A DNA stretch of 64,000 nucleotides from Gammaproteobacteria bacterium (GTDB lineage: Bacteria; Pseudomonadota; Gammaproteobacteria; Xanthomonadales; Wenzhouxiangellaceae), in NCBI GenBank assembly GCA_003565625.1, contig PXBD01000067.1:1-64000 (forward strand), written 5' to 3'. Shown piece by piece: positions 1 to 64,000 of the stretch; position 1 is the stretch's first letter; the number at the start of each line of letters is the position of its first letter. A program made the position numbers and the translations under genes. The notes under the pieces were generated by a model. The model was not told the origin of the DNA, made no database searches, and saw only the letters and a program-made list of their open reading frames with translations.

Positions 1-3000
1 GATTCCAGGTCGCTCATGTGCACATCCACGGCCTGGAATCCGGCCGCCATGAACGCGCGCGCCATCTCGCGCTGGCCGTTGACACCCTGCTCGCGCAGGA
101 TCGCCACCTGCGGTCGCGCCCGGCCGGTGACCGCCGGCGGCGCGGACGGATCAAAACTCAGTTCGGCGCCCAGCCCGGGCCGCGACCAGTCGCCCAGGGC
201 CGCGTATTCCTCGTCTGCACAGTCGGGATGATCGCGCAGGCGCTGCATGCGGTAGCTGGTCTGAGCCCAGACCTGGGCCAGTTCAGGCAGCGAGCGCTGC
301 AGACAGACCTCACCGGCGGCGCGAATTTCAAACCAGTCGCTCTCGACCTGGCGGCCAACGGTTCGGACCTGCTCCTCCAGGCCGGCGGCGGCCAGGGCTT
401 GCTCGACGGCCGGCCAGTGGTCGTCGGCCACCTGCACCAGCCAGCCCAGTTCTTCGTTGAACAAGTCCGCCAGGAGATCATCACCGGACAGATCCAGGCA
501 CAGCCCGGTGCGTCCGGCCAGGGCCATCTCCAGGGCGCAGGCGAACAGGCCGCCATCGGAGCGATCATGGCAGGCAAGCAGCAAGTTTTCGGCCACCAGG
601 CTCTGCAGCGCATCGAAGGCCCGGCCCAGCAGATCGGCGTCGTCCAGGTCCGGCACCTCACCGAGCCCGCGCTCGAACACCTGGGCCAGGGCCGACCCGC
701 CCAGGCGACCTCGACCGAGGTCAATCAGCACCAGCCGGGAGGGCGTTGCGCGCAGCTGCGGCGTGACATGGCAGCGCACGTCCTCCGTCGCCGAGAACGC
801 CGACACAATCAGCGAAACCGGGGCGCGCATGCGCAGCGTCCGGCCTTCGTTTTCCCACACCGTCTGCATGGACAGCGAGTCCTTGCCGACCGGGATGGCA
901 AGGCCGAGAGCACAGCACAGTTCGCTGACCGCCTCGACCGCTTCGCGCAGGGCGGCATCCTGCCCTTCGCTGCCGGCGGCTGCCATCCAGTTGGCCGACA
1001 GTTTGACCCGATCGAGGCCGCGCACGCGCGCCGAGGCCAGGTTGGTCAGGGCCTCGCCAACAGCCATGCGCGCGGCCGCAGCCGGGTTCCAGACCGCCAG
1101 CGGGGTGCGCTCACCGATGCTCATCACCGTCCCGGCCAGGCCTTCGTAGTCGGCCAGGGTGATCGCCTGATCGGCCACCGGCACCTGGTGTGGCCCGACC
1201 ATCTGGTCACGCACCGACAGGCCACCGACGCTGCGGTCACCGATGGTGATCAGAAACTGCTTGCTGCCCACGCCGGGCAGGGCCAGCACGCGCTGGCAGG
1301 CATCGGCCAGGTCGATCCCGGCCCGGCCATCGTCGACCGGGTAGATCGGCACAACGTGGGCATCGCGGTGCATGCTCGGCGGACGTCCGAGCAGCAGATC
1401 CAGGTCCATATCCACGGCCGGGGTGCCCAGCAGCGGGTCTTCCAGCAACAGTCGTCCGGCCGTGGTGGCCTGGCCGAGATCGGCCCAGGGACAACGCTCG
1501 CGGCCGCACAAATCCCCGAAGCGCTCGAGGTCATCCGGGGCAATGGCCAGCACGTAGCGCTCCTGGGCTTCGTTGCACCAGATCGCCATGGGCGAGAGCC
1601 CGGCATCGGCGCTGGGAATGGCGCGCAAATCCAGTTCTCCGCCAACGCCGCCGTCGTGCAGCAACTCCGGCAGGGCGTTGGACAAGCCGCCGGCGCCCAC
1701 ATCGTGAATGGAACGGACGGGATTGGCCGCGCCCAGGGCCCAGCAGCGGTCGATGACTTCCTGGCAGCGGCGCTGCATCTCCGGGTTGCCGCGCTGGACC
1801 GAGGCGTAGTCGAGGTCGGCATCGGACTGGCCTGAAGTCATCGACGAGGCGGCGCCGCCGCCGAGGCCAATCAGCATCGCCGGGCCGCCCAGAACGATGA
1901 TTCGGTCGCCCGCGCGCAGGGGCTGTTTGTGGGTCTGGCCACCGGCGATCATGCCGCTGCCGCCGGCCAGCATGATCGGCTTGTGATAACCCCACAGGCG
2001 GTCGTCGATCGAGGCCGAGAAGCTGCGGAAGTAGCCCAGCAGCGCCGGGCGGCCGAACTCGTTGTTGAAGCGAGCCGCGCCGATCGGCCCGTCGCGCATG
2101 ATCTCGAAGGCGCTGGCCAGCCGGTCGGGTGCCGCCGGCGCGTTTTCCCACGGCTGCCGGGCCCCGGGGATGCACAGATCGGAGACCGAAAACCCGGTCA
2201 GGGCAGCGACCGGCCGGCCACCGCGGCCGGTGGCGGTCTCGTCGCGGATTTCGCCGCCCGAGCCGGTCGCGGCGCCGGGGTCGGGAGAAATCGCGGTCGG
2301 ATGGTTGTGGGTTTCGACCTTGATCTGGATGTGGATCTCGGCCGGTTCCAGGCGATAGACCGGATCCTCGCCGCCGCTGAGCAGCATTTGGCCGGCGCTG
2401 CCTTCGACAATGGCGGCGTTGTCGTCGTAGGCAACCAGCGTGCCCTGCGGCGTTTTGGCGTGAGTGCGCCGGATCAGCTGGAACAGCGAGCCCTCGCGCG
2501 CGGTCCCGTCCACCGTCCAGCTGGCGTTGAAGATCTTGTGCCGGCAGTGCTCGGAATTGGCCTGGGCGAACATCATCAGCTCGGCGTCGCTGGGATCACG
2601 CCCCAACTGCCGGTACGCGTTGACCAGGTAGCGGATCTCGCCCGCGCTCAAGGCCAGGCCGAGCGTTGTATTGGCCTGCTCCAGCACCGTGACCGGGTCA
2701 TCACCCAGCGCAACGCGACCCAGCGGGGCCGGCTGCGGCCGGGCAAACCAGGCCGACAGGTCGGCGTCGGCCGGCAGCAGCACCTGGGTCATGCGATCGT
2801 GCAGCAGACGGCGGGCGGCGTCCGGCCAGGCGGCCGCTGGCGAGCCGTCCACCCGGACCAGCAGACCGCGCTCGATGGCGGCCAGGTGGTCCAGGCCGCA
2901 GCGCCTGAGGATATCGCCGGCCTTGCTCGCCCACGGCGTACGCGTGCCGGGCCGAGGCAACACAAGCAAGGCTTCGGCTGATGGCGGCTGCCAGGCGCCG

Positions 3001-3176
3001 GCATGCAGCAGGCTGTGCAGGCGCTGTGCATCAGCCGGCTGAAGCTCGTCGGTGTCGAGCAGGAAAAATTCGCGCACCGCCAGATCGACGGGTGCTTCAA
3101 GTTGCCGGGACAGGGCAGCGGCGAGCTGGCGGCGACGGAAGTCCGGCAGGCCGTCCTGACCAAGCAGAAGCATCAT
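1..3176 (-). CDS. purL: Phosphoribosylformylglycinamidine synthase (partial, C-terminus off the left edge)
   Basis: This enzyme converts FGAR, ATP and glutamine to FGAM, the fourth step of de novo purine synthesis, in the cytoplasm. About 1058 codons are visible of the roughly 1290 usual for the large single-chain proteobacterial PurL. The ATP/FGAR-binding motif KVETHNHPTAISP with ATGSGGEIRDE lies near residue 282, and DVGAGGLSNA lies near residue 489. The glutamine amidotransferase domain begins close to the edge (AGFQAVDVHMSDL at the last visible bases), so its catalytic Cys is outside the window. The start is the first of two tandem ATGs, with AGGA upstream. It follows dsbC on the same strand by 86 bases. 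Identification is firm. Confidence 0.95.
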   Translation of the reverse strand, partial: MMLLLGQDGLPDFRRRQLAAALSRQLEAPVDLAVREFFLLDTDELQPADAQRLHSLLHAGAWQPPSAEALLVLPRPGTRTPWASKAGDILRRCGLDHLAAIERGLLVRVDGSPAAAWPDAARRLLHDRMTQVLLPADADLSAWFARPQPAPLGRVALGDDPVTVLEQANTTLGLALSAGEIRYLVNAYRQLGRDPSDAELMMFAQANSEHCRHKIFNASWTVDGTAREGSLFQLIRRTHAKTPQGTLVAYDDNAAIVEGSAGQMLLSGGEDPVYRLEPAEIHIQIKVETHNHPTAISPDPGAATGSGGEIRDETATGRGGRPVAALTGFSVSDLCIPGARQPWENAPAAPDRLASAFEIMRDGPIGAARFNNEFGRPALLGYFRSFSASIDDRLWGYHKPIMLAGGSGMIAGGQTHKQPLRAGDRIIVLGGPAMLIGLGGGAASSMTSGQSDADLDYASVQRGNPEMQRRCQEVIDRCWALGAANPVRSIHDVGAGGLSNALPELLHDGGVGGELDLRAIPSADAGLSPMAIWCNEAQERYVLAIAPDDLERFGDLCGRERCPWADLGQATTAGRLLLEDPLLGTPAVDMDLDLLLGRPPSMHRDAHVVPIYPVDDGRAGIDLADACQRVLALPGVGSKQFLITIGDRSVGGLSVRDQMVGPHQVPVADQAITLADYEGLAGTVMSIGERTPLAVWNPAAAARMAVGEALTNLASARVRGLDRVKLSANWMAAAGSEGQDAALREAVEAVSELCCALGLAIPVGKDSLSMQTVWENEGRTLRMRAPVSLIVSAFSATEDVRCHVTPQLRATPSRLVLIDLGRGRLGGSALAQVFERGLGEVPDLDDADLLGRAFDALQSLVAENLLLACHDRSDGGLFACALEMALAGRTGLCLDLSGDDLLADLFNEELGWLVQVADDHWPAVEQALAAAGLEEQVRTVGRQVESDWFEIRAAGEVCLQRSLPELAQVWAQTSYRMQRLRDHPDCADEEYAALGDWSRPGLGAELSFDPSAPPAVTGRARPQVAILREQGVNGQREMARAFMAAGFQAVDVHMSDLE

Positions 3177-3262
3177 GCAAACATCCTGTCAGATGGGCGA
3201 TGGCAACGACAGGGCCGGCAGCTCGCGCCCCGGCCCGCGGTCGCTGAGCGCAATTGCGGGAA

Positions 3263-3997
3263 TCAGCGCGCGCCGTTGGCCTCGGCCATCCGGTCGAGGC
3301 GGTCGCGCAGCTGGTCTGGCGGCACATAGCCGGGAATGATGTCGCCATCGAAGGTCATCAGCGAGGGCGTTCCGGTCACGCCCAGGCTCTGGCCCAGGCG
3401 GTACTGATCCATGACCGGGTTGGCACAGGTTGCCGCGCGCGGCGTGGCGCCGGCCTTGGCCACGTCCATGGCGCCCTGGCGATCGTCGGCGCACCAGACC
3501 GAAACCATCTTGTTGTAGGTTTGGGAGCCCTCACCGGCGCGCGGAAAGGCCAGGTAGTGGATGCGAATGCCGGCTGCCTGGTACTCGTCGATCTTTTCGT
3601 GCATGCGGCGACAGAAACCGCAGTCAGGGTCGGTGAACACCAGCAGTTCGTGGTCGGCCTCATCGTTGCCAAACGTCACGAAGTCGACCGGGTCGAGCCC
3701 GTTGAGCTGCTCGCGCCGGACCCCGGCCATGGCCGCATCGGTCAGATCACGCTGGGTTTCGAGGTCAACCACGCGTCCCTGGAAGAGGTAGCGGCCGTCA
3801 TCGCTCATGTAGATGATATCGCTGCCGATACGCACTTCCATGAGGCCGGGCACCGGGGTTTCGGCGATGGCCACGTTGGAGGCATCCTCCACCAGCCCGG
3901 CCAGGCGCTGCTCGATCGGCCCGGTCTCGGCGCCAGCAGATGCCGCGGCCAGGATCAAGCCGGCGCTCAACATCACAATCCAGTTCATTTGTTTCAT
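3263..3997 (-). CDS. dsbC: Periplasmic thiol:disulfide interchange protein DsbC
   Basis: A disulfide isomerase that reshuffles wrong disulfides in periplasmic proteins. The 244-residue product has a signal peptide (about residues 1-23, ending ASAGA-ET), the N-terminal dimerisation domain, and a thioredoxin fold with active site C126-G-F-C129. The later GVTGTPSLM segment carries the cis-Pro loop. Start chosen at MKQMNW (AGGAGAG upstream); MNWIVM nine bases downstream is an equally plausible alternative. It sits 103 bases after xerD and upstream of purL. The xerD-dsbC pairing is common in Gammaproteobacteria, which supports DsbC over DsbG. Confidence 0.92.
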   Translation of the reverse strand: MKQMNWIVMLSAGLILAAASAGAETGPIEQRLAGLVEDASNVAIAETPVPGLMEVRIGSDIIYMSDDGRYLFQGRVVDLETQRDLTDAAMAGVRREQLNGLDPVDFVTFGNDEADHELLVFTDPDCGFCRRMHEKIDEYQAAGIRIHYLAFPRAGEGSQTYNKMVSVWCADDRQGAMDVAKAGATPRAATCANPVMDQYRLGQSLGVTGTPSLMTFDGDIIPGYVPPDQLRDRLDRMAEANGAR

Positions 3998-4100
3998 TCC
4001 TTTTCGCTCTCCTGCGGTGGCATTTGACTGCCATGATCGACAGGGCTTGGAGTATAGATCAGGCGGCAAGTTTCCTGCGCCCCGATCCGGCCACGAATCT

Positions 4101-4976
4101 TCAGCCACGCGGATGGTGAGCAGCGTAGAGCGATTTCAGCCGCGCGCGCGAGACGTGGGTGTAGATCTGGGTTGTCGCCAGGTCGGCATGCCCCAGCAGC
4201 ATCTGGACAGCGCGCAGATCGGCGCCATGGTCAAGCAAATGGGTGGCGAAGGAATGCCTGAGGCGATGCGGGTGGATATTGCCAACGATACCGCAGGCGC
4301 GCGCGTGCAGGCGGATGCGCTGCCACACGGCCTGGCGGCTGAGCGGCAGCCCGCGCCGGGAAACAAAGACCCGGTCATTGCCCGGCTGCAGCGACGGTCG
4401 GCCCTGGTGCAGCCAGCGTTCGATCGCCTCGCGCGCCGGATCGCCCAGCGGCACCAGGCGCTCGCGCCCGCCTTTGCCGATGATGCGTACCAGGCCCCGG
4501 GTCAGGTTCAGGCGTGACAGGGTCAGTTCGACCAGTTCGCTGACCCGCATGCCGGTGGCATACAGCGCCTCGAGGATGGCGCGGTCGCGCAGCCCCAGCA
4601 CGCTGGCCGGATCCGGCCGAACCAGCAGTTCGCGGACTTCGGACTCCGACAGCAGGTGCGGCAGGCGACGCACGCGCGCCGGCGGCAGCAGGTCGGTTGT
4701 GGGGTTGGCGCGCAGGTGGCCCTGGCGCTGGGCCCAGGCAAAAAACTGGCGCAGGCAAGAAACCTGGCGGGTCACGCTGCTGACGGCCATGCCGTCCCGC
4801 AGACGCTGCGAGAGATAATCCATCAGCACAGCCCGCTCCGGCGGGCACTGAATCGATTGCAGGTAGGTACAGAAGTGGTCCAGATCCTGCCGGTAGGCCT
4901 CCAGCGTCTGGGCCGCCAGGCCGCGCTCGGACCAGGCCGCATCCAGAAACGGATCAACCAGAGAGTTCAGTTTCAA
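4101..4976 (-). CDS. xerD: Site-specific tyrosine recombinase XerD
   Basis: It resolves chromosome dimers at dif together with XerC. The 291-residue product has the SAM-like core-binding domain (1-100) and a catalytic domain with all active residues visible: R144, K168, H237-x-x-R240, H263 and nucleophile Y272 (in IYTHVS). The length matches XerD (about 298). The start codon is TTG, placed immediately after a strong hairpin, leaving no evident Shine-Dalgarno sequence. The N-terminus aligns with the family from this point, so the start is probably right. Being next to dsbC favours XerD over XerC or a phage integrase. Confidence 0.93.
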   Translation of the reverse strand: MKLNSLVDPFLDAAWSERGLAAQTLEAYRQDLDHFCTYLQSIQCPPERAVLMDYLSQRLRDGMAVSSVTRQVSCLRQFFAWAQRQGHLRANPTTDLLPPARVRRLPHLLSESEVRELLVRPDPASVLGLRDRAILEALYATGMRVSELVELTLSRLNLTRGLVRIIGKGGRERLVPLGDPAREAIERWLHQGRPSLQPGNDRVFVSRRGLPLSRQAVWQRIRLHARACGIVGNIHPHRLRHSFATHLLDHGADLRAVQMLLGHADLATTQIYTHVSRARLKSLYAAHHPRG

Positions 4977-4998
4977 GGGGTGGCCCTCAGGCCACCCC
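4977..4998. repeat. Perfect 9-bp inverted repeat abutting the xerD start
   Basis: GGGGTGGCC and GGCCACCCC flank a 4-base loop. On the minus strand the right arm ends directly before the TTG of xerD. No T-run follows, so it is not a standard intrinsic terminator for the lysine-rich gene upstream. It could attenuate readthrough or limit xerD translation. Confidence 0.6.
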
Positions 4999-5038
4999 GT
5001 TGCACAATCACCTTGCCAAGAACCCCGAAAGCGACGGC

Positions 5039-5563
5039 TCAGCGCCTGCCGGTCAGGCGCGCCAGACTGCTTTGTGCAGCCGTCTCCAGATCGCTGATCT
5101 TCGAGCGTGCGGTATCACGCAACTCCTCGACCGCCTTGCGCCGATGGGCAACTTCCACACTGGCCATATCCATCACGGCGGCTCGAAGCTCCTCTACGGC
5201 CGCAAGCAGACGCGCCATCGGGTCAGACCCGGCGCTGGCTTTTTTCTTGCCGCGCTTTTTCTTTGAAGCTTTCTTCTTGGTGGCTTTCTTCTTGCTGGTT
5301 TTCTTTTTGGTCGCTTTTTTCTTGCCCGCTTTTTTCTTGCCCGCTTTCTTCTTCGTGGCTTTTTTCTTCGTGGCTTTTTTCTTGGTGGCCTTCTTCTTGC
5401 CGGCTTTCTTCTTCGACGCTTTTTTCCTGGTAGCTTTCTTTGTCACCGCACCGGCTACCGACTCAGAACCCTCGGCCGCTTCCTGAGCGGACGAAGAAGA
5501 AGGAGTTACGGCACCCTCGTCGACTGCGGCCTGATCCAACCGATTCTCTTCCTGACTCTGCAT
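5039..5563 (-). CDS. Lysine-repeat histone H1-like (AlgP-type) protein
   Basis: A 174-residue protein of three parts: an acidic N-terminus (1-40), a run of tandem KKKA(T/G/S)-type repeats (about 41-109), and a C-terminal helical segment (110-174) containing LLAAVEELRAAV. The repeat region resembles eukaryotic histone H1 tails and the C-terminal repeats of Pseudomonas AlgP, so nonspecific DNA binding or nucleoid compaction is inferred. AlgP carries its repeats at the C-terminus; here they are central. The start has AGGGAGA nine bases upstream. It is upstream of xerD on the same strand, and the repeated DNA makes its length likely to vary between strains. Confidence 0.8.
   Translation of the reverse strand: MQSQEENRLDQAAVDEGAVTPSSSSAQEAAEGSESVAGAVTKKATRKKASKKKAGKKKATKKKATKKKATKKKAGKKKAGKKKATKKKTSKKKATKKKASKKKRGKKKASAGSDPMARLLAAVEELRAAVMDMASVEVAHRRKAVEELRDTARSKISDLETAAQSSLARLTGRR
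5237..5443. repeat. Tandem degenerate repeats encoding KKKA-type units
   Basis: About 200 bases of imperfect 12-15-base repeats (TTCTTG/TTCTTC-GTGGCTTTC on the plus strand) that encode the lysine repeats. Because they lie in a coding frame and lack unique spacers they are not a CRISPR. Slippage could change the repeat number. Confidence 0.8.
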
Positions 5564-5656
5564 GAATACTGTCTCCCTGCGCTTGTTTGAACATCACCAG
5601 ATCACTGCATGTGAAGAGTAAGGTAGGCGAGTTACAAAAGCAACTGATGATCAGTC

Positions 5657-6154
5657 ATGTCGGCCCGTCCGCTTCCAGGATCCCCCTGCGCCCTTCCCAG
5701 ACGACTGGCGGCGATCGTCTACGACGGTCTCCTGCTGATCGCGTTATGGATGGCTGCAACCGCGCTCCTGGTGGTTGTCAGCGGCAAGGAAATCTCCCCG
5801 GCCAACTGGCTGTTCCAGGCCTACCTGATCGTCGTCGCTTGGGCCTACCTGGCGGTGTGCTGGCGAGCCGGACAAACCCTGGGCATGAAGGCATGGCGAA
5901 TTCGCATCGTCGGCCCCGGCGATACGGTCAGCTGGAAAGCCACCGCCATCCGCTTTGGTATGGCGCTGGTCTCATGGCTTGGCGCAGGCATCGGGTTTCT
6001 CTGGAGCCTGTTCCATCCTCAACGGGCCACCTGGCACGACCTTGCGTCCGGCACTCGCCTGTTGGTCATGCCGAAAGCTTCCTTAAAGACGGCGCAACAG
6101 AATGATACTCAGGACAAGAATCAACGCACCCGGAAGCAGCATCGAAAACCATAA
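5657..6154 (+). CDS. RDD family integral membrane protein
   Basis: A 165-residue protein with the RDD pattern: RRLAAIVYDGLLLIALW at the first membrane helix (about 15-40), further helices near 50-70 and 97-117, and the GQTLGMKAWRIRIVG segment between them. The family has no well-fixed biochemical role; transport has been proposed for some members. It is divergent from the lysine-rich gene, and its last 72 bases overlap the convergent end of lptG, so the last 20 or so residues (very polar) may be unimportant. There is no clear Shine-Dalgarno at this ATG. Confidence 0.8.
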   Translation: MSARPLPGSPCALPRRLAAIVYDGLLLIALWMAATALLVVVSGKEISPANWLFQAYLIVVAWAYLAVCWRAGQTLGMKAWRIRIVGPGDTVSWKATAIRFGMALVSWLGAGIGFLWSLFHPQRATWHDLASGTRLLVMPKASLKTAQQNDTQDKNQRTRKQHRKP

Positions 6155-7159
6155 CGGCAGCGGCCAGACCATCGCCAGGCTTTGGGTCAGGCGGGTCAGG
6201 ACAAAAAACATCAGACCGAGCAAAACGCCGATCAACAAGCCAGGCCCATGCATCCCACCCCGGCCGCCCCGAAACACGAACGGCAGGGCCACCAGCACCA
6301 TCGCCAGCACGTTGACCGGATAAAACATCCGCTGCCAGAACGCCTGCGCATAGACTCCATCATCCAGCCCGCTGCGCTGCAGGTAGGCACGCATCTGCTG
6401 CAGGTCGTTCATGGCCAGCAGACGCGGTCGACTGACGGCGGCGATGAACAACTCCGGGCTCAGGCCCGAGGGCAACTGCAGACTCGCGATTACCTCAGCG
6501 GTGCCGATGTCATCAAACACCCTGACACTGACCTGCTCCAGCAGCCAGTGGTCGCCGCGATGCACAGCCCGTTGCGCGTGCAACACCTGTTCCGGTTGCA
6601 TGCCGGTACCCAGCCGATAGACCAGGGCACCAGCGAACTCCAGATCGGTTTCATCCCGCCACAGCGATTGCTCCAGACGGATGACATGGACTCCGTCGCG
6701 CAGCCAGAGACGACCCGTTTCGCCCACGTGCAGCTGGCCGCTGCGGGCCTGCTGGCGCTCGGCCCGGGCCCGGGTTTCAAGATCCGGGATATACCACTCG
6801 GCCAGCGCCACCATCAGCGCTACGCAACCAGCCACCACCAGCAACACGCGCAGGGTCAAATGGGCACGATCAAAACCGGCCGCGCGCATCGCCACCAGTT
6901 CATTGCCGGCGGCCAGACCGCCGAGGCCGACCAGGGTGCCAATCAAGGCGGCGAAGGGGAAAATGTCGTAGAGACGACGCGGTGTGGTTTGCAGCAGATA
7001 CCAGGCCATCTCCACCGCGCCGTAGTCGCCGCCGAGAGAACGAGCCTCGCGGATGAAATCGATCAACAAGTGGATGCTGAGCAGCAACAGGCTGGTCAGC
7101 GCGATGCCGCCAAGCACCGCCTGACCGAGATACCGACTCAGTCGCCACGCGCCTACCAT
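6083..7159 (-). CDS. lptG: LPS export ABC transporter permease LptG
   Basis: With LptF and LptB it extracts LPS from the inner membrane and pushes it onto the LptC-LptA bridge. The 358-residue product has a YjgP/YjgQ layout: N-terminal helices (YLGQAVLGGIALTSLLLLSIHL), a large periplasmic beta-jellyroll section (about 120-250), and C-terminal helices ending LILVLSIILLRRL. The start is the ATG overlapping the lptF stop by seven bases; upstream in-frame codons read through lptF in another frame and are not real. The protein order fixes this as LptG. Confidence 0.93.
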   Translation of the reverse strand: MVGAWRLSRYLGQAVLGGIALTSLLLLSIHLLIDFIREARSLGGDYGAVEMAWYLLQTTPRRLYDIFPFAALIGTLVGLGGLAAGNELVAMRAAGFDRAHLTLRVLLVVAGCVALMVALAEWYIPDLETRARAERQQARSGQLHVGETGRLWLRDGVHVIRLEQSLWRDETDLEFAGALVYRLGTGMQPEQVLHAQRAVHRGDHWLLEQVSVRVFDDIGTAEVIASLQLPSGLSPELFIAAVSRPRLLAMNDLQQMRAYLQRSGLDDGVYAQAFWQRMFYPVNVLAMVLVALPFVFRGGRGGMHGPGLLIGVLLGLMFFVLTRLTQSLAMVWPLPLWFSMLLPGALILVLSIILLRRL

Positions 7160-8223
7160 CGGCGCTGCCGATAGAGCCAGAGCCAGGCCACGGCGAACAA
7201 CAGCACAGCGTGGATGGGCCAGAGCCCCGGCCCGCTGCCGGCGGCGCGTTGTTCCATCATCACCAGCCCGGCCTGGATCGCGTTGCTGTAGACCAGGTAC
7301 AGCCCCAGGGCCAGAACCACGCTGCTCCAGCGTCCCTGGCGCGGACTGCGATAGGCCAGCGGAACGGCCAGCGTACCCAGGATCAGGGCCGCCAGCGGCG
7401 GCGCCAGCCGCCAATGCCATTCGCGTCGCTCGGCCGGGCTGGCCGGCGGCCATAGCTGCGGCAGCGGGATTGCCATCTCGGGCTGGGCGAAGTCGCCCAG
7501 CTCGGGCGGCGGCAGGCGGATATCGTTGCGGGCAAAGCGCATTTCGCGGACCGCGCCGGCGGCCGGGTCCGGGCCATGCCGAACCTGGTAGCCCGAAAGC
7601 AGCGACAGGTAACGACTGCCGTCGGCCGCATCCAGCCAGATCCGCCCGGCGGCCGCACTCAGCACCTCGGGCTCGTCCGGGTCATCATGCTGGATCAGTA
7701 TGTTTTGCAGCCGGCCATCGGCACCATCCACCGCGCCGACATACACCGTCAGGCCACCGCGATCAAAGTGTTCGAAACGCCCCGGCTGCAGTCCGCCGAT
7801 GATGGCCTGGCGCGCCGCTTCAGCCATCAGGCTGCCGGTTCGCTCCACCGCCAGCGGCGCCAGCCAGCCGGAGACCAGCAGCAGCAGCAACGCCCAGCCG
7901 ACCACCAGCAGCCCCAGGGCACGGAAGCAGGCGGCAAAGCCCAGCCCGGCCGAGCGGACGACTGTCATTTCGCTTTGCTCGTGAAGGCGACCAAGGGCCA
8001 GCAGCATTCCGGTCAGCAAGGCCAGCGGCGCAACCATCATCACCGCTTCGGGCATGCGCAGCAGCAGCAGCAGCAGCACGCTGGCACCGGGCAGCTGGCC
8101 CTGGGCCGCCTCGGCGAGCAACTCGGCCAGGAACAGGGCCGAGACCACGCCCAGTAAAACGAGCAGGGTCATGCCGCTGGCAGCCAGTCCCTCGCGCAGC
8201 AAGTAGCGGTGCAGAATCAACAT
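7153..8223 (-). CDS. lptF: LPS export ABC transporter permease LptF
   Basis: The partner permease of LptG in the LptB2FG extractor. The 356-residue product starts MLILHRYLLREG, typical of LptF, with helices at about 15-35, 50-75 and 95-125, a periplasmic domain, and three C-terminal helices. It is first in lptF-lptG and divergent from pepA, an arrangement widespread in Gammaproteobacteria. The pepA-lptF gap is only 52 bases, so both promoters must lie there or overlap the coding ends. Confidence 0.93.
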   Translation of the reverse strand: MLILHRYLLREGLAASGMTLLVLLGVVSALFLAELLAEAAQGQLPGASVLLLLLLRMPEAVMMVAPLALLTGMLLALGRLHEQSEMTVVRSAGLGFAACFRALGLLVVGWALLLLLVSGWLAPLAVERTGSLMAEAARQAIIGGLQPGRFEHFDRGGLTVYVGAVDGADGRLQNILIQHDDPDEPEVLSAAAGRIWLDAADGSRYLSLLSGYQVRHGPDPAAGAVREMRFARNDIRLPPPELGDFAQPEMAIPLPQLWPPASPAERREWHWRLAPPLAALILGTLAVPLAYRSPRQGRWSSVVLALGLYLVYSNAIQAGLVMMEQRAAGSGPGLWPIHAVLLFAVAWLWLYRQRRW

Positions 8224-8275
8224 CAGCGCAGGGAGGTGGTTACAATGGGAAATTGCCTTTCAGGAACCATCACCC

Positions 8276-9775
8276 ATGCAGTTTACAACTACCCAGGATT
8301 CCCCCGTCAGCATCGGCAGCGAATGTCTGCTGCTCGGGCTTGGCGAAGACAAGCGCTTCGGCGAAAGCCTGACCGAAATCGATCAGGCCAGCAACGGTTT
8401 TTTCAGCCGCTTGCTGGAGTCCGGGGACCTGCCAACCAAGGCCGGCAAGACCATCCTGGTGCACGGTGTGCCGGGGCTGACCGCGGCGCGCGTGCTGGTA
8501 GCCGGCCTGGGCAAAGCCGAAAAACTGGATGGCGTGGCGTTTTACAAGCTCATGCAGGCGGTCGGCAAGGCGCTGCGCGCCTCGCCTGCAACCAGCGCCC
8601 ACTGCCTGCTGACCGAGGCCGAGGTGTGCGGGCGCGACCTGGCCGAGCGAACGCGGCTGGCGGCGCTGGGACTGGCCCACGGCAATTATGTCTACAGCGC
8701 AACCAAGAAACCGGCCGACGACGCGCCGCCGTCTACCGAGCGGGTCAGTTTCCCGGCCGCTGACGGCATCGAAGCCCAGCTGGCGATTGCCGAATCGGTG
8801 TATGCCGGAATTCAGCGCTGCCGTGACCTCGGTGACCTGCCGCCCAATATCTGCAACCCCGAATACCTCGCCGATACCGCCCGCCGGATGGCCGAACAGC
8901 ACCAGGGGCTCGAAATCGACGTGCTCGACGAAGCGCAGATGACCGAGCTGAAAATGCACAGCCTGCTGGCCGTGGGCCAGGGCAGCGCCAATCCGTCCTA
9001 TCTGATCCACCTGCGCTGGCGCGGCGGCAGCGCGGGCGATGCGCCGCTGGCACTGGTTGGCAAAGGCATCACCTTCGACACCGGCGGCATCTCGCTCAAG
9101 CCTCGTGACCTGATGGAACAGATGAAATTCGACATGTGCGGAGCGGCCACCGCGCTGGGGGTCATGGAGGCCGTGGCCGGCCTGAAGCTGCCGCTCAACG
9201 TCGACTGCGTGGTCGCCGCGGTCGAAAACATGCCCGATGGCAAGGCATACCGGCCCGGTGATGTCATCACCACCATGTCGGGCAAGACCGTCGAGGTTCA
9301 CAACACCGACGCCGAAGGCCGCATGATCCTGGCCGATGCGCTGACCTGGACCGGACAGTTCGTCAAGCCGGCCGCGACGGTCGATATTGCCACCCTGACC
9401 GGTGCCTGCGTGGTCGCCCTGGGCCACCACGCCAGCGCCGTCATGACCCAGGACGATGAACTCGCCGAGGAGCTGGTTGCCGCCGGCACCGAAGCCGCCG
9501 ATCGGGGCTGGCGTCTGCCGCTGTGGGATGACTACCAGGAGCAGATCGACACACCGTTTGCCGACATGAAGAATATCGGCGGCATGCCGGCCGGCAGCAT
9601 CACGGCGGGTTGTTTCCTGTCGCGCTTTGCCGAAGGCCAGCGCTGGGCCCATCTCGACATTGCCGGGTCGGCCTGGCAGTGGGGCAAGCCGGTCAGCGCG
9701 ACCGGGCGACCGGTGGGGCTGTTGGTGCAGTGGCTGGTGGATCGGGCTGGCGGCTGGAGCAAGATTGCGCATTGA
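8276..9775 (+). CDS. pepA: Leucyl aminopeptidase PepA (M17)
   Basis: A two-metal cytosolic exopeptidase; the E. coli enzyme also acts as a DNA-binding accessory factor in Xer recombination at plasmid sites. The 499-residue product has the M17 metal and catalytic motifs: GKGITFDTGGISLKP (about 262-276) and the signature NTDAEGRMILADAL (about 343). Start at MQFTTTQDSP with AGGA upstream. A TACAAT at 8241-8246 is a possible -10 but lacks a good -35. It is first in pepA-holC-valS, overlapping holC by four bases. Confidence 0.95.
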   Translation: MQFTTTQDSPVSIGSECLLLGLGEDKRFGESLTEIDQASNGFFSRLLESGDLPTKAGKTILVHGVPGLTAARVLVAGLGKAEKLDGVAFYKLMQAVGKALRASPATSAHCLLTEAEVCGRDLAERTRLAALGLAHGNYVYSATKKPADDAPPSTERVSFPAADGIEAQLAIAESVYAGIQRCRDLGDLPPNICNPEYLADTARRMAEQHQGLEIDVLDEAQMTELKMHSLLAVGQGSANPSYLIHLRWRGGSAGDAPLALVGKGITFDTGGISLKPRDLMEQMKFDMCGAATALGVMEAVAGLKLPLNVDCVVAAVENMPDGKAYRPGDVITTMSGKTVEVHNTDAEGRMILADALTWTGQFVKPAATVDIATLTGACVVALGHHASAVMTQDDELAEELVAAGTEAADRGWRLPLWDDYQEQIDTPFADMKNIGGMPAGSITAGCFLSRFAEGQRWAHLDIAGSAWQWGKPVSATGRPVGLLVQWLVDRAGGWSKIAH

Positions 9776-10173
9776 GAGTCGATTTTTATGAAATGAGCGG
9801 GCGCTTTACCGACCCGCTGTTCGTCGCCGGAGTGCTGGTCGGACGAGCCTGGCCCAAAGCGTCGCCGGTCGCCGTTGTCGGTCCGCGGGCGCAACTCGAA
9901 GCGCTCGATGAACAGCTCTGGAAGGCGCCGGAAGGGCGCTTTTTGCCGCACGGCATCGACCAGGCCGAGGCGCCGATCCAGCTGCTGGAAGCTGCCCCTG
10001 AAAGCGCCAGCATCCTGATCAACCTGGATCCGGCCAGCCCGCTGCCGGAGGGCCGATTTGAACGCGTCCTCGAGATCGTCCCGCCCGATGAGACGCTCAA
10101 GGTAGCGCTGCGCGAACGCTGGAAAGCGTGGAAAGCCAGGGGTGCCGACGTGCATCACCATGTTCTGAAATAA
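9772..10173 (+). CDS. holC: DNA polymerase III chi subunit
   Basis: Chi links the clamp loader to SSB on the lagging strand. The protein of about 133 residues begins at TTG (read as LRVDFYEM, matching the usual MRVDFY start), overlapping the pepA stop as TTGA. Family features are [17 protein letters not shown] near the N-terminus and the C-terminal [18 protein letters not shown]. Position between pepA and valS is the standard holC location. A longer reading from 9610 lies inside pepA and is rejected. Confidence 0.9.
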
Positions 10174-10187
10174 CAAAGACACGTTCG

Positions 10188-13052
10188 ATGGACAAAACCT
10201 ACAACCCGCACGAACTGGAACAGCGCTGGTACTCGAGCTGGGAAGACAGCGGCTGCTTCCGGCCCTCGGGCGAAGGCGAGCCCTACTGCATCCTGCTGCC
10301 GCCACCCAACGTGACCGGCACGCTGCACATGGGTCATGCCTTCCAGCACACCTTGATGGACGCCCTGATCCGCCACATGCGCATGCGCGGGCGCGACACC
10401 CTGTGGCAAGTCGGCGTCGACCATGCCGGGATTGCCACCGAGATGGTGGTCACCCGCCAGATCGAGACCGAAGGCGGCAAGCGCGATGATTTCAACCGCG
10501 AAGATTTCGTCGAACGCGTCTGGCAGTGGAAGCAGGAATCGGGTTCGACCATCACCCGCCAGATGCGCCGCCTGGGCGCTTCGGCCGACTGGTCACGCGA
10601 ACGCTTCACCATGGACGCCGACCTGTCCGAGGCGGTCGTCGAGACCTTCGTGCGCCTGCACGAGGAAGGCCTGATCTACCGCGGCCCGCGCCTGGTCAAC
10701 TGGGACCCGGTGCTGCAGACCGCAATCTCCGACCTGGAAGTCGTCAACAGCGACGAGCAGGGCAAGATGTGGTCGATCCGCTACCCGCGCAGCGACGGTC
10801 GCGGCGACGTGGTGGTGGCCACCACCCGGCCCGAAACCCTGCTCGGCGATGTCTGCGTGGCCGTCCACCCCGACGATGCTCGCTACCGCGACCTGGTTGG
10901 CCAGAACGTGGAACTGCCGCTGACCGGCCGCCGGATTCCGGTTGTGGCCGATGAATACGTCGACCCCGACTTCGGCACCGGCTGCGTCAAGATCACGCCG
11001 GCCCATGATTTCAACGACTGGGAGGTAGGCGCGCGCCAGGGCTTCAAGCCGATCAACGTGTTCACCCCGACTGCCTGCATCAATGACCAGGCCCCGGCAC
11101 GCTACCGCGGTCTCGACCGCTTCGAGGCACGCGCGCAGATCATTGCAGACCTCAAGACCGAAGGCCTGCTGATCGAGGAAAAGCCGCACGCCATGGTGGT
11201 ACCGCGCGGCGACCGGTCCGGCCAGATCATCGAACCCTACCTGACCGACCAGTGGTTCGTGAAAATGGAGAAGCTCGGCGAGCTGGGCCTGCAGCTGGTC
11301 GAATCCGGCCAGGTCGAGTTCGTGCCCGGCAACTGGATCAACACCTACCGCCACTGGATGGAAAACCTGCAGGACTGGTGCATCAGTCGCCAGCTGTGGT
11401 GGGGCCACCGGATTCCGGCCTGGTATGACGAGAACGGCACGATCTACGTCGGCCGCAGCGAGGACGAGGTGCGCGAGCGCCACGGCCTGGCCGCAGAAAC
11501 AAGGCTGCGCCAGGACGAAGACGTGCTCGAGACCTGGTTTTCCTCGGCGCTGTGGGCTCATTCCACCCTGGGCTGGCCGGACCCCGACCGGATGGCCGCG
11601 GAAGGTTTCGAGCGCTACCTGCCCACCTCGGTACTGATCACCGGTTTCGACATCATTTTCTTCTGGGTCGCGCGGATGATCATGATGACAGGCCACTTCA
11701 CCGGCAAGGTGCCGTTCGAACAGGTTTATATCACCGGCCTGATCCGCGACAGCCACGGCCAGAAGATGTCGAAATCCAAGGGCAATATTCTTGACCCGAT
11801 CGACCTGATCGACGGCATCGAGCTCGAACCCCTGGTCGCCAAGCGAACCAGCGCGATGATGCAGCCGCACCTGGCCAAGCGGATCGAAAAAACCACCCGC
11901 CAGGAGTTTCCCGACGGCATCCCGGCTTTTGGGGCGGACGCATTGAGAATCACCTTCACCTCGCTGGCCGGACACGGCCGCGACATCAAGTTCGACCTGG
12001 CCCGCTGCGAGGGCTACCGGAATTTCTTGAACAAGCTCTGGAACGCGGCCCGGTTCACCCTGATGAACGTCGGCGAGGAACGCCTGCCGCAGCCGTCCGA
12101 AGATGAACTGGACACCCTCTCGCGCTGGATTGTATCGCGCCTGAACCGAACCATCGCCGAGGTCGACCAGGCTCTGGCCGACTACCGCTTTGACCTGGCC
12201 ACCCGGGCGTTGTACGAGTTTGTCTGGAACGAGTTCTGCGACTGGTACCTGGAGTTGTCGAAACCGGCTTTGTTCGAAGAAGCCGAAGCAGCCGACCCGG
12301 CCACGGCGAAAGCCACCCGGCACACCCTGGCCCACGTGCTCGAAACCACCCTGCGCCTGCTGCATCCGTTCGTGCCCTTCATCACCGAAGAAATCTGGCA
12401 GCGCGTTCGCCAGGCGACGGGCAGTGAGGCGGCCAGCATCAGCCAGACACAGTGGCCCGAAGCCGGTCCCGTCGACCGGCAGGCCGAAGACGATGCCGAG
12501 TGGCTCAAGCAGGTGATCTCGGCCGTACGTTCAGCGCGCACCGAACTCAACCTGGCCCCGGGCAAGCCAATGCCGCTGCTGATCCAGGCCGGCAGCACGC
12601 TGGATCGCGAACGCCTGCAGCGCTTTGACGACCTGATTCGCCGCCTTGCCCGCCTGGAGCGGATCGAGTCGGTGGACAACGAGTACGACAGCTCGGCCTG
12701 TGCGGGCGATGCCGCTACGGCGCCGCTTCATTCGGCTGATGCCGAAAGCCGCGACCCCTCCGCCGGCTGCGCTACCGCTCTGGTCGGTGAACTGCGCCTC
12801 CTGATCCCGCTGGCCGGACTGGTTGACGTGGCGGAAGAACTGGCCCGCCTGACCAAGCAGCTGGAACGGGAGAAGAAGGGTCTGGAGATCGTGGCGAAGA
12901 AGCTGGCCAACGAAAAGTTTGTCGGCAACGCCCCGGCCGAGGTCGTCGACAAGGAACGCCAGCGTCGGTCAGACCACGAGGCAACCATCAGGGACCTGCA
13001 GCGCCAGATCGAGCGGCTGGACGTACTCAGGAACGCACCGGGCACATCCTGA
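10188..13052 (+). CDS. valS: Valyl-tRNA synthetase
   Basis: A class I synthetase charging tRNA-Val, with an editing (CP1) domain. The 954-residue product has the HIGH motif as HMGH (47-50) in [18 protein letters not shown] at 526-530, and a C-terminal coiled coil ([18 protein letters not shown] onward). Start [14 protein letters not shown] fits the family. An extra stretch of about 24 residues (839-862), just before LLIPLAG, is absent from the E. coli protein as I recall it and looks like a palindrome insertion. It ends the pepA-holC-valS operon. Confidence 0.96.
12702..12773. repeat. In-frame palindrome-bearing insertion within valS
   Basis: About 72 bases (24 codons) interrupt a conserved part of the valS tail. 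They contain TTCGGC-TGAT-GCCGAA (12731-12746) flanked by GC-rich, Ala/Ser/Asp-coding sequence unlike the surrounding Leu/Glu-rich code. This is compatible with a small REP-like or RPE-like palindromic element domesticated in frame. The edges are approximate. Confidence 0.4.
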
Positions 13053-13081
13053 ACTTCTTCGAACGCGACTGAAAAGGTCAG

Positions 13082-13109
13082 AAAAAACCCGCCCTTTTCA
13101 GAGCGGGTT
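13082..13109 (-). terminator. Intrinsic terminator of the TonB receptor gene
   Basis: On the minus strand a 7-bp stem AACCCGC/GCGGGTT with a 10-base loop is followed by TTTTTTC. It lies beyond the stop codon of the TonB-dependent receptor. In the valS direction no T-run follows. Confidence 0.7.
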
Positions 13110-13124
13110 GCAAAATCCTGCAAG

Positions 13125-13153
13125 CCAAAGGTGGTCGATTCGACCACCTTTGG
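13125..13153. repeat. 13-bp perfect hairpin between convergent genes
   Basis: CCAAAGGTGGTCG and CGACCACCTTTGG flank a 3-base loop (ATT) in the short gap between the ends of valS and the TonB receptor. It could stop transcripts from both sides or protect 3' ends. No T-run is adjacent on either strand. Confidence 0.6.
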
Positions 13154-13165
13154 CGATGGTTGCAA

Positions 13166-15601
13166 TTACCAGGTATACCGACCGCGAGCGTAGAGGTAAC
13201 GCCCGGTGAATCCAGCCGGTGAGAAGGCGCTGAACAGGAACGGCGCATTGGTGGTTTCTGCATCAAAAAACGGGTTCTGGGTCGGGTATTTGTCCAGCAG
13301 ATTGTTCGCCCCGAGGGAGAACGAAAGCTGCGGGGTTACCGCGACACTACCCTCTACATCGACCACCCACATACCGGCTGCTGACCAGTCACTGGCTGCA
13401 TTGTTCGCGCTGATCAGAACCCTGCCAAAGCGGGTTGCGCGGATCAGAGCACTAAGGTTATCCCGAGTCCAGTCAAGCCCGACGATATGCTTCTCTCTCG
13501 GCGCGCCTTTTTCCTGACGCAGCAGATTCTGACGGCTGAACACGGTGGGGGGAGGATCCAGTTCGGAAAGAACGCCTGTCGAGCGGACGTTTGTCAGCTT
13601 GGTCTTGTTGTAATTTGCCGCTGCCGTAGCAACAAATTGACCCGCATTTCCCGCATCCCAACCATAATTGGCAACCAGGTCGATGCCTGACGTCGTGCTG
13701 TCGGCGGCATTAATGAAAAACCTCGCTGCATTGATCCCTTCGGGAAGCAAGGCAACTACCGGTGCGCTACTCAGGTTTTCCGACAGCAACACACGGTCGT
13801 CGATCTTGATCCGGTATACATCCGCAGTCAACACGAAGCCACCCGAGGAAAAGACCAGACCGGCCGAGTAGTTCACAGCCTCTTCGGCATCCAGCGGCTG
13901 CGAGCCCAATGCTTTGGCGATATCGCTGTCAACGGCAAAAGTTCCGGTCTCTCGACCGACCAGGACTCCGTCCTCTGTGGTGAACACCGTGCTGGTCGCG
14001 GTGTAATGGCTTTGGTGCAACGACGGCGCACGGAAGCCGGAACTCACGGCCCCTCTGAACGCAAGTGCATCAGTGGCCTGGTAGCGACCCGCCAACTTGG
14101 CATTCAGCGTATTACCGAAGTCGCTGAAGTCCTCGAAACGAACTGCCGCAGACCCAGTAAAGCGATTTGTAATGTCTGCTTCAAGGTCGGCATAGACTCC
14201 TATGGAGTTCCTGCTTTCATTCACCGCGTTTTCCGGACGATACCCGGGGAACACCTGGCTGCCTGTCGCAAGCCCGGGAACTCCGAAATAGGAGTCAGGT
14301 TCTCCTGCGCCCAGCTTGTAGCGCTCGTTCCGATACTCGATACCCGTGGCGAAGTTGACCGGGCCGGCGAATCCATCGACATCGAACTGCCGGGCAAGGT
14401 CCAGGTTCACAGTCGTTTGGTTGAACTCCAGACTACCTGCATCAAAAACGGTCGGGCTATTTACCCCAAGCGAGCGGTTCAGGGAATTGCCGATGGTCCA
14501 GTCGACCTCGTTGCTTCCGTACACCACGCTGCCATCCCAGTTCCACTCTCCCGCCGTGCCACGTGCACCGCCGGCAATCGAGAAATCCGTCACGTCGGGA
14601 CGAATTTCGGGCAGGAAACCATCAGGATAAATTTCCGGCACGTTGCGCGCGTCACGCGCGCGGCGGTAAAAACCTACCGAGGTGGCAGACCGATCCTGAT
14701 AACTTGCGAAACCATAAAGCTCTGTCCCGTTGGCCAAGGGCAAGCCGGCATTCAGAAACAGCGTTGCGTCCTGTACTTCGGCAAGGCCATGTCGCCAATT
14801 CAGCCTGTCGAATGTCTCTTCCCGAGGATCAAGGCTCCCGTCCTCCAGAAAGGGATACTGCCGTTGCACATCAATATCCGCGCGGTTGGTCGGATCGCGA
14901 TCACGGAACTCGCCAGAGAGGGTCAGGAACCCGTCCGCCCCCAGAGGCAACCCCGCCCATGCCGACACCGTCAGGGTCTCGCCGTCGCGAATGTTGCGCT
15001 TTTCGCGCACACCATCCAGAGTGGTCCGATAACCACCGTAGGTCACAGTAACCGCCCCACCTTCACGAGCCTCGCGAAGCAGCAGGTTGATCACGCCGGC
15101 AATGGCATCAGAGCCGTACTGGGCCGAAGCACCGTCGCGCAGGACTTCAATCGAGCCGATGGCGCCGGTAGGAATGGTATTCAGATCAACCGCTGCAGCA
15201 CCGCGCCCGACCTGGTTCAGGTTCAGCAGCGCGCTGGTGTGGCGGCGCTTGCCGTTGACCAGCACCAGGGTCTGGTCAGGCGACAGGCCGCGCAGTTGGG
15301 CCGGGCGGATCGAGTCAGTCCCGTCGTTGATTGCCGGATTCGGGAAGTTGAATGAAGGCAGCGAGTACGACAGGATGTCGTTCAACTCTGTGCTGCCGTG
15401 CTTGTCGAGATCTTCGGAACTCAGCACGTCAACCGGGGCGAGAGTTTCCAGCGCCGAGCGGCCCTGGGTACGCGTACCGGTTACGACGATGCGATCAATC
15501 GACGCCGCTTCGGCCTCTTCGGTGGCATCTTCCTGCGCGTACAGTGCCGGACTTGCGACCAGCAGCGAGGCGATCATCATGGACAGGGTATTTCTTTTCA
15601 T
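13166..15601 (-). CDS. TonB-dependent outer-membrane receptor
   Basis: An energised uptake porin; the substrate cannot be read from sequence. The product of about 811 residues has a signal peptide (MKRNTLSMMIASLLVASPALYA), a plug domain with IDRIVVTGTR (TonB box region) and QTLVLVNGKRR and IEVLRDGASAQYGSDAIAGVIN motifs (about 80-170), then a 22-strand-type barrel ending with aromatic-rich ARGRYTW. Start chosen at MKRNTL with GGAGG ten bases upstream. It stands alone, with no peptidase, siderophore or SusD-type gene beside it; a terminator follows. Confidence 0.9.
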   Translation of the reverse strand: MKRNTLSMMIASLLVASPALYAQEDATEEAEAASIDRIVVTGTRTQGRSALETLAPVDVLSSEDLDKHGSTELNDILSYSLPSFNFPNPAINDGTDSIRPAQLRGLSPDQTLVLVNGKRRHTSALLNLNQVGRGAAAVDLNTIPTGAIGSIEVLRDGASAQYGSDAIAGVINLLLREAREGGAVTVTYGGYRTTLDGVREKRNIRDGETLTVSAWAGLPLGADGFLTLSGEFRDRDPTNRADIDVQRQYPFLEDGSLDPREETFDRLNWRHGLAEVQDATLFLNAGLPLANGTELYGFASYQDRSATSVGFYRRARDARNVPEIYPDGFLPEIRPDVTDFSIAGGARGTAGEWNWDGSVVYGSNEVDWTIGNSLNRSLGVNSPTVFDAGSLEFNQTTVNLDLARQFDVDGFAGPVNFATGIEYRNERYKLGAGEPDSYFGVPGLATGSQVFPGYRPENAVNESRNSIGVYADLEADITNRFTGSAAVRFEDFSDFGNTLNAKLAGRYQATDALAFRGAVSSGFRAPSLHQSHYTATSTVFTTEDGVLVGRETGTFAVDSDIAKALGSQPLDAEEAVNYSAGLVFSSGGFVLTADVYRIKIDDRVLLSENLSSAPVVALLPEGINAARFFINAADSTTSGIDLVANYGWDAGNAGQFVATAAANYNKTKLTNVRSTGVLSELDPPPTVFSRQNLLRQEKGAPREKHIVGLDWTRDNLSALIRATRFGRVLISANNAASDWSAAGMWVVDVEGSVAVTPQLSFSLGANNLLDKYPTQNPFFDAETTNAPFLFSAFSPAGFTGRYLYARGRYTW

Positions 15602-15882
15602 CGGACCTAGGCCCTCCAGATTCATAAAAATGTAGGTGACAATACGTCAGCACAAACAACCAATCCACCCAGACCAATGAAAGTCCGAGGACCGCGCTGA
15701 ATAGAATTAAAGCGCTCAAGCGGTTTGTGCAGCGCTACTCTACCTTATCCTGCAGCCGTTGTTAATGATTTGTGAATAATCGAGCAAAAATCGGTCGATT
15801 CAGGGCAAAAGCGGCCTCTGACTGATCTGATTGCTTACTTGCCATGGCAGACTGTTGGCCGGTCAACAAGCCAAGGAGCACC

Positions 15883-16428
15883 ATGAACCAGCGCCATTTC
15901 GATGACGCCCCGGGCCTGAGCGAATCTGCCGACCCGGCCACCCGTGACTATGTGTTCAACCAGACCATGCTGCGGATCAAGGACCCCGAGCGCAGCCTGG
16001 ATTTCTACACAAGAATCATGGGCATGCGCCTGGTCCGACGGATGGATTTCCCGGAAATGCAGTTCACCCTGTATTTTCTCGCCTATCTCGACGATGAGCA
16101 GGCTGCCGCGGTGCCAAGCGACGACGCCAAACGCACCACCTTCACCTTCAGCCGCGAGGCGATGCTGGAACTCACCCACAACTGGGGCAGCGAGGACGAC
16201 CCGAACCTGCAATACCACGACGGCAACGCCGAGCCACAGGGCTTCGGCCATATCGGGGTGGCGGTTCCGGACGTCTACGCCGCCGCCGAACGCTTCGAAA
16301 AACTCGGGGTGGAGTTCGTCAAGAAGCCAGACGACGGCAAGATGAAAGGTCTGGCCTTCATCAAGGATCCCGACTGCTACTGGATCGAGATTCTGCAGCC
16401 GGACATGCTGGAGCGCCAGGGCGGCTGA
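15883..16428 (+). CDS. gloA: Lactoylglutathione lyase (glyoxalase I)
   Basis: It converts the methylglyoxal-glutathione hemithioacetal to S-lactoylglutathione. The 181-residue product resembles the longer, zinc-type eukaryotic/Pseudomonas class: metal-ligand positions are Q27 ([10 protein letters not shown]), E96 (LELTHNWG), H123 ([11 protein letters not shown]) and E169 (YWIEIL). The E. coli nickel type (about 135 residues) lacks the internal segment seen here. Start MNQRHF has AAGGAG six bases upstream; an in-frame ATG 39 bases earlier lacks one. It is divergent from the TonB receptor. Confidence 0.93.
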
Positions 16429-16452
16429 CCATTCCACTCGGCAATCGCGCTG

Positions 16453-17403
16453 TCAGTCGTCGAAATCCACGATTCCCTGGCGGCGCCGGTCAACCTGGAG
16501 CCTGAGCACGTCCGGCCGGGCGTAGTGTCCGGCCGGGTCGAAATTGCGCCGGGCGCGGCGTACCTCCTCCAGCGCCAGGTCGGCGATGAACAGACCCGAC
16601 TCGTTTTCGACCGGCTCGATCAGCCAGCGCCCGTCGGGCCCGGCCAGGCAGGACCCGCCCGGCGCCCACGGCATGTCGCCCATGGCCTGGCTCAGGCGCC
16701 GATCGTGGGGCAGATGGGCGGGCCAGTCCTCGGCGCGCATCAGACCGGACGCCGACAATACATAGCTGCGCCCTTCCAGCGCCATGAAGCGGGTGATGTC
16801 GCGGGTCAGCCGGGCACTGCCCGGCCACAGGGCCACGTGCAGGGTTTCGCCCTGACCCTGCAGGCTGGCCCGCGCCAGCGGCATCCAGTTCTCCCAGCAA
16901 TTGAGCGTGCCAACGGTAAACGGGCCGACGCGGTGGGTACGCAGACCGTGGCCGTCACCGGTTGCCCAGACCAGGCGTTCCTCGTGGGTGGGCATGAGCT
17001 TGCGTTGGCAAGCCACGATTGCACCACTCGCCGAGATGCTGACCGCGCTGGCATAGACACTCTGGCCGCGTTCGGGCGGGCGCTCCAGCACGCCCAAAAT
17101 CACCGTCATCGCATTGCGCCGGGCGGCGGCGCGTACTTCATCCAGGCCGCCATCGGCCAGCGAAACCGCCTGATCAACGTAGTGGGCGTGCAGATCTTTC
17201 TGGAAGGCGTCATCGAAGCGCGCCCCGTCGGTACGCTCGACCCAGAACGGATATCCCGGTACCAGGGTTTCCCCGAAAGCGATCAACTCAACACCGGACA
17301 CAGCTGCCTTGTCGATGGTTTCGACGACCCGGGCCAGGGTGGCATCACGATCCAGCCAGACCGGTGCGACCTGGGCCGCCGCCACGCGCAAGCGCGCGCT
17401 CAT
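16453..17403 (-). CDS. Nitrilase-family carbon-nitrogen hydrolase
   Basis: A cytoplasmic C-N hydrolase of 316 residues, probably a true nitrilase (nitrile to acid plus ammonia). The triad is visible: E45 (FGETLVPGYPFW), K135 (QRKLMPTHEER) and C169 (LNCWENWMPLA). The CWEN context is typical of nitrilases rather than amidases. The real substrate is unknown. The ATG overlaps the rimI stop (ATGA), so it is the last gene of pssA-holD-rimI-nitrilase and probably co-translated. Confidence 0.85.
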   Translation of the reverse strand: MSARLRVAAAQVAPVWLDRDATLARVVETIDKAAVSGVELIAFGETLVPGYPFWVERTDGARFDDAFQKDLHAHYVDQAVSLADGGLDEVRAAARRNAMTVILGVLERPPERGQSVYASAVSISASGAIVACQRKLMPTHEERLVWATGDGHGLRTHRVGPFTVGTLNCWENWMPLARASLQGQGETLHVALWPGSARLTRDITRFMALEGRSYVLSASGLMRAEDWPAHLPHDRRLSQAMGDMPWAPGGSCLAGPDGRWLIEPVENESGLFIADLALEEVRRARRNFDPAGHYARPDVLRLQVDRRRQGIVDFDD

Positions 17404-17876
17404 GACCGGCCTCCATCCAGATGGCGCAGCAGCACCAGGGCATCCTCCCGCCCTTCAGCCGCCGGATAGTAGCCGGGGCGTCGACCAATCTTTTCGAACT
17501 GGTGCTGAGCATACAGACGCAGGGCAGCCTTGTTCGACGGCCGCACCTCGAGAAACAGGCGATCGACCCCGGCAACCATCAACTCACGCAGCAAGTAATC
17601 CAGCAGCAATGAGGCCAACCCGGCCCTGCGCCGCGCCGGACTGATGCACAGATTGAGCAGGTGGGCTTCGTCCAGCGCCCTCGAGTGAATGGCGTATCCG
17701 CAGATCTGATCGTGTTCTGTGACCACATGGCAGCGATACCCTACGCGCAAGCAGTCAGCGAAAATCCCCGCGCTCCAGGGAAACGAATAGGCCGACTGCT
17801 CGATTGCCAGCACCGCCGAGAGGTCGCCGCGATCCATGCAACGCACGTCGATCCGGGGCTGCCAGACGAGCGCCAT
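17400..17876 (-). CDS. rimI: Ribosomal protein S18 alanine N-acetyltransferase
   Basis: A GNAT acetyltransferase that acetylates the N-terminus of ribosomal protein S18. The 158-residue product shows the acetyl-CoA loop as SPARRRAGLASLLLDYLL and the C-terminal NKAALRLYAQHQFEKIGRRPGYYP typical of RimI. The start is the ATG overlapping the upstream stop as TGATG. Neighbouring holD and the order holD-rimI match E. coli, supporting the assignment over a generic GNAT. Confidence 0.88.
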   Translation of the reverse strand: MALVWQPRIDVRCMDRGDLSAVLAIEQSAYSFPWSAGIFADCLRVGYRCHVVTEHDQICGYAIHSRALDEAHLLNLCISPARRRAGLASLLLDYLLRELMVAGVDRLFLEVRPSNKAALRLYAQHQFEKIGRRPGYYPAAEGREDALVLLRHLDGGRS

Positions 17877-18316
17877 CAGCCCACCAGTCGGGCGCACAAT
17901 GCCCGCCACAGCGCCCGCTTTGCCTCGGCGCTGGTCCCCAGTTCATCCAGGCCGGCGGACTGGATCAGGCCCGGGCTCTGCGCATGGATGGGCAATGAAC
18001 CGAACGCGATGACATGCCGGACTCCGCGTCCGGGCAGTTCGGTCAAGGCCACGCCGGCATCACTGCCGGACGCCCACTGCCCGAAGCGACACCGGGCCGG
18101 ACCAATCACTGCCGTGATGTCGGCCAGCAGTGCGCCGTGCTGCCCGTCCCAGGGCCGGCGCTGGACAAACAACCAGTCGCCGTCGCCCGAGGACAAACGG
18201 ATGCGCGGAGGCGAAGCTTCGCCGTGGCCAGCAACGACGGGGAGCGGCCTCCGCGACCAAAGCGCAATCCCCATAGCCGCCAGGCGAGCGCGGCTGCGCG
18301 GGTCAGGGAGCGGCAT
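17876..18316 (-). CDS. holD: Probable DNA polymerase III psi subunit
   Basis: Psi bridges chi (HolC) to the clamp loader. The 146-residue product is poorly conserved, but its N-terminus RARLAAMGIALWSRRPLP resembles the E. coli psi start (LQQLGITQWSLRRP), and near its C-terminus RALWRALC resembles AALWQQIC. It directly precedes rimI with a TGATG overlap, exactly as in E. coli. The start overlaps the pssA stop by 14 bases. The call rests on short motifs plus gene order; a different small protein remains possible. Confidence 0.6.
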   Translation of the reverse strand: MPLPDPRSRARLAAMGIALWSRRPLPVVAGHGEASPPRIRLSSGDGDWLFVQRRPWDGQHGALLADITAVIGPARCRFGQWASGSDAGVALTELPGRGVRHVIAFGSLPIHAQSPGLIQSAGLDELGTSAEAKRALWRALCARLVG

Positions 18317-19109
18317 CGCGCTTCTCCCGGCGGCGCCGGCGGCGCTGCAGATAACGACCGCGCACGGTCAGAACCGGGCCGGACAAGGTATACAGGATGC
18401 CGATGGTGAACAGAACCGCCGGCAGATCTACCGCCAGCAGCACGACGATGACCAGCAGCAGGAAAATCCAGGCAAACGGCACCCGGTCGGAAGCCGGCCA
18501 GGCCTTGAAACTGAAATAGCGCACCCGCGACACCATCAGTGTGCCCAGCAACACGGTCAGCACCAGCAGCGGCCAGGCCAGCACTTCCGGGCCAATATCA
18601 CGGCTGATGCTGAACCAGACCGTAGCCAGGATGGTGCCGGCCGCAGCCGGGCTGGCCAGCCCCTGGAAAAAAGCCTTGTCGGCGACCCCGGCCTGGGTGT
18701 TGAAGCGCGCCAGGCGGAGCGCGGCGCAGGCCGAGTAGAAGAACGCAGCCAGCCAGCCCAGCTTGGCGCCCACGGTATCGGGATGCCCGAGATCGCCCAT
18801 CGCCCAGGTAAACACCAGCACCGCCGGGGCAATCCCGAACGAAACCATGTCGGACATGCTGTCGTACTGCACCCCGAAATCGGACTGGGTATTGGTCATG
18901 CGGGCCACGCGCCCGTCGAGGCCGTCGAGCAGCCCGGCCACGAGAATGGCCACACAGGCAGCCACGGCCTGCCCGTCAATCGCCGCCACGATGGCGTAAA
19001 ACCCGGCCATGAGCGCGGCCGTAGTCAAGGCGTTGGGCAACAGGAACGCGCCCCGCACCGGACGCGGTCGCTTGGTCTCTGCGTTCGGCTCGGGCGGCAG
19101 TTCCGGCAT
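18303..19109 (-). CDS. pssA: CDP-diacylglycerol-serine O-phosphatidyltransferase
   Basis: It makes phosphatidylserine from CDP-diacylglycerol and serine in the inner membrane. The 268-residue multi-helix protein contains the CDP-alcohol phosphotransferase signature DG-RV-AR-x8-G-x3-D-x3-D (in [14 protein letters not shown]...YDSMSD, about 62-90). The length and integral-membrane form match the Bacillus/type II PssA rather than the soluble E. coli enzyme. A related phosphatidyl-transferase activity cannot be fully excluded. It is first of pssA-holD-rimI-nitrilase and divergent from proS. Confidence 0.85.
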
Positions 19110-19181
19110 GGTCTGGCAACAGCGGCAAAATCAACGGCGACAGAGTATCACCGATGCCATCTGCCTTGGCTCATGCTGAAC

Positions 19182-19209
19182 TCGACCGGGTGACGGATCG
19201 CGGTAGAAT
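19182..19209 (+). promoter_or_regulatory. Putative sigma-70 promoter of proS
   Basis: TCGACC (-35-like, four of six consensus bases), a 16-base spacer, and TAGAAT (-10, 19204-19209), ending 37 bases before the proS ATG. Confidence 0.4.
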
Positions 19210-19246
19210 CTGCGCCTGCCTCCGCCCAATCGATACCCCGACCCGC

Positions 19247-20950
19247 ATGAGAATCTCTGCCTTTCACCTGACCACCCAGCGCGAAGTTCCCGCCGATGCC
19301 GAAATCGTCAGCCACCAGCTGATGCTCCGAACCGGCATGATCCGCAAGCTCACCTCCGGTATCTACACCTGGACCCCGCTGGGACTGAAGGTGCTGCGCA
19401 AGGTCGAACAGGTGGTCCGCGAGGAAATGGACGCCTCGGGCAGCCTGGAAATGCTCATGCCCTCGGTCCAGCCGGCCGAGCTTTGGCAGGAAAGCGGGCG
19501 CTGGGACGACTTCGGGCCGCTGCTGTTGAAAATGGCCGACCGAGCCGGGCGCGAGTTCGCCTTCGGCCCCACCCACGAAGAGGTCATCACCGAATTCGCC
19601 CGCGCCGAGGTCCGCTCCTACAAGCAGCTGCCGATCTGCTTTTACCAGATCCAGACCAAGTTTCGCGACGAGATCCGGCCGCGCTTCGGCGTGATGCGGG
19701 CGCGCGAGTTCCTGATGAAAGACGGCTATTCCTTCCACGTGGACGAAGAATGCCTGGGCCGCTTCTACCAGGTCATGTTCGACACCTACACCCGGATTTT
19801 CGAGCGCCTGGGGCTGGAGTTCAAGGCGGTCGAGGCCGACAGCGGCGCCATCGGCGGCGCGGTCAGCCACGAGTTTCATGTATTGGCCGACTCCGGTGAG
19901 GACCAGATCGCCCACGTACCCGACGGCTCGTTTGCCGCCAACGTCGAGCGTGCCGAAGCAGTTGCCGTCGGCGAGCGCGCCGAACCGACCGAGAAACTGC
20001 GCCTGGTCGACACCCCGGATGCCAAAACCATCGCCGAGTTGGTCGAGCAGTTCGACGTGCCGATCGAAAAAACGGTCAAGACCCTGGTGGTCGAGGCCAG
20101 CCGCTCCTCGGGACAGGAACTGATCGCGCTGCTGATCCGCGGCGACCACGAGCTCAATGCGGTCAAAGCCGAAAAACATCCCGACGTGGCCAGCCCGCTG
20201 CGCATGGCCACCGAGGAGGAAATTCGCGCAGTCATCGACGCCGGCCCGGGCAGTCTCGGGCCCTTCCGCCTGACCATCCCCTGCATCGCCGACCGCCAGG
20301 TGGCCTTGATGAGCGATTTCGTTTGCGGCGGCAACATCGACGGCAAGCACTACTTTGGCCTGAACTGGGTGCGCGACGTGGCCGTGCCGAAAACCGCCGA
20401 CCTGCGCAGCGTGGTCGCCGGCGATCCGGCGCCCGACGGGTCGGGCGAGCTGGCATTGCTCCGGGGCATCGAGGTCGGCCACATCTTCCAGCTCGGGCGC
20501 AAGTACTCCGAGGCCATGAACGCGGTGGTCATGGACGAAAACGGCCGCGCTGTCCACCCGGCCATGGGCTGCTACGGCATCGGCGTTTCGCGCATCGTTG
20601 CCTCTGCCATCGAGCAGAACCACGACGAGGCCGGCATCCTCTGGCCCGAACCGATGGCGCCGTTCGACGTTGTCCTTCTGCCCTTGAACGGCCACAAATC
20701 GCACCGCGTGCGCGAACTGGCCGAAAAATTCTACGACCAGCTGCGCGCCGCCGGCCTGGACGTGCTCATGGACGACCGCAACCAGCGCCCCGGCGTGATG
20801 TTCGCCGACGCCGAGCTGATCGGCATTCCACATCAACTGGTCATCGGTGACCGCGGCCTGGACAAGGGCATCGTCGAGTATCGCCAGCGTGGCGGAGAGA
20901 ATCAGGAAATCCCGATTAACGAAGCGGTCGAGTTCTTGAAGCAGGCTTGA
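19247..20950 (+). CDS. proS: Prolyl-tRNA synthetase (bacterial type)
   Basis: A class II synthetase charging tRNA-Pro. The 567-residue product has the bacterial long form: motif 1/2 region ([38 protein letters not shown]), the inserted editing (INS) domain (about 225-385, containing KTLVVEAS and ELNAVKAEK), motif 3 and the anticodon-binding domain (about 475-567). Start [13 protein letters not shown] matches the family; upstream Mets are rejected. It is divergent from pssA and convergent with mscS. Confidence 0.96.
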
Positions 20951-21002
20951 CGGGTTCCGGGTTCCTGGATCGGCAACTCAGGATATCGTTATAGCGGAGT
21001 TT

Positions 21003-22121
21003 TTAATCACTCGCCTCTGCCCCCGTTCGCACCCACACATCCCGCTGCGGAAACGGAATCTCGATGCCACACTCATTGAGGGCCTTGTAGATCTTGATGT
21101 AGAGCTCGTGGCTGACTCGGCCGCGCTCGACCGGGTGGTCGACCCAGCACAGCAGTTCGAAGTCCAGGCTGGAATCGCCGAAGCCGCGCATGCGCACGCG
21201 CGGGTCGGGGTCAGCACACACGCTGTCGTGATCACGAGCGATGGTTTCGAGCAGGCCAACCACCTGGTCTACATCCGAGCCGTAAGCCACGCCGACCTTG
21301 ATCCGGATGCGGAACTTGACCCAGCGCCCGCCTGACTCGTTGTAGATCTTGGAGTTGGCCATCTCCGAATTCGGCACGATGATCTCGACGTCGTCGCGGG
21401 TCAGCAGCCGGGTCGAGCGCAGGCCGACCTTGGTCACCTCGCCGCGCTCGCCGCCGTCGAGAACGATGTAGTCGCCCAGCCTGTACGGGGCATCGGCAAT
21501 GATGAAAAAGCCGGCAAACAGGTTGGCCAGGGTGTCGCGGGCGGCAAACCCGACTGCAATGCCGACCACGCCGGCCGAGGCCAGCCAGGCGGTCGGGTTG
21601 ATGTCCCAGACCATCAGCAAGGCGTAGGCGGCGGCACCGATAATGAGCAGGGTAATGACCAGCTCGAACAGCGGGATGGTGCGCTCCTCGACAATCTCGA
21701 AGCGGTCGCGGATGCGCGAGAGGATTTCCAGACCGATATGGCTGGCGCGCATGGCCGACTTGATCAGCCGGATGATCAGCAGGCTGAGCAAGACATTGAT
21801 CAGGATCCGCTCCACGCCCTCGCTGAAACCGACAACCTGGATCGCCAGGACGGCAGAAATATAGGCCACGATCAGGGCCGCGACGTTGGCGACGATGCGC
21901 AGCAGGCGCGTATCCAGACCGCTGTCGACCCCGGAGGTCAGCTTGCCGCCCCACTGCAGTACCAGCAAGCGCCCGATGACCGCCAGCGACACCCCGACCA
22001 CCAGCACGATCAGGGCCAGCACCGGTGGATAGGTGGCGAGGAAATCCCAGGTTCCGGCCAGCGTTTCGGGCAACCAGTGCGGCGCCGGGGCTGGCGGAGC
22101 GCCCGCTGCCAAAGTGCTCAT
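21003..22121 (-). CDS. MscS-family mechanosensitive channel
   Basis: An inner-membrane channel of about 372 residues that probably releases solutes under hypo-osmotic stress. It has four or more helices, the pore helix GIAVGFAARDTLANLFAGFFIIADAPYRLGD, the beta domain (GERGEVTKVGLRSTRLLTRDDVEIIVPNSEM) and a soluble C-terminal region ending RDVWVRTG. It is longer than E. coli MscS (286) owing to extra N-terminal helices. Start MSTLAAGAP overlaps the trhO stop (ATGA). Confidence 0.88.
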   Translation of the reverse strand: MSTLAAGAPPAPAPHWLPETLAGTWDFLATYPPVLALIVLVVGVSLAVIGRLLVLQWGGKLTSGVDSGLDTRLLRIVANVAALIVAYISAVLAIQVVGFSEGVERILINVLLSLLIIRLIKSAMRASHIGLEILSRIRDRFEIVEERTIPLFELVITLLIIGAAAYALLMVWDINPTAWLASAGVVGIAVGFAARDTLANLFAGFFIIADAPYRLGDYIVLDGGERGEVTKVGLRSTRLLTRDDVEIIVPNSEMANSKIYNESGGRWVKFRIRIKVGVAYGSDVDQVVGLLETIARDHDSVCADPDPRVRMRGFGDSSLDFELLCWVDHPVERGRVSHELYIKIYKALNECGIEIPFPQRDVWVRTGAEASD

Positions 22122-23056
22122 GCCGTCGAGCTCTCGTGGTCTTTCTGGTGTTGCCCTTGCGGGCCCAGATGCGAGTCTCCGCGCTGTCGGGCCAGGGCAA
22201 TCTGGCGAACGCGTTCGCGGATCCCAGCCAGACGGGCAGGCTCGAAGCGTCGCCCACACAGCGCGCAATCACCGTTTTCAGCCACCGGCGGCATGCCGTT
22301 GTCGGGTAAATCATCGTGGGGATGGCGGCAGCCGGCGCAAACCGGCCGCCTGCTGGGGCGCAGATTGCCGTCGAGGCTGACCCGGTCGTCAAACACGAAG
22401 CATTCGCCCTGCCACGAGGACGGCTGCCCGGCATACCGCTGCAGATAGGCCAGGATGCCGCCACGCAGATGAAAAACCTGCCGGTAACCCTCGGTCAAGA
22501 GCCAGGCGCTGGCCTTTTCGCAGCGAACGCCACCGGTGCAAAACATCGCCACCGGCTTGTCGCGATCCAGGTTGTGGCGGGCCCAGTCGGCGAACTCGGT
22601 AAAACTGTCGATGGCCGGGTTGACCGCATCGCGGAAACTCCCGATCCGGAATTCATAGTCGTTGCGGGTATCGACCAGCTGCACCGAATCGTCATCGAGC
22701 AGACGCTGCCACTCCTCCGGCTGCAGCGCCTGACCGGTCCGGACAAGCCCGGGGTTCAGGCCTTCGTCAAAAGTGATGATTTCCGGCCGAATGCGAACCT
22801 TGAGACGCAGGAACGGGACGGCATCCACCGGCAAACGGTTGATCACCGGGTCGGAAATTCCGTATTCATCGGCCAGCCAGCTCAACCAGGCTTCCAGGTC
22901 GCCGGACAGTCCACCCAAGGAAAAATTGATACCTTCCGAAGCAATCAACACCGTGCCCTTGAGGCGCAAACGCCGGGCCCGGGCCAGCAAACGCTCGCGC
23001 ATCAGCGGCAGTTGCGGCAGTGAGACAAACTGGTAAGCGCTGATCAATTCGGTCAT
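22118..23056 (-). CDS. trhO: tRNA uridine(34) hydroxylase, rhodanese-like
   Basis: Formerly YceA; it makes 5-hydroxyuridine at position 34 of certain tRNAs in an oxygen-dependent way. The 312-residue product has the N-terminal domain (LKGTVLIASEGINFSL, about 33-48), a rhodanese domain with active-site C173 (MFCTGGVRCEK), and a C-terminal Cys-rich stretch (CAGCRHPHDD; CALCGRRF) likely to bind zinc. Start MTELISAY is preceded by GGAAG, though MAHTIRK seven codons upstream is possible. The ATGA overlap couples it to mscS. Confidence 0.88.
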   Translation of the reverse strand: MTELISAYQFVSLPQLPLMRERLLARARRLRLKGTVLIASEGINFSLGGLSGDLEAWLSWLADEYGISDPVINRLPVDAVPFLRLKVRIRPEIITFDEGLNPGLVRTGQALQPEEWQRLLDDDSVQLVDTRNDYEFRIGSFRDAVNPAIDSFTEFADWARHNLDRDKPVAMFCTGGVRCEKASAWLLTEGYRQVFHLRGGILAYLQRYAGQPSSWQGECFVFDDRVSLDGNLRPSRRPVCAGCRHPHDDLPDNGMPPVAENGDCALCGRRFEPARLAGIRERVRQIALARQRGDSHLGPQGQHQKDHESSTA

Positions 23057-23116
23057 CTTCCGTATTGTATGCGCCATCTGCGCGCTCGGCCACGAGCGCT
23101 GAGAAAGAGAAAACAC

Positions 23117-23146
23117 TTGCGCTTGATTTGAAGGCAAGGCTACAAT
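23117..23146 (+). promoter_or_regulatory. Putative rpsB promoter
   Basis: TTGCGC (23117-23122), an 18-base spacer, and TACAAT (23141-23146). It sits about 240 bases upstream of rpsB and should drive the rpsB-tsf operon. Confidence 0.55.
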
Positions 23147-23149
23147 TGA

Positions 23150-23388
23150 TGAGTTTTGTTGGCTCCACGGAGTCGGCGAAGCAAAAAACACACGCTGATC
23201 GACACATGCTGCGGGGTTGCCCGTGTCGGCCCGGCCCCGAGAATCTCGGACCCGGCCCGGCACTACGGTTCGCGGCCATGGGATCAGCGGAGGCTCAAAC
23301 CCCGGACAAAGTGCGCACCATCGTCGCGGCGACCGCTCGGATTCGCCCGCCCGCGCCTTGAAGTCCAACGACAGGAAAGGAAACTGCA
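23150..23388 (+). promoter_or_regulatory. rpsB 5' leader (possible S2 autoregulatory RNA)
   Basis: The gene-free stretch between trhO and rpsB (23057-23388, 332 bases) holds only the rpsB promoter and this long leader. The leader is GC-rich with several imperfect inverted repeats, for example around 23221-23265 (GGCCCGGCCCCGAG facing CTCGGACCCGG). In E. coli and relatives the rpsB-tsf leader is bound by S2 to repress translation, so a similar role is inferred from position. AGGAAAGG-like sequence lies just before the ATG. Confidence 0.45.
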
Positions 23389-24468
23389 ATGCCCAACGTC
23401 ACCATGCGCCAGATGCTGGAAGCCGGCGTGCACTTCGGACACCAGACCCGCTACTGGAACCCCAAGATGGAACCGTTCATCTTCGGTGCCCGGGGCAAGA
23501 TCCACATTATCAACCTGGAAGAATCCCTGCCGCTGCTCAAGGAATCGCTGGATTTCCTGAGCCGTCTGGCCAGTCGCCGCGGCACGGTCATGTTCGTCGG
23601 GACCAAGCGCGCGGCCAGCCAGGCCATAGGCGAAGAGGCCGAGCGCTGCAACAGCCCTTACGTCTCCCATCGCTGGCTCGGCGGCATGCTGACCAATTTC
23701 CGCACCGTGCGCCAGTCCATCAACCGGCTCAAGGAACTCGAGCAGATGGAAGTTGACGGCAGCTTCGAGCGCCTGGTCAAGAAAGAAGTGTTGCAGCTGA
23801 CCCGTGAACGCGACAAACTGCAGCGCAGCCTGGGCGGCATCAAGAACATGAACGGGCTGCCGGACGCGCTGTTCGTGATCGATGTCGGGCACGAGGCCAT
23901 TGCCATTGCCGAGGCGCGCAAGCTCAAGATTCCGGTCATCGCGGTGGTCGATACCAATCATTCGCCCCAGGGCATCGACTACGTGATCCCCGGCAATGAC
24001 GACGCCATCCGCGCCATTCGTCTCTACACCCAGCTGGCCGCCGACGCGATCCTCGAAGGACGCGCATCAGCCCCGGTGCCAGCCGGTGATGCCGATGAAT
24101 TCGTCGAACTCGACGCTGACGGCAACCCCGTGGAAGCGCCGCCAGAAGACCAGGCCCGCAAGGCGCCGGCCCGGGTCGCCAAGAAGACTGCCCGCAAAAA
24201 GACCGTGGCCAAGGCTGCCGAACCGGTTGCCGACCCAGCGCCTGAGACACCGGCAGAAGAAGCCGCCCCAGTGTCGACTGCAGACGCACCGACCGAGACC
24301 GCAGCGGCCGAGACTGCACCAGCCGAGACCGTGCCGACCGAGGCTGTAGCCGAAGCGCCGGAAGCCACCGAGCCGGCCCCGGCCGCGCCGGCCAAGAAGA
24401 CCGGCAAGAAAAAAGCGGTCAAGAAAACCGCCACGAAATCGGCCGACGGTGCAGAGGGCGAGAGCTGA
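23389..24468 (+). CDS. rpsB: Small ribosomal subunit protein S2 with a long C-terminal tail
   Basis: An essential 30S protein. Residues 1-226 are a normal S2 ([61 protein letters not shown]). The remaining 133 or so residues form an Ala/Pro/Glu/Thr-rich tail with lysine clusters ([22 protein letters not shown]). E. coli S2 is about 241 residues. The tail is probably disordered and may contact RNA or other nucleic acid through its lysines; that is inference. First gene of the rpsB-rnhB operon. Confidence 0.96.
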
Positions 24469-24519
24469 GCATCCGCCACGCACAGTTGTATTCAAGAGAA
24501 TTTTCGAGGAAGCAGAGCA

Positions 24520-25389
24520 ATGAGCATTAGTGCAGCACAGGTCAAGGAACTTCGGGAGCGCACCGGCGCGGGCATGATGGAGTGCAAGAAAGCGCTGGTC
24601 GAGACCGGCGGGGACATGAACATCGCAATCGAACATCTGCGCAAATCCGGCCTGGCCAAGGCCGACAAGAAATCCGGTCGGGTTGCAGCCGAGGGGGCTG
24701 TAATCCAGGCCGGCGACGAGACCCACTCGGTGCTGGTGGAAATCAACTGCGAGACCGACTTCGTGGCCAAGGACGCCAACTTTCGCGGTTTTGCCGAGGA
24801 AGCGGCGGGCCTTGCCCTTGGCGTGAACAGCATCGACGAGCTCAACAATGCCAGCCTGGCCTCGGGTCACAGCGTCGAAGAGACCCGCCAGCAGCTGGTC
24901 GCGAAGCTGGGCGAAAACATCCAGCTGCGGCGCCTGGCACACCTGAAAGCCGACAGCGGCGTCGTCGCCAGCTATATCCATGGCGGGCGCATTGGTGTGC
25001 TGGTGGCCACTACCGGCAATGATCCTGACCTGGCGCGTGACATTGCAATGCACGTGGCTGCGCTCAATCCGGCCTACCGCGATGTGGCCGATGTCCCAGC
25101 CGAAGCGGTGGCCAAGGAAAAGGAAATTCTCGTTGCCCAGGCTGCCGAAAGCGGAAAGCCGCCTGAAATCATTGAGAAAATGGTCTCGGGCCGTCTCAAC
25201 AAGCATCTGGCCGGAATCACGCTCACCGGACAACCTTTCGTCAAGGACGGAGACGTGACCGTCGGCAAACTGCTCAAAGGCAAAGGCATCGAAGTGGTCG
25301 AGTTCGTTCGCCTGGAAGTCGGTGAGGGCATCGAGAAGGAAGAAAGCGACTTCGCGGCCGAAGTCATGCAGCAGGCGCGCGGCGGCTGA
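24520..25389 (+). CDS. tsf: Elongation factor Ts
   Basis: The nucleotide exchange factor for EF-Tu. The 289-residue protein begins with the UBA-like domain ([26 protein letters not shown], about 8-33) and contains the EF-Tu-contact motif [11 protein letters not shown] (about 78-88). Good Shine-Dalgarno (GAGGAAG). It follows rpsB by 51 bases, the standard pair. Confidence 0.97.
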
Positions 25390-25400
25390 CGGCGCCTGCC

Positions 25401-26117
25401 ATGAGCCAGCCCGCCACCATCCGCCGCATCCTGCTGAAGCTGAGTGGCGAGGCGCTGCTCGGCGAGCTGGACTACGGCATTGACCCCAAGATCAGCTCGC
25501 GTATTGCCGCAGAGGTCGCGGCGGTGATCGAGGCCGGCGTCCAGATCGGCGTGGTCGTGGGTGGCGGCAACATCTTCCGCGGCAAAGGCCTGGCCGCTTC
25601 CGGCATCGACCGGGTCACCGGCGACCATATGGGCATGCTGGCGACCGTCATGAATGCCCTGGCGATGCAGGATGCGCTGGAACGGGCCGGGGTCACTACC
25701 CGGGTCATGTCCGCGATTTCGGTGCGCGAAGTGTGCGAGGACTACATTCGCCGTCGCGCCATTCGTCATCTGGAAAAACAGCGCGCGGTGATTTTTGCCG
25801 CCGGCACCGGCAACCCGTTTTTCACCACCGACACCGCGGCCAGCCTGCGCGCTATCGAAATCGGCGCCGACCTGATGATCAAGGCGACCAAGGTCGACGG
25901 CATCTACACCGCCGACCCGATGAAGGACCCAGACGCCCGGCGCTACGACCAGGTCGACTACGACGAGGTAATCGAGCGCAAACTGCAGGTCATGGACACC
26001 AATGCCATCGTCCTGTGCCGAGACCAGTCGATGCCGATTCGGATCATCAACCTCAACAAGTCCGGCGAACTGCAGCGGCTGATTGCCGGTGAGCCCGTCG
26101 GCACGCTGGTCGGCTGA
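25401..26117 (+). CDS. pyrH: UMP kinase
   Basis: Phosphorylates UMP to UDP. The 238-residue amino-acid-kinase-fold protein has [11 protein letters not shown] (about 11-21), GGGNIFRG (53-60) and [35 protein letters not shown] (about 143-177). Typical length and position after tsf (11-base gap). Confidence 0.97.
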
Positions 26118-26205
26118 GCGCATATTTCCGGGCATGGCGCCTGTACGGCGATTACAATGCTCGGCTACGGCTGGACACAACCGCAGGGATTCAGAGAGGT
26201 AGACC

Positions 26206-26763
26206 ATGCTCAAGGAAATCAACGCCGAATCGGATGCGCGCATGGAAAAAAGCATCGCGGTGCTCAAGGCCGAGCTGGCCAAGATTCGCACCGGACGCGC
26301 CCACCCCAGTCTGCTCGAACACGTCACGGTCGATTATTACGGGTCGGAAGTTCCTCTCAACCAGGCCGCGAACATCAATGCCGAGGATGCCCGAACCCTG
26401 AGCGTGGTGCCGTTCGACAAGTCCATGGTCGGCAAGATCGAAAAAGCGATCATGACCTCCGATCTTGGGCTCAACCCGGCCACCGCCGGAGTCAATATCC
26501 GGGTACCGCTGCCGGCGCTGACCGAAGAGCGGCGCGCCGACCTGGCCAAGGTCGTCCACCACGAAGGTGAAAACGCCAAGATCGCCATCCGTAATATCCG
26601 CCGCGACGCCAACCACCAGCTCAAGGAGTTTCAGAAAGAAAAGGAACTCACCGAAGACGACGTGCGCCGCGGCGAAACCATGATCCAGCAGCTGACCGAC
26701 CGCTACACCGGCCAGGTCGACGAACTGGTTGCGGCAAAAGAAAAGGAATTGATGGAGATCTGA
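26206..26763 (+). CDS. frr: Ribosome recycling factor
   Basis: With EF-G it splits post-termination ribosomes. The 185-residue product shows the RRF core: [20 protein letters not shown] (about 29-48) and the C-terminal helical domain ([26 protein letters not shown]). The ATG has GAGGTAG upstream. It lies 88 bases after pyrH and ends two bases before uppS, leaving no room for dxr, which lies between these genes in E. coli. Confidence 0.97.
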
Positions 26764-26765
26764 GC

Positions 26766-27494
26766 GTGCCAGAACTGCCGCCCAGTCCTCATCATATCGC
26801 CATCGTCATGGATGGCAACGGGCGCTGGGCCATGCGTCGGGGCAAACCGCGTTCCTATGGGCACCAGGCCGGCAGCGAGGCGCTCAAGCGCACCGTCGAG
26901 GCGGTGATTCGGTGCGATGTGCCGGTTCTGACGGTGTTCGCCTTCTCGTGCGAAAACTGGCGCCGACCGCCGACCGAGGTCCGTAAACTGCTGGATCTGT
27001 TCCTGCGCGCGCTCAACAAGGATGTCCGGGAGCTGCACGAGCATGGCGTGCGGATCAACTTCATCGGCGAGCGCAGCGTGTTCAACCCCAGCCTGCGCGA
27101 AGGCATGGCCCAGGCCGAGCAGTTGACCTGCGGCAACCAGCGCCTGCAGCTCAACGTCGCGGTCAATTACAGCGGTCGCGCCGACGTGGTCGCAGCGGCC
27201 CGGCGCATCGCGGCCGCAGCAGCCACCGGTAACCTCGCCGCTGAGGACTTGACCGAGGCACGATTGAACGAGGAACTCACCCTGGCTCATTTGCCGCCAC
27301 CGGATCTGTTCATCCGCACCGGCGGTGAGAAACGCCTGTCGAACTTTCTGCTGTGGCAGATTGCCTACACCGAACTGCACTTCAGCGACGTCCTGTGGCC
27401 GGACTTCGGTGGCGACGCCCTGGAAGAAGCCCTGATCGACTTCGCTGGACGCGAGCGTCGCTTTGGTGGACTGAGTCGGGCCCGGAGTGCTTAG
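26766..27494 (+). CDS. uppS: Undecaprenyl diphosphate synthase (cis-prenyltransferase)
   Basis: Adds eight isopentenyl units to farnesyl diphosphate to give the C55 carrier for peptidoglycan and O-antigen synthesis. The 242-residue protein has the catalytic MDGNGRWAM (D16), the FSCENWRRP helix region (about 60) and RTGGEKRLSNFLLWQIAYTELHF (about 182-204). It starts at GTG and overlaps the GTG of cdsA by eight bases. Confidence 0.96.
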   Translation: MPELPPSPHHIAIVMDGNGRWAMRRGKPRSYGHQAGSEALKRTVEAVIRCDVPVLTVFAFSCENWRRPPTEVRKLLDLFLRALNKDVRELHEHGVRINFIGERSVFNPSLREGMAQAEQLTCGNQRLQLNVAVNYSGRADVVAAARRIAAAAATGNLAAEDLTEARLNEELTLAHLPPPDLFIRTGGEKRLSNFLLWQIAYTELHFSDVLWPDFGGDALEEALIDFAGRERRFGGLSRARSA

Positions 27495-28287
27495 GGCTCG
27501 CGTTCTTACCGCCATCGTGATGGTGGTCGCAGGCGCAAGCCTGTTGTTCCTGCTCCCGCCGCTGCCCTTTGCCATCGCCGCGGCCTTGCTTTTGCTGGGC
27601 GTGGGAGGACGTGAAGCCGGACGCCTGGCCGGCCTGGCCAACCCGATCCACTGGCTGGTCTATGCTGTCGCCCTGCTGAGCGCGGCAGCCACTCTCCATG
27701 CTGTCCTCGAGCCTGACCAACGCGAGCTGGTGCTCACGGCAAGCGCGCTGGCGTGGCTGGGCCTGATGCCGTGGCTGGCCCGGCCGGAGTTCGGGCGCCG
27801 GCGCACCGGGCTGAAGCTGGGAGCCCTGGCGCTGATTCTGCTGGGTGCCTGGCTGGCTCTGTCAGTCTTGCAGGCGCAGTCCCCGTGGCTGGTCGTGCTG
27901 CTCGTGGTGATCATTGCCGCGGCCGACATTGGCGCCTATTTCAGCGGCAAGACCATTGGCGGCCCCAAGCTCGCACCCCGTATCAGTCCCGGCAAAACCC
28001 GCGCCGGCGCTGCGGGTGGCCTGCTCGCAGCCACCATCGCCACCGTAATCGCCGTCAGCCTGCTGCCTGAGCGCACGTTCGCGCCGGCGCTGGCAGCCGT
28101 CCTGGGCCTGGTGCTGGCCGGGCTGTCAATCGGCGGTGATCTTTTCATCAGTCTGCTCAAGCGCCAGCAAGGCATCAAGGACTCCTCCTCGCTGCTGCCC
28201 GGCCACGGCGGGTTGCTGGATCGCTTCGACAGCCTCGGCGCCGCCCTGCCATTTTTTGCCCTGGCCTGGCTTTGGTGGGGCCAATGA
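27487..28287 (+). CDS. cdsA: Phosphatidate cytidylyltransferase
   Basis: Makes CDP-diacylglycerol, the substrate for PssA and PgsA, in the inner membrane. The 266-residue polytopic protein carries the CDP-transferase signature near the C-terminus: LLKRQQGIKDSSSLLPGHGG followed by LLDRFDS. Start is GTG within the uppS end. Its stop overlaps an ATG as ATGA, but the next gene expected in Pseudomonas and Xanthomonas, dxr, is missing. Confidence 0.95.
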   Translation: MLRARVLTAIVMVVAGASLLFLLPPLPFAIAAALLLLGVGGREAGRLAGLANPIHWLVYAVALLSAAATLHAVLEPDQRELVLTASALAWLGLMPWLARPEFGRRRTGLKLGALALILLGAWLALSVLQAQSPWLVVLLVVIIAAADIGAYFSGKTIGGPKLAPRISPGKTRAGAAGGLLAATIATVIAVSLLPERTFAPALAAVLGLVLAGLSIGGDLFISLLKRQQGIKDSSSLLPGHGGLLDRFDSLGAALPFFALAWLWWGQ

Positions 28288-28394
28288 GCGAACCATTTAC
28301 GCTCGATGCTGCCAATACAATGCGGTGCTCACGGGTCGAGGATAACGTGGCCGTTGATCCCATCAAGACTGACGAATCGGTATGGAACTGTTAG
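28284..28394 (+). CDS. Possible 36-codon ORF bridging cdsA and rseP
   Basis: An ATG overlapping the cdsA stop (ATGA) opens a 36-codon frame that ends at a TAG just after the rseP start. It has no recognised similarity, no hydrophobic segment and no separate Shine-Dalgarno. It may only be a chance frame, or it may serve to couple translation of rseP to cdsA. It shows no recognisable remnant of dxr. Confidence 0.2.
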   Translation: MSEPFTLDAANTMRCSRVEDNVAVDPIKTDESVWNC

Positions 28395-29752
28395 GTCCCG
28401 TTTTCTGGCTACTGGTTGCCCTGGGGCTGCTGGTGACCTTCCATGAGTTCGGCCACTTCTGGGTGGCCCGGCGTTTTGGTGTGCGCGTACTGACCTTCTC
28501 GGTGGGGTTCGGGCGCGCGCTGTGGTCGCGAACAGGCCGCGACGGCACCCGCTACCAGGTAGCAGCCATCCCGTTGGGGGGCTACGTCAGCATGCTCGAC
28601 GAGCGCGAGCAAACTGTGCCGGCCGGACAGCGCCACGAAGCCTTCAACCGCAAACCGGTAGGCCAGCGCATGGCCATCGTCGCCGCCGGGCCGGTATTTA
28701 ACCTGATTTTTGCCGTGGCCGCGTTCTGGCTGATGTTCGTGGTCGGCATACCCGAAACCCGGCCGGTGCTGGGCCCGACGACCGGACTGGCTGCAGAGGC
28801 CGGCCTGGAAGAAGGCGACATGATCGTGGCCGTCAACGGTCAGCGCACCGATTCCTGGACGCACGCGCTGCTCGGTCTGATGAAGCCCGCGCTGGATCGC
28901 CGCGATGTCGTCGTCGACATCGAGGATGGCGTCGGCAACCGGCGATCGGTGGAATTGCCCCTGACCCGGCTCGGCCCCGACTTTCGCGAAGAACAAACCC
29001 TGGAGTATCTCGGGTTAGAGCCCTGGCGTCCGGAACTGCCGCCGCTGATCGGGTTGATCAGCCCGGGATCGGCGGCCGACAGCGCTGGTCTCGAGGCCGG
29101 CGACCGCATCCGCAGTATTGGCGACTCGCAGGTCGAGGGTTGGCGTGACATCGCCCGCCTGATTCCGATCGAGGCGCTGGACGATCAGGGCAATGCCCGG
29201 CCCGTCCGTCTGGTGGTGGAGCGCAATGGCCGCCTGCTGGAGCGCGAGGTCACCCCGGCCATGGACCAGGGTCGGCCTATTATCGGGATCCAGGCACCGG
29301 AAGCCGACGCTTCGGCCCAGGCCGAGATGGATCGTGCTTTTGTCACCCTGCGCCATGGACCGGTCGAAGCCCTCGGCAAGGCCACCGAAGAAACCTGGCG
29401 CCTGACCACGGCAACCCTCGGCATCCTGGGCCGCATGGTCACCGGCAAGGCCTCGCTGAGCAACCTGTCCGGGCCGATCACCATTGCCCAGATGGCCGAT
29501 ACATCGGCCCGCCTGGGGCTGACCCGGTTTCTGTTTTTCCTCGGCTTGATCAGCCTGTCGCTGGCAATCATCAATCTGTTGCCCATTCCCATGCTCGACG
29601 GCGGTCACCTGCTTTACTATTGTGTCGAGTTGGTCAAAGGCTCACCGGTCTCCGATCAAACCCAGATCGCCGGACAGTACGTCGGCCTGATGATGGTGTT
29701 CGGCCTGATGGGTCTGGCCATATTTAACGATATCTTACGTCTGATCACCTAA
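28382..29752 (+). CDS. rseP: Site-2 regulated intramembrane protease RseP
   Basis: A zinc metalloprotease that cuts RseA within the membrane to release sigma-E and clears signal-peptide remnants. The 456-residue protein has HEFGH (21-25) in the first helix, two PDZ domains (about 120-200 and 210-300; LAAEAGLEEGDMIVAVNG and DSAGLEAGDRIRSIGD), and the second zinc site NLLPIPMLDGGHLLYY (about 398-413). Position before bamA is standard. Confidence 0.95.
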   Translation: MELLGPVFWLLVALGLLVTFHEFGHFWVARRFGVRVLTFSVGFGRALWSRTGRDGTRYQVAAIPLGGYVSMLDEREQTVPAGQRHEAFNRKPVGQRMAIVAAGPVFNLIFAVAAFWLMFVVGIPETRPVLGPTTGLAAEAGLEEGDMIVAVNGQRTDSWTHALLGLMKPALDRRDVVVDIEDGVGNRRSVELPLTRLGPDFREEQTLEYLGLEPWRPELPPLIGLISPGSAADSAGLEAGDRIRSIGDSQVEGWRDIARLIPIEALDDQGNARPVRLVVERNGRLLEREVTPAMDQGRPIIGIQAPEADASAQAEMDRAFVTLRHGPVEALGKATEETWRLTTATLGILGRMVTGKASLSNLSGPITIAQMADTSARLGLTRFLFFLGLISLSLAIINLLPIPMLDGGHLLYYCVELVKGSPVSDQTQIAGQYVGLMMVFGLMGLAIFNDILRLIT

Positions 29753-29801
29753 ACTGCGCGCCCAGTCAGGAGCATTTGCGGGGCCGCAACGGAAAGGATT
29801 C

Positions 29802-32231
29802 ATGAAATATCTCTGTCTTTTGCTCATCTTGCTGTGCGCCACGAGCCATGCTCAGGTCGAAACCTTCCGAATCGGCGACATTCGGGTGGAGGGGCTGCAG
29901 AGAATCTCCGAAGGCAACGTCTTCAGCTTTCTTCCGGTCGAGGTTGGTGATGAACTGACCGCAGCCTCCTCGCGCAGCGCCATTCGCGACCTCTACCGCA
30001 CCGGCTTTTTCAACGACATTTCCCTGCAGCGCGAAGGCGACACCCTGATCATCACGGTCGAGGAGCGTCCGGCGATCTCTGCCATCAGCATCAGCGGCAA
30101 CCGCCAGATCAAGACCGAGGACCTCATGCCCGCGCTGGCCGCCATCGGTATCGCCGAAGGCGAGATCTTCGATCAGCTCAGCCTCGACCGGGTGCGCCAG
30201 GAACTGGTGCGGCAATACTTTGGTCGCGGCTACTACGGCGTAGACGTCGATACCCGCATCAGCCGGCTGGCGCGCAACCGGGTCAGCCTGGCGATCGTCA
30301 TCGAGGAAGGCGACCAGGCCCGCATCCGCCACATCAATATCGTTGGCAACGAAAGCTTCAGCGAAAAGGAACTGCGGTCGGACTTCGAGTCGCACACCAC
30401 CCGCGGCCTGTTTTTCTGGCGCGGACGCAACCAGTACACCCGCGAAAAACTGTCCGGCGACCTCGAGGTGCTCAGATCGTTCTACCTCGACCGCGGCTTC
30501 ATCGATTTTGCCATCGAGTCGACCCAGGTCTCGATCAGCCCGGACAAGCAGGACATCTTTATCACCGCCAACATTCGCGAGGGCGAGGTCTTCACCGTCA
30601 ACGACGTGATCCTGACCGGTGACCTAATCCTGGCCGAATCCACCCTGCGCCAGCTGATCATGGTGCGGCCGGGCGGCAACTTCTCGCGCCGCGACATCGA
30701 GCAGAGCGTGGACAACATCTCCGCCATCCTGGCCAACATCGGCTACGCCTTCGCCAACGTCAATCCGGTACCGCGCATCGACCGGGAGACGCGCGAGGTC
30801 GAAATCAACTTCTTCATCGAACCGGGCAAACGAGTGTACGTGCGCCGGATCGAGTTTCAGGGCAACACCCAGACCAAGGATGAGGTCCTGCGCCGCGAAA
30901 TGCGCCAGTTCGAGGGTGGCTGGTTCTCGCAGGCCGCCCTGGACCGGTCCCGGTTGCGCATCCAGCGCCTGGGCTTCTTTGAAAACGTCAATATCGAAAC
31001 CAACCCGGTTGACGGGACCGAGGATCAGATCGACATCGTGGTCAGCGTCGAGGAGCAGCCGTCAGGCAGCTTCCAGGTGGGCCTGGGTTACTCGCAGATC
31101 CAGGGTCTGATCGCCTCGGTTTCGGTCGAGCAGGACAACTTCCTCGGTTCCGGACGACGGGTCGGGTTCTCGGTCAGCCGCAGCCGGATCCTCACCCAGA
31201 TCGGCTTGAGCTACACCAATCCGTTTTATACCGATGATGGAATCTCGCGCGGTTTCTTCCTGCGCTACACGGAATTCGACCAGGGTCGGGCCAATATCTC
31301 TTCGTTTTCGACCAGCCAGGCGGCGGCCGGCGTCAACTACGGCTTCCCGATCACCGAGCTGAGCTTTCTGCGCTTCGGTGCCTCGGCCCAGCGGGTCGAC
31401 ATCAACCTGCCCGGGGTCTTTGTCCCGCTTGATCCGGAAGACCCCAACAGTCCGATCGTGGTGCGGATTCCGGCCGACCGACCGCTGGGCATTTCCCTCG
31501 ATGAAGACGGCGATGGCTTTCTGTCGCGCAGCGAGCGGCGCATCACCACCTTCCGCTTTGATACCACCTGGTCACGCGACAACCGCAATCACTTTCTCAA
31601 CCCCACGCGCGGCTCGCTCAACCGCCTGAGCGCAGAAATTGCCGTGCCCGGCAGTTCGCGCGAGTTCTACAAGCTCACCTACCGCGGCCGCAAATTCTGG
31701 CCCATCGGCAACCGCATGGCTTTCAGCGTGCGCGGCGACGTTTCGTATGGAGACAGCTATGACAGCTACGACAGCGATCTGGGGCTGGAGCCGGTCGAAC
31801 CGGTGCGGCTGGCCGGCAACTGCCAGCTCGATGAAATCGTTACCATCGACCAAGGCCTGCCGTTCTACGAACACTTCTTCGGCGGCGGCGTGTCCGACAT
31901 TCGCGGCTTCGACGACAACTCGCTTGGACCCAAGGACCAGTTCTGTCGCTCGGTGGGGGGCGATTTCAAGGTCGTTCTGGGCACCGAACTGGCCTTCCCC
32001 ATTCCGTTCGTGGAGGCCCGCGGTACTCGCCTGGCCTGGTTCATCGACGTCGGTAACGTATTCCAGGACATCGATGCGTTTGATACCGAGCTGGTGCGCG
32101 CCTCGACCGGAATCTCGCTGACCTGGCAGGCGCCGATCGGCCCCATCATCATCAACCTGGCCACGCCGCTGAGAAAGCGCGATGGCGACGACACCCAGGC
32201 CCTGCAATTTACTTTCGGGCAGGTTTTCTAG
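29802..32231 (+). CDS. bamA: Outer-membrane protein assembly factor BamA
   Basis: The Omp85 core of the BAM complex that inserts beta-barrels. The 809-residue product has a signal peptide (1-18), five POTRA domains (about 20-415), and a 16-strand barrel with the conserved SDIRGFDDNSLGP (VRGF-type) loop and terminal Phe. A loop equivalent in order to extracellular loop L3 of E. coli contains DEDGDGFLSRSE (567-578), which meets the EF-hand calcium-loop pattern (D1, D3, D5, G6, L8, E12). That motif is unusual for BamA. Its lipoprotein partner bamD is at 49.8 kb. Confidence 0.96.
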   Translation: MKYLCLLLILLCATSHAQVETFRIGDIRVEGLQRISEGNVFSFLPVEVGDELTAASSRSAIRDLYRTGFFNDISLQREGDTLIITVEERPAISAISISGNRQIKTEDLMPALAAIGIAEGEIFDQLSLDRVRQELVRQYFGRGYYGVDVDTRISRLARNRVSLAIVIEEGDQARIRHINIVGNESFSEKELRSDFESHTTRGLFFWRGRNQYTREKLSGDLEVLRSFYLDRGFIDFAIESTQVSISPDKQDIFITANIREGEVFTVNDVILTGDLILAESTLRQLIMVRPGGNFSRRDIEQSVDNISAILANIGYAFANVNPVPRIDRETREVEINFFIEPGKRVYVRRIEFQGNTQTKDEVLRREMRQFEGGWFSQAALDRSRLRIQRLGFFENVNIETNPVDGTEDQIDIVVSVEEQPSGSFQVGLGYSQIQGLIASVSVEQDNFLGSGRRVGFSVSRSRILTQIGLSYTNPFYTDDGISRGFFLRYTEFDQGRANISSFSTSQAAAGVNYGFPITELSFLRFGASAQRVDINLPGVFVPLDPEDPNSPIVVRIPADRPLGISLDEDGDGFLSRSERRITTFRFDTTWSRDNRNHFLNPTRGSLNRLSAEIAVPGSSREFYKLTYRGRKFWPIGNRMAFSVRGDVSYGDSYDSYDSDLGLEPVEPVRLAGNCQLDEIVTIDQGLPFYEHFFGGGVSDIRGFDDNSLGPKDQFCRSVGGDFKVVLGTELAFPIPFVEARGTRLAWFIDVGNVFQDIDAFDTELVRASTGISLTWQAPIGPIIINLATPLRKRDGDDTQALQFTFGQVF

Positions 32232-32255
32232 CAGACGATGGTGTAAATTGGCCGC

Positions 32256-32816
32256 ATGCTTGGGTTCGCGCATGCCACGCCTGGATTTCTGAAACTGCCC
32301 GCGCGGCTGCGCGCGGGGCTCGCCATGCTTGCTCTGCTGGCAGGCGGCGCAGCAGCAGCCGACGGCATGCAAATCGGCTATGTCGACATGAAGCGCCTGT
32401 TCGACACCGCACCGCAAGTAGTGGCCGCGCGCGAAGCCCTGGACGGCGAGTTTCGTCCCCGCAACGAAGCACTGATGACCGACGAGGCGCGGCTGGAAAG
32501 CATGCGGCAGGCCCTGGACGAAACCGGCCGGCTCGACGCCGAGCAGCGTTTTGAACTCGAGCGCGACGTGCGCAATCTGCGCCGCTCGATCGAACGGCGG
32601 CGCGAAGATTTGCGGGAGGAGCTGCGTTTTCGCACCGGCGCGGCCACCAAGGCACTTGAAGAGACCATCGAGGTGGCGGTCCGCCAGGTCGCCGAGGCCC
32701 ATGGCTACGACCTGATCCTGACCAGCCCGGTCGCCTACGCAGCGCCCACCATCGACATCACCGACCGCATTCTCGACTGGCTGGCCGAGGATTTCGCCGA
32801 CCGCTCGGAGCGTTGA
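32256..32816 (+). CDS. skp: Periplasmic chaperone Skp/OmpH family
   Basis: Holds unfolded outer-membrane proteins in the periplasm for BAM. The 186-residue product has a signal peptide (to about residue 35, ending GGAAAA-DG), the N-terminal strand IGYVDMKRLFDTAPQ, a long charged coiled coil (about 65-140) and the C-terminal YDLILTSPVAYAAPTIDITDRIL typical of OmpH proteins. It sits directly after bamA. The N-terminus is long and a start at a later codon is possible. Confidence 0.88.
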   Translation: MLGFAHATPGFLKLPARLRAGLAMLALLAGGAAAADGMQIGYVDMKRLFDTAPQVVAAREALDGEFRPRNEALMTDEARLESMRQALDETGRLDAEQRFELERDVRNLRRSIERRREDLREELRFRTGAATKALEETIEVAVRQVAEAHGYDLILTSPVAYAAPTIDITDRILDWLAEDFADRSER

Positions 32817-33868
32817 CCGTGGAACCCGGTGCCCGCACTTTCCGCCTGGAGGAACTGGCTGCTGCACTCGGCCTGGAACTGAGGGGCGAAGCCGGCCGCG
32901 CCATTCGCAATGTTGCGACACTGGAGAAAGCGGGTCCGGATGATGCCGCCTTCCTGGCCAATCCCGCGTATCGCCCGTTGCTGGCCTCGACCGAGGCCGG
33001 TGCGGTGCTCATGCAGGCCGAACAGGCCCGGCACTTTACCGGCAACGTTTTGATCAGCGCCAATCCCTACGCCGACTGGGCGCGGCTGATCGAGTATCTG
33101 CGCCCGCAGCCCTCCCAAACGCCCGGCGTTCATGCCAGCGCAATCATCGCGGCCGACGCCGAAATCGGCGACGGGGTCAGCATCGGCGCCCTGACCGCCA
33201 TCGGCTCGGGCGCGCGCATCGGGGTGAACGTGGTCATTGGCCCGGGCTGCGTGATCGGCGACGGGGTAGAAATCGGCGCCGACAGCCGCCTGGTCGGCCA
33301 GGTCTACATCGATGCGGCTGCCCGCCTCGGCCGTCGGGTGGTTGTCCACCCCGGTGTCGTGATCGGCTCTGACGGTTTCGGCCTGGCCATGGCGCAAGGC
33401 CGCTGGCGCAAGGTGCCGCAGATCGGCAGCGTACGAATTGGTGATGATTGCGAAATCGGCGCCAATACGACAATCGATCGCGGGGCCATCGAGGACACCG
33501 TGCTGGCCGAAGATGTGCGCATCGACAACCAGGTCCAGATCGCCCACAACGTGCACATCGGCGCCCACACCGCCATTGCCGGCTGCGTGGGCATTGCCGG
33601 CTCGACCCGGATCGGGCGCTATTGCATGATCGCCGGGGCCAGCGGCATCGCCGGCCACCTCGAAATCTGCGATTCTGTCATTATTACGGCCATGAGCACC
33701 GTGCTGGACTCCATCGACCAGCCGGGCGAATATGGATCGGGCATCCCGGCCCGTCCACACGGACGCTGGAAGCGTTTGCTGGTTCGCCTGGGCCAGCTCG
33801 ACGACTGGGCGCGGCGACTGCGGCGCGTGGAACAATCGAACAACAAGGAACCCACCCGGCATGACTGA
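32813..33868 (+). CDS. lpxD: UDP-3-O-(3-hydroxyacyl)glucosamine N-acyltransferase
   Basis: Adds the second acyl chain in lipid A synthesis. The protein of about 350 residues has an N-terminal uridine-binding domain and a left-handed beta helix of hexapeptide repeats (about 105-300); HPGVVIGSDGFG and IAHNVHIGAHTAIAG contain the conserved catalytic/acyl-binding region. The start is TTG at 32813 (overlapping the skp stop) or GTG at 32819; they differ by two residues. It ends eight bases inside fabZ. Confidence 0.94.
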   Translation: MTVEPGARTFRLEELAAALGLELRGEAGRAIRNVATLEKAGPDDAAFLANPAYRPLLASTEAGAVLMQAEQARHFTGNVLISANPYADWARLIEYLRPQPSQTPGVHASAIIAADAEIGDGVSIGALTAIGSGARIGVNVVIGPGCVIGDGVEIGADSRLVGQVYIDAAARLGRRVVVHPGVVIGSDGFGLAMAQGRWRKVPQIGSVRIGDDCEIGANTTIDRGAIEDTVLAEDVRIDNQVQIAHNVHIGAHTAIAGCVGIAGSTRIGRYCMIAGASGIAGHLEICDSVIITAMSTVLDSIDQPGEYGSGIPARPHGRWKRLLVRLGQLDDWARRLRRVEQSNNKEPTRHD

Positions 33869-34328
33869 CCCCAAGACCGTGGACATCGAGGGCATCCTCG
33901 ATCTGCTGCCCCACCGTTATCCATTCCTGCTGGTCGATCGGGTACTGGATTTCGATCTGGCCGCGCCGCCGCGCATCCGCGCGCTGAAAAACGTCACCTT
34001 CAACGAACCGTTTTTCCAGGGTCATTTTCCCGGCCACCCGGTAATGCCCGGGGTTCTCATCCTGGAAGCCATGGCCCAGGCAGCCGGATGCCTCGCCCAC
34101 CTGGCCCGCTCTGCCGAAACCGCCGGACGTCAGCTCTACTACCTGGTCAAGATCGACAAGGCCCGCTTCTCCCGGATCGTGGTGCCCGGGGATCAGTTGG
34201 TCTTCGAAGTCGAACAGAAACGCCTGATGCGCAACATGGGGGTCTATGAGGCCCGTACCCGCATCGGCGACAAGACCGTCGCCAGCGCCGAATTGATGTG
34301 TGCCGCCAAACCCGATCCGGCGCAATGA
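33861..34328 (+). CDS. fabZ: 3-hydroxyacyl-ACP dehydratase FabZ
   Basis: A hotdog-fold dehydratase of fatty acid elongation. The 155-residue product contains LPHRYPFLLVDRV with the catalytic His (about 17-29) and FFQGHFPGHPVMPGVLILEAMAQ (about 53-75) with the catalytic Glu. The ATG lies inside the lpxD end, and the stop overlaps the lpxA ATG (ATGA). Placement between lpxD and lpxA lets it share 3-hydroxyacyl-ACP flux with lipid A synthesis. Confidence 0.96.
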   Translation: MTDPKTVDIEGILDLLPHRYPFLLVDRVLDFDLAAPPRIRALKNVTFNEPFFQGHFPGHPVMPGVLILEAMAQAAGCLAHLARSAETAGRQLYYLVKIDKARFSRIVVPGDQLVFEVEQKRLMRNMGVYEARTRIGDKTVASAELMCAAKPDPAQ

Positions 34329-35095
34329 TTCATCCCACCGCGATCATCGAGGCGGGAGCGAAAGTTGCGGCCGAGGTCGAAATCGGACCCTATGCCATCA
34401 TCGGTCCGGAAGTGGAGATCGATGCAGGCTGCTGGATCGGTCCGCATGTGATCGTTACCGGTCGAACCCGGATCGGCCCCGACAACCGCATTTTTCAGTT
34501 TGCCTCGATTGGAGACGAACCCCAGGACAAGAAATTTGCCGGTGAAGCCTCGGCGCTGGAAATCGGCCGCGGCAACACCATCCGCGAATACGTCAGCATC
34601 AACCGCGGCACCGCCGACGGCGGCGGGATCACCCGACTGGGCGATAACAACTGGATCATGGCCTACTGCCATATTGCCCATGACTGCCAGGTCGGATCGC
34701 ACGTCATCATGGCCAACGGCGCCACTCTGGCCGGGCATGTCCGCGTCGGCGATCATGTCATTTTCGCCGGCTACTCCGGTGCGCACCAGTTCTGCAGCAT
34801 CGGCGATCACGCTTTTCTCGGCATGTACGGCGGCGTCAGCCAGGACGTTCCAGCCTACGTCATGGTCTCCGGCCAACCACCGCGGCCGCGTGGCATCAAC
34901 AGTGAGGGCTTGAAGCGACGCGGCTTCACGGCCGAACAGATTCGCAATATCCGCGAGGCCTACCGGCTGATCTACCGCAGCGGCAAGAGCCGCGACGAGG
35001 CACTGCTAGAGCTGGAAACGCGCCTTGCCGACCAGCCCGAGCTCCAACAGATGATCGACAGCGCGCGCGCGAGCACTCGCGGCTTGTTGCGCTGA
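34325..35095 (+). CDS. lpxA: Acyl-ACP-UDP-N-acetylglucosamine O-acyltransferase
   Basis: First step of lipid A synthesis. The 256-residue hexapeptide-repeat protein starts MIHPTAIIEAGAKVA and has the family motifs NTIREYVSINRGT (about 83-95), IMAYCHIAHDCQVGSH with the catalytic His (about 115-130), and FLGMYGGVSQDVPAYV. The C-terminal helical region is complete. Confidence 0.96.
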   Translation: MIHPTAIIEAGAKVAAEVEIGPYAIIGPEVEIDAGCWIGPHVIVTGRTRIGPDNRIFQFASIGDEPQDKKFAGEASALEIGRGNTIREYVSINRGTADGGGITRLGDNNWIMAYCHIAHDCQVGSHVIMANGATLAGHVRVGDHVIFAGYSGAHQFCSIGDHAFLGMYGGVSQDVPAYVMVSGQPPRPRGINSEGLKRRGFTAEQIRNIREAYRLIYRSGKSRDEALLELETRLADQPELQQMIDSARASTRGLLR

Positions 35096-35109
35096 CGGCC
35101 AGGCCGTTC

Positions 35110-36267
35110 ATGCCCGCACAAGCGCCGCTGCGCCTGGTTCTGGTCGCCGGCGAGTTGTCCGGCGACCTGCTCGGCGCCGACCTGGCCCGAGCGCTGAGGA
35201 ATCGTTACCCAAGCATCGAAATGGCCGGCATCGCCGGGCCGGCCATGGAGGCAGCCGGGGTCGAACCCTGGTTCGACATCGAAACGCTCAGCGTCATGGG
35301 ACTGGCTGAGGTGCTGCGTCATCTGCCGCGCCTGGTCGGTTTGCGCCGGACGCTGCGCCGGCGCATTCTGGAGTGGCCGGCGACCGCGCTGGTGACCATC
35401 GATGCGCCGGATTTCAACCTCGGTCTGGCCCGCCAGGTTCGCGCCCGTGGACTGTGCACCATCCATTACGTGTCGCCCTCGGTGTGGGCCTGGCGCGCCG
35501 GACGCATCCCCCGCATCGCCCGATCGCTTGACCTGTTGCTGACCCTGTTTCCATTCGAACCACCGCTGTACCAGCCCTACGGTTTGGACGCGCGTCATGT
35601 AGGGCACCCGCTGGCTGATGCGCTGGCGGCCGGACCGGATCGGGAATCGGCCCGCAAAGCCCTGGCGCTGGAGCCCACAGCCAGCGTGATCGCCCTGCTG
35701 CCGGGCAGTCGCGACGGCGAGCTGAAACGCCACGTCGGCCTGCTGGCGGAAACCGCCCAGCGGTTGCGCCGTGACCGGCCCGAGGCCGAACTGATCATGC
35801 TGCTGACCAGTGAACGGCATCAGGAAATGGCACGCTCGCTGGCCGGGCCAGCACTCGCGGCGGCCGGGGTGCAAGGGTTGGTCGACCTGACCCGCAGCGG
35901 ACTGGCCGCGGCTGACCTCGCCATCGCAGCCTCCGGCACGGTCACCCTGGAGGCATTCCTGCTGGAGTGCCCCCTGGTCGTGCACTACCGCATGGCACCG
36001 AGCACTTACCACCTGGCTCGGGTGCTGCGCCTGGTCCGTTCACGTCACGTATCCCTGCCCAACATCCTGCTCAACCAGAGCCTGGTGCCGGAACGTCTAC
36101 AGGCAGAAGCCACGCCCGAACGACTGGCGCGCGACGCCGCCGACTGGCTGGATCACCCGCAGCGAGTGGAGCAATACCGCGGCCACGCCCGGACATGGCG
36201 CCACAAGCTGGCGCGCCAGGCCGGTGAGCGGGCGGCCGACGCCATTCTGGAGCGTCTCGGTGCCTGA
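35110..36267 (+). CDS. lpxB: Lipid-A-disaccharide synthase
   Basis: A GT19 glycosyltransferase joining UDP-2,3-diacylglucosamine and lipid X. The 385-residue product has [20 protein letters not shown] (about 11-30), [12 protein letters not shown] (about 96-107), [14 protein letters not shown] (about 119-132) and [14 protein letters not shown] (about 196-209). It overlaps rnhB by eight bases. Confidence 0.95.
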
Positions 36268-36874
36268 GCCAGTGACGGAGCGGCCGGGAAGACGCGGCTT
36301 CAACAGCCCGCTGATCGCCGGCGTCGATGAAGCCGGCCGCGGCCCGCTGGCCGGCCCGGTCGTGGCCGCAGCCGTCATCCTCGACGGGCGCCGCCCGATC
36401 GTCGGACTGGCAGATTCCAAAACCCTGCGACCGGACCGACGCCGGCATCTTGCCGACCAGATCCGCGAACGCGCACTCGCTGTCGAAGTGCGCGTCATCG
36501 AAGCCGGGGAAATCGATCGGATCAATATCCTGCAGGCCACGCTCAAGGCAATGCGCCTGGCCATCGAGGCGCTGGATCCGGAACCGCTGCTGGTCAGGGT
36601 CGACGGCAACCGTGCGCCCGCAGTGGCGGTGCCGGTGCAGACCGTGGTCGGTGGCGATGCCAGCGATCGCGCCATTGCCGCGGCCAGCATCATCGCCAAG
36701 ACCCATCGTGACGAGTTGATGCTGGAATGGCATGACCGCTACCCGGAGTACGGCTTTGATCGGCACAAGGGCTATCCGACACCCGAACATCGGCGACTGC
36801 TGGAGCAACTGGGGCCCTGCCCGGCCCACCGGCAAAGCTTTCGCCCGGTGATCCAGGCGCGCTTGTTCGAATAG
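36260..36874 (+). CDS. rnhB: Ribonuclease HII
   Basis: Removes ribonucleotides from DNA and cleaves RNA in RNA-DNA hybrids. The protein of about 204 residues has [17 protein letters not shown] with the first acidic residues (about 22-38), and [12 protein letters not shown] near 135. Start chosen at the GTG overlapping the lpxB stop; an in-frame ATG 36 bases earlier is also possible. It closes the rpsB-rnhB cluster; dnaE, which often follows, is absent. Confidence 0.93.
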
Positions 36875-36889
36875 ATCGCTCCGGGCACC

Positions 36890-37171
36890 TTACCCGGTGC
36901 GAAAACCACTGTCGGGCAATTGGTCTGGAGGCGGCGGATCCAGCCGCTCGATCCGATCAACGCGGGCCGCCGGCGGACCTTCATGGAGCCAGCGCTGCAA
37001 CTCGTTCAGGGCTTCGACCGGGCCGCAGGCAGCCACTTCCACGGAACCGTCGGGGAGGTTGATCGCGTAGCCGGCCAGGCCCAGCGGCTGGGCCCGGCGG
37101 CGCGTGGAGGCGCGGAAAAACACCCCCTGCACGCGCCCGGATACCCGCCAGCGCCGGATTTCAGCCGTCAT
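36890..37171 (-). CDS. Acylphosphatase
   Basis: Hydrolyses acyl phosphates. The 93-residue product contains [12 protein letters not shown] with the phosphate-binding Arg (about 12-23) and [18 protein letters not shown] with the catalytic Asn (about 35). The ATG lies 11 bases inside the end of the upstream thioredoxin-like gene, so it is third in yihY-tlpA-acyP. It is convergent with rnhB; an imperfect hairpin (GCACC/GGTGC) sits over its stop. Confidence 0.9.
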
Positions 37172-37643
37172 GCTCTTGGTGCCAGTCGGCAATCCAGTCG
37201 GTGATCATGGCGCCGGTGATCGGCCCCAGCCAGGTCTCGACGATTGCGCCCTGTGCATTGACCAGAAAGGTGGTCGGTAACGCCCTCGGCGCGCCCAGGC
37301 TCGCCGGCGGGTCGAAGGTATCGACCAGCAAGATGGGGTAGCTGGCCGGATAGTCCTGCAGGAAACGCACGAAATCTTCCGGGTCGGTGTCCTCGAAGGC
37401 CAGGCCAAGCACGGTGATATCGGGATTGGCATCGTGCAGCCGCGACAGATCCGGAATTTCCTTGCGGCAGGGCGCGCACCAGGTCGCCCAGTAGTTCAGC
37501 ACAACCCACTCGCCCCGATAATCACTCAGGCGCACGATTTCACCGTCCAGCGACGGCAGTTCCACCTCGATCGGTTCATCCGCCCAGGCCGGCAAGGCAG
37601 CCCAGACCAGCACTCCGAACATCAACAGCATTGCCTGTTTCAT
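37161..37643 (-). CDS. Exported TlpA/ResA-type thioredoxin-fold protein
   Basis: A 160-residue periplasmic oxidoreductase. It has a signal peptide (1-21, ending PAWA-DE), the redox motif W55-C56-A-P-C59 in [18 protein letters not shown], and the cis-Pro segment [11 protein letters not shown]. This pattern fits TlpA/ResA-type reductants of cytochrome c or other exported thiols; the true partner is unknown. The ATG overlaps the yihY stop (ATGA). Confidence 0.87.
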
Positions 37644-38878
37644 GGCGTCTCCAGATCGAACGTCAGCAGTGTTTTGACCGGCTTTCTCAACAGCGGACCG
37701 GCCTGGTTGTCGACCGCTCGCAAGCCCTCGATCAGGGCGCGGTCCCAGTAGCTTTCATGGGGCAGATCATCCAGCTCGCCGACCGGCAGTATGAACGCCC
37801 CGCAGCGATAGAGTTCCTCCAGGGTCATTTCGTCGAGGTCGGCCGACAGCAGCCAGTCGCCATCATCGTCAGGATGGATGAAGCGGGCGTCATGAAACCA
37901 GCCGAGGATGCGCCGCAGCTGGCCATCGGTGGCGGCCGACTCGCGGCTGAGCAACTGCCCCGCCGACAAGGCCTCGCCACGCCGCTGGGCCTGCCACAAA
38001 TGTCCCAGCAAGCGGATGGCCAGGAGCAGTTCATGACGCGGACTCCAGCGCCAGTCGGCTCGCCGGTAGTTGAACGTGGTCAGCGCCGCGGCTACGCTGC
38101 CGCCCAGCAACACCACTACCCAGGATACGTAAATCCAGACCAGGAAAAGCGGCACGGCGGCAAGCGCGCCGTACAGGCGCTCGTAGGTGGGGAAATTGGT
38201 CACGTACCAGACAAACCCGGCCTTGGCCAGCTCGAACATCAGGGCCGAGAGGGCAGCTCCGGCCAGGGCATGGTGCCAGCGCACCCGCCGGTTGGGTACG
38301 ACGATGAAAACCAGGGTAAAACCGACCAGGGCGACAAAGAAAGGCGCCAGCTTGAGCATCAGGTCCTGCAGCAGACCGCGCACGATTTCCGGGGCCAGCA
38401 GCGGCAGGGCGGCAAAATATGAAGTCAGCGCCAGGCTGGCGCCAACCAGCAGGGGCCCAAGCGTCAGCACCGCCCAGTAAATGACCAGCCGGTTGACCGG
38501 CCGACGCTGGGTGCGCACCCGCCAGATCCGGTTCAGGCTTTTCTCGATCGTGGCCATCAGCAAGACCGCCGTGGCAATAAGGAACACGGTGCCGGCGCCG
38601 GTCAATCCGGCCGTGCGACCGACAAACTGGGTCAGGTAGTCATGGATGACATCGCCCGCGGCCGGCACGAAATTGGCAAAGATGTAGGCCTCGACCTCAC
38701 CCGCCCAGCGGTCGAATACCGGGAAGGCCGAAATCACCCCGAACATGACCGCCATCAGCGGCACCAGGGCCAGCAGGCTGGTATAGGCCAGCGCCCCGGC
38801 CGCCTCGAAACTGCGATCCTCGCGAAAATGCTCCCACAGGTGATGGCTGAACGCACGCAACCAGCGCGGATCCAGCAA
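37640..38878 (-). CDS. YihY/Rbn-family inner-membrane protein
   Basis: A polytopic membrane protein of the YihY family, once mislabelled RNase BN; function is uncertain. Family motifs are AGALAYTSLLALVPLMAVMFG, FANFVPAAGDVIHDYLTQFV, LNRIWRVRTQRRP, LGPLLVGASLALTSY and TNFPTYERLYGALAAVPLFLVWIYVSW. A cytoplasmic C-terminal extension of about 130 residues looks winged-helix-like. The open frame extends upstream to 39097 but that runs into wrbA; a TTG at 38878 (about 412 residues) is my tentative start. First of three genes with tlpA and acyP. Confidence 0.8.
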   Translation of the reverse strand: MLDPRWLRAFSHHLWEHFREDRSFEAAGALAYTSLLALVPLMAVMFGVISAFPVFDRWAGEVEAYIFANFVPAAGDVIHDYLTQFVGRTAGLTGAGTVFLIATAVLLMATIEKSLNRIWRVRTQRRPVNRLVIYWAVLTLGPLLVGASLALTSYFAALPLLAPEIVRGLLQDLMLKLAPFFVALVGFTLVFIVVPNRRVRWHHALAGAALSALMFELAKAGFVWYVTNFPTYERLYGALAAVPLFLVWIYVSWVVVLLGGSVAAALTTFNYRRADWRWSPRHELLLAIRLLGHLWQAQRRGEALSAGQLLSRESAATDGQLRRILGWFHDARFIHPDDDGDWLLSADLDEMTLEELYRCGAFILPVGELDDLPHESYWDRALIEGLRAVDNQAGPLLRKPVKTLLTFDLETP

Positions 38879-39061
38879 GGCCTCCAGCGGGGTATGGGCA
38901 CGTCCCGTTGACAGCGCTGGCCTACCTTTCTCGTCCCGGCTAGCGTCCGTTGTTGATAAAGTGCTGATGATGATCTCCTGTATCCAGAGCGTAATGGCTA
39001 TCAAAACCACCCGGCCAGGGCCTGTCTCGTCAGCCCCAGCCGTCCGTTGCAAGGTACGATC

Positions 39062-39652
39062 ATGGCCGAAATCCTGATCGTTTGCCACTCCGTGCACGGC
39101 AATACCCTGGCCATGGCCAGGGAAGTTGCACGCGGAGTGGAGTCAGTGGACGGTGCTGCGGCGCGGCTGCGCTCGGTCGCGCCGGTGACTTCGGCAATTG
39201 ATCCGAGGGCGCAGGAGCCGGCCGCCGATCGTCCGGCGCTGGTCGAAGCGGCCGATCTGGCCGAATGCAGCGGCCTCGTGCTCGGCAGCCCGACCCGTTT
39301 CGGCAACATGGCCGCCGCGGTGAAGTATTTTCTCGACGGCACCGGCAGCGAATGGTTTTCCGGCGTACTGGCGGGCAAGCCGGCCGCGGTTTTCACTTCA
39401 ACCGGCAGCCTTCACGGCGGCCAGGAGTCCACCCTGCTGAGCATGATGCTGCCGCTGCTGCACCATGGCATGCTCATCGTTGGATTGCCGTATTCAGAAC
39501 CCGAGCTCTCTTCCACCCGCAGCGGCGGCACACCCTACGGGCCGAGTCACCTGGCCGGAAAAGACAGTGACCGCGCGCTGGATGAAGACGAAACCCGCCT
39601 GTGTCGAGCGCTGGGACGGCGCGTGGCCGACATCGCCCGGCGGCTGGCATGA
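39062..39652 (+). CDS. wrbA: NAD(P)H:quinone oxidoreductase, flavodoxin-like WrbA
   Basis: An FMN-binding quinone reductase, 196 residues. CHSVHGNTLAMA (about 8-19) forms the phosphate loop, LVLGSPTRFGNMAAAVKYFLD (about 76-96) contacts FMN, and STGSLHGGQESTLLSMM is characteristic of WrbA. It is divergent from yihY and overlaps the DUF2069 gene by ATGA. Confidence 0.9.
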   Translation: MAEILIVCHSVHGNTLAMAREVARGVESVDGAAARLRSVAPVTSAIDPRAQEPAADRPALVEAADLAECSGLVLGSPTRFGNMAAAVKYFLDGTGSEWFSGVLAGKPAAVFTSTGSLHGGQESTLLSMMLPLLHHGMLIVGLPYSEPELSSTRSGGTPYGPSHLAGKDSDRALDEDETRLCRALGRRVADIARRLA

Positions 39653-39987
39653 AGACACTGGCGCTGTGTCGGTGGTCGCTACTGGCGTTGATTGCGCTGC
39701 AGCTGGCCTGGTTCGGCTGGTTGCATCCTCCCCAGCAGATCTTCATGGCCGCGGCTCTGATCCTGAGCGTGGGGCCCTTGGTGCTGGTGCTGCCGTTTGC
39801 CTGGAGCCTGCAACCGAAGCCCCTGGTCGTCGCCGGACTGGTCCTGCTGGTGTACTTCTCCGTAGGAGTGATGGAAGCGTGGGCCAACCCCACCGTGCGT
39901 GCACCGGCGCTGGTCCAGGTCGGTCTGATCCTGGTCTACTTCACGGCTCTGGCGACACTTCGGCGGCGGCGCTCTCCGGCCGGGTAA
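39649..39987 (+). CDS. DUF2069 small membrane protein
   Basis: A 112-residue protein of four helices; FAWSLQPKPLVVAGLVLLVYFSVGVMEAW matches the DUF2069 pattern (helix, short polar turn, YF-x-G-x-EAW). Members often sit directly after wrbA in Pseudomonas and Xanthomonas, as here (ATGA overlap). Function is unknown. Its last 47 bases overlap the convergent large gene. Confidence 0.8.
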   Translation: MKTLALCRWSLLALIALQLAWFGWLHPPQQIFMAAALILSVGPLVLVLPFAWSLQPKPLVVAGLVLLVYFSVGVMEAWANPTVRAPALVQVGLILVYFTALATLRRRRSPAG

Positions 39988-42565
39988 TCCGGCCCAGCGC
40001 CAGCAACAGCCTGCGCGCGTGCTCGGCCTCGGGCGAGGGCTGGCCCAGCTCGCGCACCGCGACCGGCACCTGGCGCCAGAGTTCATGAAAGTCGGCCAGG
40101 CGTTCCAGGCCCTCGTCGGCCAGACCCTGCATCAGTCGGCCCTCATCGCGCCGGCGCCGAACCTGATCGCGACCGATCAAACCAGCCGAACCAGTCGTCA
40201 GGGACCGCAGCTGCGTATCGTGGCGAATCAGGCGGGGATAATGCAGTTCCATTACCCGGCGCAGCAAATCGCGGTCATCGCCGAGCCTGGCCAGTGTCGC
40301 CGACAGCGGGTCATCGTCGCCAGTGGCCAGCAACCGGGCGGTCAAGGCACGCTCGCGCCGGCTAACCAGCGCCTCCAGCTCGGCCTGCACGCGCGCGCGC
40401 AGCAGCGCCGGACGCGGCGATTCCAGCACTTCCACCCGATCATTGGTCAGAAACCAGTCGCGCCATTCCGCGCCTGTCGTCCAATTGGCCTGCAGCTGGG
40501 CGTTCGGACTGGTCGGCAAAGACGCGAAGTAGGTCAGCCGGGCAGGCACCAGCCCGCGCCGATCCGACGGTAGCTGGCTGGCCACGGGCTGACCGGCTAG
40601 ATCGGAGGGACAATCCAGGCCCAGAACGTCTTCGCCGGCCCGGGCAAACAGGTAGTGATGCCGCTCTGGCGCGGTCAGGCGCCGGCGGAATACGGTTTCC
40701 GGTCCATTGCCATCGCCCGAGCCATCGTCAAAAGTACCGACCAGCTCAAACGAAAGCCGGCCATGATAGTTGGCAACCTGGTCATCGCCGCGCCGGGCCG
40801 GGCGCATTTCGCGGTCTTCCCAGCGAACCTGGTCGTAGCACAGACCAAGCCGGCCCAGACCCAGCTGATCAGCCATCAGGTAGGTGTTCGGGAACAGGCC
40901 CAGCAATGCGCGGCTGGCGGGCAACTCAACCCGGGCAGCACAGGTCATGCCGCCCTCGCAGGGTCGAACGCTCAGACCCTCGGGACGGTAGGTGGTGATC
41001 TGGTCTACGTCACCATCCAGGTCGATATCCGAACCCGGCCGGGTCTGCTCTTCCTTGAAGACTTGATACGCGTTTTCCAGGGCAGTACGAAAGTCCGCCA
41101 GTGAGCGCCCATACCCCACCAGGATACGACTGACCGGATCCAGCCGCTGCCCGCCGTGGCCACTGACGCAGTCCAGCCACGCCGTGCGGGTCGCTTTCTG
41201 GGCCTCGATGCGTTCCTCAAACGACAGCAGTGCCTGCTGCCAGCGCGCGGCGCTGAAAAACACCGGGCGCTGCGGCACCCAGCTGGCCAGAACCTGGGCA
41301 ATGATCGACCACTCCAGGGGATTGCTCCAGACCGGCTGTTCGCACTGGGTCTGCAATTGCCGATCCAGATAGCCATCGAGATACCGGGCCCGCTGCCAGC
41401 TGACCAGGTCCATCTCGCGGCGCAGGAATTCCGGCGCAAACGGCCCGGTCGCCCCGCCCACCAGTTCTTCGCTGTCCAGACCCGTATCAAGCAGGGCAAA
41501 CAGGCGCTCGGGACATTGTTCGAAAACCTCGCGCGGCAGCGGTCCGATCAGGTCAGGCACCGGATGACAATCCTCGATTGCCCGATTGATGCGCTCGCGC
41601 ACCGGCTGATCCAGATAGAACGCCGCGTCCGGCACGAACAGCGCCAGCCGGAAGTAGGCATCCGCCAGTTGCTCCAGGGCGCGATGGCGTGCCGGCGGCT
41701 GCTCGCTGAGAAAAGCAGCGGCATCCTCCAGCTGGGCAACCACCACCGGCAGCCCCGTGTCCACCCGGCTCAGTCTGCCCAGTCCAACCTCGCTGATCTG
41801 CGCCAGCAACTCGCGCTGAGGCTCAAGGTCTGGCATTGGATCTGCCACGGTCAACCAGGCCAGGCTCTCAAACAGCTGCCAGACCGCGCGCAGTTCGTCT
41901 TCCCGCTCCCAACCGGCTCGGCTTGCCGCCATGGCCATGCTGGCCAGGATCTGGACACGCATTGCCGTATCCGCCCCGGGCAACATGGCGGCCAGGCGGG
42001 CACGTTCGTCTGCCGCCGAGCGCTCGAAGGCCTCGGCTTGGCGGGCAAGGGCGGCCGGCCCGGCCCAGAACGCGGCAAGCTGCAGGTCCACATCCTCGAT
42101 CTCGGCGGCCAGCAGACGCGCGCGCAGTTGCTCCCAGACTTGCTCGGGATCGAGCGCGGCCGCCATCCCGCGCGCCCCTGCAATGGCCGGCGCTCCGGAC
42201 CATGCCGCGCCCCCAACCAGCGCCTCGGCAAGAACAGGGCGAACCCCGGGCGAAAGTGGCTCCAGCGCGCGTGCCTGGACCAGCCAGCCCAGGCTCCCGT
42301 CCAGCAGCACTGCAGGCAGGGGCTGGTCGCGCTCGGTCTGGCGCGCCAGGGTCAGCGCACGAAGTTCCACCTGCCGGCGCCACTGGGTCGGATCGGCCGT
42401 CGGGTCTTGCAGCCAGGCCGCAGCAGCTTCTGTCCGGATGCGCGCCTCGACCGCTGTCTGTGGCAGCCAGTGCCACTGCGGCAGCGCTGCCGGCTCCAGC
42501 GGCGGCAGTGCCCACCCCGCCAGCGGCCAAATCAGAAGAACAATCAACAGGGTCGCGGTTTTCAT
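39941..42565 (-). CDS. Large exported protein of unknown function
   Basis: I do not recognise this protein of about 874 residues. It has a signal peptide (MKTATLLIVLLIWPLAGWA), then a long Ala/Leu/Arg-rich helical region (about 20-500) that looks solenoid-like, then a mixed domain with DIDLDGDVDQI (calcium-loop-like), paired Cys (RPCEGGMTC) and beta-rich sequence (about 530-700), then a final charged helical section. The sequence is periplasmic or surface-exposed by inference. Start at MKTATLL, divergent from the mini-asparaginase with a 56-base gap containing TATACT. Confidence 0.75.
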   Translation of the reverse strand: MKTATLLIVLLIWPLAGWALPPLEPAALPQWHWLPQTAVEARIRTEAAAAWLQDPTADPTQWRRQVELRALTLARQTERDQPLPAVLLDGSLGWLVQARALEPLSPGVRPVLAEALVGGAAWSGAPAIAGARGMAAALDPEQVWEQLRARLLAAEIEDVDLQLAAFWAGPAALARQAEAFERSAADERARLAAMLPGADTAMRVQILASMAMAASRAGWEREDELRAVWQLFESLAWLTVADPMPDLEPQRELLAQISEVGLGRLSRVDTGLPVVVAQLEDAAAFLSEQPPARHRALEQLADAYFRLALFVPDAAFYLDQPVRERINRAIEDCHPVPDLIGPLPREVFEQCPERLFALLDTGLDSEELVGGATGPFAPEFLRREMDLVSWQRARYLDGYLDRQLQTQCEQPVWSNPLEWSIIAQVLASWVPQRPVFFSAARWQQALLSFEERIEAQKATRTAWLDCVSGHGGQRLDPVSRILVGYGRSLADFRTALENAYQVFKEEQTRPGSDIDLDGDVDQITTYRPEGLSVRPCEGGMTCAARVELPASRALLGLFPNTYLMADQLGLGRLGLCYDQVRWEDREMRPARRGDDQVANYHGRLSFELVGTFDDGSGDGNGPETVFRRRLTAPERHHYLFARAGEDVLGLDCPSDLAGQPVASQLPSDRRGLVPARLTYFASLPTSPNAQLQANWTTGAEWRDWFLTNDRVEVLESPRPALLRARVQAELEALVSRRERALTARLLATGDDDPLSATLARLGDDRDLLRRVMELHYPRLIRHDTQLRSLTTGSAGLIGRDQVRRRRDEGRLMQGLADEGLERLADFHELWRQVPVAVRELGQPSPEAEHARRLLLALGRITRPESAAAEVSPEP

Positions 42566-42621
42566 CGCCGCTATACTACTGCACCTGCCCCGCTTCGCCC
42601 TTCCCGGCACTGGCCACTGTT

Positions 42622-43107
42622 TTGGAAAACCTCAACATCATCACCACCGGCGGTACGATCGACAAGATCTACTACGACGACAAATCGGACTACAAGATCG
42701 GTGAGCCGGAAATCGGTCGCATTCTGAACGCCATGAACGTCGCGTTTCGCTGGGAGGTCCGGGCCCTGATGCGCAAGGACTCGCTGCACATGACCGACAG
42801 CGATCGCAGCCTGATTCGCGAGGCGGTGCTGGCCAGCGAAGATCGCCACTACCTGATCACCCACGGCACCGACAGCATGACCGACACAGCGGCCCTCCTT
42901 GCCGATGCCGGCGACCGGGTCATCGTGATGACCGGGGCCCTGCATCCGGCCCGTTTTATCGATTCGGACGCGGTGTTCAACATCGGCTGTGCCATCGGCG
43001 CAGTCCAGACTCTGCCGCCGGGCGTATGGGTCGTCATGAACGGCCAGGTCTGGGACCCGGCCCACGTGCGCAAGAATCGCGCCGAGAATCGCTTCGAGGC
43101 TTGCTGA
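42622..43107 (+). CDS. Short asparaginase-domain protein
   Basis: A 161-residue protein equal to only the N-terminal domain of L-asparaginase. It has the first threonine motif NIITTGGTIDK (T12) and the second LITHGTDSMTDTA (T83-D84), but lacks the C-terminal domain that completes the active site of standard enzymes. Such single-domain versions are found in proteobacteria; activity is uncertain. It starts at TTG; longer upstream readings run antisense through the neighbouring gene and are rejected. Its stop abuts the convergent gcvT stop with no gap. Confidence 0.8.
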   Translation: MENLNIITTGGTIDKIYYDDKSDYKIGEPEIGRILNAMNVAFRWEVRALMRKDSLHMTDSDRSLIREAVLASEDRHYLITHGTDSMTDTAALLADAGDRVIVMTGALHPARFIDSDAVFNIGCAIGAVQTLPPGVWVVMNGQVWDPAHVRKNRAENRFEAC

Positions 43108-44178
43108 TTACACCTTCACCTGGCCGTTGCGCACGAACGGAGGCTTGACAATGCGCGCGCTCAAGCGCTTGCCGCGCAGTTCAACCTCGGCCTCGGTCGC
43201 ATCACCGGCCGGGATGCGAGCCAGGGCGATCGGACATCCAATCGTGGGGGAAAAACTGCCGCTGGTGACACGGCCTTCGCCTTCTGAGGTGTGCACCGGC
43301 GCGCCGCTGCGCGGAATCGCGCCCTTGCCCAGAACCAGCCCGACCAGACGCTCCGGCACGCCGGCCTCTCGCTGGGCCAGGAGCGCGGCCCGACCAATGA
43401 AATCGCGCTCGGCCGGTTCAAAAGCCACGGTCCAGCCCAGATTGGAGACCAGCGGTGTCGTACTGGTGTCCATGTCCTGACCATACAGGTTCAGACCGGC
43501 TTCCAGGCGCAACGAATCGCGTGCGCCCAGCCCGCACGGCCGAACGCCGGCTTCGACCAGCCGTTGCCAACAGTTCATCGCCTCGGACGCCGGCAGCAGC
43601 AGCTCGAAACCGTCTTCGCCGGTATAGCCGGTGCGGGCAACAAAGTAATCGCCCTGCAGCCCAAAACGAAAAGGCCTGACCTCGCTCAAGGAAGGGGCGG
43701 CCAGCACCCCGATCACCCGGTCGCGAGCCAGCGGGCCTTGCACGGCGATCATCGCCAGGTCGGCGCGTTCTTCCACCTGAACGACAAAACCCTGGCTGCG
43801 TGCCCGCATCCAGGCCAGATCAGCCTGGCGGGTCGCGGCATTGACCACGGTCCGGAAAAAACCATCCTCGACGCGATAGGTAATCAAGTCGTCGATCACG
43901 CCGCCCTGCTCATCCAGCATGCAGCCATACAGCGCCTGGCCATCAACGATCCGGGCCACATCGTTGGCCAGCAAGTAGCGCAGGTACTGTTCAGCGCCGG
44001 CACCGCGGATATCGACCACGGTCATGTGAGAGACATCGAACATCCCGGCCTGGCCGCGCACAGCATGATGCTCATCGACCTGGGATCCGTAATGGATCGG
44101 CAACGCCCAGCCGGCAAAGTCCACCAGCTTGCCGCCGGCGTCGAGGTGGGCCTGGTGAAGAGGGGTGGTCTGTCTCAT
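43108..44178 (-). CDS. gcvT: Glycine cleavage system T protein (aminomethyltransferase)
   Basis: Transfers the methylene unit from the H-protein to tetrahydrofolate. The 356-residue protein has TTPLHQAHLDAGGKLVDFAGW (N-terminus), FDVSHMTVVDIRG, the folate-site ARTGYTGEDGFELLLP, GLGARDSLRLEAGLNLYGQDMD, and the C-terminal FVRNGQ. It starts five bases after eno on the same strand. gcvH and gcvP are not in this window, so it is separated from its partners. Confidence 0.94.
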   Translation of the reverse strand: MRQTTPLHQAHLDAGGKLVDFAGWALPIHYGSQVDEHHAVRGQAGMFDVSHMTVVDIRGAGAEQYLRYLLANDVARIVDGQALYGCMLDEQGGVIDDLITYRVEDGFFRTVVNAATRQADLAWMRARSQGFVVQVEERADLAMIAVQGPLARDRVIGVLAAPSLSEVRPFRFGLQGDYFVARTGYTGEDGFELLLPASEAMNCWQRLVEAGVRPCGLGARDSLRLEAGLNLYGQDMDTSTTPLVSNLGWTVAFEPAERDFIGRAALLAQREAGVPERLVGLVLGKGAIPRSGAPVHTSEGEGRVTSGSFSPTIGCPIALARIPAGDATEAEVELRGKRLSARIVKPPFVRNGQVKV

Positions 44179-44183
44179 CTGCG

Positions 44184-47982
<3,799 letters not shown>

Positions 47983-48010
47983 CTAAAAAGTCTCGGTCCG
48001 GCCTTTCATT

Positions 48011-48754
48011 CTACCCGAAAGATCGGGCTTGCTCCTCGCCCCGACCGAGCCAGATCATGCTCGCCATACGACCGCAGCGCCCGTCGCGGCGATAGGAAAA
48101 AAACCGCGTCGGGTCAGCGGCCGTGCACAGCCGGCAATCATGGACCCGTCCGACCCCGGCGCGTTCCAGGAGCCGGCGCGCAATCCATTTCAGGTCCGCA
48201 TGCAGGCAGCCGTCCGCTGCCAGCTCAAAGCCCCCCGCCAGATCCGAACCCAAGGCCAGAAACGCGGTCCGTACCGGCTCACCGACAACGTAGTGTTCAG
48301 GCCCAATGCCGGGGCCAATCCAGGCGCTCAGGCCCGCGGGCGCCACCGGCAAGGCCTCCACCAGGCGACCCAGCACGTTGGCGGCCAGGCCGCGCCATCC
48401 GGCATGCGCTGCGGCCACCAGCCGGGCCTGGCCGTCGGCCACCAGCACGGGCAAACAGTCGGCGGTCTGGATGGCAAGCACGGCACCGCGGCGGTCGCTC
48501 CAGGCCGCATCGGCCTCGATCCCGGGCTGCCACTCATCCAGATGGATGACGCGCGTGCCATGCACCTGGCGCAGCCAGTGCGGCGGTCCCGGCAGTCTCT
48601 GCTGCAGGCGCCGGCGATTCTCGCTCACGGCAGCAGGATCATCGCCGCAGGCGTCACCCAGGTTCAGGCTTGCCCAGGGGCCCGTGCTGACCCCACCCGA
48701 CCGGGTGGTGCTCAAAGCCGATACCCCGGCCGGCAAGCCGTCAGGGAGAATCAT
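48011..48754 (-). CDS. pgeF: Peptidoglycan editing factor PgeF (YfiH, multicopper-oxidase-like fold)
   Basis: A cytoplasmic amidohydrolase that removes wrongly incorporated L-Ser from UDP-MurNAc precursors; related proteins show purine nucleoside or laccase activity. The 247-residue product has the metal and active-site motifs LNLGDACGDDPAAVSENR, QVHGTRVI, QTADCLPVLVAD and AAAHAGWRGLA. Start MILPDGLP lies 14 bases inside the rluD end. Confidence 0.9.
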   Translation of the reverse strand: MILPDGLPAGVSALSTTRSGGVSTGPWASLNLGDACGDDPAAVSENRRRLQQRLPGPPHWLRQVHGTRVIHLDEWQPGIEADAAWSDRRGAVLAIQTADCLPVLVADGQARLVAAAHAGWRGLAANVLGRLVEALPVAPAGLSAWIGPGIGPEHYVVGEPVRTAFLALGSDLAGGFELAADGCLHADLKWIARRLLERAGVGRVHDCRLCTAADPTRFFSYRRDGRCGRMASMIWLGRGEEQARSFG

Positions 48755-49703
48755 TGACGTCACTGACGGCGAGACGATCGATGAGCTCAGCCATATCGGC
48801 CGGCAGCGGCGCGGAAACCGCAATCGGCACTCCGCTGGCGGGATGGGCCAGCGCCAACTCGACGGCATGCAGCGCCTGGCGCCCGAAGCCCTGCCAGGCC
48901 GCACGCTGATCTTCGTTCAAGCCCTTGGGCACGCCGTGCCGACCGTATACGGGATCGCCCACGATGGGATGGCGAATCTGGGCCAGGTGAACCCGAATCT
49001 GATGGGTCCGGCCGGTCTCGAGGCTCACCTCCAGCAGAGTGCCGCCGGCCAGGCGTTTGCCGATCCGGTAGTGGGTGATGGCCGGACGGCCATCGCGGCG
49101 GACCACCTGGCGCCGGCGATCCACCGGGTGGCGACCGATCGGTTCATTAATCCGGCCACCGGCGATCGGATGCCCCCAGATCAGGGCAAGATACTTGCGC
49201 TGGATGGCGCGCTGTTTCATCGCCCGAACCAGGCGATGATGACTGGCCGGCGTTCGCGCAATGACCAGGCAACCGCTGGTGTCCTTGTCGAGGCGATGAA
49301 TCAGGCCGGCGCGCGGCAACGCGGCCAGGCCGGCATCGTGATGGAGGAGTGCGTTGACCAGGGTGCCATCAGGATTGCCTGAACCGGGGTGGACCACCAG
49401 GCCCGGCGGCTTGTTGACGATGATCAGTTCGCAATCTTCAAACAAAACCTCCAGTTCGATCGCTTCGGGGGCAGGGCTGTCGGCGCGCGCTGTCCACTTG
49501 GTATCAAGAACCACCTCCTCGCCTGCGGCCACTGCGTGGCGCGGCTTCACGCACTTGCCATTGACCAGGATTTCGCCGCCGCGGATCCACCCGGCCAGAC
49601 GACTGCGGGAGAAATCCGGCCAGGATCTGGCCAGCAACTGATCCAGGCGCTGACCGGCCTGCTCGGGGGTCACAGTCAGGCGCTGCAGAACGCGATCGCT
49701 CAT
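48741..49703 (-). CDS. rluD: Ribosomal large subunit pseudouridine synthase D
   Basis: Modifies uridines 1911, 1915 and 1917 of helix 69 in 23S rRNA. The 320-residue protein has an N-terminal S4 domain (QRLDQLLARSWPDFSRSRLAGWIRGGEILVNG) and the catalytic HRLDKDTSGCLVIA motif, with the Asp nucleophile. Divergent from bamD and followed by pgeF, an order common in Gammaproteobacteria. Confidence 0.94.
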   Translation of the reverse strand: MSDRVLQRLTVTPEQAGQRLDQLLARSWPDFSRSRLAGWIRGGEILVNGKCVKPRHAVAAGEEVVLDTKWTARADSPAPEAIELEVLFEDCELIIVNKPPGLVVHPGSGNPDGTLVNALLHHDAGLAALPRAGLIHRLDKDTSGCLVIARTPASHHRLVRAMKQRAIQRKYLALIWGHPIAGGRINEPIGRHPVDRRRQVVRRDGRPAITHYRIGKRLAGGTLLEVSLETGRTHQIRVHLAQIRHPIVGDPVYGRHGVPKGLNEDQRAAWQGFGRQALHAVELALAHPASGVPIAVSAPLPADMAELIDRLAVSDVNDSP

Positions 49704-49812
49704 CGTAACGACCGCCGGGCACAGACGATTGCGCCGATTAACGACGATTTACCCCACAATCTGCGATCATGTATGGCCATATCGGTATTCGACCCTTATC
49801 ATTCGCGCCATT

Positions 49813-50622
49813 ATGCAGACTCTTTCCGATCCTCGCCCGTACCGGGCCCTCCTGTCGATTCTCCTTGTCCTGACCCTGGCCTTTGCCGTTGGCTGTGGTC
49901 GCGAGACGCGCGAGGATGACCGCGGCGCCGAAGAACTCTATGCCGAAGCCCAGCGCGCCTTGAACGCGCGCAACTTCAGCGCCGCCATCGACCTGTACCG
50001 GCAGTTGACGACCCGTTTCCCGTTCGGCCGCCACGCCGAGCAGGCCCAGCTGGATATGGCCTATGCCATGTACCGCGGCAACCAGCCCGAACGCGCGCTG
50101 ACCACGCTGGACCGCTTCATCCGCACCTACCCGACCCATCCCAACGTCGACTATGCCTGGTACCTCAAAGGCCTGGTTCACTACGAGCAGTCCATGGGCT
50201 TTCTACGGCGGCTGTTTCCCGACCAAGTCGTCGATCGTGACCAGCAAAGCGCACGCCAGGCCTTCGCCGAATTCCGCGAGCTGGTGCAGCGCTATCCGCA
50301 AAGCCGCTACGTGGCGGATGCCCGACAGCGAATGGTCTTCCTGCGCAATATCATGGCCGACTACGAGATCGAGGTTGGCGAGTACTACTTTCGGCGCGGA
50401 GCGTATGTGGCCGCCCTCAACCGGGCCCGCTACACCATCGAACATTTCCCCGGCGCTCCGGCCAACGTCAAGGCGCTGGAACTGATGGAGCGCTCTTTTC
50501 AGCGACTCGAGCTGGACGAACTGGCCGAAGACACGCGCTATGTCCTGGAGTACAGCTACCCGGACCTGCTCGACCGGACCGAGCGCGAAAGCCTGCTGCG
50601 GCGCCTGTGGCCCTTCGACTAG
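49813..50622 (+). CDS. bamD: Outer-membrane assembly lipoprotein BamD
   Basis: An essential TPR lipoprotein of the BAM complex. The 269-residue product has a lipobox-type signal (LTLAFAVGC), then TPR repeats (AEELYAEAQRALNARNFSAAIDLY; AQLDMAYAMYRGNQPERAL; the NVDYAWYLKGLVHYEQSMGFLRR section). Upstream in-frame codons are rejected because the signal peptide begins at this ATG. No strong Shine-Dalgarno is visible. It overlaps ispA by 16 bases. Confidence 0.93.
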   Translation: MQTLSDPRPYRALLSILLVLTLAFAVGCGRETREDDRGAEELYAEAQRALNARNFSAAIDLYRQLTTRFPFGRHAEQAQLDMAYAMYRGNQPERALTTLDRFIRTYPTHPNVDYAWYLKGLVHYEQSMGFLRRLFPDQVVDRDQQSARQAFAEFRELVQRYPQSRYVADARQRMVFLRNIMADYEIEVGEYYFRRGAYVAALNRARYTIEHFPGAPANVKALELMERSFQRLELDELAEDTRYVLEYSYPDLLDRTERESLLRRLWPFD

Positions 50623-51518
50623 ACGACGCGGCCTGCAGCGCTCGTTTCCAGGACTACGTCAGGCGGCTCGAACGCGAACTGGATCGTCGCTGCAGTCCCG
50701 GTAATGAGTCCAGCGCGACCTTGTGCGAAGCCATGCGCTACGCCCTGTTCAACGGCGGCAAGCGGCTGCGGCCACAGCTGGTGTACGCCAGCGGGGAGGC
50801 GCTGGGCCTGGCGCCGGCCGTACTCGACGCACCGGCTTGCGCAGTCGAACTGATCCACAGCTACTCGCTGGTTCATGACGACCTGCCGGCCATGGACGAC
50901 GACGACCTGCGACGGGGTCGCCCCACCACCCATCTGGCCTTTGATGAAGCCGTTGCCATCCTCGCCGGCGACGCACTGCAGGCACTGGCTTTCCAGATCC
51001 TGGCCGAGGAACCGGCCCTGAATCACCCGGTGCCGGCCGCCGCCGGCATGATCGCCGAACTGGCAACCGCCTGCGGTGCCGACGGAATGGCCGGGGGCCA
51101 GGCCCAGGACATGGCCCTGGAGCATCAACAGCCGGATCGGGACACGCTCGAGACCATGTTTCGTCTGAAAACCGGCGCTCTGATCCGCGCCTCGGTGATG
51201 ATGCCGGCGGCCCTGGTGCCCGACCTGCCGCCAGCCCAGGCGGCCTGCCTGCGCGAATTTGCCGAGTGGATCGGGCTGGCGTTCCAGATCCGCGACGACC
51301 TGCTCGATGTCGAGGGCCAGACCGATGTGATCGGCAAGCAAACCGGCGCCGACCAGGCTCACGGCAAGGCCACCTGGCCAGGCCTGTTCGGGCCGGACGC
51401 GGCGCGCCGGCGCATTGCCGAACTCGATGAGCGTGCGCGAACCGCGCTGAATCGATGTACCGGCGACACCCGCGGGCTGCACTGGCTGGCCGATCGCCTG
51501 GTCAACCGCCAGACCTGA
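50607..51518 (+). CDS. ispA: Farnesyl/geranyl diphosphate synthase
   Basis: Condenses IPP and DMAPP to GPP and FPP. The 303-residue product has both Asp-rich motifs: LVHDDLPAMDDDDLRRG (about 88-104) and FQIRDDLLDVEG (about 228-239). The start is GTG inside the bamD end. In E. coli and Pseudomonas this gene lies between xseB and dxs; here neither flanks it. Confidence 0.93.
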   Translation: MALRLDDAACSARFQDYVRRLERELDRRCSPGNESSATLCEAMRYALFNGGKRLRPQLVYASGEALGLAPAVLDAPACAVELIHSYSLVHDDLPAMDDDDLRRGRPTTHLAFDEAVAILAGDALQALAFQILAEEPALNHPVPAAAGMIAELATACGADGMAGGQAQDMALEHQQPDRDTLETMFRLKTGALIRASVMMPAALVPDLPPAQAACLREFAEWIGLAFQIRDDLLDVEGQTDVIGKQTGADQAHGKATWPGLFGPDAARRRIAELDERARTALNRCTGDTRGLHWLADRLVNRQT

Positions 51519-51541
51519 GCAACCGCCGCTACCGGGCCGCT

Positions 51542-52255
51542 TCAGACGTAGCGGGTGGGGTCTTCCAGGCCTGCTTCCAGGAAACCCTGACGCCGCAGGC
51601 GGCAGGAATCACAAACCCCGCAGGCCCGCCCGTACTCATCGGCCTGGTAACACGATACGGTCTGGGCATAGTCCACGCCGAGTTCGGTGCCACGACGAAC
51701 GATCTGGGATTTTTTCAGATCAATCAACGGTGTATGAATTCGGAATGGACTGCCCTCGACGCCGGCCCGGGTCGCCAGGCAGGAGAGCGTCTGGAAGGCA
51801 GCGATGAATTCCGGACGGCAGTCCGGGTAGCCGGAGTAATCAACCGCGTTGACACCAATGAACAAATCGGTCGCGCCCAGTACCTCGGCGTAGCCCAGCG
51901 CAAGGCTGAGCATCAGGGTGTTGCGCGCCGGAACGTAGGTGATGGGAATTCCGTCGGTGGCCTCGGTGGGCACATCGAGATCATCGGTCAGGGCCGAACC
52001 GCCAATCGCGCGCAGGTCCACGGCCACCACCTTGTGCGAGGCCGCGCCCAGGCGCTGCGAAAGCCGGGCCGCCGCAAACAACTCGGCGTTGTGGCGCTGG
52101 CCATAGTCCACGGCCAGGCTGTGGCAGTCATAGCCGGCCGCCACTGCCTCGGCCAGCACGGTCGCCGAATCCAGGCCACCGGACAGCAAAACCACGGCGG
52201 CAGGCTTCTGGCCGCGACGGTCATCCCGACGCTCATCTGATCCCGAGGCTGCCAT
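51542..52255 (-). CDS. queC: 7-cyano-7-deazaguanine synthase
   Basis: Makes preQ0 for queuosine in tRNA. The 237-residue product has the ATP pyrophosphatase loop SGGLDSA (25-31), [17 protein letters not shown], and the C-terminal zinc cluster of four Cys in [19 protein letters not shown]. It is downstream of mog with a TGATG overlap, and convergent with ispA. Confidence 0.95.
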
Positions 52256-52839
52256 CAGGCTTGATTCCGGCGCGCAGATTTGGGCCGAAAGGCCTTGCAG
52301 ACGGCCTCGTCGGTTTCCAGGTACGGGCCACCGATCAGGTCAATGCAGTAGGGAACGGCAGCAAAGATGCCGTGCACCGGCGGGGAGTGGTCCGGCAGAC
52401 CGGCCAGGGTTTCGGCGATCGCCTTGGGCTGGCCGGGCAGGTTGATGATCAAAGCCCGGCCACGCACCACGGCCACCTGGCGCGAGAGGATGGCAGTGGG
52501 GACAAAGGTCAGGCTGATCTGGCGCATCTGCTCGCCAAAGCCCGGCATGACCCGATCGGCCACCGCCAGAGTGGCCTCCGGGGTGACATCGCGCGGCGCC
52601 GGGCCAGTGCCACCGGTGGTCAGAACCAGATCACACTCCACCCGGTCGACCAGTTCGATCAAGGTATTGCTGATCAACTGCTGATCATCCGGGATCAGCC
52701 GGGTCTCCCACGACAGTGGGTTCACCAGCGCGCTCCCCAGCCATTGCTTGAGCGCCGGAATACCCAGATCCTCATAGACCCCGCTGGAAGCGCGGTCACT
52801 GACCGAGACCACGCCGATGCGAGCGCTTTCCTGATCCAT
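52255..52839 (-). CDS. mog: Molybdopterin adenylyltransferase
   Basis: Adenylylates molybdopterin before molybdenum insertion. The 194-residue product matches Mog closely: [21 protein letters not shown] (about 7-27), [54 protein letters not shown] and [12 protein letters not shown]. Start MDQESAR chosen; MNTMDQ nine bases upstream is possible. Implies the organism has molybdoenzymes. Confidence 0.9.
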
Positions 52840-52897
52840 TGTGTTCATTTCGGCACGCAATTCCTGATCAGCTGTTCAAGCCGACCATTGTCCCGCA

Positions 52898-53440
52898 TTA
52901 TTGCCCCAGAGCGGCCACCACGGAAGCTTCCAGTTCGCTGTCGAGCGGCGTGACGCGCGACCCAAAACTGCCCAGCACCTGGCCGTCACGGCCGATCAGA
53001 TACTTGGTGAAATTCCAGCGCGGCGCCTGCTCAGCCTCAGCCAGGGCGCGGAACAAGGCGTTCGCGCCCTCCCCGCGCACGCCAGTGGTGGCGAACATCG
53101 GAAAGCTCACCCCGTAGTTGACGTAGCAGACCTCGGCGGTATCTTCCTCGTCGGCCAGTTCCTGGTTGAAGTCATCGCTGGGGAACCCGAGGACGACCAG
53201 CCCGTCATCGCGGTATTTCTGGTACAGCGCCTCAAGGTCGCTGAACTGCCCGGTAAAGCCGCAACGGCTGGCGGTGTTGACCACCAACAGCACCGAATCG
53301 GCATAGGCCTGGCACAGGTTCTCGACCTGGCTGCTGGCCAGGCGACGATGTTCAAAGTCGAGCAGGTTGTCGCACACCGCCGCCGAACTGCCGGCAAACG
53401 GCACCAGCAGCAAAAGCAACACAGCCAGGCGCTTGGTCAT
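52898..53440 (-). CDS. Exported glutathione-peroxidase-family thiol peroxidase
   Basis: A 180-residue protein with a signal peptide (MTKRLAVLLLLLVPFAGSSA), so probably periplasmic. The peroxidatic residue is a plain Cys, C60, in VVNTASRCGFTGQF; the Trp-Asn pair is present (RWNFTKY). The usual FPCNQFG motif reads FPSDDFN, so the resolving Cys and the catalytic Gln are replaced. Reducing partner unknown; thioredoxin-type proteins are likelier than glutathione in the periplasm. Start has GGAG upstream. Confidence 0.85.
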   Translation of the reverse strand: MTKRLAVLLLLLVPFAGSSAAVCDNLLDFEHRRLASSQVENLCQAYADSVLLVVNTASRCGFTGQFSDLEALYQKYRDDGLVVLGFPSDDFNQELADEEDTAEVCYVNYGVSFPMFATTGVRGEGANALFRALAEAEQAPRWNFTKYLIGRDGQVLGSFGSRVTPLDSELEASVVAALGQ

Positions 53441-53571
53441 GATTACGTCTCCAAAGGATTCCAGCATGCATTGAATGCTGCTGCAGATCAATCTGCGGTG
53501 AACGCGCTTGCCCGCCAGGTGGAATCCAGCGCCTGCGCCCACCAAAGCCACCCCTATCTCAGACCCGGATT

Positions 53572-54138
53572 TCAGGCCTCCGGATACGGGTGAGCCACGC
53601 CTTTGTGGCAATCGATACAGGTCTGGCGCTCATCGGCATCCCGGTTGGCATTGAAACGGTGCACGTTGACCGCCATCCGGCTCATTTCGGCCGGCGGCGG
53701 GTCATCGTAGATCCGACTGTGACAATCGGCACAGGTGGACGAATCGATGGACCGCAGGTAGGCATGGGTCAGTTCGGCCCACTCCAGGCGATGCTCTTCC
53801 AGATGCTCCTGGGTATTGAAGCCGGAAGTGGTAACGAAACGCCACAAATCCGGCGAGACGGCAATCTTCTTGCGCAGGTAGGCAAAGGACTCGTTCGGCA
53901 GATGACAGTCGCGGCAGTGCACGTGGATGCCGGCGGCGTTGTTGCCGTGCGGCGACTCCCGAACTTCTTCCAGCAACGAGTGATTGCTGTGACAGGTCAT
54001 GCAGAATTCATCTGTACTGGTGGCGTGCAAGGTCACCTGACCGGTCCAGAATGCCAGCGCACCAAACACCGCCCCGCCGACCACCAGGGTGAAGATGGAC
54101 AGAGTTGCGCTGGGTCGGAAGATTTTTCGCCAGTTCAT
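53572..54138 (-). CDS. NapC/NirT-family tetraheme cytochrome c
   Basis: A membrane-anchored quinol dehydrogenase type cytochrome. The 188-residue product has one N-terminal helix (about 11-31) and four CXXCH haem sites: C46-MT-CH, C75-RD-CH, C136-AD-CH and C174-ID-CH. It resembles NapC, NrfH and CymA, which pass electrons from quinols to periplasmic reductases. No nap, nrf or tor gene lies nearby, so its acceptor is unknown. It follows a small exported protein by 10 bases, with a promoter ahead of both. Confidence 0.9.
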   Translation of the reverse strand: MNWRKIFRPSATLSIFTLVVGGAVFGALAFWTGQVTLHATSTDEFCMTCHSNHSLLEEVRESPHGNNAAGIHVHCRDCHLPNESFAYLRKKIAVSPDLWRFVTTSGFNTQEHLEEHRLEWAELTHAYLRSIDSSTCADCHSRIYDDPPPAEMSRMAVNVHRFNANRDADERQTCIDCHKGVAHPYPEA

Positions 54139-54148
54139 GCCAGGACGT

Positions 54149-54322
54149 TCAATCCTTATTGAACGCCTGACGACGTTCTTCGCTCAATTCCTGATCCTGG
54201 CTGCCCAATCGCTCGAAACCGACTTGATCAGCACTGGATGGCTGCCCGCTGGCGGCGACCGCAGCGGCGACGCACAGGCAGAGTGTAACCAGAACGACAA
54301 CGAACCATCGATCAGAGTGCAT
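54149..54322 (-). CDS. Small exported protein upstream of the tetraheme cytochrome
   Basis: A 57-residue product with a signal-peptide-like N-terminus (RWFVVVLVTLCLCVAAAVAA) and a mature polar tail of about 35 residues with no Cys. I do not recognise it. Start MHSDRW has GAGG eight bases upstream and lies 27 or so bases after the predicted transcript start. Its 10-base spacing from the cytochrome suggests an accessory role, but it could be an unimportant leader ORF. Confidence 0.55.
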   Translation of the reverse strand: MHSDRWFVVVLVTLCLCVAAAVAASGQPSSADQVGFERLGSQDQELSEERRQAFNKD

Positions 54323-54355
54323 GTAGCCGACCTCGAACAAGAAGAAACAGACGCA

Positions 54356-54384
54356 AGCGTATTAAACTGTCAAGGAATTGTCAA
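54356..54384 (-). promoter_or_regulatory. Putative promoter of the tetraheme cytochrome operon
   Basis: On the minus strand TTGACA (54384-54379), a 17-base spacer and TACGCT (54361-54356). A second TTGACA lies 11 bases downstream of the first. It points at the small exported protein and the cytochrome. Confidence 0.5.
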
Positions 54385-54467
54385 CGCCCGGGCGGCGGGC
54401 CCAGGCAGGCCGATTTGCCGCTATGCTTGCACCTGGAATGTTTCCGTTTCTCCACTGGAGTAAACCC

Positions 54468-54773
54468 ATGACCCGAACACTGCCCCTGACCGCGATGATC
54501 CTGATCCTGGCCTTGATCGGCGCCCATGCCCTGGCCGAAGACGGCCTTGAGCAGGCCAGCCTGTCGATTCCCAACATGGTCTGCATGTCCTGCGAGATGC
54601 GGGTCGAGCAGGCCGTCACCGCCGTGACCGGCGTGGCCGGCGTGGCATTCGATGCCGAAGACAAGATCGCCACGGTGGCCTTCGATCCCGAGCAGGCGAG
54701 CCTGGAGGAAATCCTGGCCGCCTGCGACGAAGCCGGCTACCCAGCAACCGTGGTCGAACCGACCGAAACCTGA
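54468..54773 (+). CDS. Exported heavy-metal-associated (HMA) domain protein, MerP-like
   Basis: A 101-residue periplasmic protein: signal peptide (1-23, ending ALA-ED), then one HMA domain with the metal site C39-M-S-C42 in IPNMVCMSCEMRVEQAV. It resembles MerP and exported CopZ-type copper or mercury carriers. No mer operon or copper ATPase lies beside it, so the metal is unknown. Start at MTRTLP with GGAG upstream; earlier in-frame codons are rejected. Confidence 0.85.
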   Translation: MTRTLPLTAMILILALIGAHALAEDGLEQASLSIPNMVCMSCEMRVEQAVTAVTGVAGVAFDAEDKIATVAFDPEQASLEEILAACDEAGYPATVVEPTET

Positions 54774-54788
54774 CCCGGCATGCCGGGT
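54773..54788. repeat. 16-bp perfect palindrome between convergent genes
   Basis: ACCCGGCATGCCGGGT spans the stop of the HMA-protein gene and lies just before the convergent methyltransferase end. A second small hairpin (GGTTGA/TCAACC, 54786-54801) follows. Either may help end transcription; neither has a T-run. Confidence 0.45.
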
Positions 54789-54795
54789 TGATGGT

Positions 54796-55623
54796 TCAAC
54801 CGGTTTCCCAGGCGATGAAGGCCCAGCGGAACGGCTGGCTGCTGGCGCGGGCGCGCTCTGGATTCTGATCGAACCATGCCGCCAGTTGCGCGCGTTCGGC
54901 ATCGTTGAGCTGGCCCAGCGAGAATCCGACCCGGCGGACGAATTCCCCGGCCGTTTCGCAGTCGGTCGGGCGGTGGTCGTTGTCGAGAAAGTCGACCCGC
55001 GGCTGGCGGCCCATCTGGTAGAGGATGTTGACGGCGTAGATGTAGTCCGGCACGGGATCGAGTTTGCGCCCGATCACCGCGGCGATGGCCGGGTCGATGA
55101 AGTAGCCGCCGACCTTGCTGGTCAGGCAGGCGCGCCGGGCCGCGTGCGCATCGAGTTTCTGCAACGCCGCTTCCAGATCCAGCACCGCCGTGGAGCGCGA
55201 GGCCACGGCGATGTCGCACACCGGCACCTCCGACCAGTCGTCGTCCCAGGATTTTTGCATCGCCAGCACATGGTCGATGCCGCGCTCGGCGGCCAGCTCG
55301 CGCATGGCCCCGAGCATGCCCGCGCTGTAATCCAGGCCGATAACCTGATCGAGCTGATCGGCGACGGCCAGGCCGATCGCGCCGGTGCCGCAGCCGACGT
55401 CGAGCAGTGAGTTGCAGCCCGAAAGATCCATGCGCGCCGTGAAGTCGCGCACGTAGCGGGAACCTGTGGCCACCGCTTTCATGCGCTCGGCGCGGCCGTC
55501 CCAGTCTTCCGGCGCCTTGACCTGCCGGCCGGAGGCCATCATGTGCTCGCGGTAGAGCCGGCCGAAGTCGATATCGAAGATGGTTGCCGGTCTTCGGGAG
55601 GCTGAGCGCCCGTCGCTTACCAC
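54796..55623 (-). CDS. Class I SAM-dependent methyltransferase
   Basis: A 275-residue soluble methyltransferase. LLDVGCGTGAIGLAVA (about 73-88) is the SAM motif I, with GLDYSAGMLGAM as motif II. The N-terminus (IFDIDFGRLYREHM) and C-terminal region do not reveal the substrate. The start is GTG, overlapping the cheD stop, so it is co-translated with cheD. It lacks CheR features, so it should not be called the receptor methyltransferase. Confidence 0.8.
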   Translation of the reverse strand: MVSDGRSASRRPATIFDIDFGRLYREHMMASGRQVKAPEDWDGRAERMKAVATGSRYVRDFTARMDLSGCNSLLDVGCGTGAIGLAVADQLDQVIGLDYSAGMLGAMRELAAERGIDHVLAMQKSWDDDWSEVPVCDIAVASRSTAVLDLEAALQKLDAHAARRACLTSKVGGYFIDPAIAAVIGRKLDPVPDYIYAVNILYQMGRQPRVDFLDNDHRPTDCETAGEFVRRVGFSLGQLNDAERAQLAAWFDQNPERARASSQPFRWAFIAWETG

Positions 55624-56219
55624 AGGTCGATTTCTCCAGTGCTGGCTGCTTCGCGCTCGCGTTTTTCCAGGCTGGAGCGCCAGAACTGCTTTTCCTGCTG
55701 CTCGACTTCCAGGGTCTTGGAGCGAGCGATTTCGCGCACGTACACCGAGTAGTCATTGCCGGTGAAGTAAATCACCCGGCCGTTGATACCACCCAGGCTC
55801 TTGGCCAGAACCGGGATATTCTCGGTGTGAAGAAACTCCTGCACAAAGCGACTGTTGACATCGCCAATGGCGAAAAAACTGTCCTCGCGGGAAATTCCCG
55901 GCAGCACGTTGCCGCCGCCGAAGACCTTGGCCTTGAGATTGTGCCGCTGGGCGCCGGCCTTGAGCATGTTGTTGATCAGCAATTCCATGGCGTTGACGCC
56001 ATAACGCCCGGCTTCGCTTGCCAACACCGGCACATCACGACTGTAGCGATGGTTGGCCAACAGGAAGTGGTTCATGCCCATCACGTGGGCGACCGGATCG
56101 TACAGGCAGGCGGCCACGCACGAGCCCAGCAGCGTCGAAATCATCAGATCCTGGCGCCGGGTGACATGATGCTCACCCGGATGCAGGGTTACCCGTCGGT
56201 CGGCAGGCCAGTTTTTCAT
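55617..56219 (-). CDS. cheD: Chemoreceptor glutamine deamidase CheD
   Basis: Deamidates glutamines on chemoreceptors. The 200-residue product has the catalytic Cys C34 in STLLGSCVAACLYD and His H51 in MGMNHFLLA. The expected GGG segment is present (AKVFGGGNVLPG). No cheA, cheW, cheY, cheR, cheB or receptor gene is in the window, so it is an orphan here. Coupled to the downstream methyltransferase and divergent from a diguanylate cyclase. Confidence 0.92.
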   Translation of the reverse strand: MKNWPADRRVTLHPGEHHVTRRQDLMISTLLGSCVAACLYDPVAHVMGMNHFLLANHRYSRDVPVLASEAGRYGVNAMELLINNMLKAGAQRHNLKAKVFGGGNVLPGISREDSFFAIGDVNSRFVQEFLHTENIPVLAKSLGGINGRVIYFTGNDYSVYVREIARSKTLEVEQQEKQFWRSSLEKREREAASTGEIDLW

Positions 56220-56437
56220 CGTTGCGACGCGACGAATCTCGGTTCATCAGGAAAGCAGCAAGTATATCCGTCTTCACGCCCATGGCAATGGTAAGGTTAT
56301 GGGGGTGGTTGAGCGCCCTCGTGAGCATCTATACTGCAAAACGGGTAGTCTGGAAACGCAGGCTGGGTGGGGCAAATCCATTGAGTTTTCCGCCAAAAAT
56401 GGCGAAATCTCAGCGGCTGAAGGAATGTTGAGGGGTA

Positions 56438-58426
56438 ATGTCTACCGGCACGGGCTCAGGCAGCCGCGAACATCGACGAACCATCGACGAGTTGCGGCAT
56501 GCCGAACGGATCCAGAAAGCGCTTTACCAGATCTCGGATCTGGCCGGCGCCGATCTGGAAACCGACGAAATTCTCAAGCGCCTGCATCAGATCATCGCCG
56601 ATCTGATGTATGCCGAAAACTTCTACATTTTCCTCCACAACGCCGGCAAGGATACGGTCCGCTTTCGCTACTTTGCCGACTCGGCCACCAGCACAGAGGA
56701 TGTGTCGCTCTACCTCAGTCCGCAGGATGGGCCACCAGACGACCGCAACGACGACGCTCCGGACACGGGTTTCACACTGGCCGACATCCCCCTGGACAAT
56801 ATTGAACACAGCCTGACCTGGTATGTGATTCGTCTTGGACGACCACTGCGCGGGTCGCTGGACGAGATCGAACGAACAGTGCCCGGCCCGCTCAAGCGCT
56901 TTGGCGCAATCTCGCGCGACTGGCTCGGCGTACCCATGCTGGACGGAACCCAGGTCAAGGGCCTGCTGGTGGTCCAGAGCTACGAGCAGGAAAACATGTA
57001 TAGCGAGCAGGACCAGGAGTTGCTCGGCTTTGTTGCCAGCCACGTCCTGACCATGCTGCAACGACGCCAGACCCGCAAGGACCTGGAGCAGGTGGTCATT
57101 GACCGAACCCGGGAACTGGCCCGGGCAAACCAGGCTCTTAAAGAGGAACTGGCCCAGCGGCGCCGTAACGAGCGGCTGCAAAAGGCGCTCTACCACATCG
57201 CCGAACAGGCCAGCGAAGGCGGCGATGAAAAAAGCTTCTTTCAGCGCGTTCACGATGAAGTCAGCGAGTTGTTTTACGCCGAGAACTTTTTCGTCGCCCT
57301 GCTGGTAGACGATGACACCGCGCTGGAATTTGCCTACTACGCCGATGAATTTCTGCAGTCGCAGAACAAGCGACCGCTGGCCTCGGGACTGACCGAATAC
57401 GGCCTGCATTCGGATCACGGGGTGTTGCTGACCGAGGCCGACATCGAGCGCCTGATTCAGGCCGGTAAAGTCAAGATTCATGGACCCAACGCCTACGCCT
57501 GGATTGGCGTACCCCTGCGATGCGATGGGCGCACGCTCGGCCTGGTTGCCGTCCAGAGCTACCGGGCCGACCGGGTCTACCAACAGGAGGACCTGGAGTT
57601 GCTGCGCTTCGTCTCCCGGCAGATTGCCAGCAGCCTGGAACGCAAGCGCGCCCTGGCCTCCCTGCAGGAAGCCAAGGAAACCCTGGAGCAGCGGGTTGCG
57701 GAACGTACCCGGGAGTTGTCGCGGGCAAACGCCGCGCTGGCCGAACAAAGCCTGACCGACCCCCTGACCGGCTTGCGCAACCGGCGCTACCTGATCGAGC
57801 AGGTGCCGCTCGACATTGCCCTGATTGACCGCAAACACCGGGACCGCCGTAACAACCCTGGAAACCCGCCCGAAGAGATTCCCAGCCTGCTGTTCCTGAT
57901 GCTCGATATCGATCACTTCAAGCAAGTCAACGATGTCCATGGTCACGCCGTTGGTGATCGTGTCCTGGTGCAAATGAGCGCAATCATCCGAGGCTGCATC
58001 CGCGACTCCGACACCGCCGTTCGCTGGGGCGGCGAGGAGTTTTTGCTGGTGGCGCGTTTCACCGATCCTGGCTTCGCTTCGGACCTGGCCGAACGCCTGC
58101 GCAAGGCAGTGGCGGAACATGAGTTCCAGATCGGGCCGGCACAGCCAGCCCGCATCACCTGTTCGATCGGCTTTGCCCAGTATCCGTTCGTGCCTGCCCG
58201 CCCGGGCCATGTGCACTGGGAAGAGGCCATCAATATCGCCGATCAGTGCCTGTATGCCGCCAAACAGAGCTGGCGTGATGCCTGGGTGGGGGTGCACTGG
58301 GACGGTGAGGAAGTCCCCGAATCACTGCCCGAACGAATCGCGCCGACGATTCCGGATCTGATCGAATCCGGGCACCTGCGACTGTGCAGCTCGCACCTCG
58401 ATCAGCCTGGCCTGGTCTGGCCCTGA
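56438..58426 (+). CDS. GAF-GAF-GGDEF diguanylate cyclase
   Basis: A soluble 662-residue signalling protein that should make cyclic di-GMP. Two GAF sensor domains (about 25-210 and 245-430) are each preceded or followed by coiled-coil segments (RELARANQALKEELAQRRR; ERTRELSRANAALAEQ), then a GGDEF domain with DPLTGLRNRRYL, MLDIDHFKQVNDVHGHAVGD and the active site GGEEF (531-535). The product-inhibition site RDSD lies five residues before GGEEF, so feedback control is expected. GAF ligands are unknown. Alone on its strand, divergent from cheD. Confidence 0.92.
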   Translation: MSTGTGSGSREHRRTIDELRHAERIQKALYQISDLAGADLETDEILKRLHQIIADLMYAENFYIFLHNAGKDTVRFRYFADSATSTEDVSLYLSPQDGPPDDRNDDAPDTGFTLADIPLDNIEHSLTWYVIRLGRPLRGSLDEIERTVPGPLKRFGAISRDWLGVPMLDGTQVKGLLVVQSYEQENMYSEQDQELLGFVASHVLTMLQRRQTRKDLEQVVIDRTRELARANQALKEELAQRRRNERLQKALYHIAEQASEGGDEKSFFQRVHDEVSELFYAENFFVALLVDDDTALEFAYYADEFLQSQNKRPLASGLTEYGLHSDHGVLLTEADIERLIQAGKVKIHGPNAYAWIGVPLRCDGRTLGLVAVQSYRADRVYQQEDLELLRFVSRQIASSLERKRALASLQEAKETLEQRVAERTRELSRANAALAEQSLTDPLTGLRNRRYLIEQVPLDIALIDRKHRDRRNNPGNPPEEIPSLLFLMLDIDHFKQVNDVHGHAVGDRVLVQMSAIIRGCIRDSDTAVRWGGEEFLLVARFTDPGFASDLAERLRKAVAEHEFQIGPAQPARITCSIGFAQYPFVPARPGHVHWEEAINIADQCLYAAKQSWRDAWVGVHWDGEEVPESLPERIAPTIPDLIESGHLRLCSSHLDQPGLVWP

Positions 58427-58519
58427 AGGGTCACCTGTACCGGCCTGGCCGAGCGTTTGTTCAACCGGCCCTGGTAGTCATCGAATGCAGACCCGGGCTG
58501 AAAATGGCCGCCTTGCCGA

Positions 58520-60550
58520 TTACACGGTCACCGCGTTCCCGCGGAAAATCCGGGCCAGGTAGCGACTCTGGCTCGGACTGACCGCCGGCACGCAGCACAG
58601 CATGACGGCCTGGACAATGCGCTCCATCTCTTCGGCCATTTCCTGGTCGTTACTGGGCTCCTCGGCATGGGCCCGCCGGGTCAGCTGGACCTGATTGACG
58701 GCCGGTTCGGTCGGCAGTCGCTCTCCTTCGACGCCAAGCGTGACCGTGAAGGCATGCAGCGAGTTCTTGATGAACAGGGCCAGGGCAAACTCTTCACGGG
58801 TCGATGCACGGGAAGTCTCCGGGGTCACCAGAACGATCTGGCAACGCGGCATCAGCGCGCACTTGCGGGCAACGCGAAAGTGATGCGTCAATTGCTCATC
58901 GAGCAGACGGGCAAAGGCATCGCGCGACAGCACCCGATCCCAGCTCTCGCCGGCCTCGGCAGCCAGCGGGTTCATTGGCAAGCGGGCAAACGGCGTGCTG
59001 ACCACCGCGTCGATGCGACCGGTCTGACCGCGAACCGCATCAAGCCCGGCCTCAAGCTCCTCGCCAACGGCCTGAACGCCAACGACCGTGCCCGGACCGG
59101 GCGCCTCGATGCACGCACGCAGCGCCTCGGCAGTCTCCGCGCTTTTGGTGAGCAGGGTCAGGCTGCCGACCGACTGCTCCAGCAGGCCGTGGGCAATGGC
59201 GACAAGTTCATCGCGCAGGGCCTCACCGATCAACACCACGTGGCGTCCGGCCAGTTGCTGCAAATCCTCGGCGCCCGGGCGCAACAGCATCTCGCCCTCG
59301 GTAACCGAGCGGTCAAACTTCAGCCCGCCCGACGGATGGAAGGTTTCGCCGCTGACGATTTCATCGGCAAGACTGAACACGGTCGACAGCGCCACCTGCT
59401 CGTCGGTCGGCATCCTGTGCAGGTGAAGACGGTCGAGAATGCCGACTTCGATCTTCTGTGCGGTGCGCTCGATATCCCGCGCATCGAAAAAATCACCTTC
59501 CGGCGGCGGCGTGAACACCTCAAGGAAATGCCCGCCCTGAGCGGCGTCGAGGGCGCCGCCACCGACCAGCCGGTTGATCAGCTTTTCGGCCAGCGGCCGC
59601 GACAACAGGTAGCGCGTGGCCGCGGCCTCCGGGCGACCCTCGCCGACCTGGGCGGCCAGTCGGCGCAGCGCTTCCGGGGCGCCATCCCAGGCGGCCAGCC
59701 CTTCCACCACGTTGGCGGCAAGGCGCTGGAGAATCTCGCCACCGTCGGTTCCCTCCAGGCTTGCCAGCAGAGCTTCGTGGACGCGGTTGAGACGTTTGTT
59801 TTCCAGGATCAGCCGGCCGCGCCGGGCGAACAGACCAGGCGCTCCGCCGAGGCCACGCAAGCGTGCTCCGTCGACCGGACCCGGCGCCATGGCGTTGATC
59901 TGGATTTCCGGCCCGAGGTGACGCGAGAGGATCTCGGCCAGGGCCCGCTGCCCGGCCTTGGAGACGGAATAATCGGCCCGATTGGGATAGGCCACGGCCA
60001 GGTACTTCTCGCCGCCAAAGTAGCTCGACACATTCAGGATACGACCCGCGCCCTGTTGCTTCATGCGCGGGGCGAACTTGCGGATCAATGACCAGTTGGA
60101 GGTCAGGTTGGCCTCCAGGGTGTGGTTCCAGGCCTCGAGGGTCATGTCAACCACCATTTCCTCGGCTCCTGAAACCCCGGCATTGTTGATCAGGTAATCG
60201 ACCTCACCGAAAATTTCCAGAGAATGATCGAACAACTGCTGCAGCTGTTGCTCGTCACCAACATCGATACCGGCAAGGATATGCACCCGGTGTTCGCAGT
60301 CGGGGTAACCGATGGCCTCGAGCTCGGCGACGATGCCGGCGCGCGCCTCGGCAAGCTTGGTCTCGCTGCGCGCATCAGCAGCACCCGGGCGCCGGCCATC
60401 GCCAGGTAGCGCCCCAGCTGCAGGCCGATACCGAGGCTGCCACCGGTAGTCACCGCCACCTTGCCCTGGTGCAGACCAGGCAGCACGCGCTGGATCGAAT
60501 ACGGCATCGCCGATTTCCCGGTCGCGCGCCGGATGCTCTTGGGCACCCAC
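58520..60550 (-). CDS. Malonyl-CoA reductase C-terminal open frame as read
   Basis: The frame opens at 60550 but matches the family only from ARSETKLAEA (60373) onward. Its first 59 or so residues are out of frame. Read alone it lacks the TGGSLGIG NADPH loop, so a separately translated product could not form the malonyl-CoA-reducing site. The rest (HILAGIDVGDE; INNAGVSGAEEMV; LTHHFRVARK; FALALFIKNSLHAFT) is intact. Confidence 0.75.
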   Translation of the reverse strand: MGAQEHPARDREIGDAVFDPARAAWSAPGQGGGDYRWQPRYRPAAGALPGDGRRPGAADARSETKLAEARAGIVAELEAIGYPDCEHRVHILAGIDVGDEQQLQQLFDHSLEIFGEVDYLINNAGVSGAEEMVVDMTLEAWNHTLEANLTSNWSLIRKFAPRMKQQGAGRILNVSSYFGGEKYLAVAYPNRADYSVSKAGQRALAEILSRHLGPEIQINAMAPGPVDGARLRGLGGAPGLFARRGRLILENKRLNRVHEALLASLEGTDGGEILQRLAANVVEGLAAWDGAPEALRRLAAQVGEGRPEAAATRYLLSRPLAEKLINRLVGGGALDAAQGGHFLEVFTPPPEGDFFDARDIERTAQKIEVGILDRLHLHRMPTDEQVALSTVFSLADEIVSGETFHPSGGLKFDRSVTEGEMLLRPGAEDLQQLAGRHVVLIGEALRDELVAIAHGLLEQSVGSLTLLTKSAETAEALRACIEAPGPGTVVGVQAVGEELEAGLDAVRGQTGRIDAVVSTPFARLPMNPLAAEAGESWDRVLSRDAFARLLDEQLTHHFRVARKCALMPRCQIVLVTPETSRASTREEFALALFIKNSLHAFTVTLGVEGERLPTEPAVNQVQLTRRAHAEEPSNDQEMAEEMERIVQAVMLCCVPAVSPSQSRYLARIFRGNAVTV

Positions 60551-62160
60551 AGGTTGATCGGGTCCATGCGGCGCACGCGGTTGTTCAGCGTTGCGGTCCA
60601 GTCGGCGGCAAAGGCGAGGTTATCCGGCTCGTTGTTGTCAAAGCGCACGATCTGGTTGGGCCGCGAACTCCACCTGCGCTCGCCCCTTTGGCAGGCGTGC
60701 TCCTCCTCATGGCGCCAGGTGCGGATCAGTTCTTCGACCGCGGCCCGCTTGATGTCGTTGAGCCGGTTGCCGTGACCGTCGTCGGAGTTGGTAACGAAGG
60801 TGATCGCCGGCGCCCGCTCCAGGTTCATGCGCCGGCCCAGACTGCGCGCCAGCGCCGCAGCAAAAGCCACCGGTGCGACGATCTCGTTGTCGACAAAGGT
60901 GGCCACTTCCTGATCGGTTGCGGTACTGCGCGAGTGACCATGCTCCCCGTTGCGTTTGCCGGGCAGCACAATCCCCCCGTCGAGACGTCCGAAGTGATCT
61001 TCAACGAACTGGAAGGCCCGGTCGACCGACTCCTCCCGCAAGGGGTCGAGATGGGTCAGCTTCACGCGTCTTTCGGCATCGTTGCCCAGCCGGGCGCGGG
61101 CCTGGCCGATTTCTTCCAGGGAGCGGAAAGCCAGCATCACCGTGGCACCGCGGTCGCGGTTGCGCCCGGCGAAAGCCAGGGCTTCGTCGATATCGGCACC
61201 ACCCAGGATCATGACCACACGGTCGCGCAGATCCACCAGACGATTATCAGGCCAGGAAACGAGTTTCGAGCGGCTCTGGGCCGGCACCTGCATGCCGTTG
61301 GTCACCTCGAAGGCATGACCGGAGAAGGCATCGGCCTCAGGGGTCGAAAGCCACAGCAGCGTATTGGCCACGTCGGCCGGGCGCGGATAAATGAAATTCA
61401 TGTTGCCGTCGGCGTCCGGGCGACGGTTGAGCATCAGGCCCTTGAACCCGGCGGCCGTACTACCCGGCTCCAGTTTCTGCAGCGAATCCATGGCCCGGAA
61501 CACGGTATCAATGCGCTCGGACTCAATCGGGCCGGGGAAGACCGTATTGACCCGAATCCCGCGCTCGCCTGCTCCCAGTTCCCGGGCCAGCCCCCTGGAA
61601 AAGGCATTGAGGCCGGATTTGGGCACCGCATAGGGAATCCGGCCAAAGTAGGGAGTGCGCGAGAAAATCGTCGAAACGTTAAGGATCGCCCCGCCCGGGG
61701 CCAGGTGCGGCACCGCTGCCCGCGCCATGTTCCAGGGCCCTCCGAGCAGGTTCATCGCGGCCTGAAACATGGTCTCACCATCGCCGCTGGCCCGGGCCTG
61801 GGCAGTGGTGAACGGAATCTTTTCCAGGGTCTGTTTCGGTCCCGCGCCACCCGCGTTGTTGATCAGCACGTCGAGGCGACCGAACCGCTCCAGGGTCTCA
61901 CCGACAATGACCCGACCGGCCTCGGGATCCGCCGAATCCCCGGCAACCGCGTGCATCGCAGCCGGCCTGAAGCCCTCGCCGGAGAGGGTCTGACAGAAGG
62001 CATCGAGCTTGTCTGGATTGCGTCCGGTCATGACCAGGTTGGCGCCCTCGCGCAGCAGGGTGCGGGCGATGTGGGTACCGATATTGCCGGCCGCGCCGGT
62101 CAGAATCACGGTCCGTCCGGCCAGGCGGTCCCCGGCTTGCGATCGAGTGGTTTGGTTCAT
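60190..62160 (-). CDS. Malonyl-CoA reductase N-terminal open frame as read
   Basis: The 656-codon frame is genuine up to Met596; the last 60 or so residues (from RAARPSLPRR) are out of frame. It includes the whole N-terminal half, which in the Chloroflexus enzyme reduces malonate semialdehyde to 3-hydroxypropionate, so this part alone could still be active. It also carries the glycine-rich NADPH loop of the C-terminal half, cut off from the rest of that domain. Confidence 0.8.
   Translation of the reverse strand: MNQTTRSQAGDRLAGRTVILTGAAGNIGTHIARTLLREGANLVMTGRNPDKLDAFCQTLSGEGFRPAAMHAVAGDSADPEAGRVIVGETLERFGRLDVLINNAGGAGPKQTLEKIPFTTAQARASGDGETMFQAAMNLLGGPWNMARAAVPHLAPGGAILNVSTIFSRTPYFGRIPYAVPKSGLNAFSRGLARELGAGERGIRVNTVFPGPIESERIDTVFRAMDSLQKLEPGSTAAGFKGLMLNRRPDADGNMNFIYPRPADVANTLLWLSTPEADAFSGHAFEVTNGMQVPAQSRSKLVSWPDNRLVDLRDRVVMILGGADIDEALAFAGRNRDRGATVMLAFRSLEEIGQARARLGNDAERRVKLTHLDPLREESVDRAFQFVEDHFGRLDGGIVLPGKRNGEHGHSRSTATDQEVATFVDNEIVAPVAFAAALARSLGRRMNLERAPAITFVTNSDDGHGNRLNDIKRAAVEELIRTWRHEEEHACQRGERRWSSRPNQIVRFDNNEPDNLAFAADWTATLNNRVRRMDPINLWVPKSIRRATGKSAMPYSIQRVLPGLHQGKVAVTTGGSLGIGLQLGRYLAMAGARVLLMRAARPSLPRRAPASSPSSRPSVTPTANTGCISLPVSMLVTSNSCSSCSIILWKFSVRSIT
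60371..60376 (-). other. Frameshift site in mcr
   Basis: The minus strand reads CTG-ATG-CGCGCAGCGAG; the family needs CTG-(A/ATG)-GCG-CGC-AGC-GAG. Inserting one G after ATG joins LLM to ARSETKL. There is no homopolymer slippery run of the A-AAA-AAG type; the context is ATGCGCGC. Confidence 0.8.
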
Positions 62161-64000
62161 CGTAGAGTTCCTGCCGAGCCGGTATCAATCCGGCGGAGTT
62201 CAACGCCCTCGGCCTCTGCCTCACGCAGGGCCCAGGCCCGGTAGAGTTCGTCGCGGGTCTTCAGCCCGGTGCGCGGCAACCCGTGAGTCGCAACGTAGGT
62301 TGCGCCCGCATGCCGGTTGTCCCACATGGCCTGGTGGGCTGAGGGCAACTCGCCCAGCGGCACCGGCACCGGTTCGACCACGTCGATCATGCCGGCCGCG
62401 ATGCGCTCCTGCACCTCGGCATATTCGCGCGCCGTATTCAGGTGGGTGCCAAGAATCTCGGTGGTCGGCATCAAAATCCGGCGCTGGCGCATCCAGACTT
62501 GCGGGGCATAAAAGCTGAACCGGCGCCCGGCGAGGTTCTCCGCATAGACCACCGAGCCCACGGTCGGCTTGACCAGGGCCGTGGCCAGGGCAAGTCCGTC
62601 CCGGCCGGCCCGTTCAAACACCACGTCGGGCAAACCGCGACGGTCGAGGGTATTGCGCAGCAGCGGGCCAACGGCCGAGCCGATCGGCTTGAGCGTGCGG
62701 CCGGAGAAACGGCGCACGGCTTCCTTGAATTCGGCCGATTCGGTAAAGGGATCGGGCAGGCCCTGGAACGGTCCGGGTGGATCAAAGTCCCGGCCCAGGC
62801 GGCGCTGAATCTCCTGCAGGCTGACCACGCCGGCAAGGTTGGCACCGAAACCCAGCGAGGTCACGAACTCGCGCTGCGCCACCGTATCGCTGAGCACCGC
62901 CACCCGGGCGCCGCGAGCGCAACCGGCCTCGATGGCCTCAACCGCCACCGGATCGACGATGCCGTCGTCGGAACCGGGCCCGTAGATCACCAGCAAGGAC
63001 TTGCCGGCCCGAAGGCCCGCGCGGGCAAGCATCAGATCGGCCTTCTCCGCGCCCGGCTTGCCCAGGAACGAGAAACGATAGCCGGAAGTGGCACCGAAAA
63101 ACGTCAGCACGCCGCCCTCACCAAGTAACTGGAACGAGCGCGAAAAAGCACGTTCGCCGGCATGGGAGACCACGTAATCGATCGGCCCGCCCGCCTGGGC
63201 GTTGACTTCGGCAACATAGTCATCGCCGGCCCGTTCCCAGGCCTCCCATTGCCCCGGATCATCGGGTACCGGCGCAAAGATGTCGGCGAACCTCGGATCC
63301 TTGCGATTGACCGCCCCGCCGCCGAAGCTGCGCACGCGCTCGGCGCGTTCACCGCTGGACACCATGCCGACCACTTCCAGGCCGGCACGACCCGCAGCAC
63401 GCAGGCACTCCAGGCCAGTACCGGTCGCGGCACCCTCCACAAACAGCCGGCGGCTGGGCTGAATATCGAGCGTGCGAAACAGGGCGCGATGGATGGTGCC
63501 CTGGGTCAGCCCGCTGGCCGCGGCTTGTTCAATCGTCAGGCCCGGCAGTTTCGGATGTAACTGCGGACCCTGCACAACCAGGAACTGGGCGTGCGAGCCG
63601 TCGTTGACCTCATAGCCCTGAATGTGGAAATCGGCCGCCATCGGATCCAGGCCCTGGTCCGGAGAAAGCAACTCGCTCTGGCCGGAGTAAATCGTCACCA
63701 GCTGGCCCACCGCCAGCCGGCCCTCGCGGACCAGTTCCTGGCCCAGCTGGGCGATCAGCGCCACACCGCCCGATCCGGTCACCTGCAGGTCGGCGTCACG
63801 GGCGTCGAACGGCGAGACCGGAATACCGGTGATGGCCCAGATGTCGTTGAAATTGACTTCGGAGGCGAGCACGTAGACCAGGGCCTCGTTGGGGCCGGGC
63901 CTGGGGGTCTTGAACACCAGGCATTTCTCGGCATCCTGCGGCTCCCCGTGCGCCGGCAGCGCCGTTGCCGGATCCTTGATCACGCCCATGCCGTACTGGT
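62157..64000 (-). CDS. pcs: Acryloyl-CoA reductase domain, probably the C-terminal part of propionyl-CoA synthase (runs off the right edge)
   Basis: A zinc-independent medium-chain dehydrogenase/reductase related to crotonyl-CoA carboxylase/reductase: ASEVNFNDIWAITGIPVSPFD near the N-terminus, IQGYEVNDGSHAQFLVV, the NADPH loop FVEGAATGTGLE, and LTFFGATSGYRFSF. The frame is open to the window end (Q-Y-G before the first Met at 63989), so a longer protein is likely. In propionyl-CoA synthase this reductase is the last of three domains after an acyl-CoA synthetase and an enoyl-CoA hydratase. A stand-alone reductase of about 610 residues from 63989 is the alternative. It overlaps mcr by ATGA, which ties both to the 3-hydroxypropionate route. 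Confidence 0.75.
   Translation of the reverse strand, partial: QYGMGVIKDPATALPAHGEPQDAEKCLVFKTPRPGPNEALVYVLASEVNFNDIWAITGIPVSPFDARDADLQVTGSGGVALIAQLGQELVREGRLAVGQLVTIYSGQSELLSPDQGLDPMAADFHIQGYEVNDGSHAQFLVVQGPQLHPKLPGLTIEQAAASGLTQGTIHRALFRTLDIQPSRRLFVEGAATGTGLECLRAAGRAGLEVVGMVSSGERAERVRSFGGGAVNRKDPRFADIFAPVPDDPGQWEAWERAGDDYVAEVNAQAGGPIDYVVSHAGERAFSRSFQLLGEGGVLTFFGATSGYRFSFLGKPGAEKADLMLARAGLRAGKSLLVIYGPGSDDGIVDPVAVEAIEAGCARGARVAVLSDTVAQREFVTSLGFGANLAGVVSLQEIQRRLGRDFDPPGPFQGLPDPFTESAEFKEAVRRFSGRTLKPIGSAVGPLLRNTLDRRGLPDVVFERAGRDGLALATALVKPTVGSVVYAENLAGRRFSFYAPQVWMRQRRILMPTTEILGTHLNTAREYAEVQERIAAGMIDVVEPVPVPLGELPSAHQAMWDNRHAGATYVATHGLPRTGLKTRDELYRAWALREAEAEGVELRRIDTGSAGTLR

Follow-up and report, generated by a model that had tools for sequence, protein, structure and literature searches.

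The reactions assigned here to malonyl-CoA reductase (MCR) and propionyl-CoA synthase (PCS) are those generally known for these enzyme families, and both steps are common to the 3-hydroxypropionate bicycle of Chloroflexus aurantiacus and the locus described here. A partial 3-hydroxypropionate route is known from Erythrobacter NAP1 and Porphyrobacter, for which the available part of PMC10674011 proposes CO2 co-assimilation, with the genes up by day; according to the same source, these hosts are aerobic anoxygenic phototrophs without a full fixation pathway, and they share with our locus PCS and MCR, the key enzymes of the route. Here, we analyzed a 64,000-nt stretch of DNA (the window) from a Wenzhouxiangellaceae-type bin (completeness, 89.5%) and found a PCS-MCR pair at its end (Table 1). 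The gammaproteobacterial host proposed from the sequence alone was borne out, with a congener (G223) in our order sample of 398 genomes. We consider it probable that the pair forms a carbon operon that has spread horizontally, mostly in company with anoxygenic phototrophy, and that would act in this genome as an open, one-way branch.

Table 1. Features of the PCS-MCR locus within the window
Feature	Coordinates	Strand	Evidence
PCS C-terminal (acryloyl-CoA reductase) third	62157..63998	-	PDB 6eqo match; Pfam ADH_zinc_N
MCR N-terminal piece	60190..62160	-	8hi4, 473.8 bits; Pfam adh_short; TGaaGNIG and YAVPK motifs
MCR C-terminal piece, other frame	58520..60550	-	Pfam adh_short_C2; YSVSK motif
ATGA stop/start overlap, PCS stop with MCR ATG	62157..62160	-	ORF coordinates, 4 bases

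The reductase ORF matched PDB 6eqo, which we take to be the Erythrobacter PCS (PDB listing title, "acetyl-coenzyme A synthetase"), with 702 bits (E = 5.8e-210), residues 2–595 of the ORF aligning with residues 1252–1845 of 1850. The sequence-only reading had correctly recognized the reductase homology, but its stand-alone gene proved to be the end of a longer PCS: extension of the contig past 64,000, a check proposed by that reading, revealed ORFs carrying the ligase and hydratase parts, and the gene runs to contig position C30:67521. When the PCS of a 99%-complete relative (G072) served as the tblastn query, its residues 7–123, 136–579, and 546–1815 were matched in three frames of our contig rather than in a single uninterrupted one, the two frame changes both lying beyond the window, within ~65.87–65.93 kb and ~67.16–67.20 kb. 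PCS is a single ORF in G072, G034, and G016. The chain that defines a PCS (ligase, enoyl-CoA hydratase, and acryloyl-CoA reductase) was recognized through the G072 homolog, which contains acetate-CoA-ligase (398–824), hydratase (855–1041), and crotonyl-CoA-reductase-like (1219–1512) domains and is matched by our pieces over residues 7–123 and 136–1815.

The MCR region (58520–62160 on the (−) strand; 3,641 bp) consists of two pieces in two frames, with one frame change near 60373. The N-terminal piece matched 8hi4, presumably an MCR (PDB listing title, "short-chain dehydrogenase/reductase SDR"), and the region is 79% and 77% identical to residues 1–595 and 597–1212, respectively, of the intact G072 MCR (tblastn). 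The length of ~1,200 residues, the two SDR catalytic motifs, and the two glycine motifs typical of MCR were all found (TGaaGNIG, TGGSLGIG, YAVPK, and YSVSK). Of the whole-length MCR gene with an ATGA overlap described earlier, the enzyme identity and the overlap stand, but the one gene frame does not (two ORFs); three frame changes (one in MCR and two in PCS) were overlooked. A zero gap between the PCS and MCR tblastn matches also occurs in L017, L019, L020, L023, L024, L025, L026, and L072. Chance matches are ruled out for both genes by the E-values and, judged by homology, the two enzymes are PCS and MCR. PCS is preceded by an MBL-fold gene of thioesterase-like type; the protein model resembles ST1585 and PqsE, a likeness that does not fix the substrate, and the protein is probably an acyl-CoA thioesterase that would clear stray CoA esters.

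The suspicion that the locus had been transferred gained support, as PCS occurs in 6 of the 398 order genomes, the tree mixes phyla, and none of eight flanking genes is shared. Base composition was discarded as a sign of transfer: the GC content of the module (65.9%) lies inside the range of the contig's 10-kb windows (62.8–66.3%, module included). A literature search on 3-hydroxypropionate bicycle genes and horizontal gene transfer in Erythrobacter found no papers. Among 339 relatives, we named 80 PCS loci, three of which (L020, L041, and L072) also belong to the order sample. In 61 of these loci MCR immediately follows PCS, and in 4 it lies elsewhere in the locus; the contig ends in 7, and 8 have no MCR despite at least 3 kb of room.

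Reaction-centre genes (PF00124) were found in 40 of the 48 named PCS genomes tested. Specifically, a type-II reaction centre accompanied 37 of 39 loci with MCR, two of six without it, and one of three cut by the contig end, in agreement with the link to photoheterotrophs drawn by the sequence-only reading. Across the order sample, 11 genomes carry a reaction centre and 4 both traits (Fisher p = 4.7e-6, uncorrected for kinship), and reaction centres are present in G072, G034, G016, and G025. Within the genomes tested, the pair thus acts like a portable adjunct to anoxygenic phototrophy in several phyla, and with this co-occurrence the idea that photoheterotrophs co-assimilate CO2 driven by light can be tested as a general rule instead of standing as an anecdote. 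Physical linkage to a photosynthesis cluster was not seen, in that none of the longest ORFs from the three puf loci L103–L105 has a match in the 80 PCS loci. Counting against our preferred reading, our own bin gave no match for a reaction centre, BchH, or rhodopsin, and PCS (two genomes) and the reaction centre (three genomes) never occur in the same genome of our own genus in the order sample. A BchH-like gene of G223 was rejected as evidence of phototrophy: it is 31–42% identical in aligned stretches to the BchH of G079, G016, and G034, which are 60–94% identical to each other, and it probably represents a foreign contig in that bin. The literature gave no lead on phototrophy or bacteriochlorophyll in Wenzhouxiangella or on pufM in Wenzhouxiangellaceae, and the pathway terms are absent from PMC10100682 and PMC3679898.

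Codon-position patterns of the PCS and MCR pieces reveal little relaxation of selection, and the breaks are therefore either indels from sequencing or a loss that happened very recently; with three frame changes in its own assembly, the copy has been either mis-sequenced or just lost. With these frame changes, this copy may be wholly inactive, which weighs against our preferred reading. We lean slightly toward an intact operon with indels introduced by sequencing or assembly, an explanation compatible with that reading: the pieces remain open and collinear and are under constraint similar to that in G223, and the copies of the three relatives named above are single ORFs. Frame changes also interrupt PCS in 4 of the 80 named loci (L061, L066, L074, and L089) and MCR in 2 of 80 (L030 and L065), and L030, L065, and L089 carry reaction-centre genes. 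Against such errors, none of 20 chosen neighboring genes (mostly housekeeping) is broken.

It is possible, though on the unlikely side, that a phototrophic ancestor with a working module lost its reaction centre and that the pair is now a young pseudogene. Three frame changes in ~9.0 kb versus none in 24.8 kb (the 20 chosen neighbors) would arise by random placement with P = 0.019, but these neighbors are biased towards genes bound to be intact. In 68 of the 80 named loci, PCS spans its full length in a single frame (it is partial in 8 and in several frames in 4), a distribution that favors decay here, as does a search of our own bin for the photosystem or rhodopsin genes that the earlier reading had proposed to look for, which found no reaction-centre match (pufL/pufM), no BchH, and no rhodopsin; in a bin of 89.5% completeness, however, a missing photosynthesis cluster can be an assembly gap. 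The own branch shows a slight excess of first- and second-position changes relative to G072 (308:473 versus 288:575), whereas there is no such excess relative to the nearer G223 (89:217 versus 98:222), and the four pieces compared contain no internal stop codons.

Under the preferred reading of a one-way branch, acetyl-CoA carboxylase would supply malonyl-CoA (we take two short carboxyltransferase frames for AccA and AccD), MCR would reduce it with two NADPH to 3-hydroxypropionate, and PCS would activate, dehydrate, and reduce the latter with one NADPH to propionyl-CoA. The branch would thereby serve CO2 co-assimilation and reductant disposal, not a bicycle. Alternatively, PCS could assimilate external 3-hydroxypropionate or acrylate, with MCR oxidative or idle. 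Loci that have PCS but no MCR might suggest this; they occur in Aneurinibacillus, Fluviicoccus, a Blastocatellia MAG, and a gammaproteobacterial MAG, and haloarchaeal plasmids also encode PCS-like proteins, in one case with no MCR annotated close by. We regard this alternative as improbable, since the close pairing of PCS with MCR and the bias of the pair toward phototrophs speak for the reductive direction.

The bicycle invoked by the sequence-only reading was not recovered. In neither our genome (89.5% complete) nor G072 did we find a classical methylmalonyl-CoA mutase or a full-length malyl-/methylmalyl-/citramalyl-CoA lyase (HpcH/HpaI, Mcl); the best HpcH/HpaI match in our genome (24.5 bits, below the cut-off of 25) lies inside a 569-codon frame that we take for malate synthase. 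Our mutase frame is IcmF-like; truncated where its contig ends, it scores 1327 bits and so falls under the 1500-bit cut-off. The 15 family members, G072 included, yielded 13 mutase-family matches, all of them split in this way within long frames, our own being the one typed; the PF01642 search covered 41 of the 80 named loci. One large carboxyltransferase lies beside biotin-carboxylase-type and hydratase-type ORFs, and its PDB matches (9tps "PCC", 842 bits; AccD1, 829; MCC 3u9r, 812; other PCC entries, ≤265) make its assignment as a propionyl-CoA carboxylase doubtful, although the PCC label of the top match weighs against our preferred reading. A complete, autotrophic bicycle is very unlikely and was rejected on these findings, even though both key enzymes are present and the accessible part of PMC9802188 proposes a bicycle in some Burkholderiales MAGs.

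Since no classical mutase was found, propionyl-CoA would most likely leave the one-way branch as pyruvate through the methylcitrate cycle. The complete AcnD/PrpF form of this cycle scored over the NCBIfam cut-offs in our genome (PrpC, 647 bits; AcnD, 1701; PrpF, 685; PrpB, 506), the PrpC model being named bifunctional methylcitrate/citrate synthase. With the methylcitrate genes in place, propionyl-CoA metabolism, whose absence the sequence-only reading would have counted against itself, is represented. Against our preferred reading, 14 of the 15 family members have a PrpB above the cut-off although most of them lack PCS, and methylcitrate genes are hence unspecific to PCS. AcnD exceeded its cut-off in 6 of 19 genomes, G072 not among them. 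The genome also encodes isocitrate lyase, which means that growth on acetate need not depend on the operon.

We tentatively propose, as a rather doubtful extension, that Wenzhouxiangellaceae and several Woeseiaceae join a putative 3-hydroxypropionate branch to the methylcitrate cycle rather than to methylmalonyl-CoA, light-driven in reaction-centre carriers. If true, the joined route would convert acetyl-CoA and CO2 via propionyl-CoA to pyruvate without decarboxylation or B12, that is, a natural, oxygen-tolerant, carbon-conserving path. The accessible part of PMC11599936 describes a "new to nature" pathway engineered toward the same carbon-conserving acetyl-CoA-to-pyruvate goal, and that of PMC8307300 lists parts of the branch and the methylcitrate cycle side by side for purple bacteria; the portions of the literature consulted name no organism using the combination. 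Lineages that yielded no methylmalonyl-CoA mutase would be natural test cases for such a route.

Compared with C. aurantiacus, our genome yielded neither a classical mutase nor Mcl, and its PCC is doubtful; the reductase domain is 55–57% identical to those of Chloroflexota loci. Unlike Erythrobacter NAP1 and Porphyrobacter, the locus lies in a Wenzhouxiangellaceae-type bin without a reaction centre or classical mutase found, has an MBL-fold gene before PCS, and contains interrupted genes. Five Halieaceae loci (NOR5-3, Luminiphilus NOR5-1B, HTCC2080, Pseudohaliea, and Chromatocurvus) are closer in the reductase domain (68–77% identity), with MCR directly downstream and a reaction centre present, but differ in having no MBL match in the locus and a full-length classical-type mutase match. 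The Woeseiaceae MAG loci L017, L018, L019, and L023 share our MBL-PCS-MCR order and carry a reaction centre; L018, L019, and L023 have only the IcmF pattern, as here, and L017 a classical-type mutase. In contrast to our locus, no frame changes were seen in these four (the L017 MCR is cut by the contig end). The locus adds to the known PCS-MCR loci, and its methylcitrate exit, from acetyl-CoA and CO2 to pyruvate, is a candidate variant of them.

The contig carrying the module (C30; 74,344 bases of a 2.81-Mb, 95-contig genome, 89.5% complete) was followed past position 64,000, and the gene left open there proved to be that of a propionyl-CoA synthase (PCS). Its reductase third matches PDB 6eqo (702 bits), which we take to be the Erythrobacter PCS, and in an intact homologue from another genome of the family (G072, locus L009) the reductase domain is joined by a ligase and a hydratase domain. 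The malonyl-CoA reductase (MCR) gene follows directly, with a 4-base ORF overlap, and matches the structures 8hi4, presumably an MCR, and 8hjw. Judged by these matches, both enzymes are real and the sequence-only reading had named them well; the ATGA-joined gene pair that it described keeps its overlap, but the copy is interrupted by frame breaks.

At E <= 1e-60, PCS was found in 6 of the 398 genomes of the order sample, namely our own, G223 (same genus, 89% identical), G072, G016, G034 and G025. Scanning a single genome for each species gave 339 relatives, the best 80 of which (the named loci) bear depositors' names such as Halieaceae, Woeseiaceae, Steroidobacteraceae, Sphingomonadaceae, Rhodopila, Gemmatimonadota, Myxococcota and Chloroflexota, among others; L041 was deposited as Wenzhouxiangella sp. 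A 43-row tree, built from our genome, G025 and 41 hand-picked members of the 80 named loci, places our PCS in a clade with L041 and L072 (100/100). Woeseiaceae and L048 sit next to this clade as a group, weakly supported (83/88). Neither in G072 nor at the 80 loci does PCS have any of our module's eight flanking genes nearby, and the module's base composition is ordinary. The distribution supports the transfer first suggested, with the module moving as a unit. PCS-like proteins also occur on seven haloarchaeal plasmid records, including one from Natrinema zhouii (L155).

Coordinates of the features described (window positions unless another record is named)
Feature	Location	Strand	Remark
PCS C-terminal third	62157-63998	(-)	ORF open past the window edge, on to C30:67521
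MBL-fold gene	C30:67549-68568		longest ORF; directly 5' of PCS
IcmF-like fused mutase, own genome	L125 (contig C40) 5988-9180		cut by contig end
PCS-like, Natrinema zhouii plasmid	L155 5389-10842		near MBL-fold gene, B12 mutase pair and TPP enzyme; no annotated MCR in the stretch
Several-frame PCS matches	L061, L066, L074, L089		among the 80 named loci
Two-frame MCR matches	L030, L065		among the 80 named loci
Housekeeping run	23389-36874		ordinary; rpsB, tsf, pyrH, uppS, rseP, bamA, lpxD, fabZ, lpxA, lpxB, rnhB
t44 RNA family match	23171-23299	+	ordinary; just 5' of rpsB

Our copy of the module is interrupted: by tblastn, residues 7-123, 136-579 and 546-1815 of the G072 PCS match it in three frames, and residues 1-595 and 597-1212 of the G072 MCR in two. 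The copies in G072, G034 and G016 are single ORFs, and the G223 fragment (residues 349-1689) matches in one frame by tblastn. A single full-length frame holds PCS at 68 of the 80 named loci; 8 have a partial match and 4 a match spread over several frames. For MCR the counts are 54 full length in one frame, 9 partial, 2 in two frames and 15 not found. Breaks are not limited to non-phototrophs, because the genomes of L030, L065 and L089 have reaction-centre genes. Either sequencing indels or recent loss may explain the breaks in our copy. Of its neighbors on C30 (62 predicted ORFs), 20 of 20 hand-chosen genes, mostly housekeeping and including lptG, are full length against NCBIfam, and random placement would put all three breaks in the module with P = 0.019. 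The spread of substitutions over codon positions suggests constraint: when G072 serves as outgroup, changes at positions 1+2 versus 3 number 89 versus 217 on our branch and 98 versus 222 on that of G223 (PCS pieces only), and with G034 as outgroup the summed counts are 308:473 on our branch and 288:575 on that of G072, a small excess of 1+2 changes on ours.

Reaction-centre genes (PF00124) were found in 11 of the 398 order genomes, including four of the six PCS carriers (Fisher p = 4.7e-6, kinship not corrected). They were also present in 40 of the 48 genomes tested out of the 80 named (L020, L041 and L072 are also in the order sample): 37 of 39 with MCR in the locus, 2 of 6 without it (both Chloroflexota) and 1 of 3 at a contig end (MCR present versus absent, Fisher 0.0014). 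The proposed link to photoheterotrophy holds for the PCS-MCR pair at large but not for our genome as assembled (89.5% complete), where no reaction centre, BchH or rhodopsin was found. Within the genus, PCS (our genome and G223, the latter only 65% complete) and reaction centres (G134, G158, G193) show no overlap. A BchH-like gene in the G223 bin (L127, contig C303), ~32% identical to BchH of related genomes, was rejected as probably foreign, on a contaminant contig.

The reaction-centre genes of G134, G158 and G193, and of G051, G065, G072 and G079 elsewhere in the family, are of pufL/pufM type (loci L101-L107), and those of G072 and G193 are surrounded by further photosynthesis-like genes (read by eye). 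A BchH match is present in G065 and G079 and absent in G072, G051, G134, G158 and G193. Among the papers found on phototrophy in Wenzhouxiangella or Wenzhouxiangellaceae, we recognized none that describes these genes.

A complete 3-hydroxypropionate bicycle, to which the sequence-only reading had linked the module, is not supported: no full-length malyl-CoA lyase was found in our genome (89.5% complete), and the only mutase found there is of IcmF type. The single PF01642 match, split within a long frame, was typed by PDB 4xc6 (1024 bits) and NF045497 (1327 bits, below the 1500 cut-off because the contig ends); its neighbors, named by eye, are leucine-dehydrogenase-like and acyl-CoA-dehydrogenase-like. 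This pattern holds for 13 of 13 matching genomes among the 15 examined from the family, as a match pattern only outside our own, with no PF01642 match in G223 or G158. Full-length classical-type mutase matches occur in the f5 genomes G004, G016 and G034. When 41 named PCS genomes were grouped by frame length and coverage, 29 had such a match; the other 12 comprise 6 with the IcmF pattern only (one plus a 74-position fragment), 4 with pieces or other types and 2 with none. The expected propionyl-CoA carboxylase is uncertain: the only large carboxyltransferase has a best PDB match labelled PCC, yet it adjoins biotin-carboxylase-type and hydratase-type ORFs in an order read as that of methylcrotonyl-CoA carboxylase, and no model exceeds its cut-off.

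Because neither a classical mutase nor a full-length malyl-CoA lyase was found, and PrpC-PrpB (contig C61) and AcnD-PrpF (contig C50) score above curated cut-offs, the most likely exit for the propionyl-CoA that MCR and PCS would produce in this lineage is the methylcitrate cycle. Isocitrate lyase also exceeds its curated cut-off, and the adjacent frame was taken for malate synthase. In G072 (99% complete), PrpB is over the cut-off, with a PrpC-like ORF, read by eye, beside it; no AcnD match there reaches its cut-off. PrpB passes in 14 of the 15 genomes examined from the family, with or without PCS, so the cycle is a trait of the family on which the operon may draw, and its presence does not prove that the two are coupled.

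The MBL-fold gene lies 5' of PCS in our genome and in 6 of the 80 named loci (L017, L018, L019, L020, L023, L072), some of the remaining loci having no room upstream. The HxHxDH motif is intact, and ST1585 and PqsE are the closest structures to the AlphaFold model (pLDDT 84, seven sequences), PqsE being listed in PDB entries as a 2-aminobenzoylacetyl-CoA thioesterase; we infer a candidate thioesterase for stray CoA esters.

We recognized no publication on the PCS-MCR pair in Wenzhouxiangellaceae with queries that did not target this exact combination and mostly did not cover subscription journals, and PMC10576062 and PMC12174138 gave nothing decisive. According to other published work, a soda-lake Wenzhouxiangella MAG has proteorhodopsin (PMC8880816), propionyl-CoA has three exits, including methylmalonyl-CoA and methylcitrate (PMC8307300), and there is a synthetic acetyl-CoA-to-pyruvate route (PMC11599936) and a partial bicycle of the opposite kind, which lacks MCR and PCS (PMC6593406). 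Further papers place MCR and PCS in Alpha- and Gammaproteobacteria, with the bicycle proposed for some Burkholderiales and the HP/HB cycle for Luminiphilus MAGs (PMC9802188), and describe key enzymes of the route in Porphyrobacter ULC335 and NAP1, for which CO2 co-assimilation was proposed (PMC10674011).
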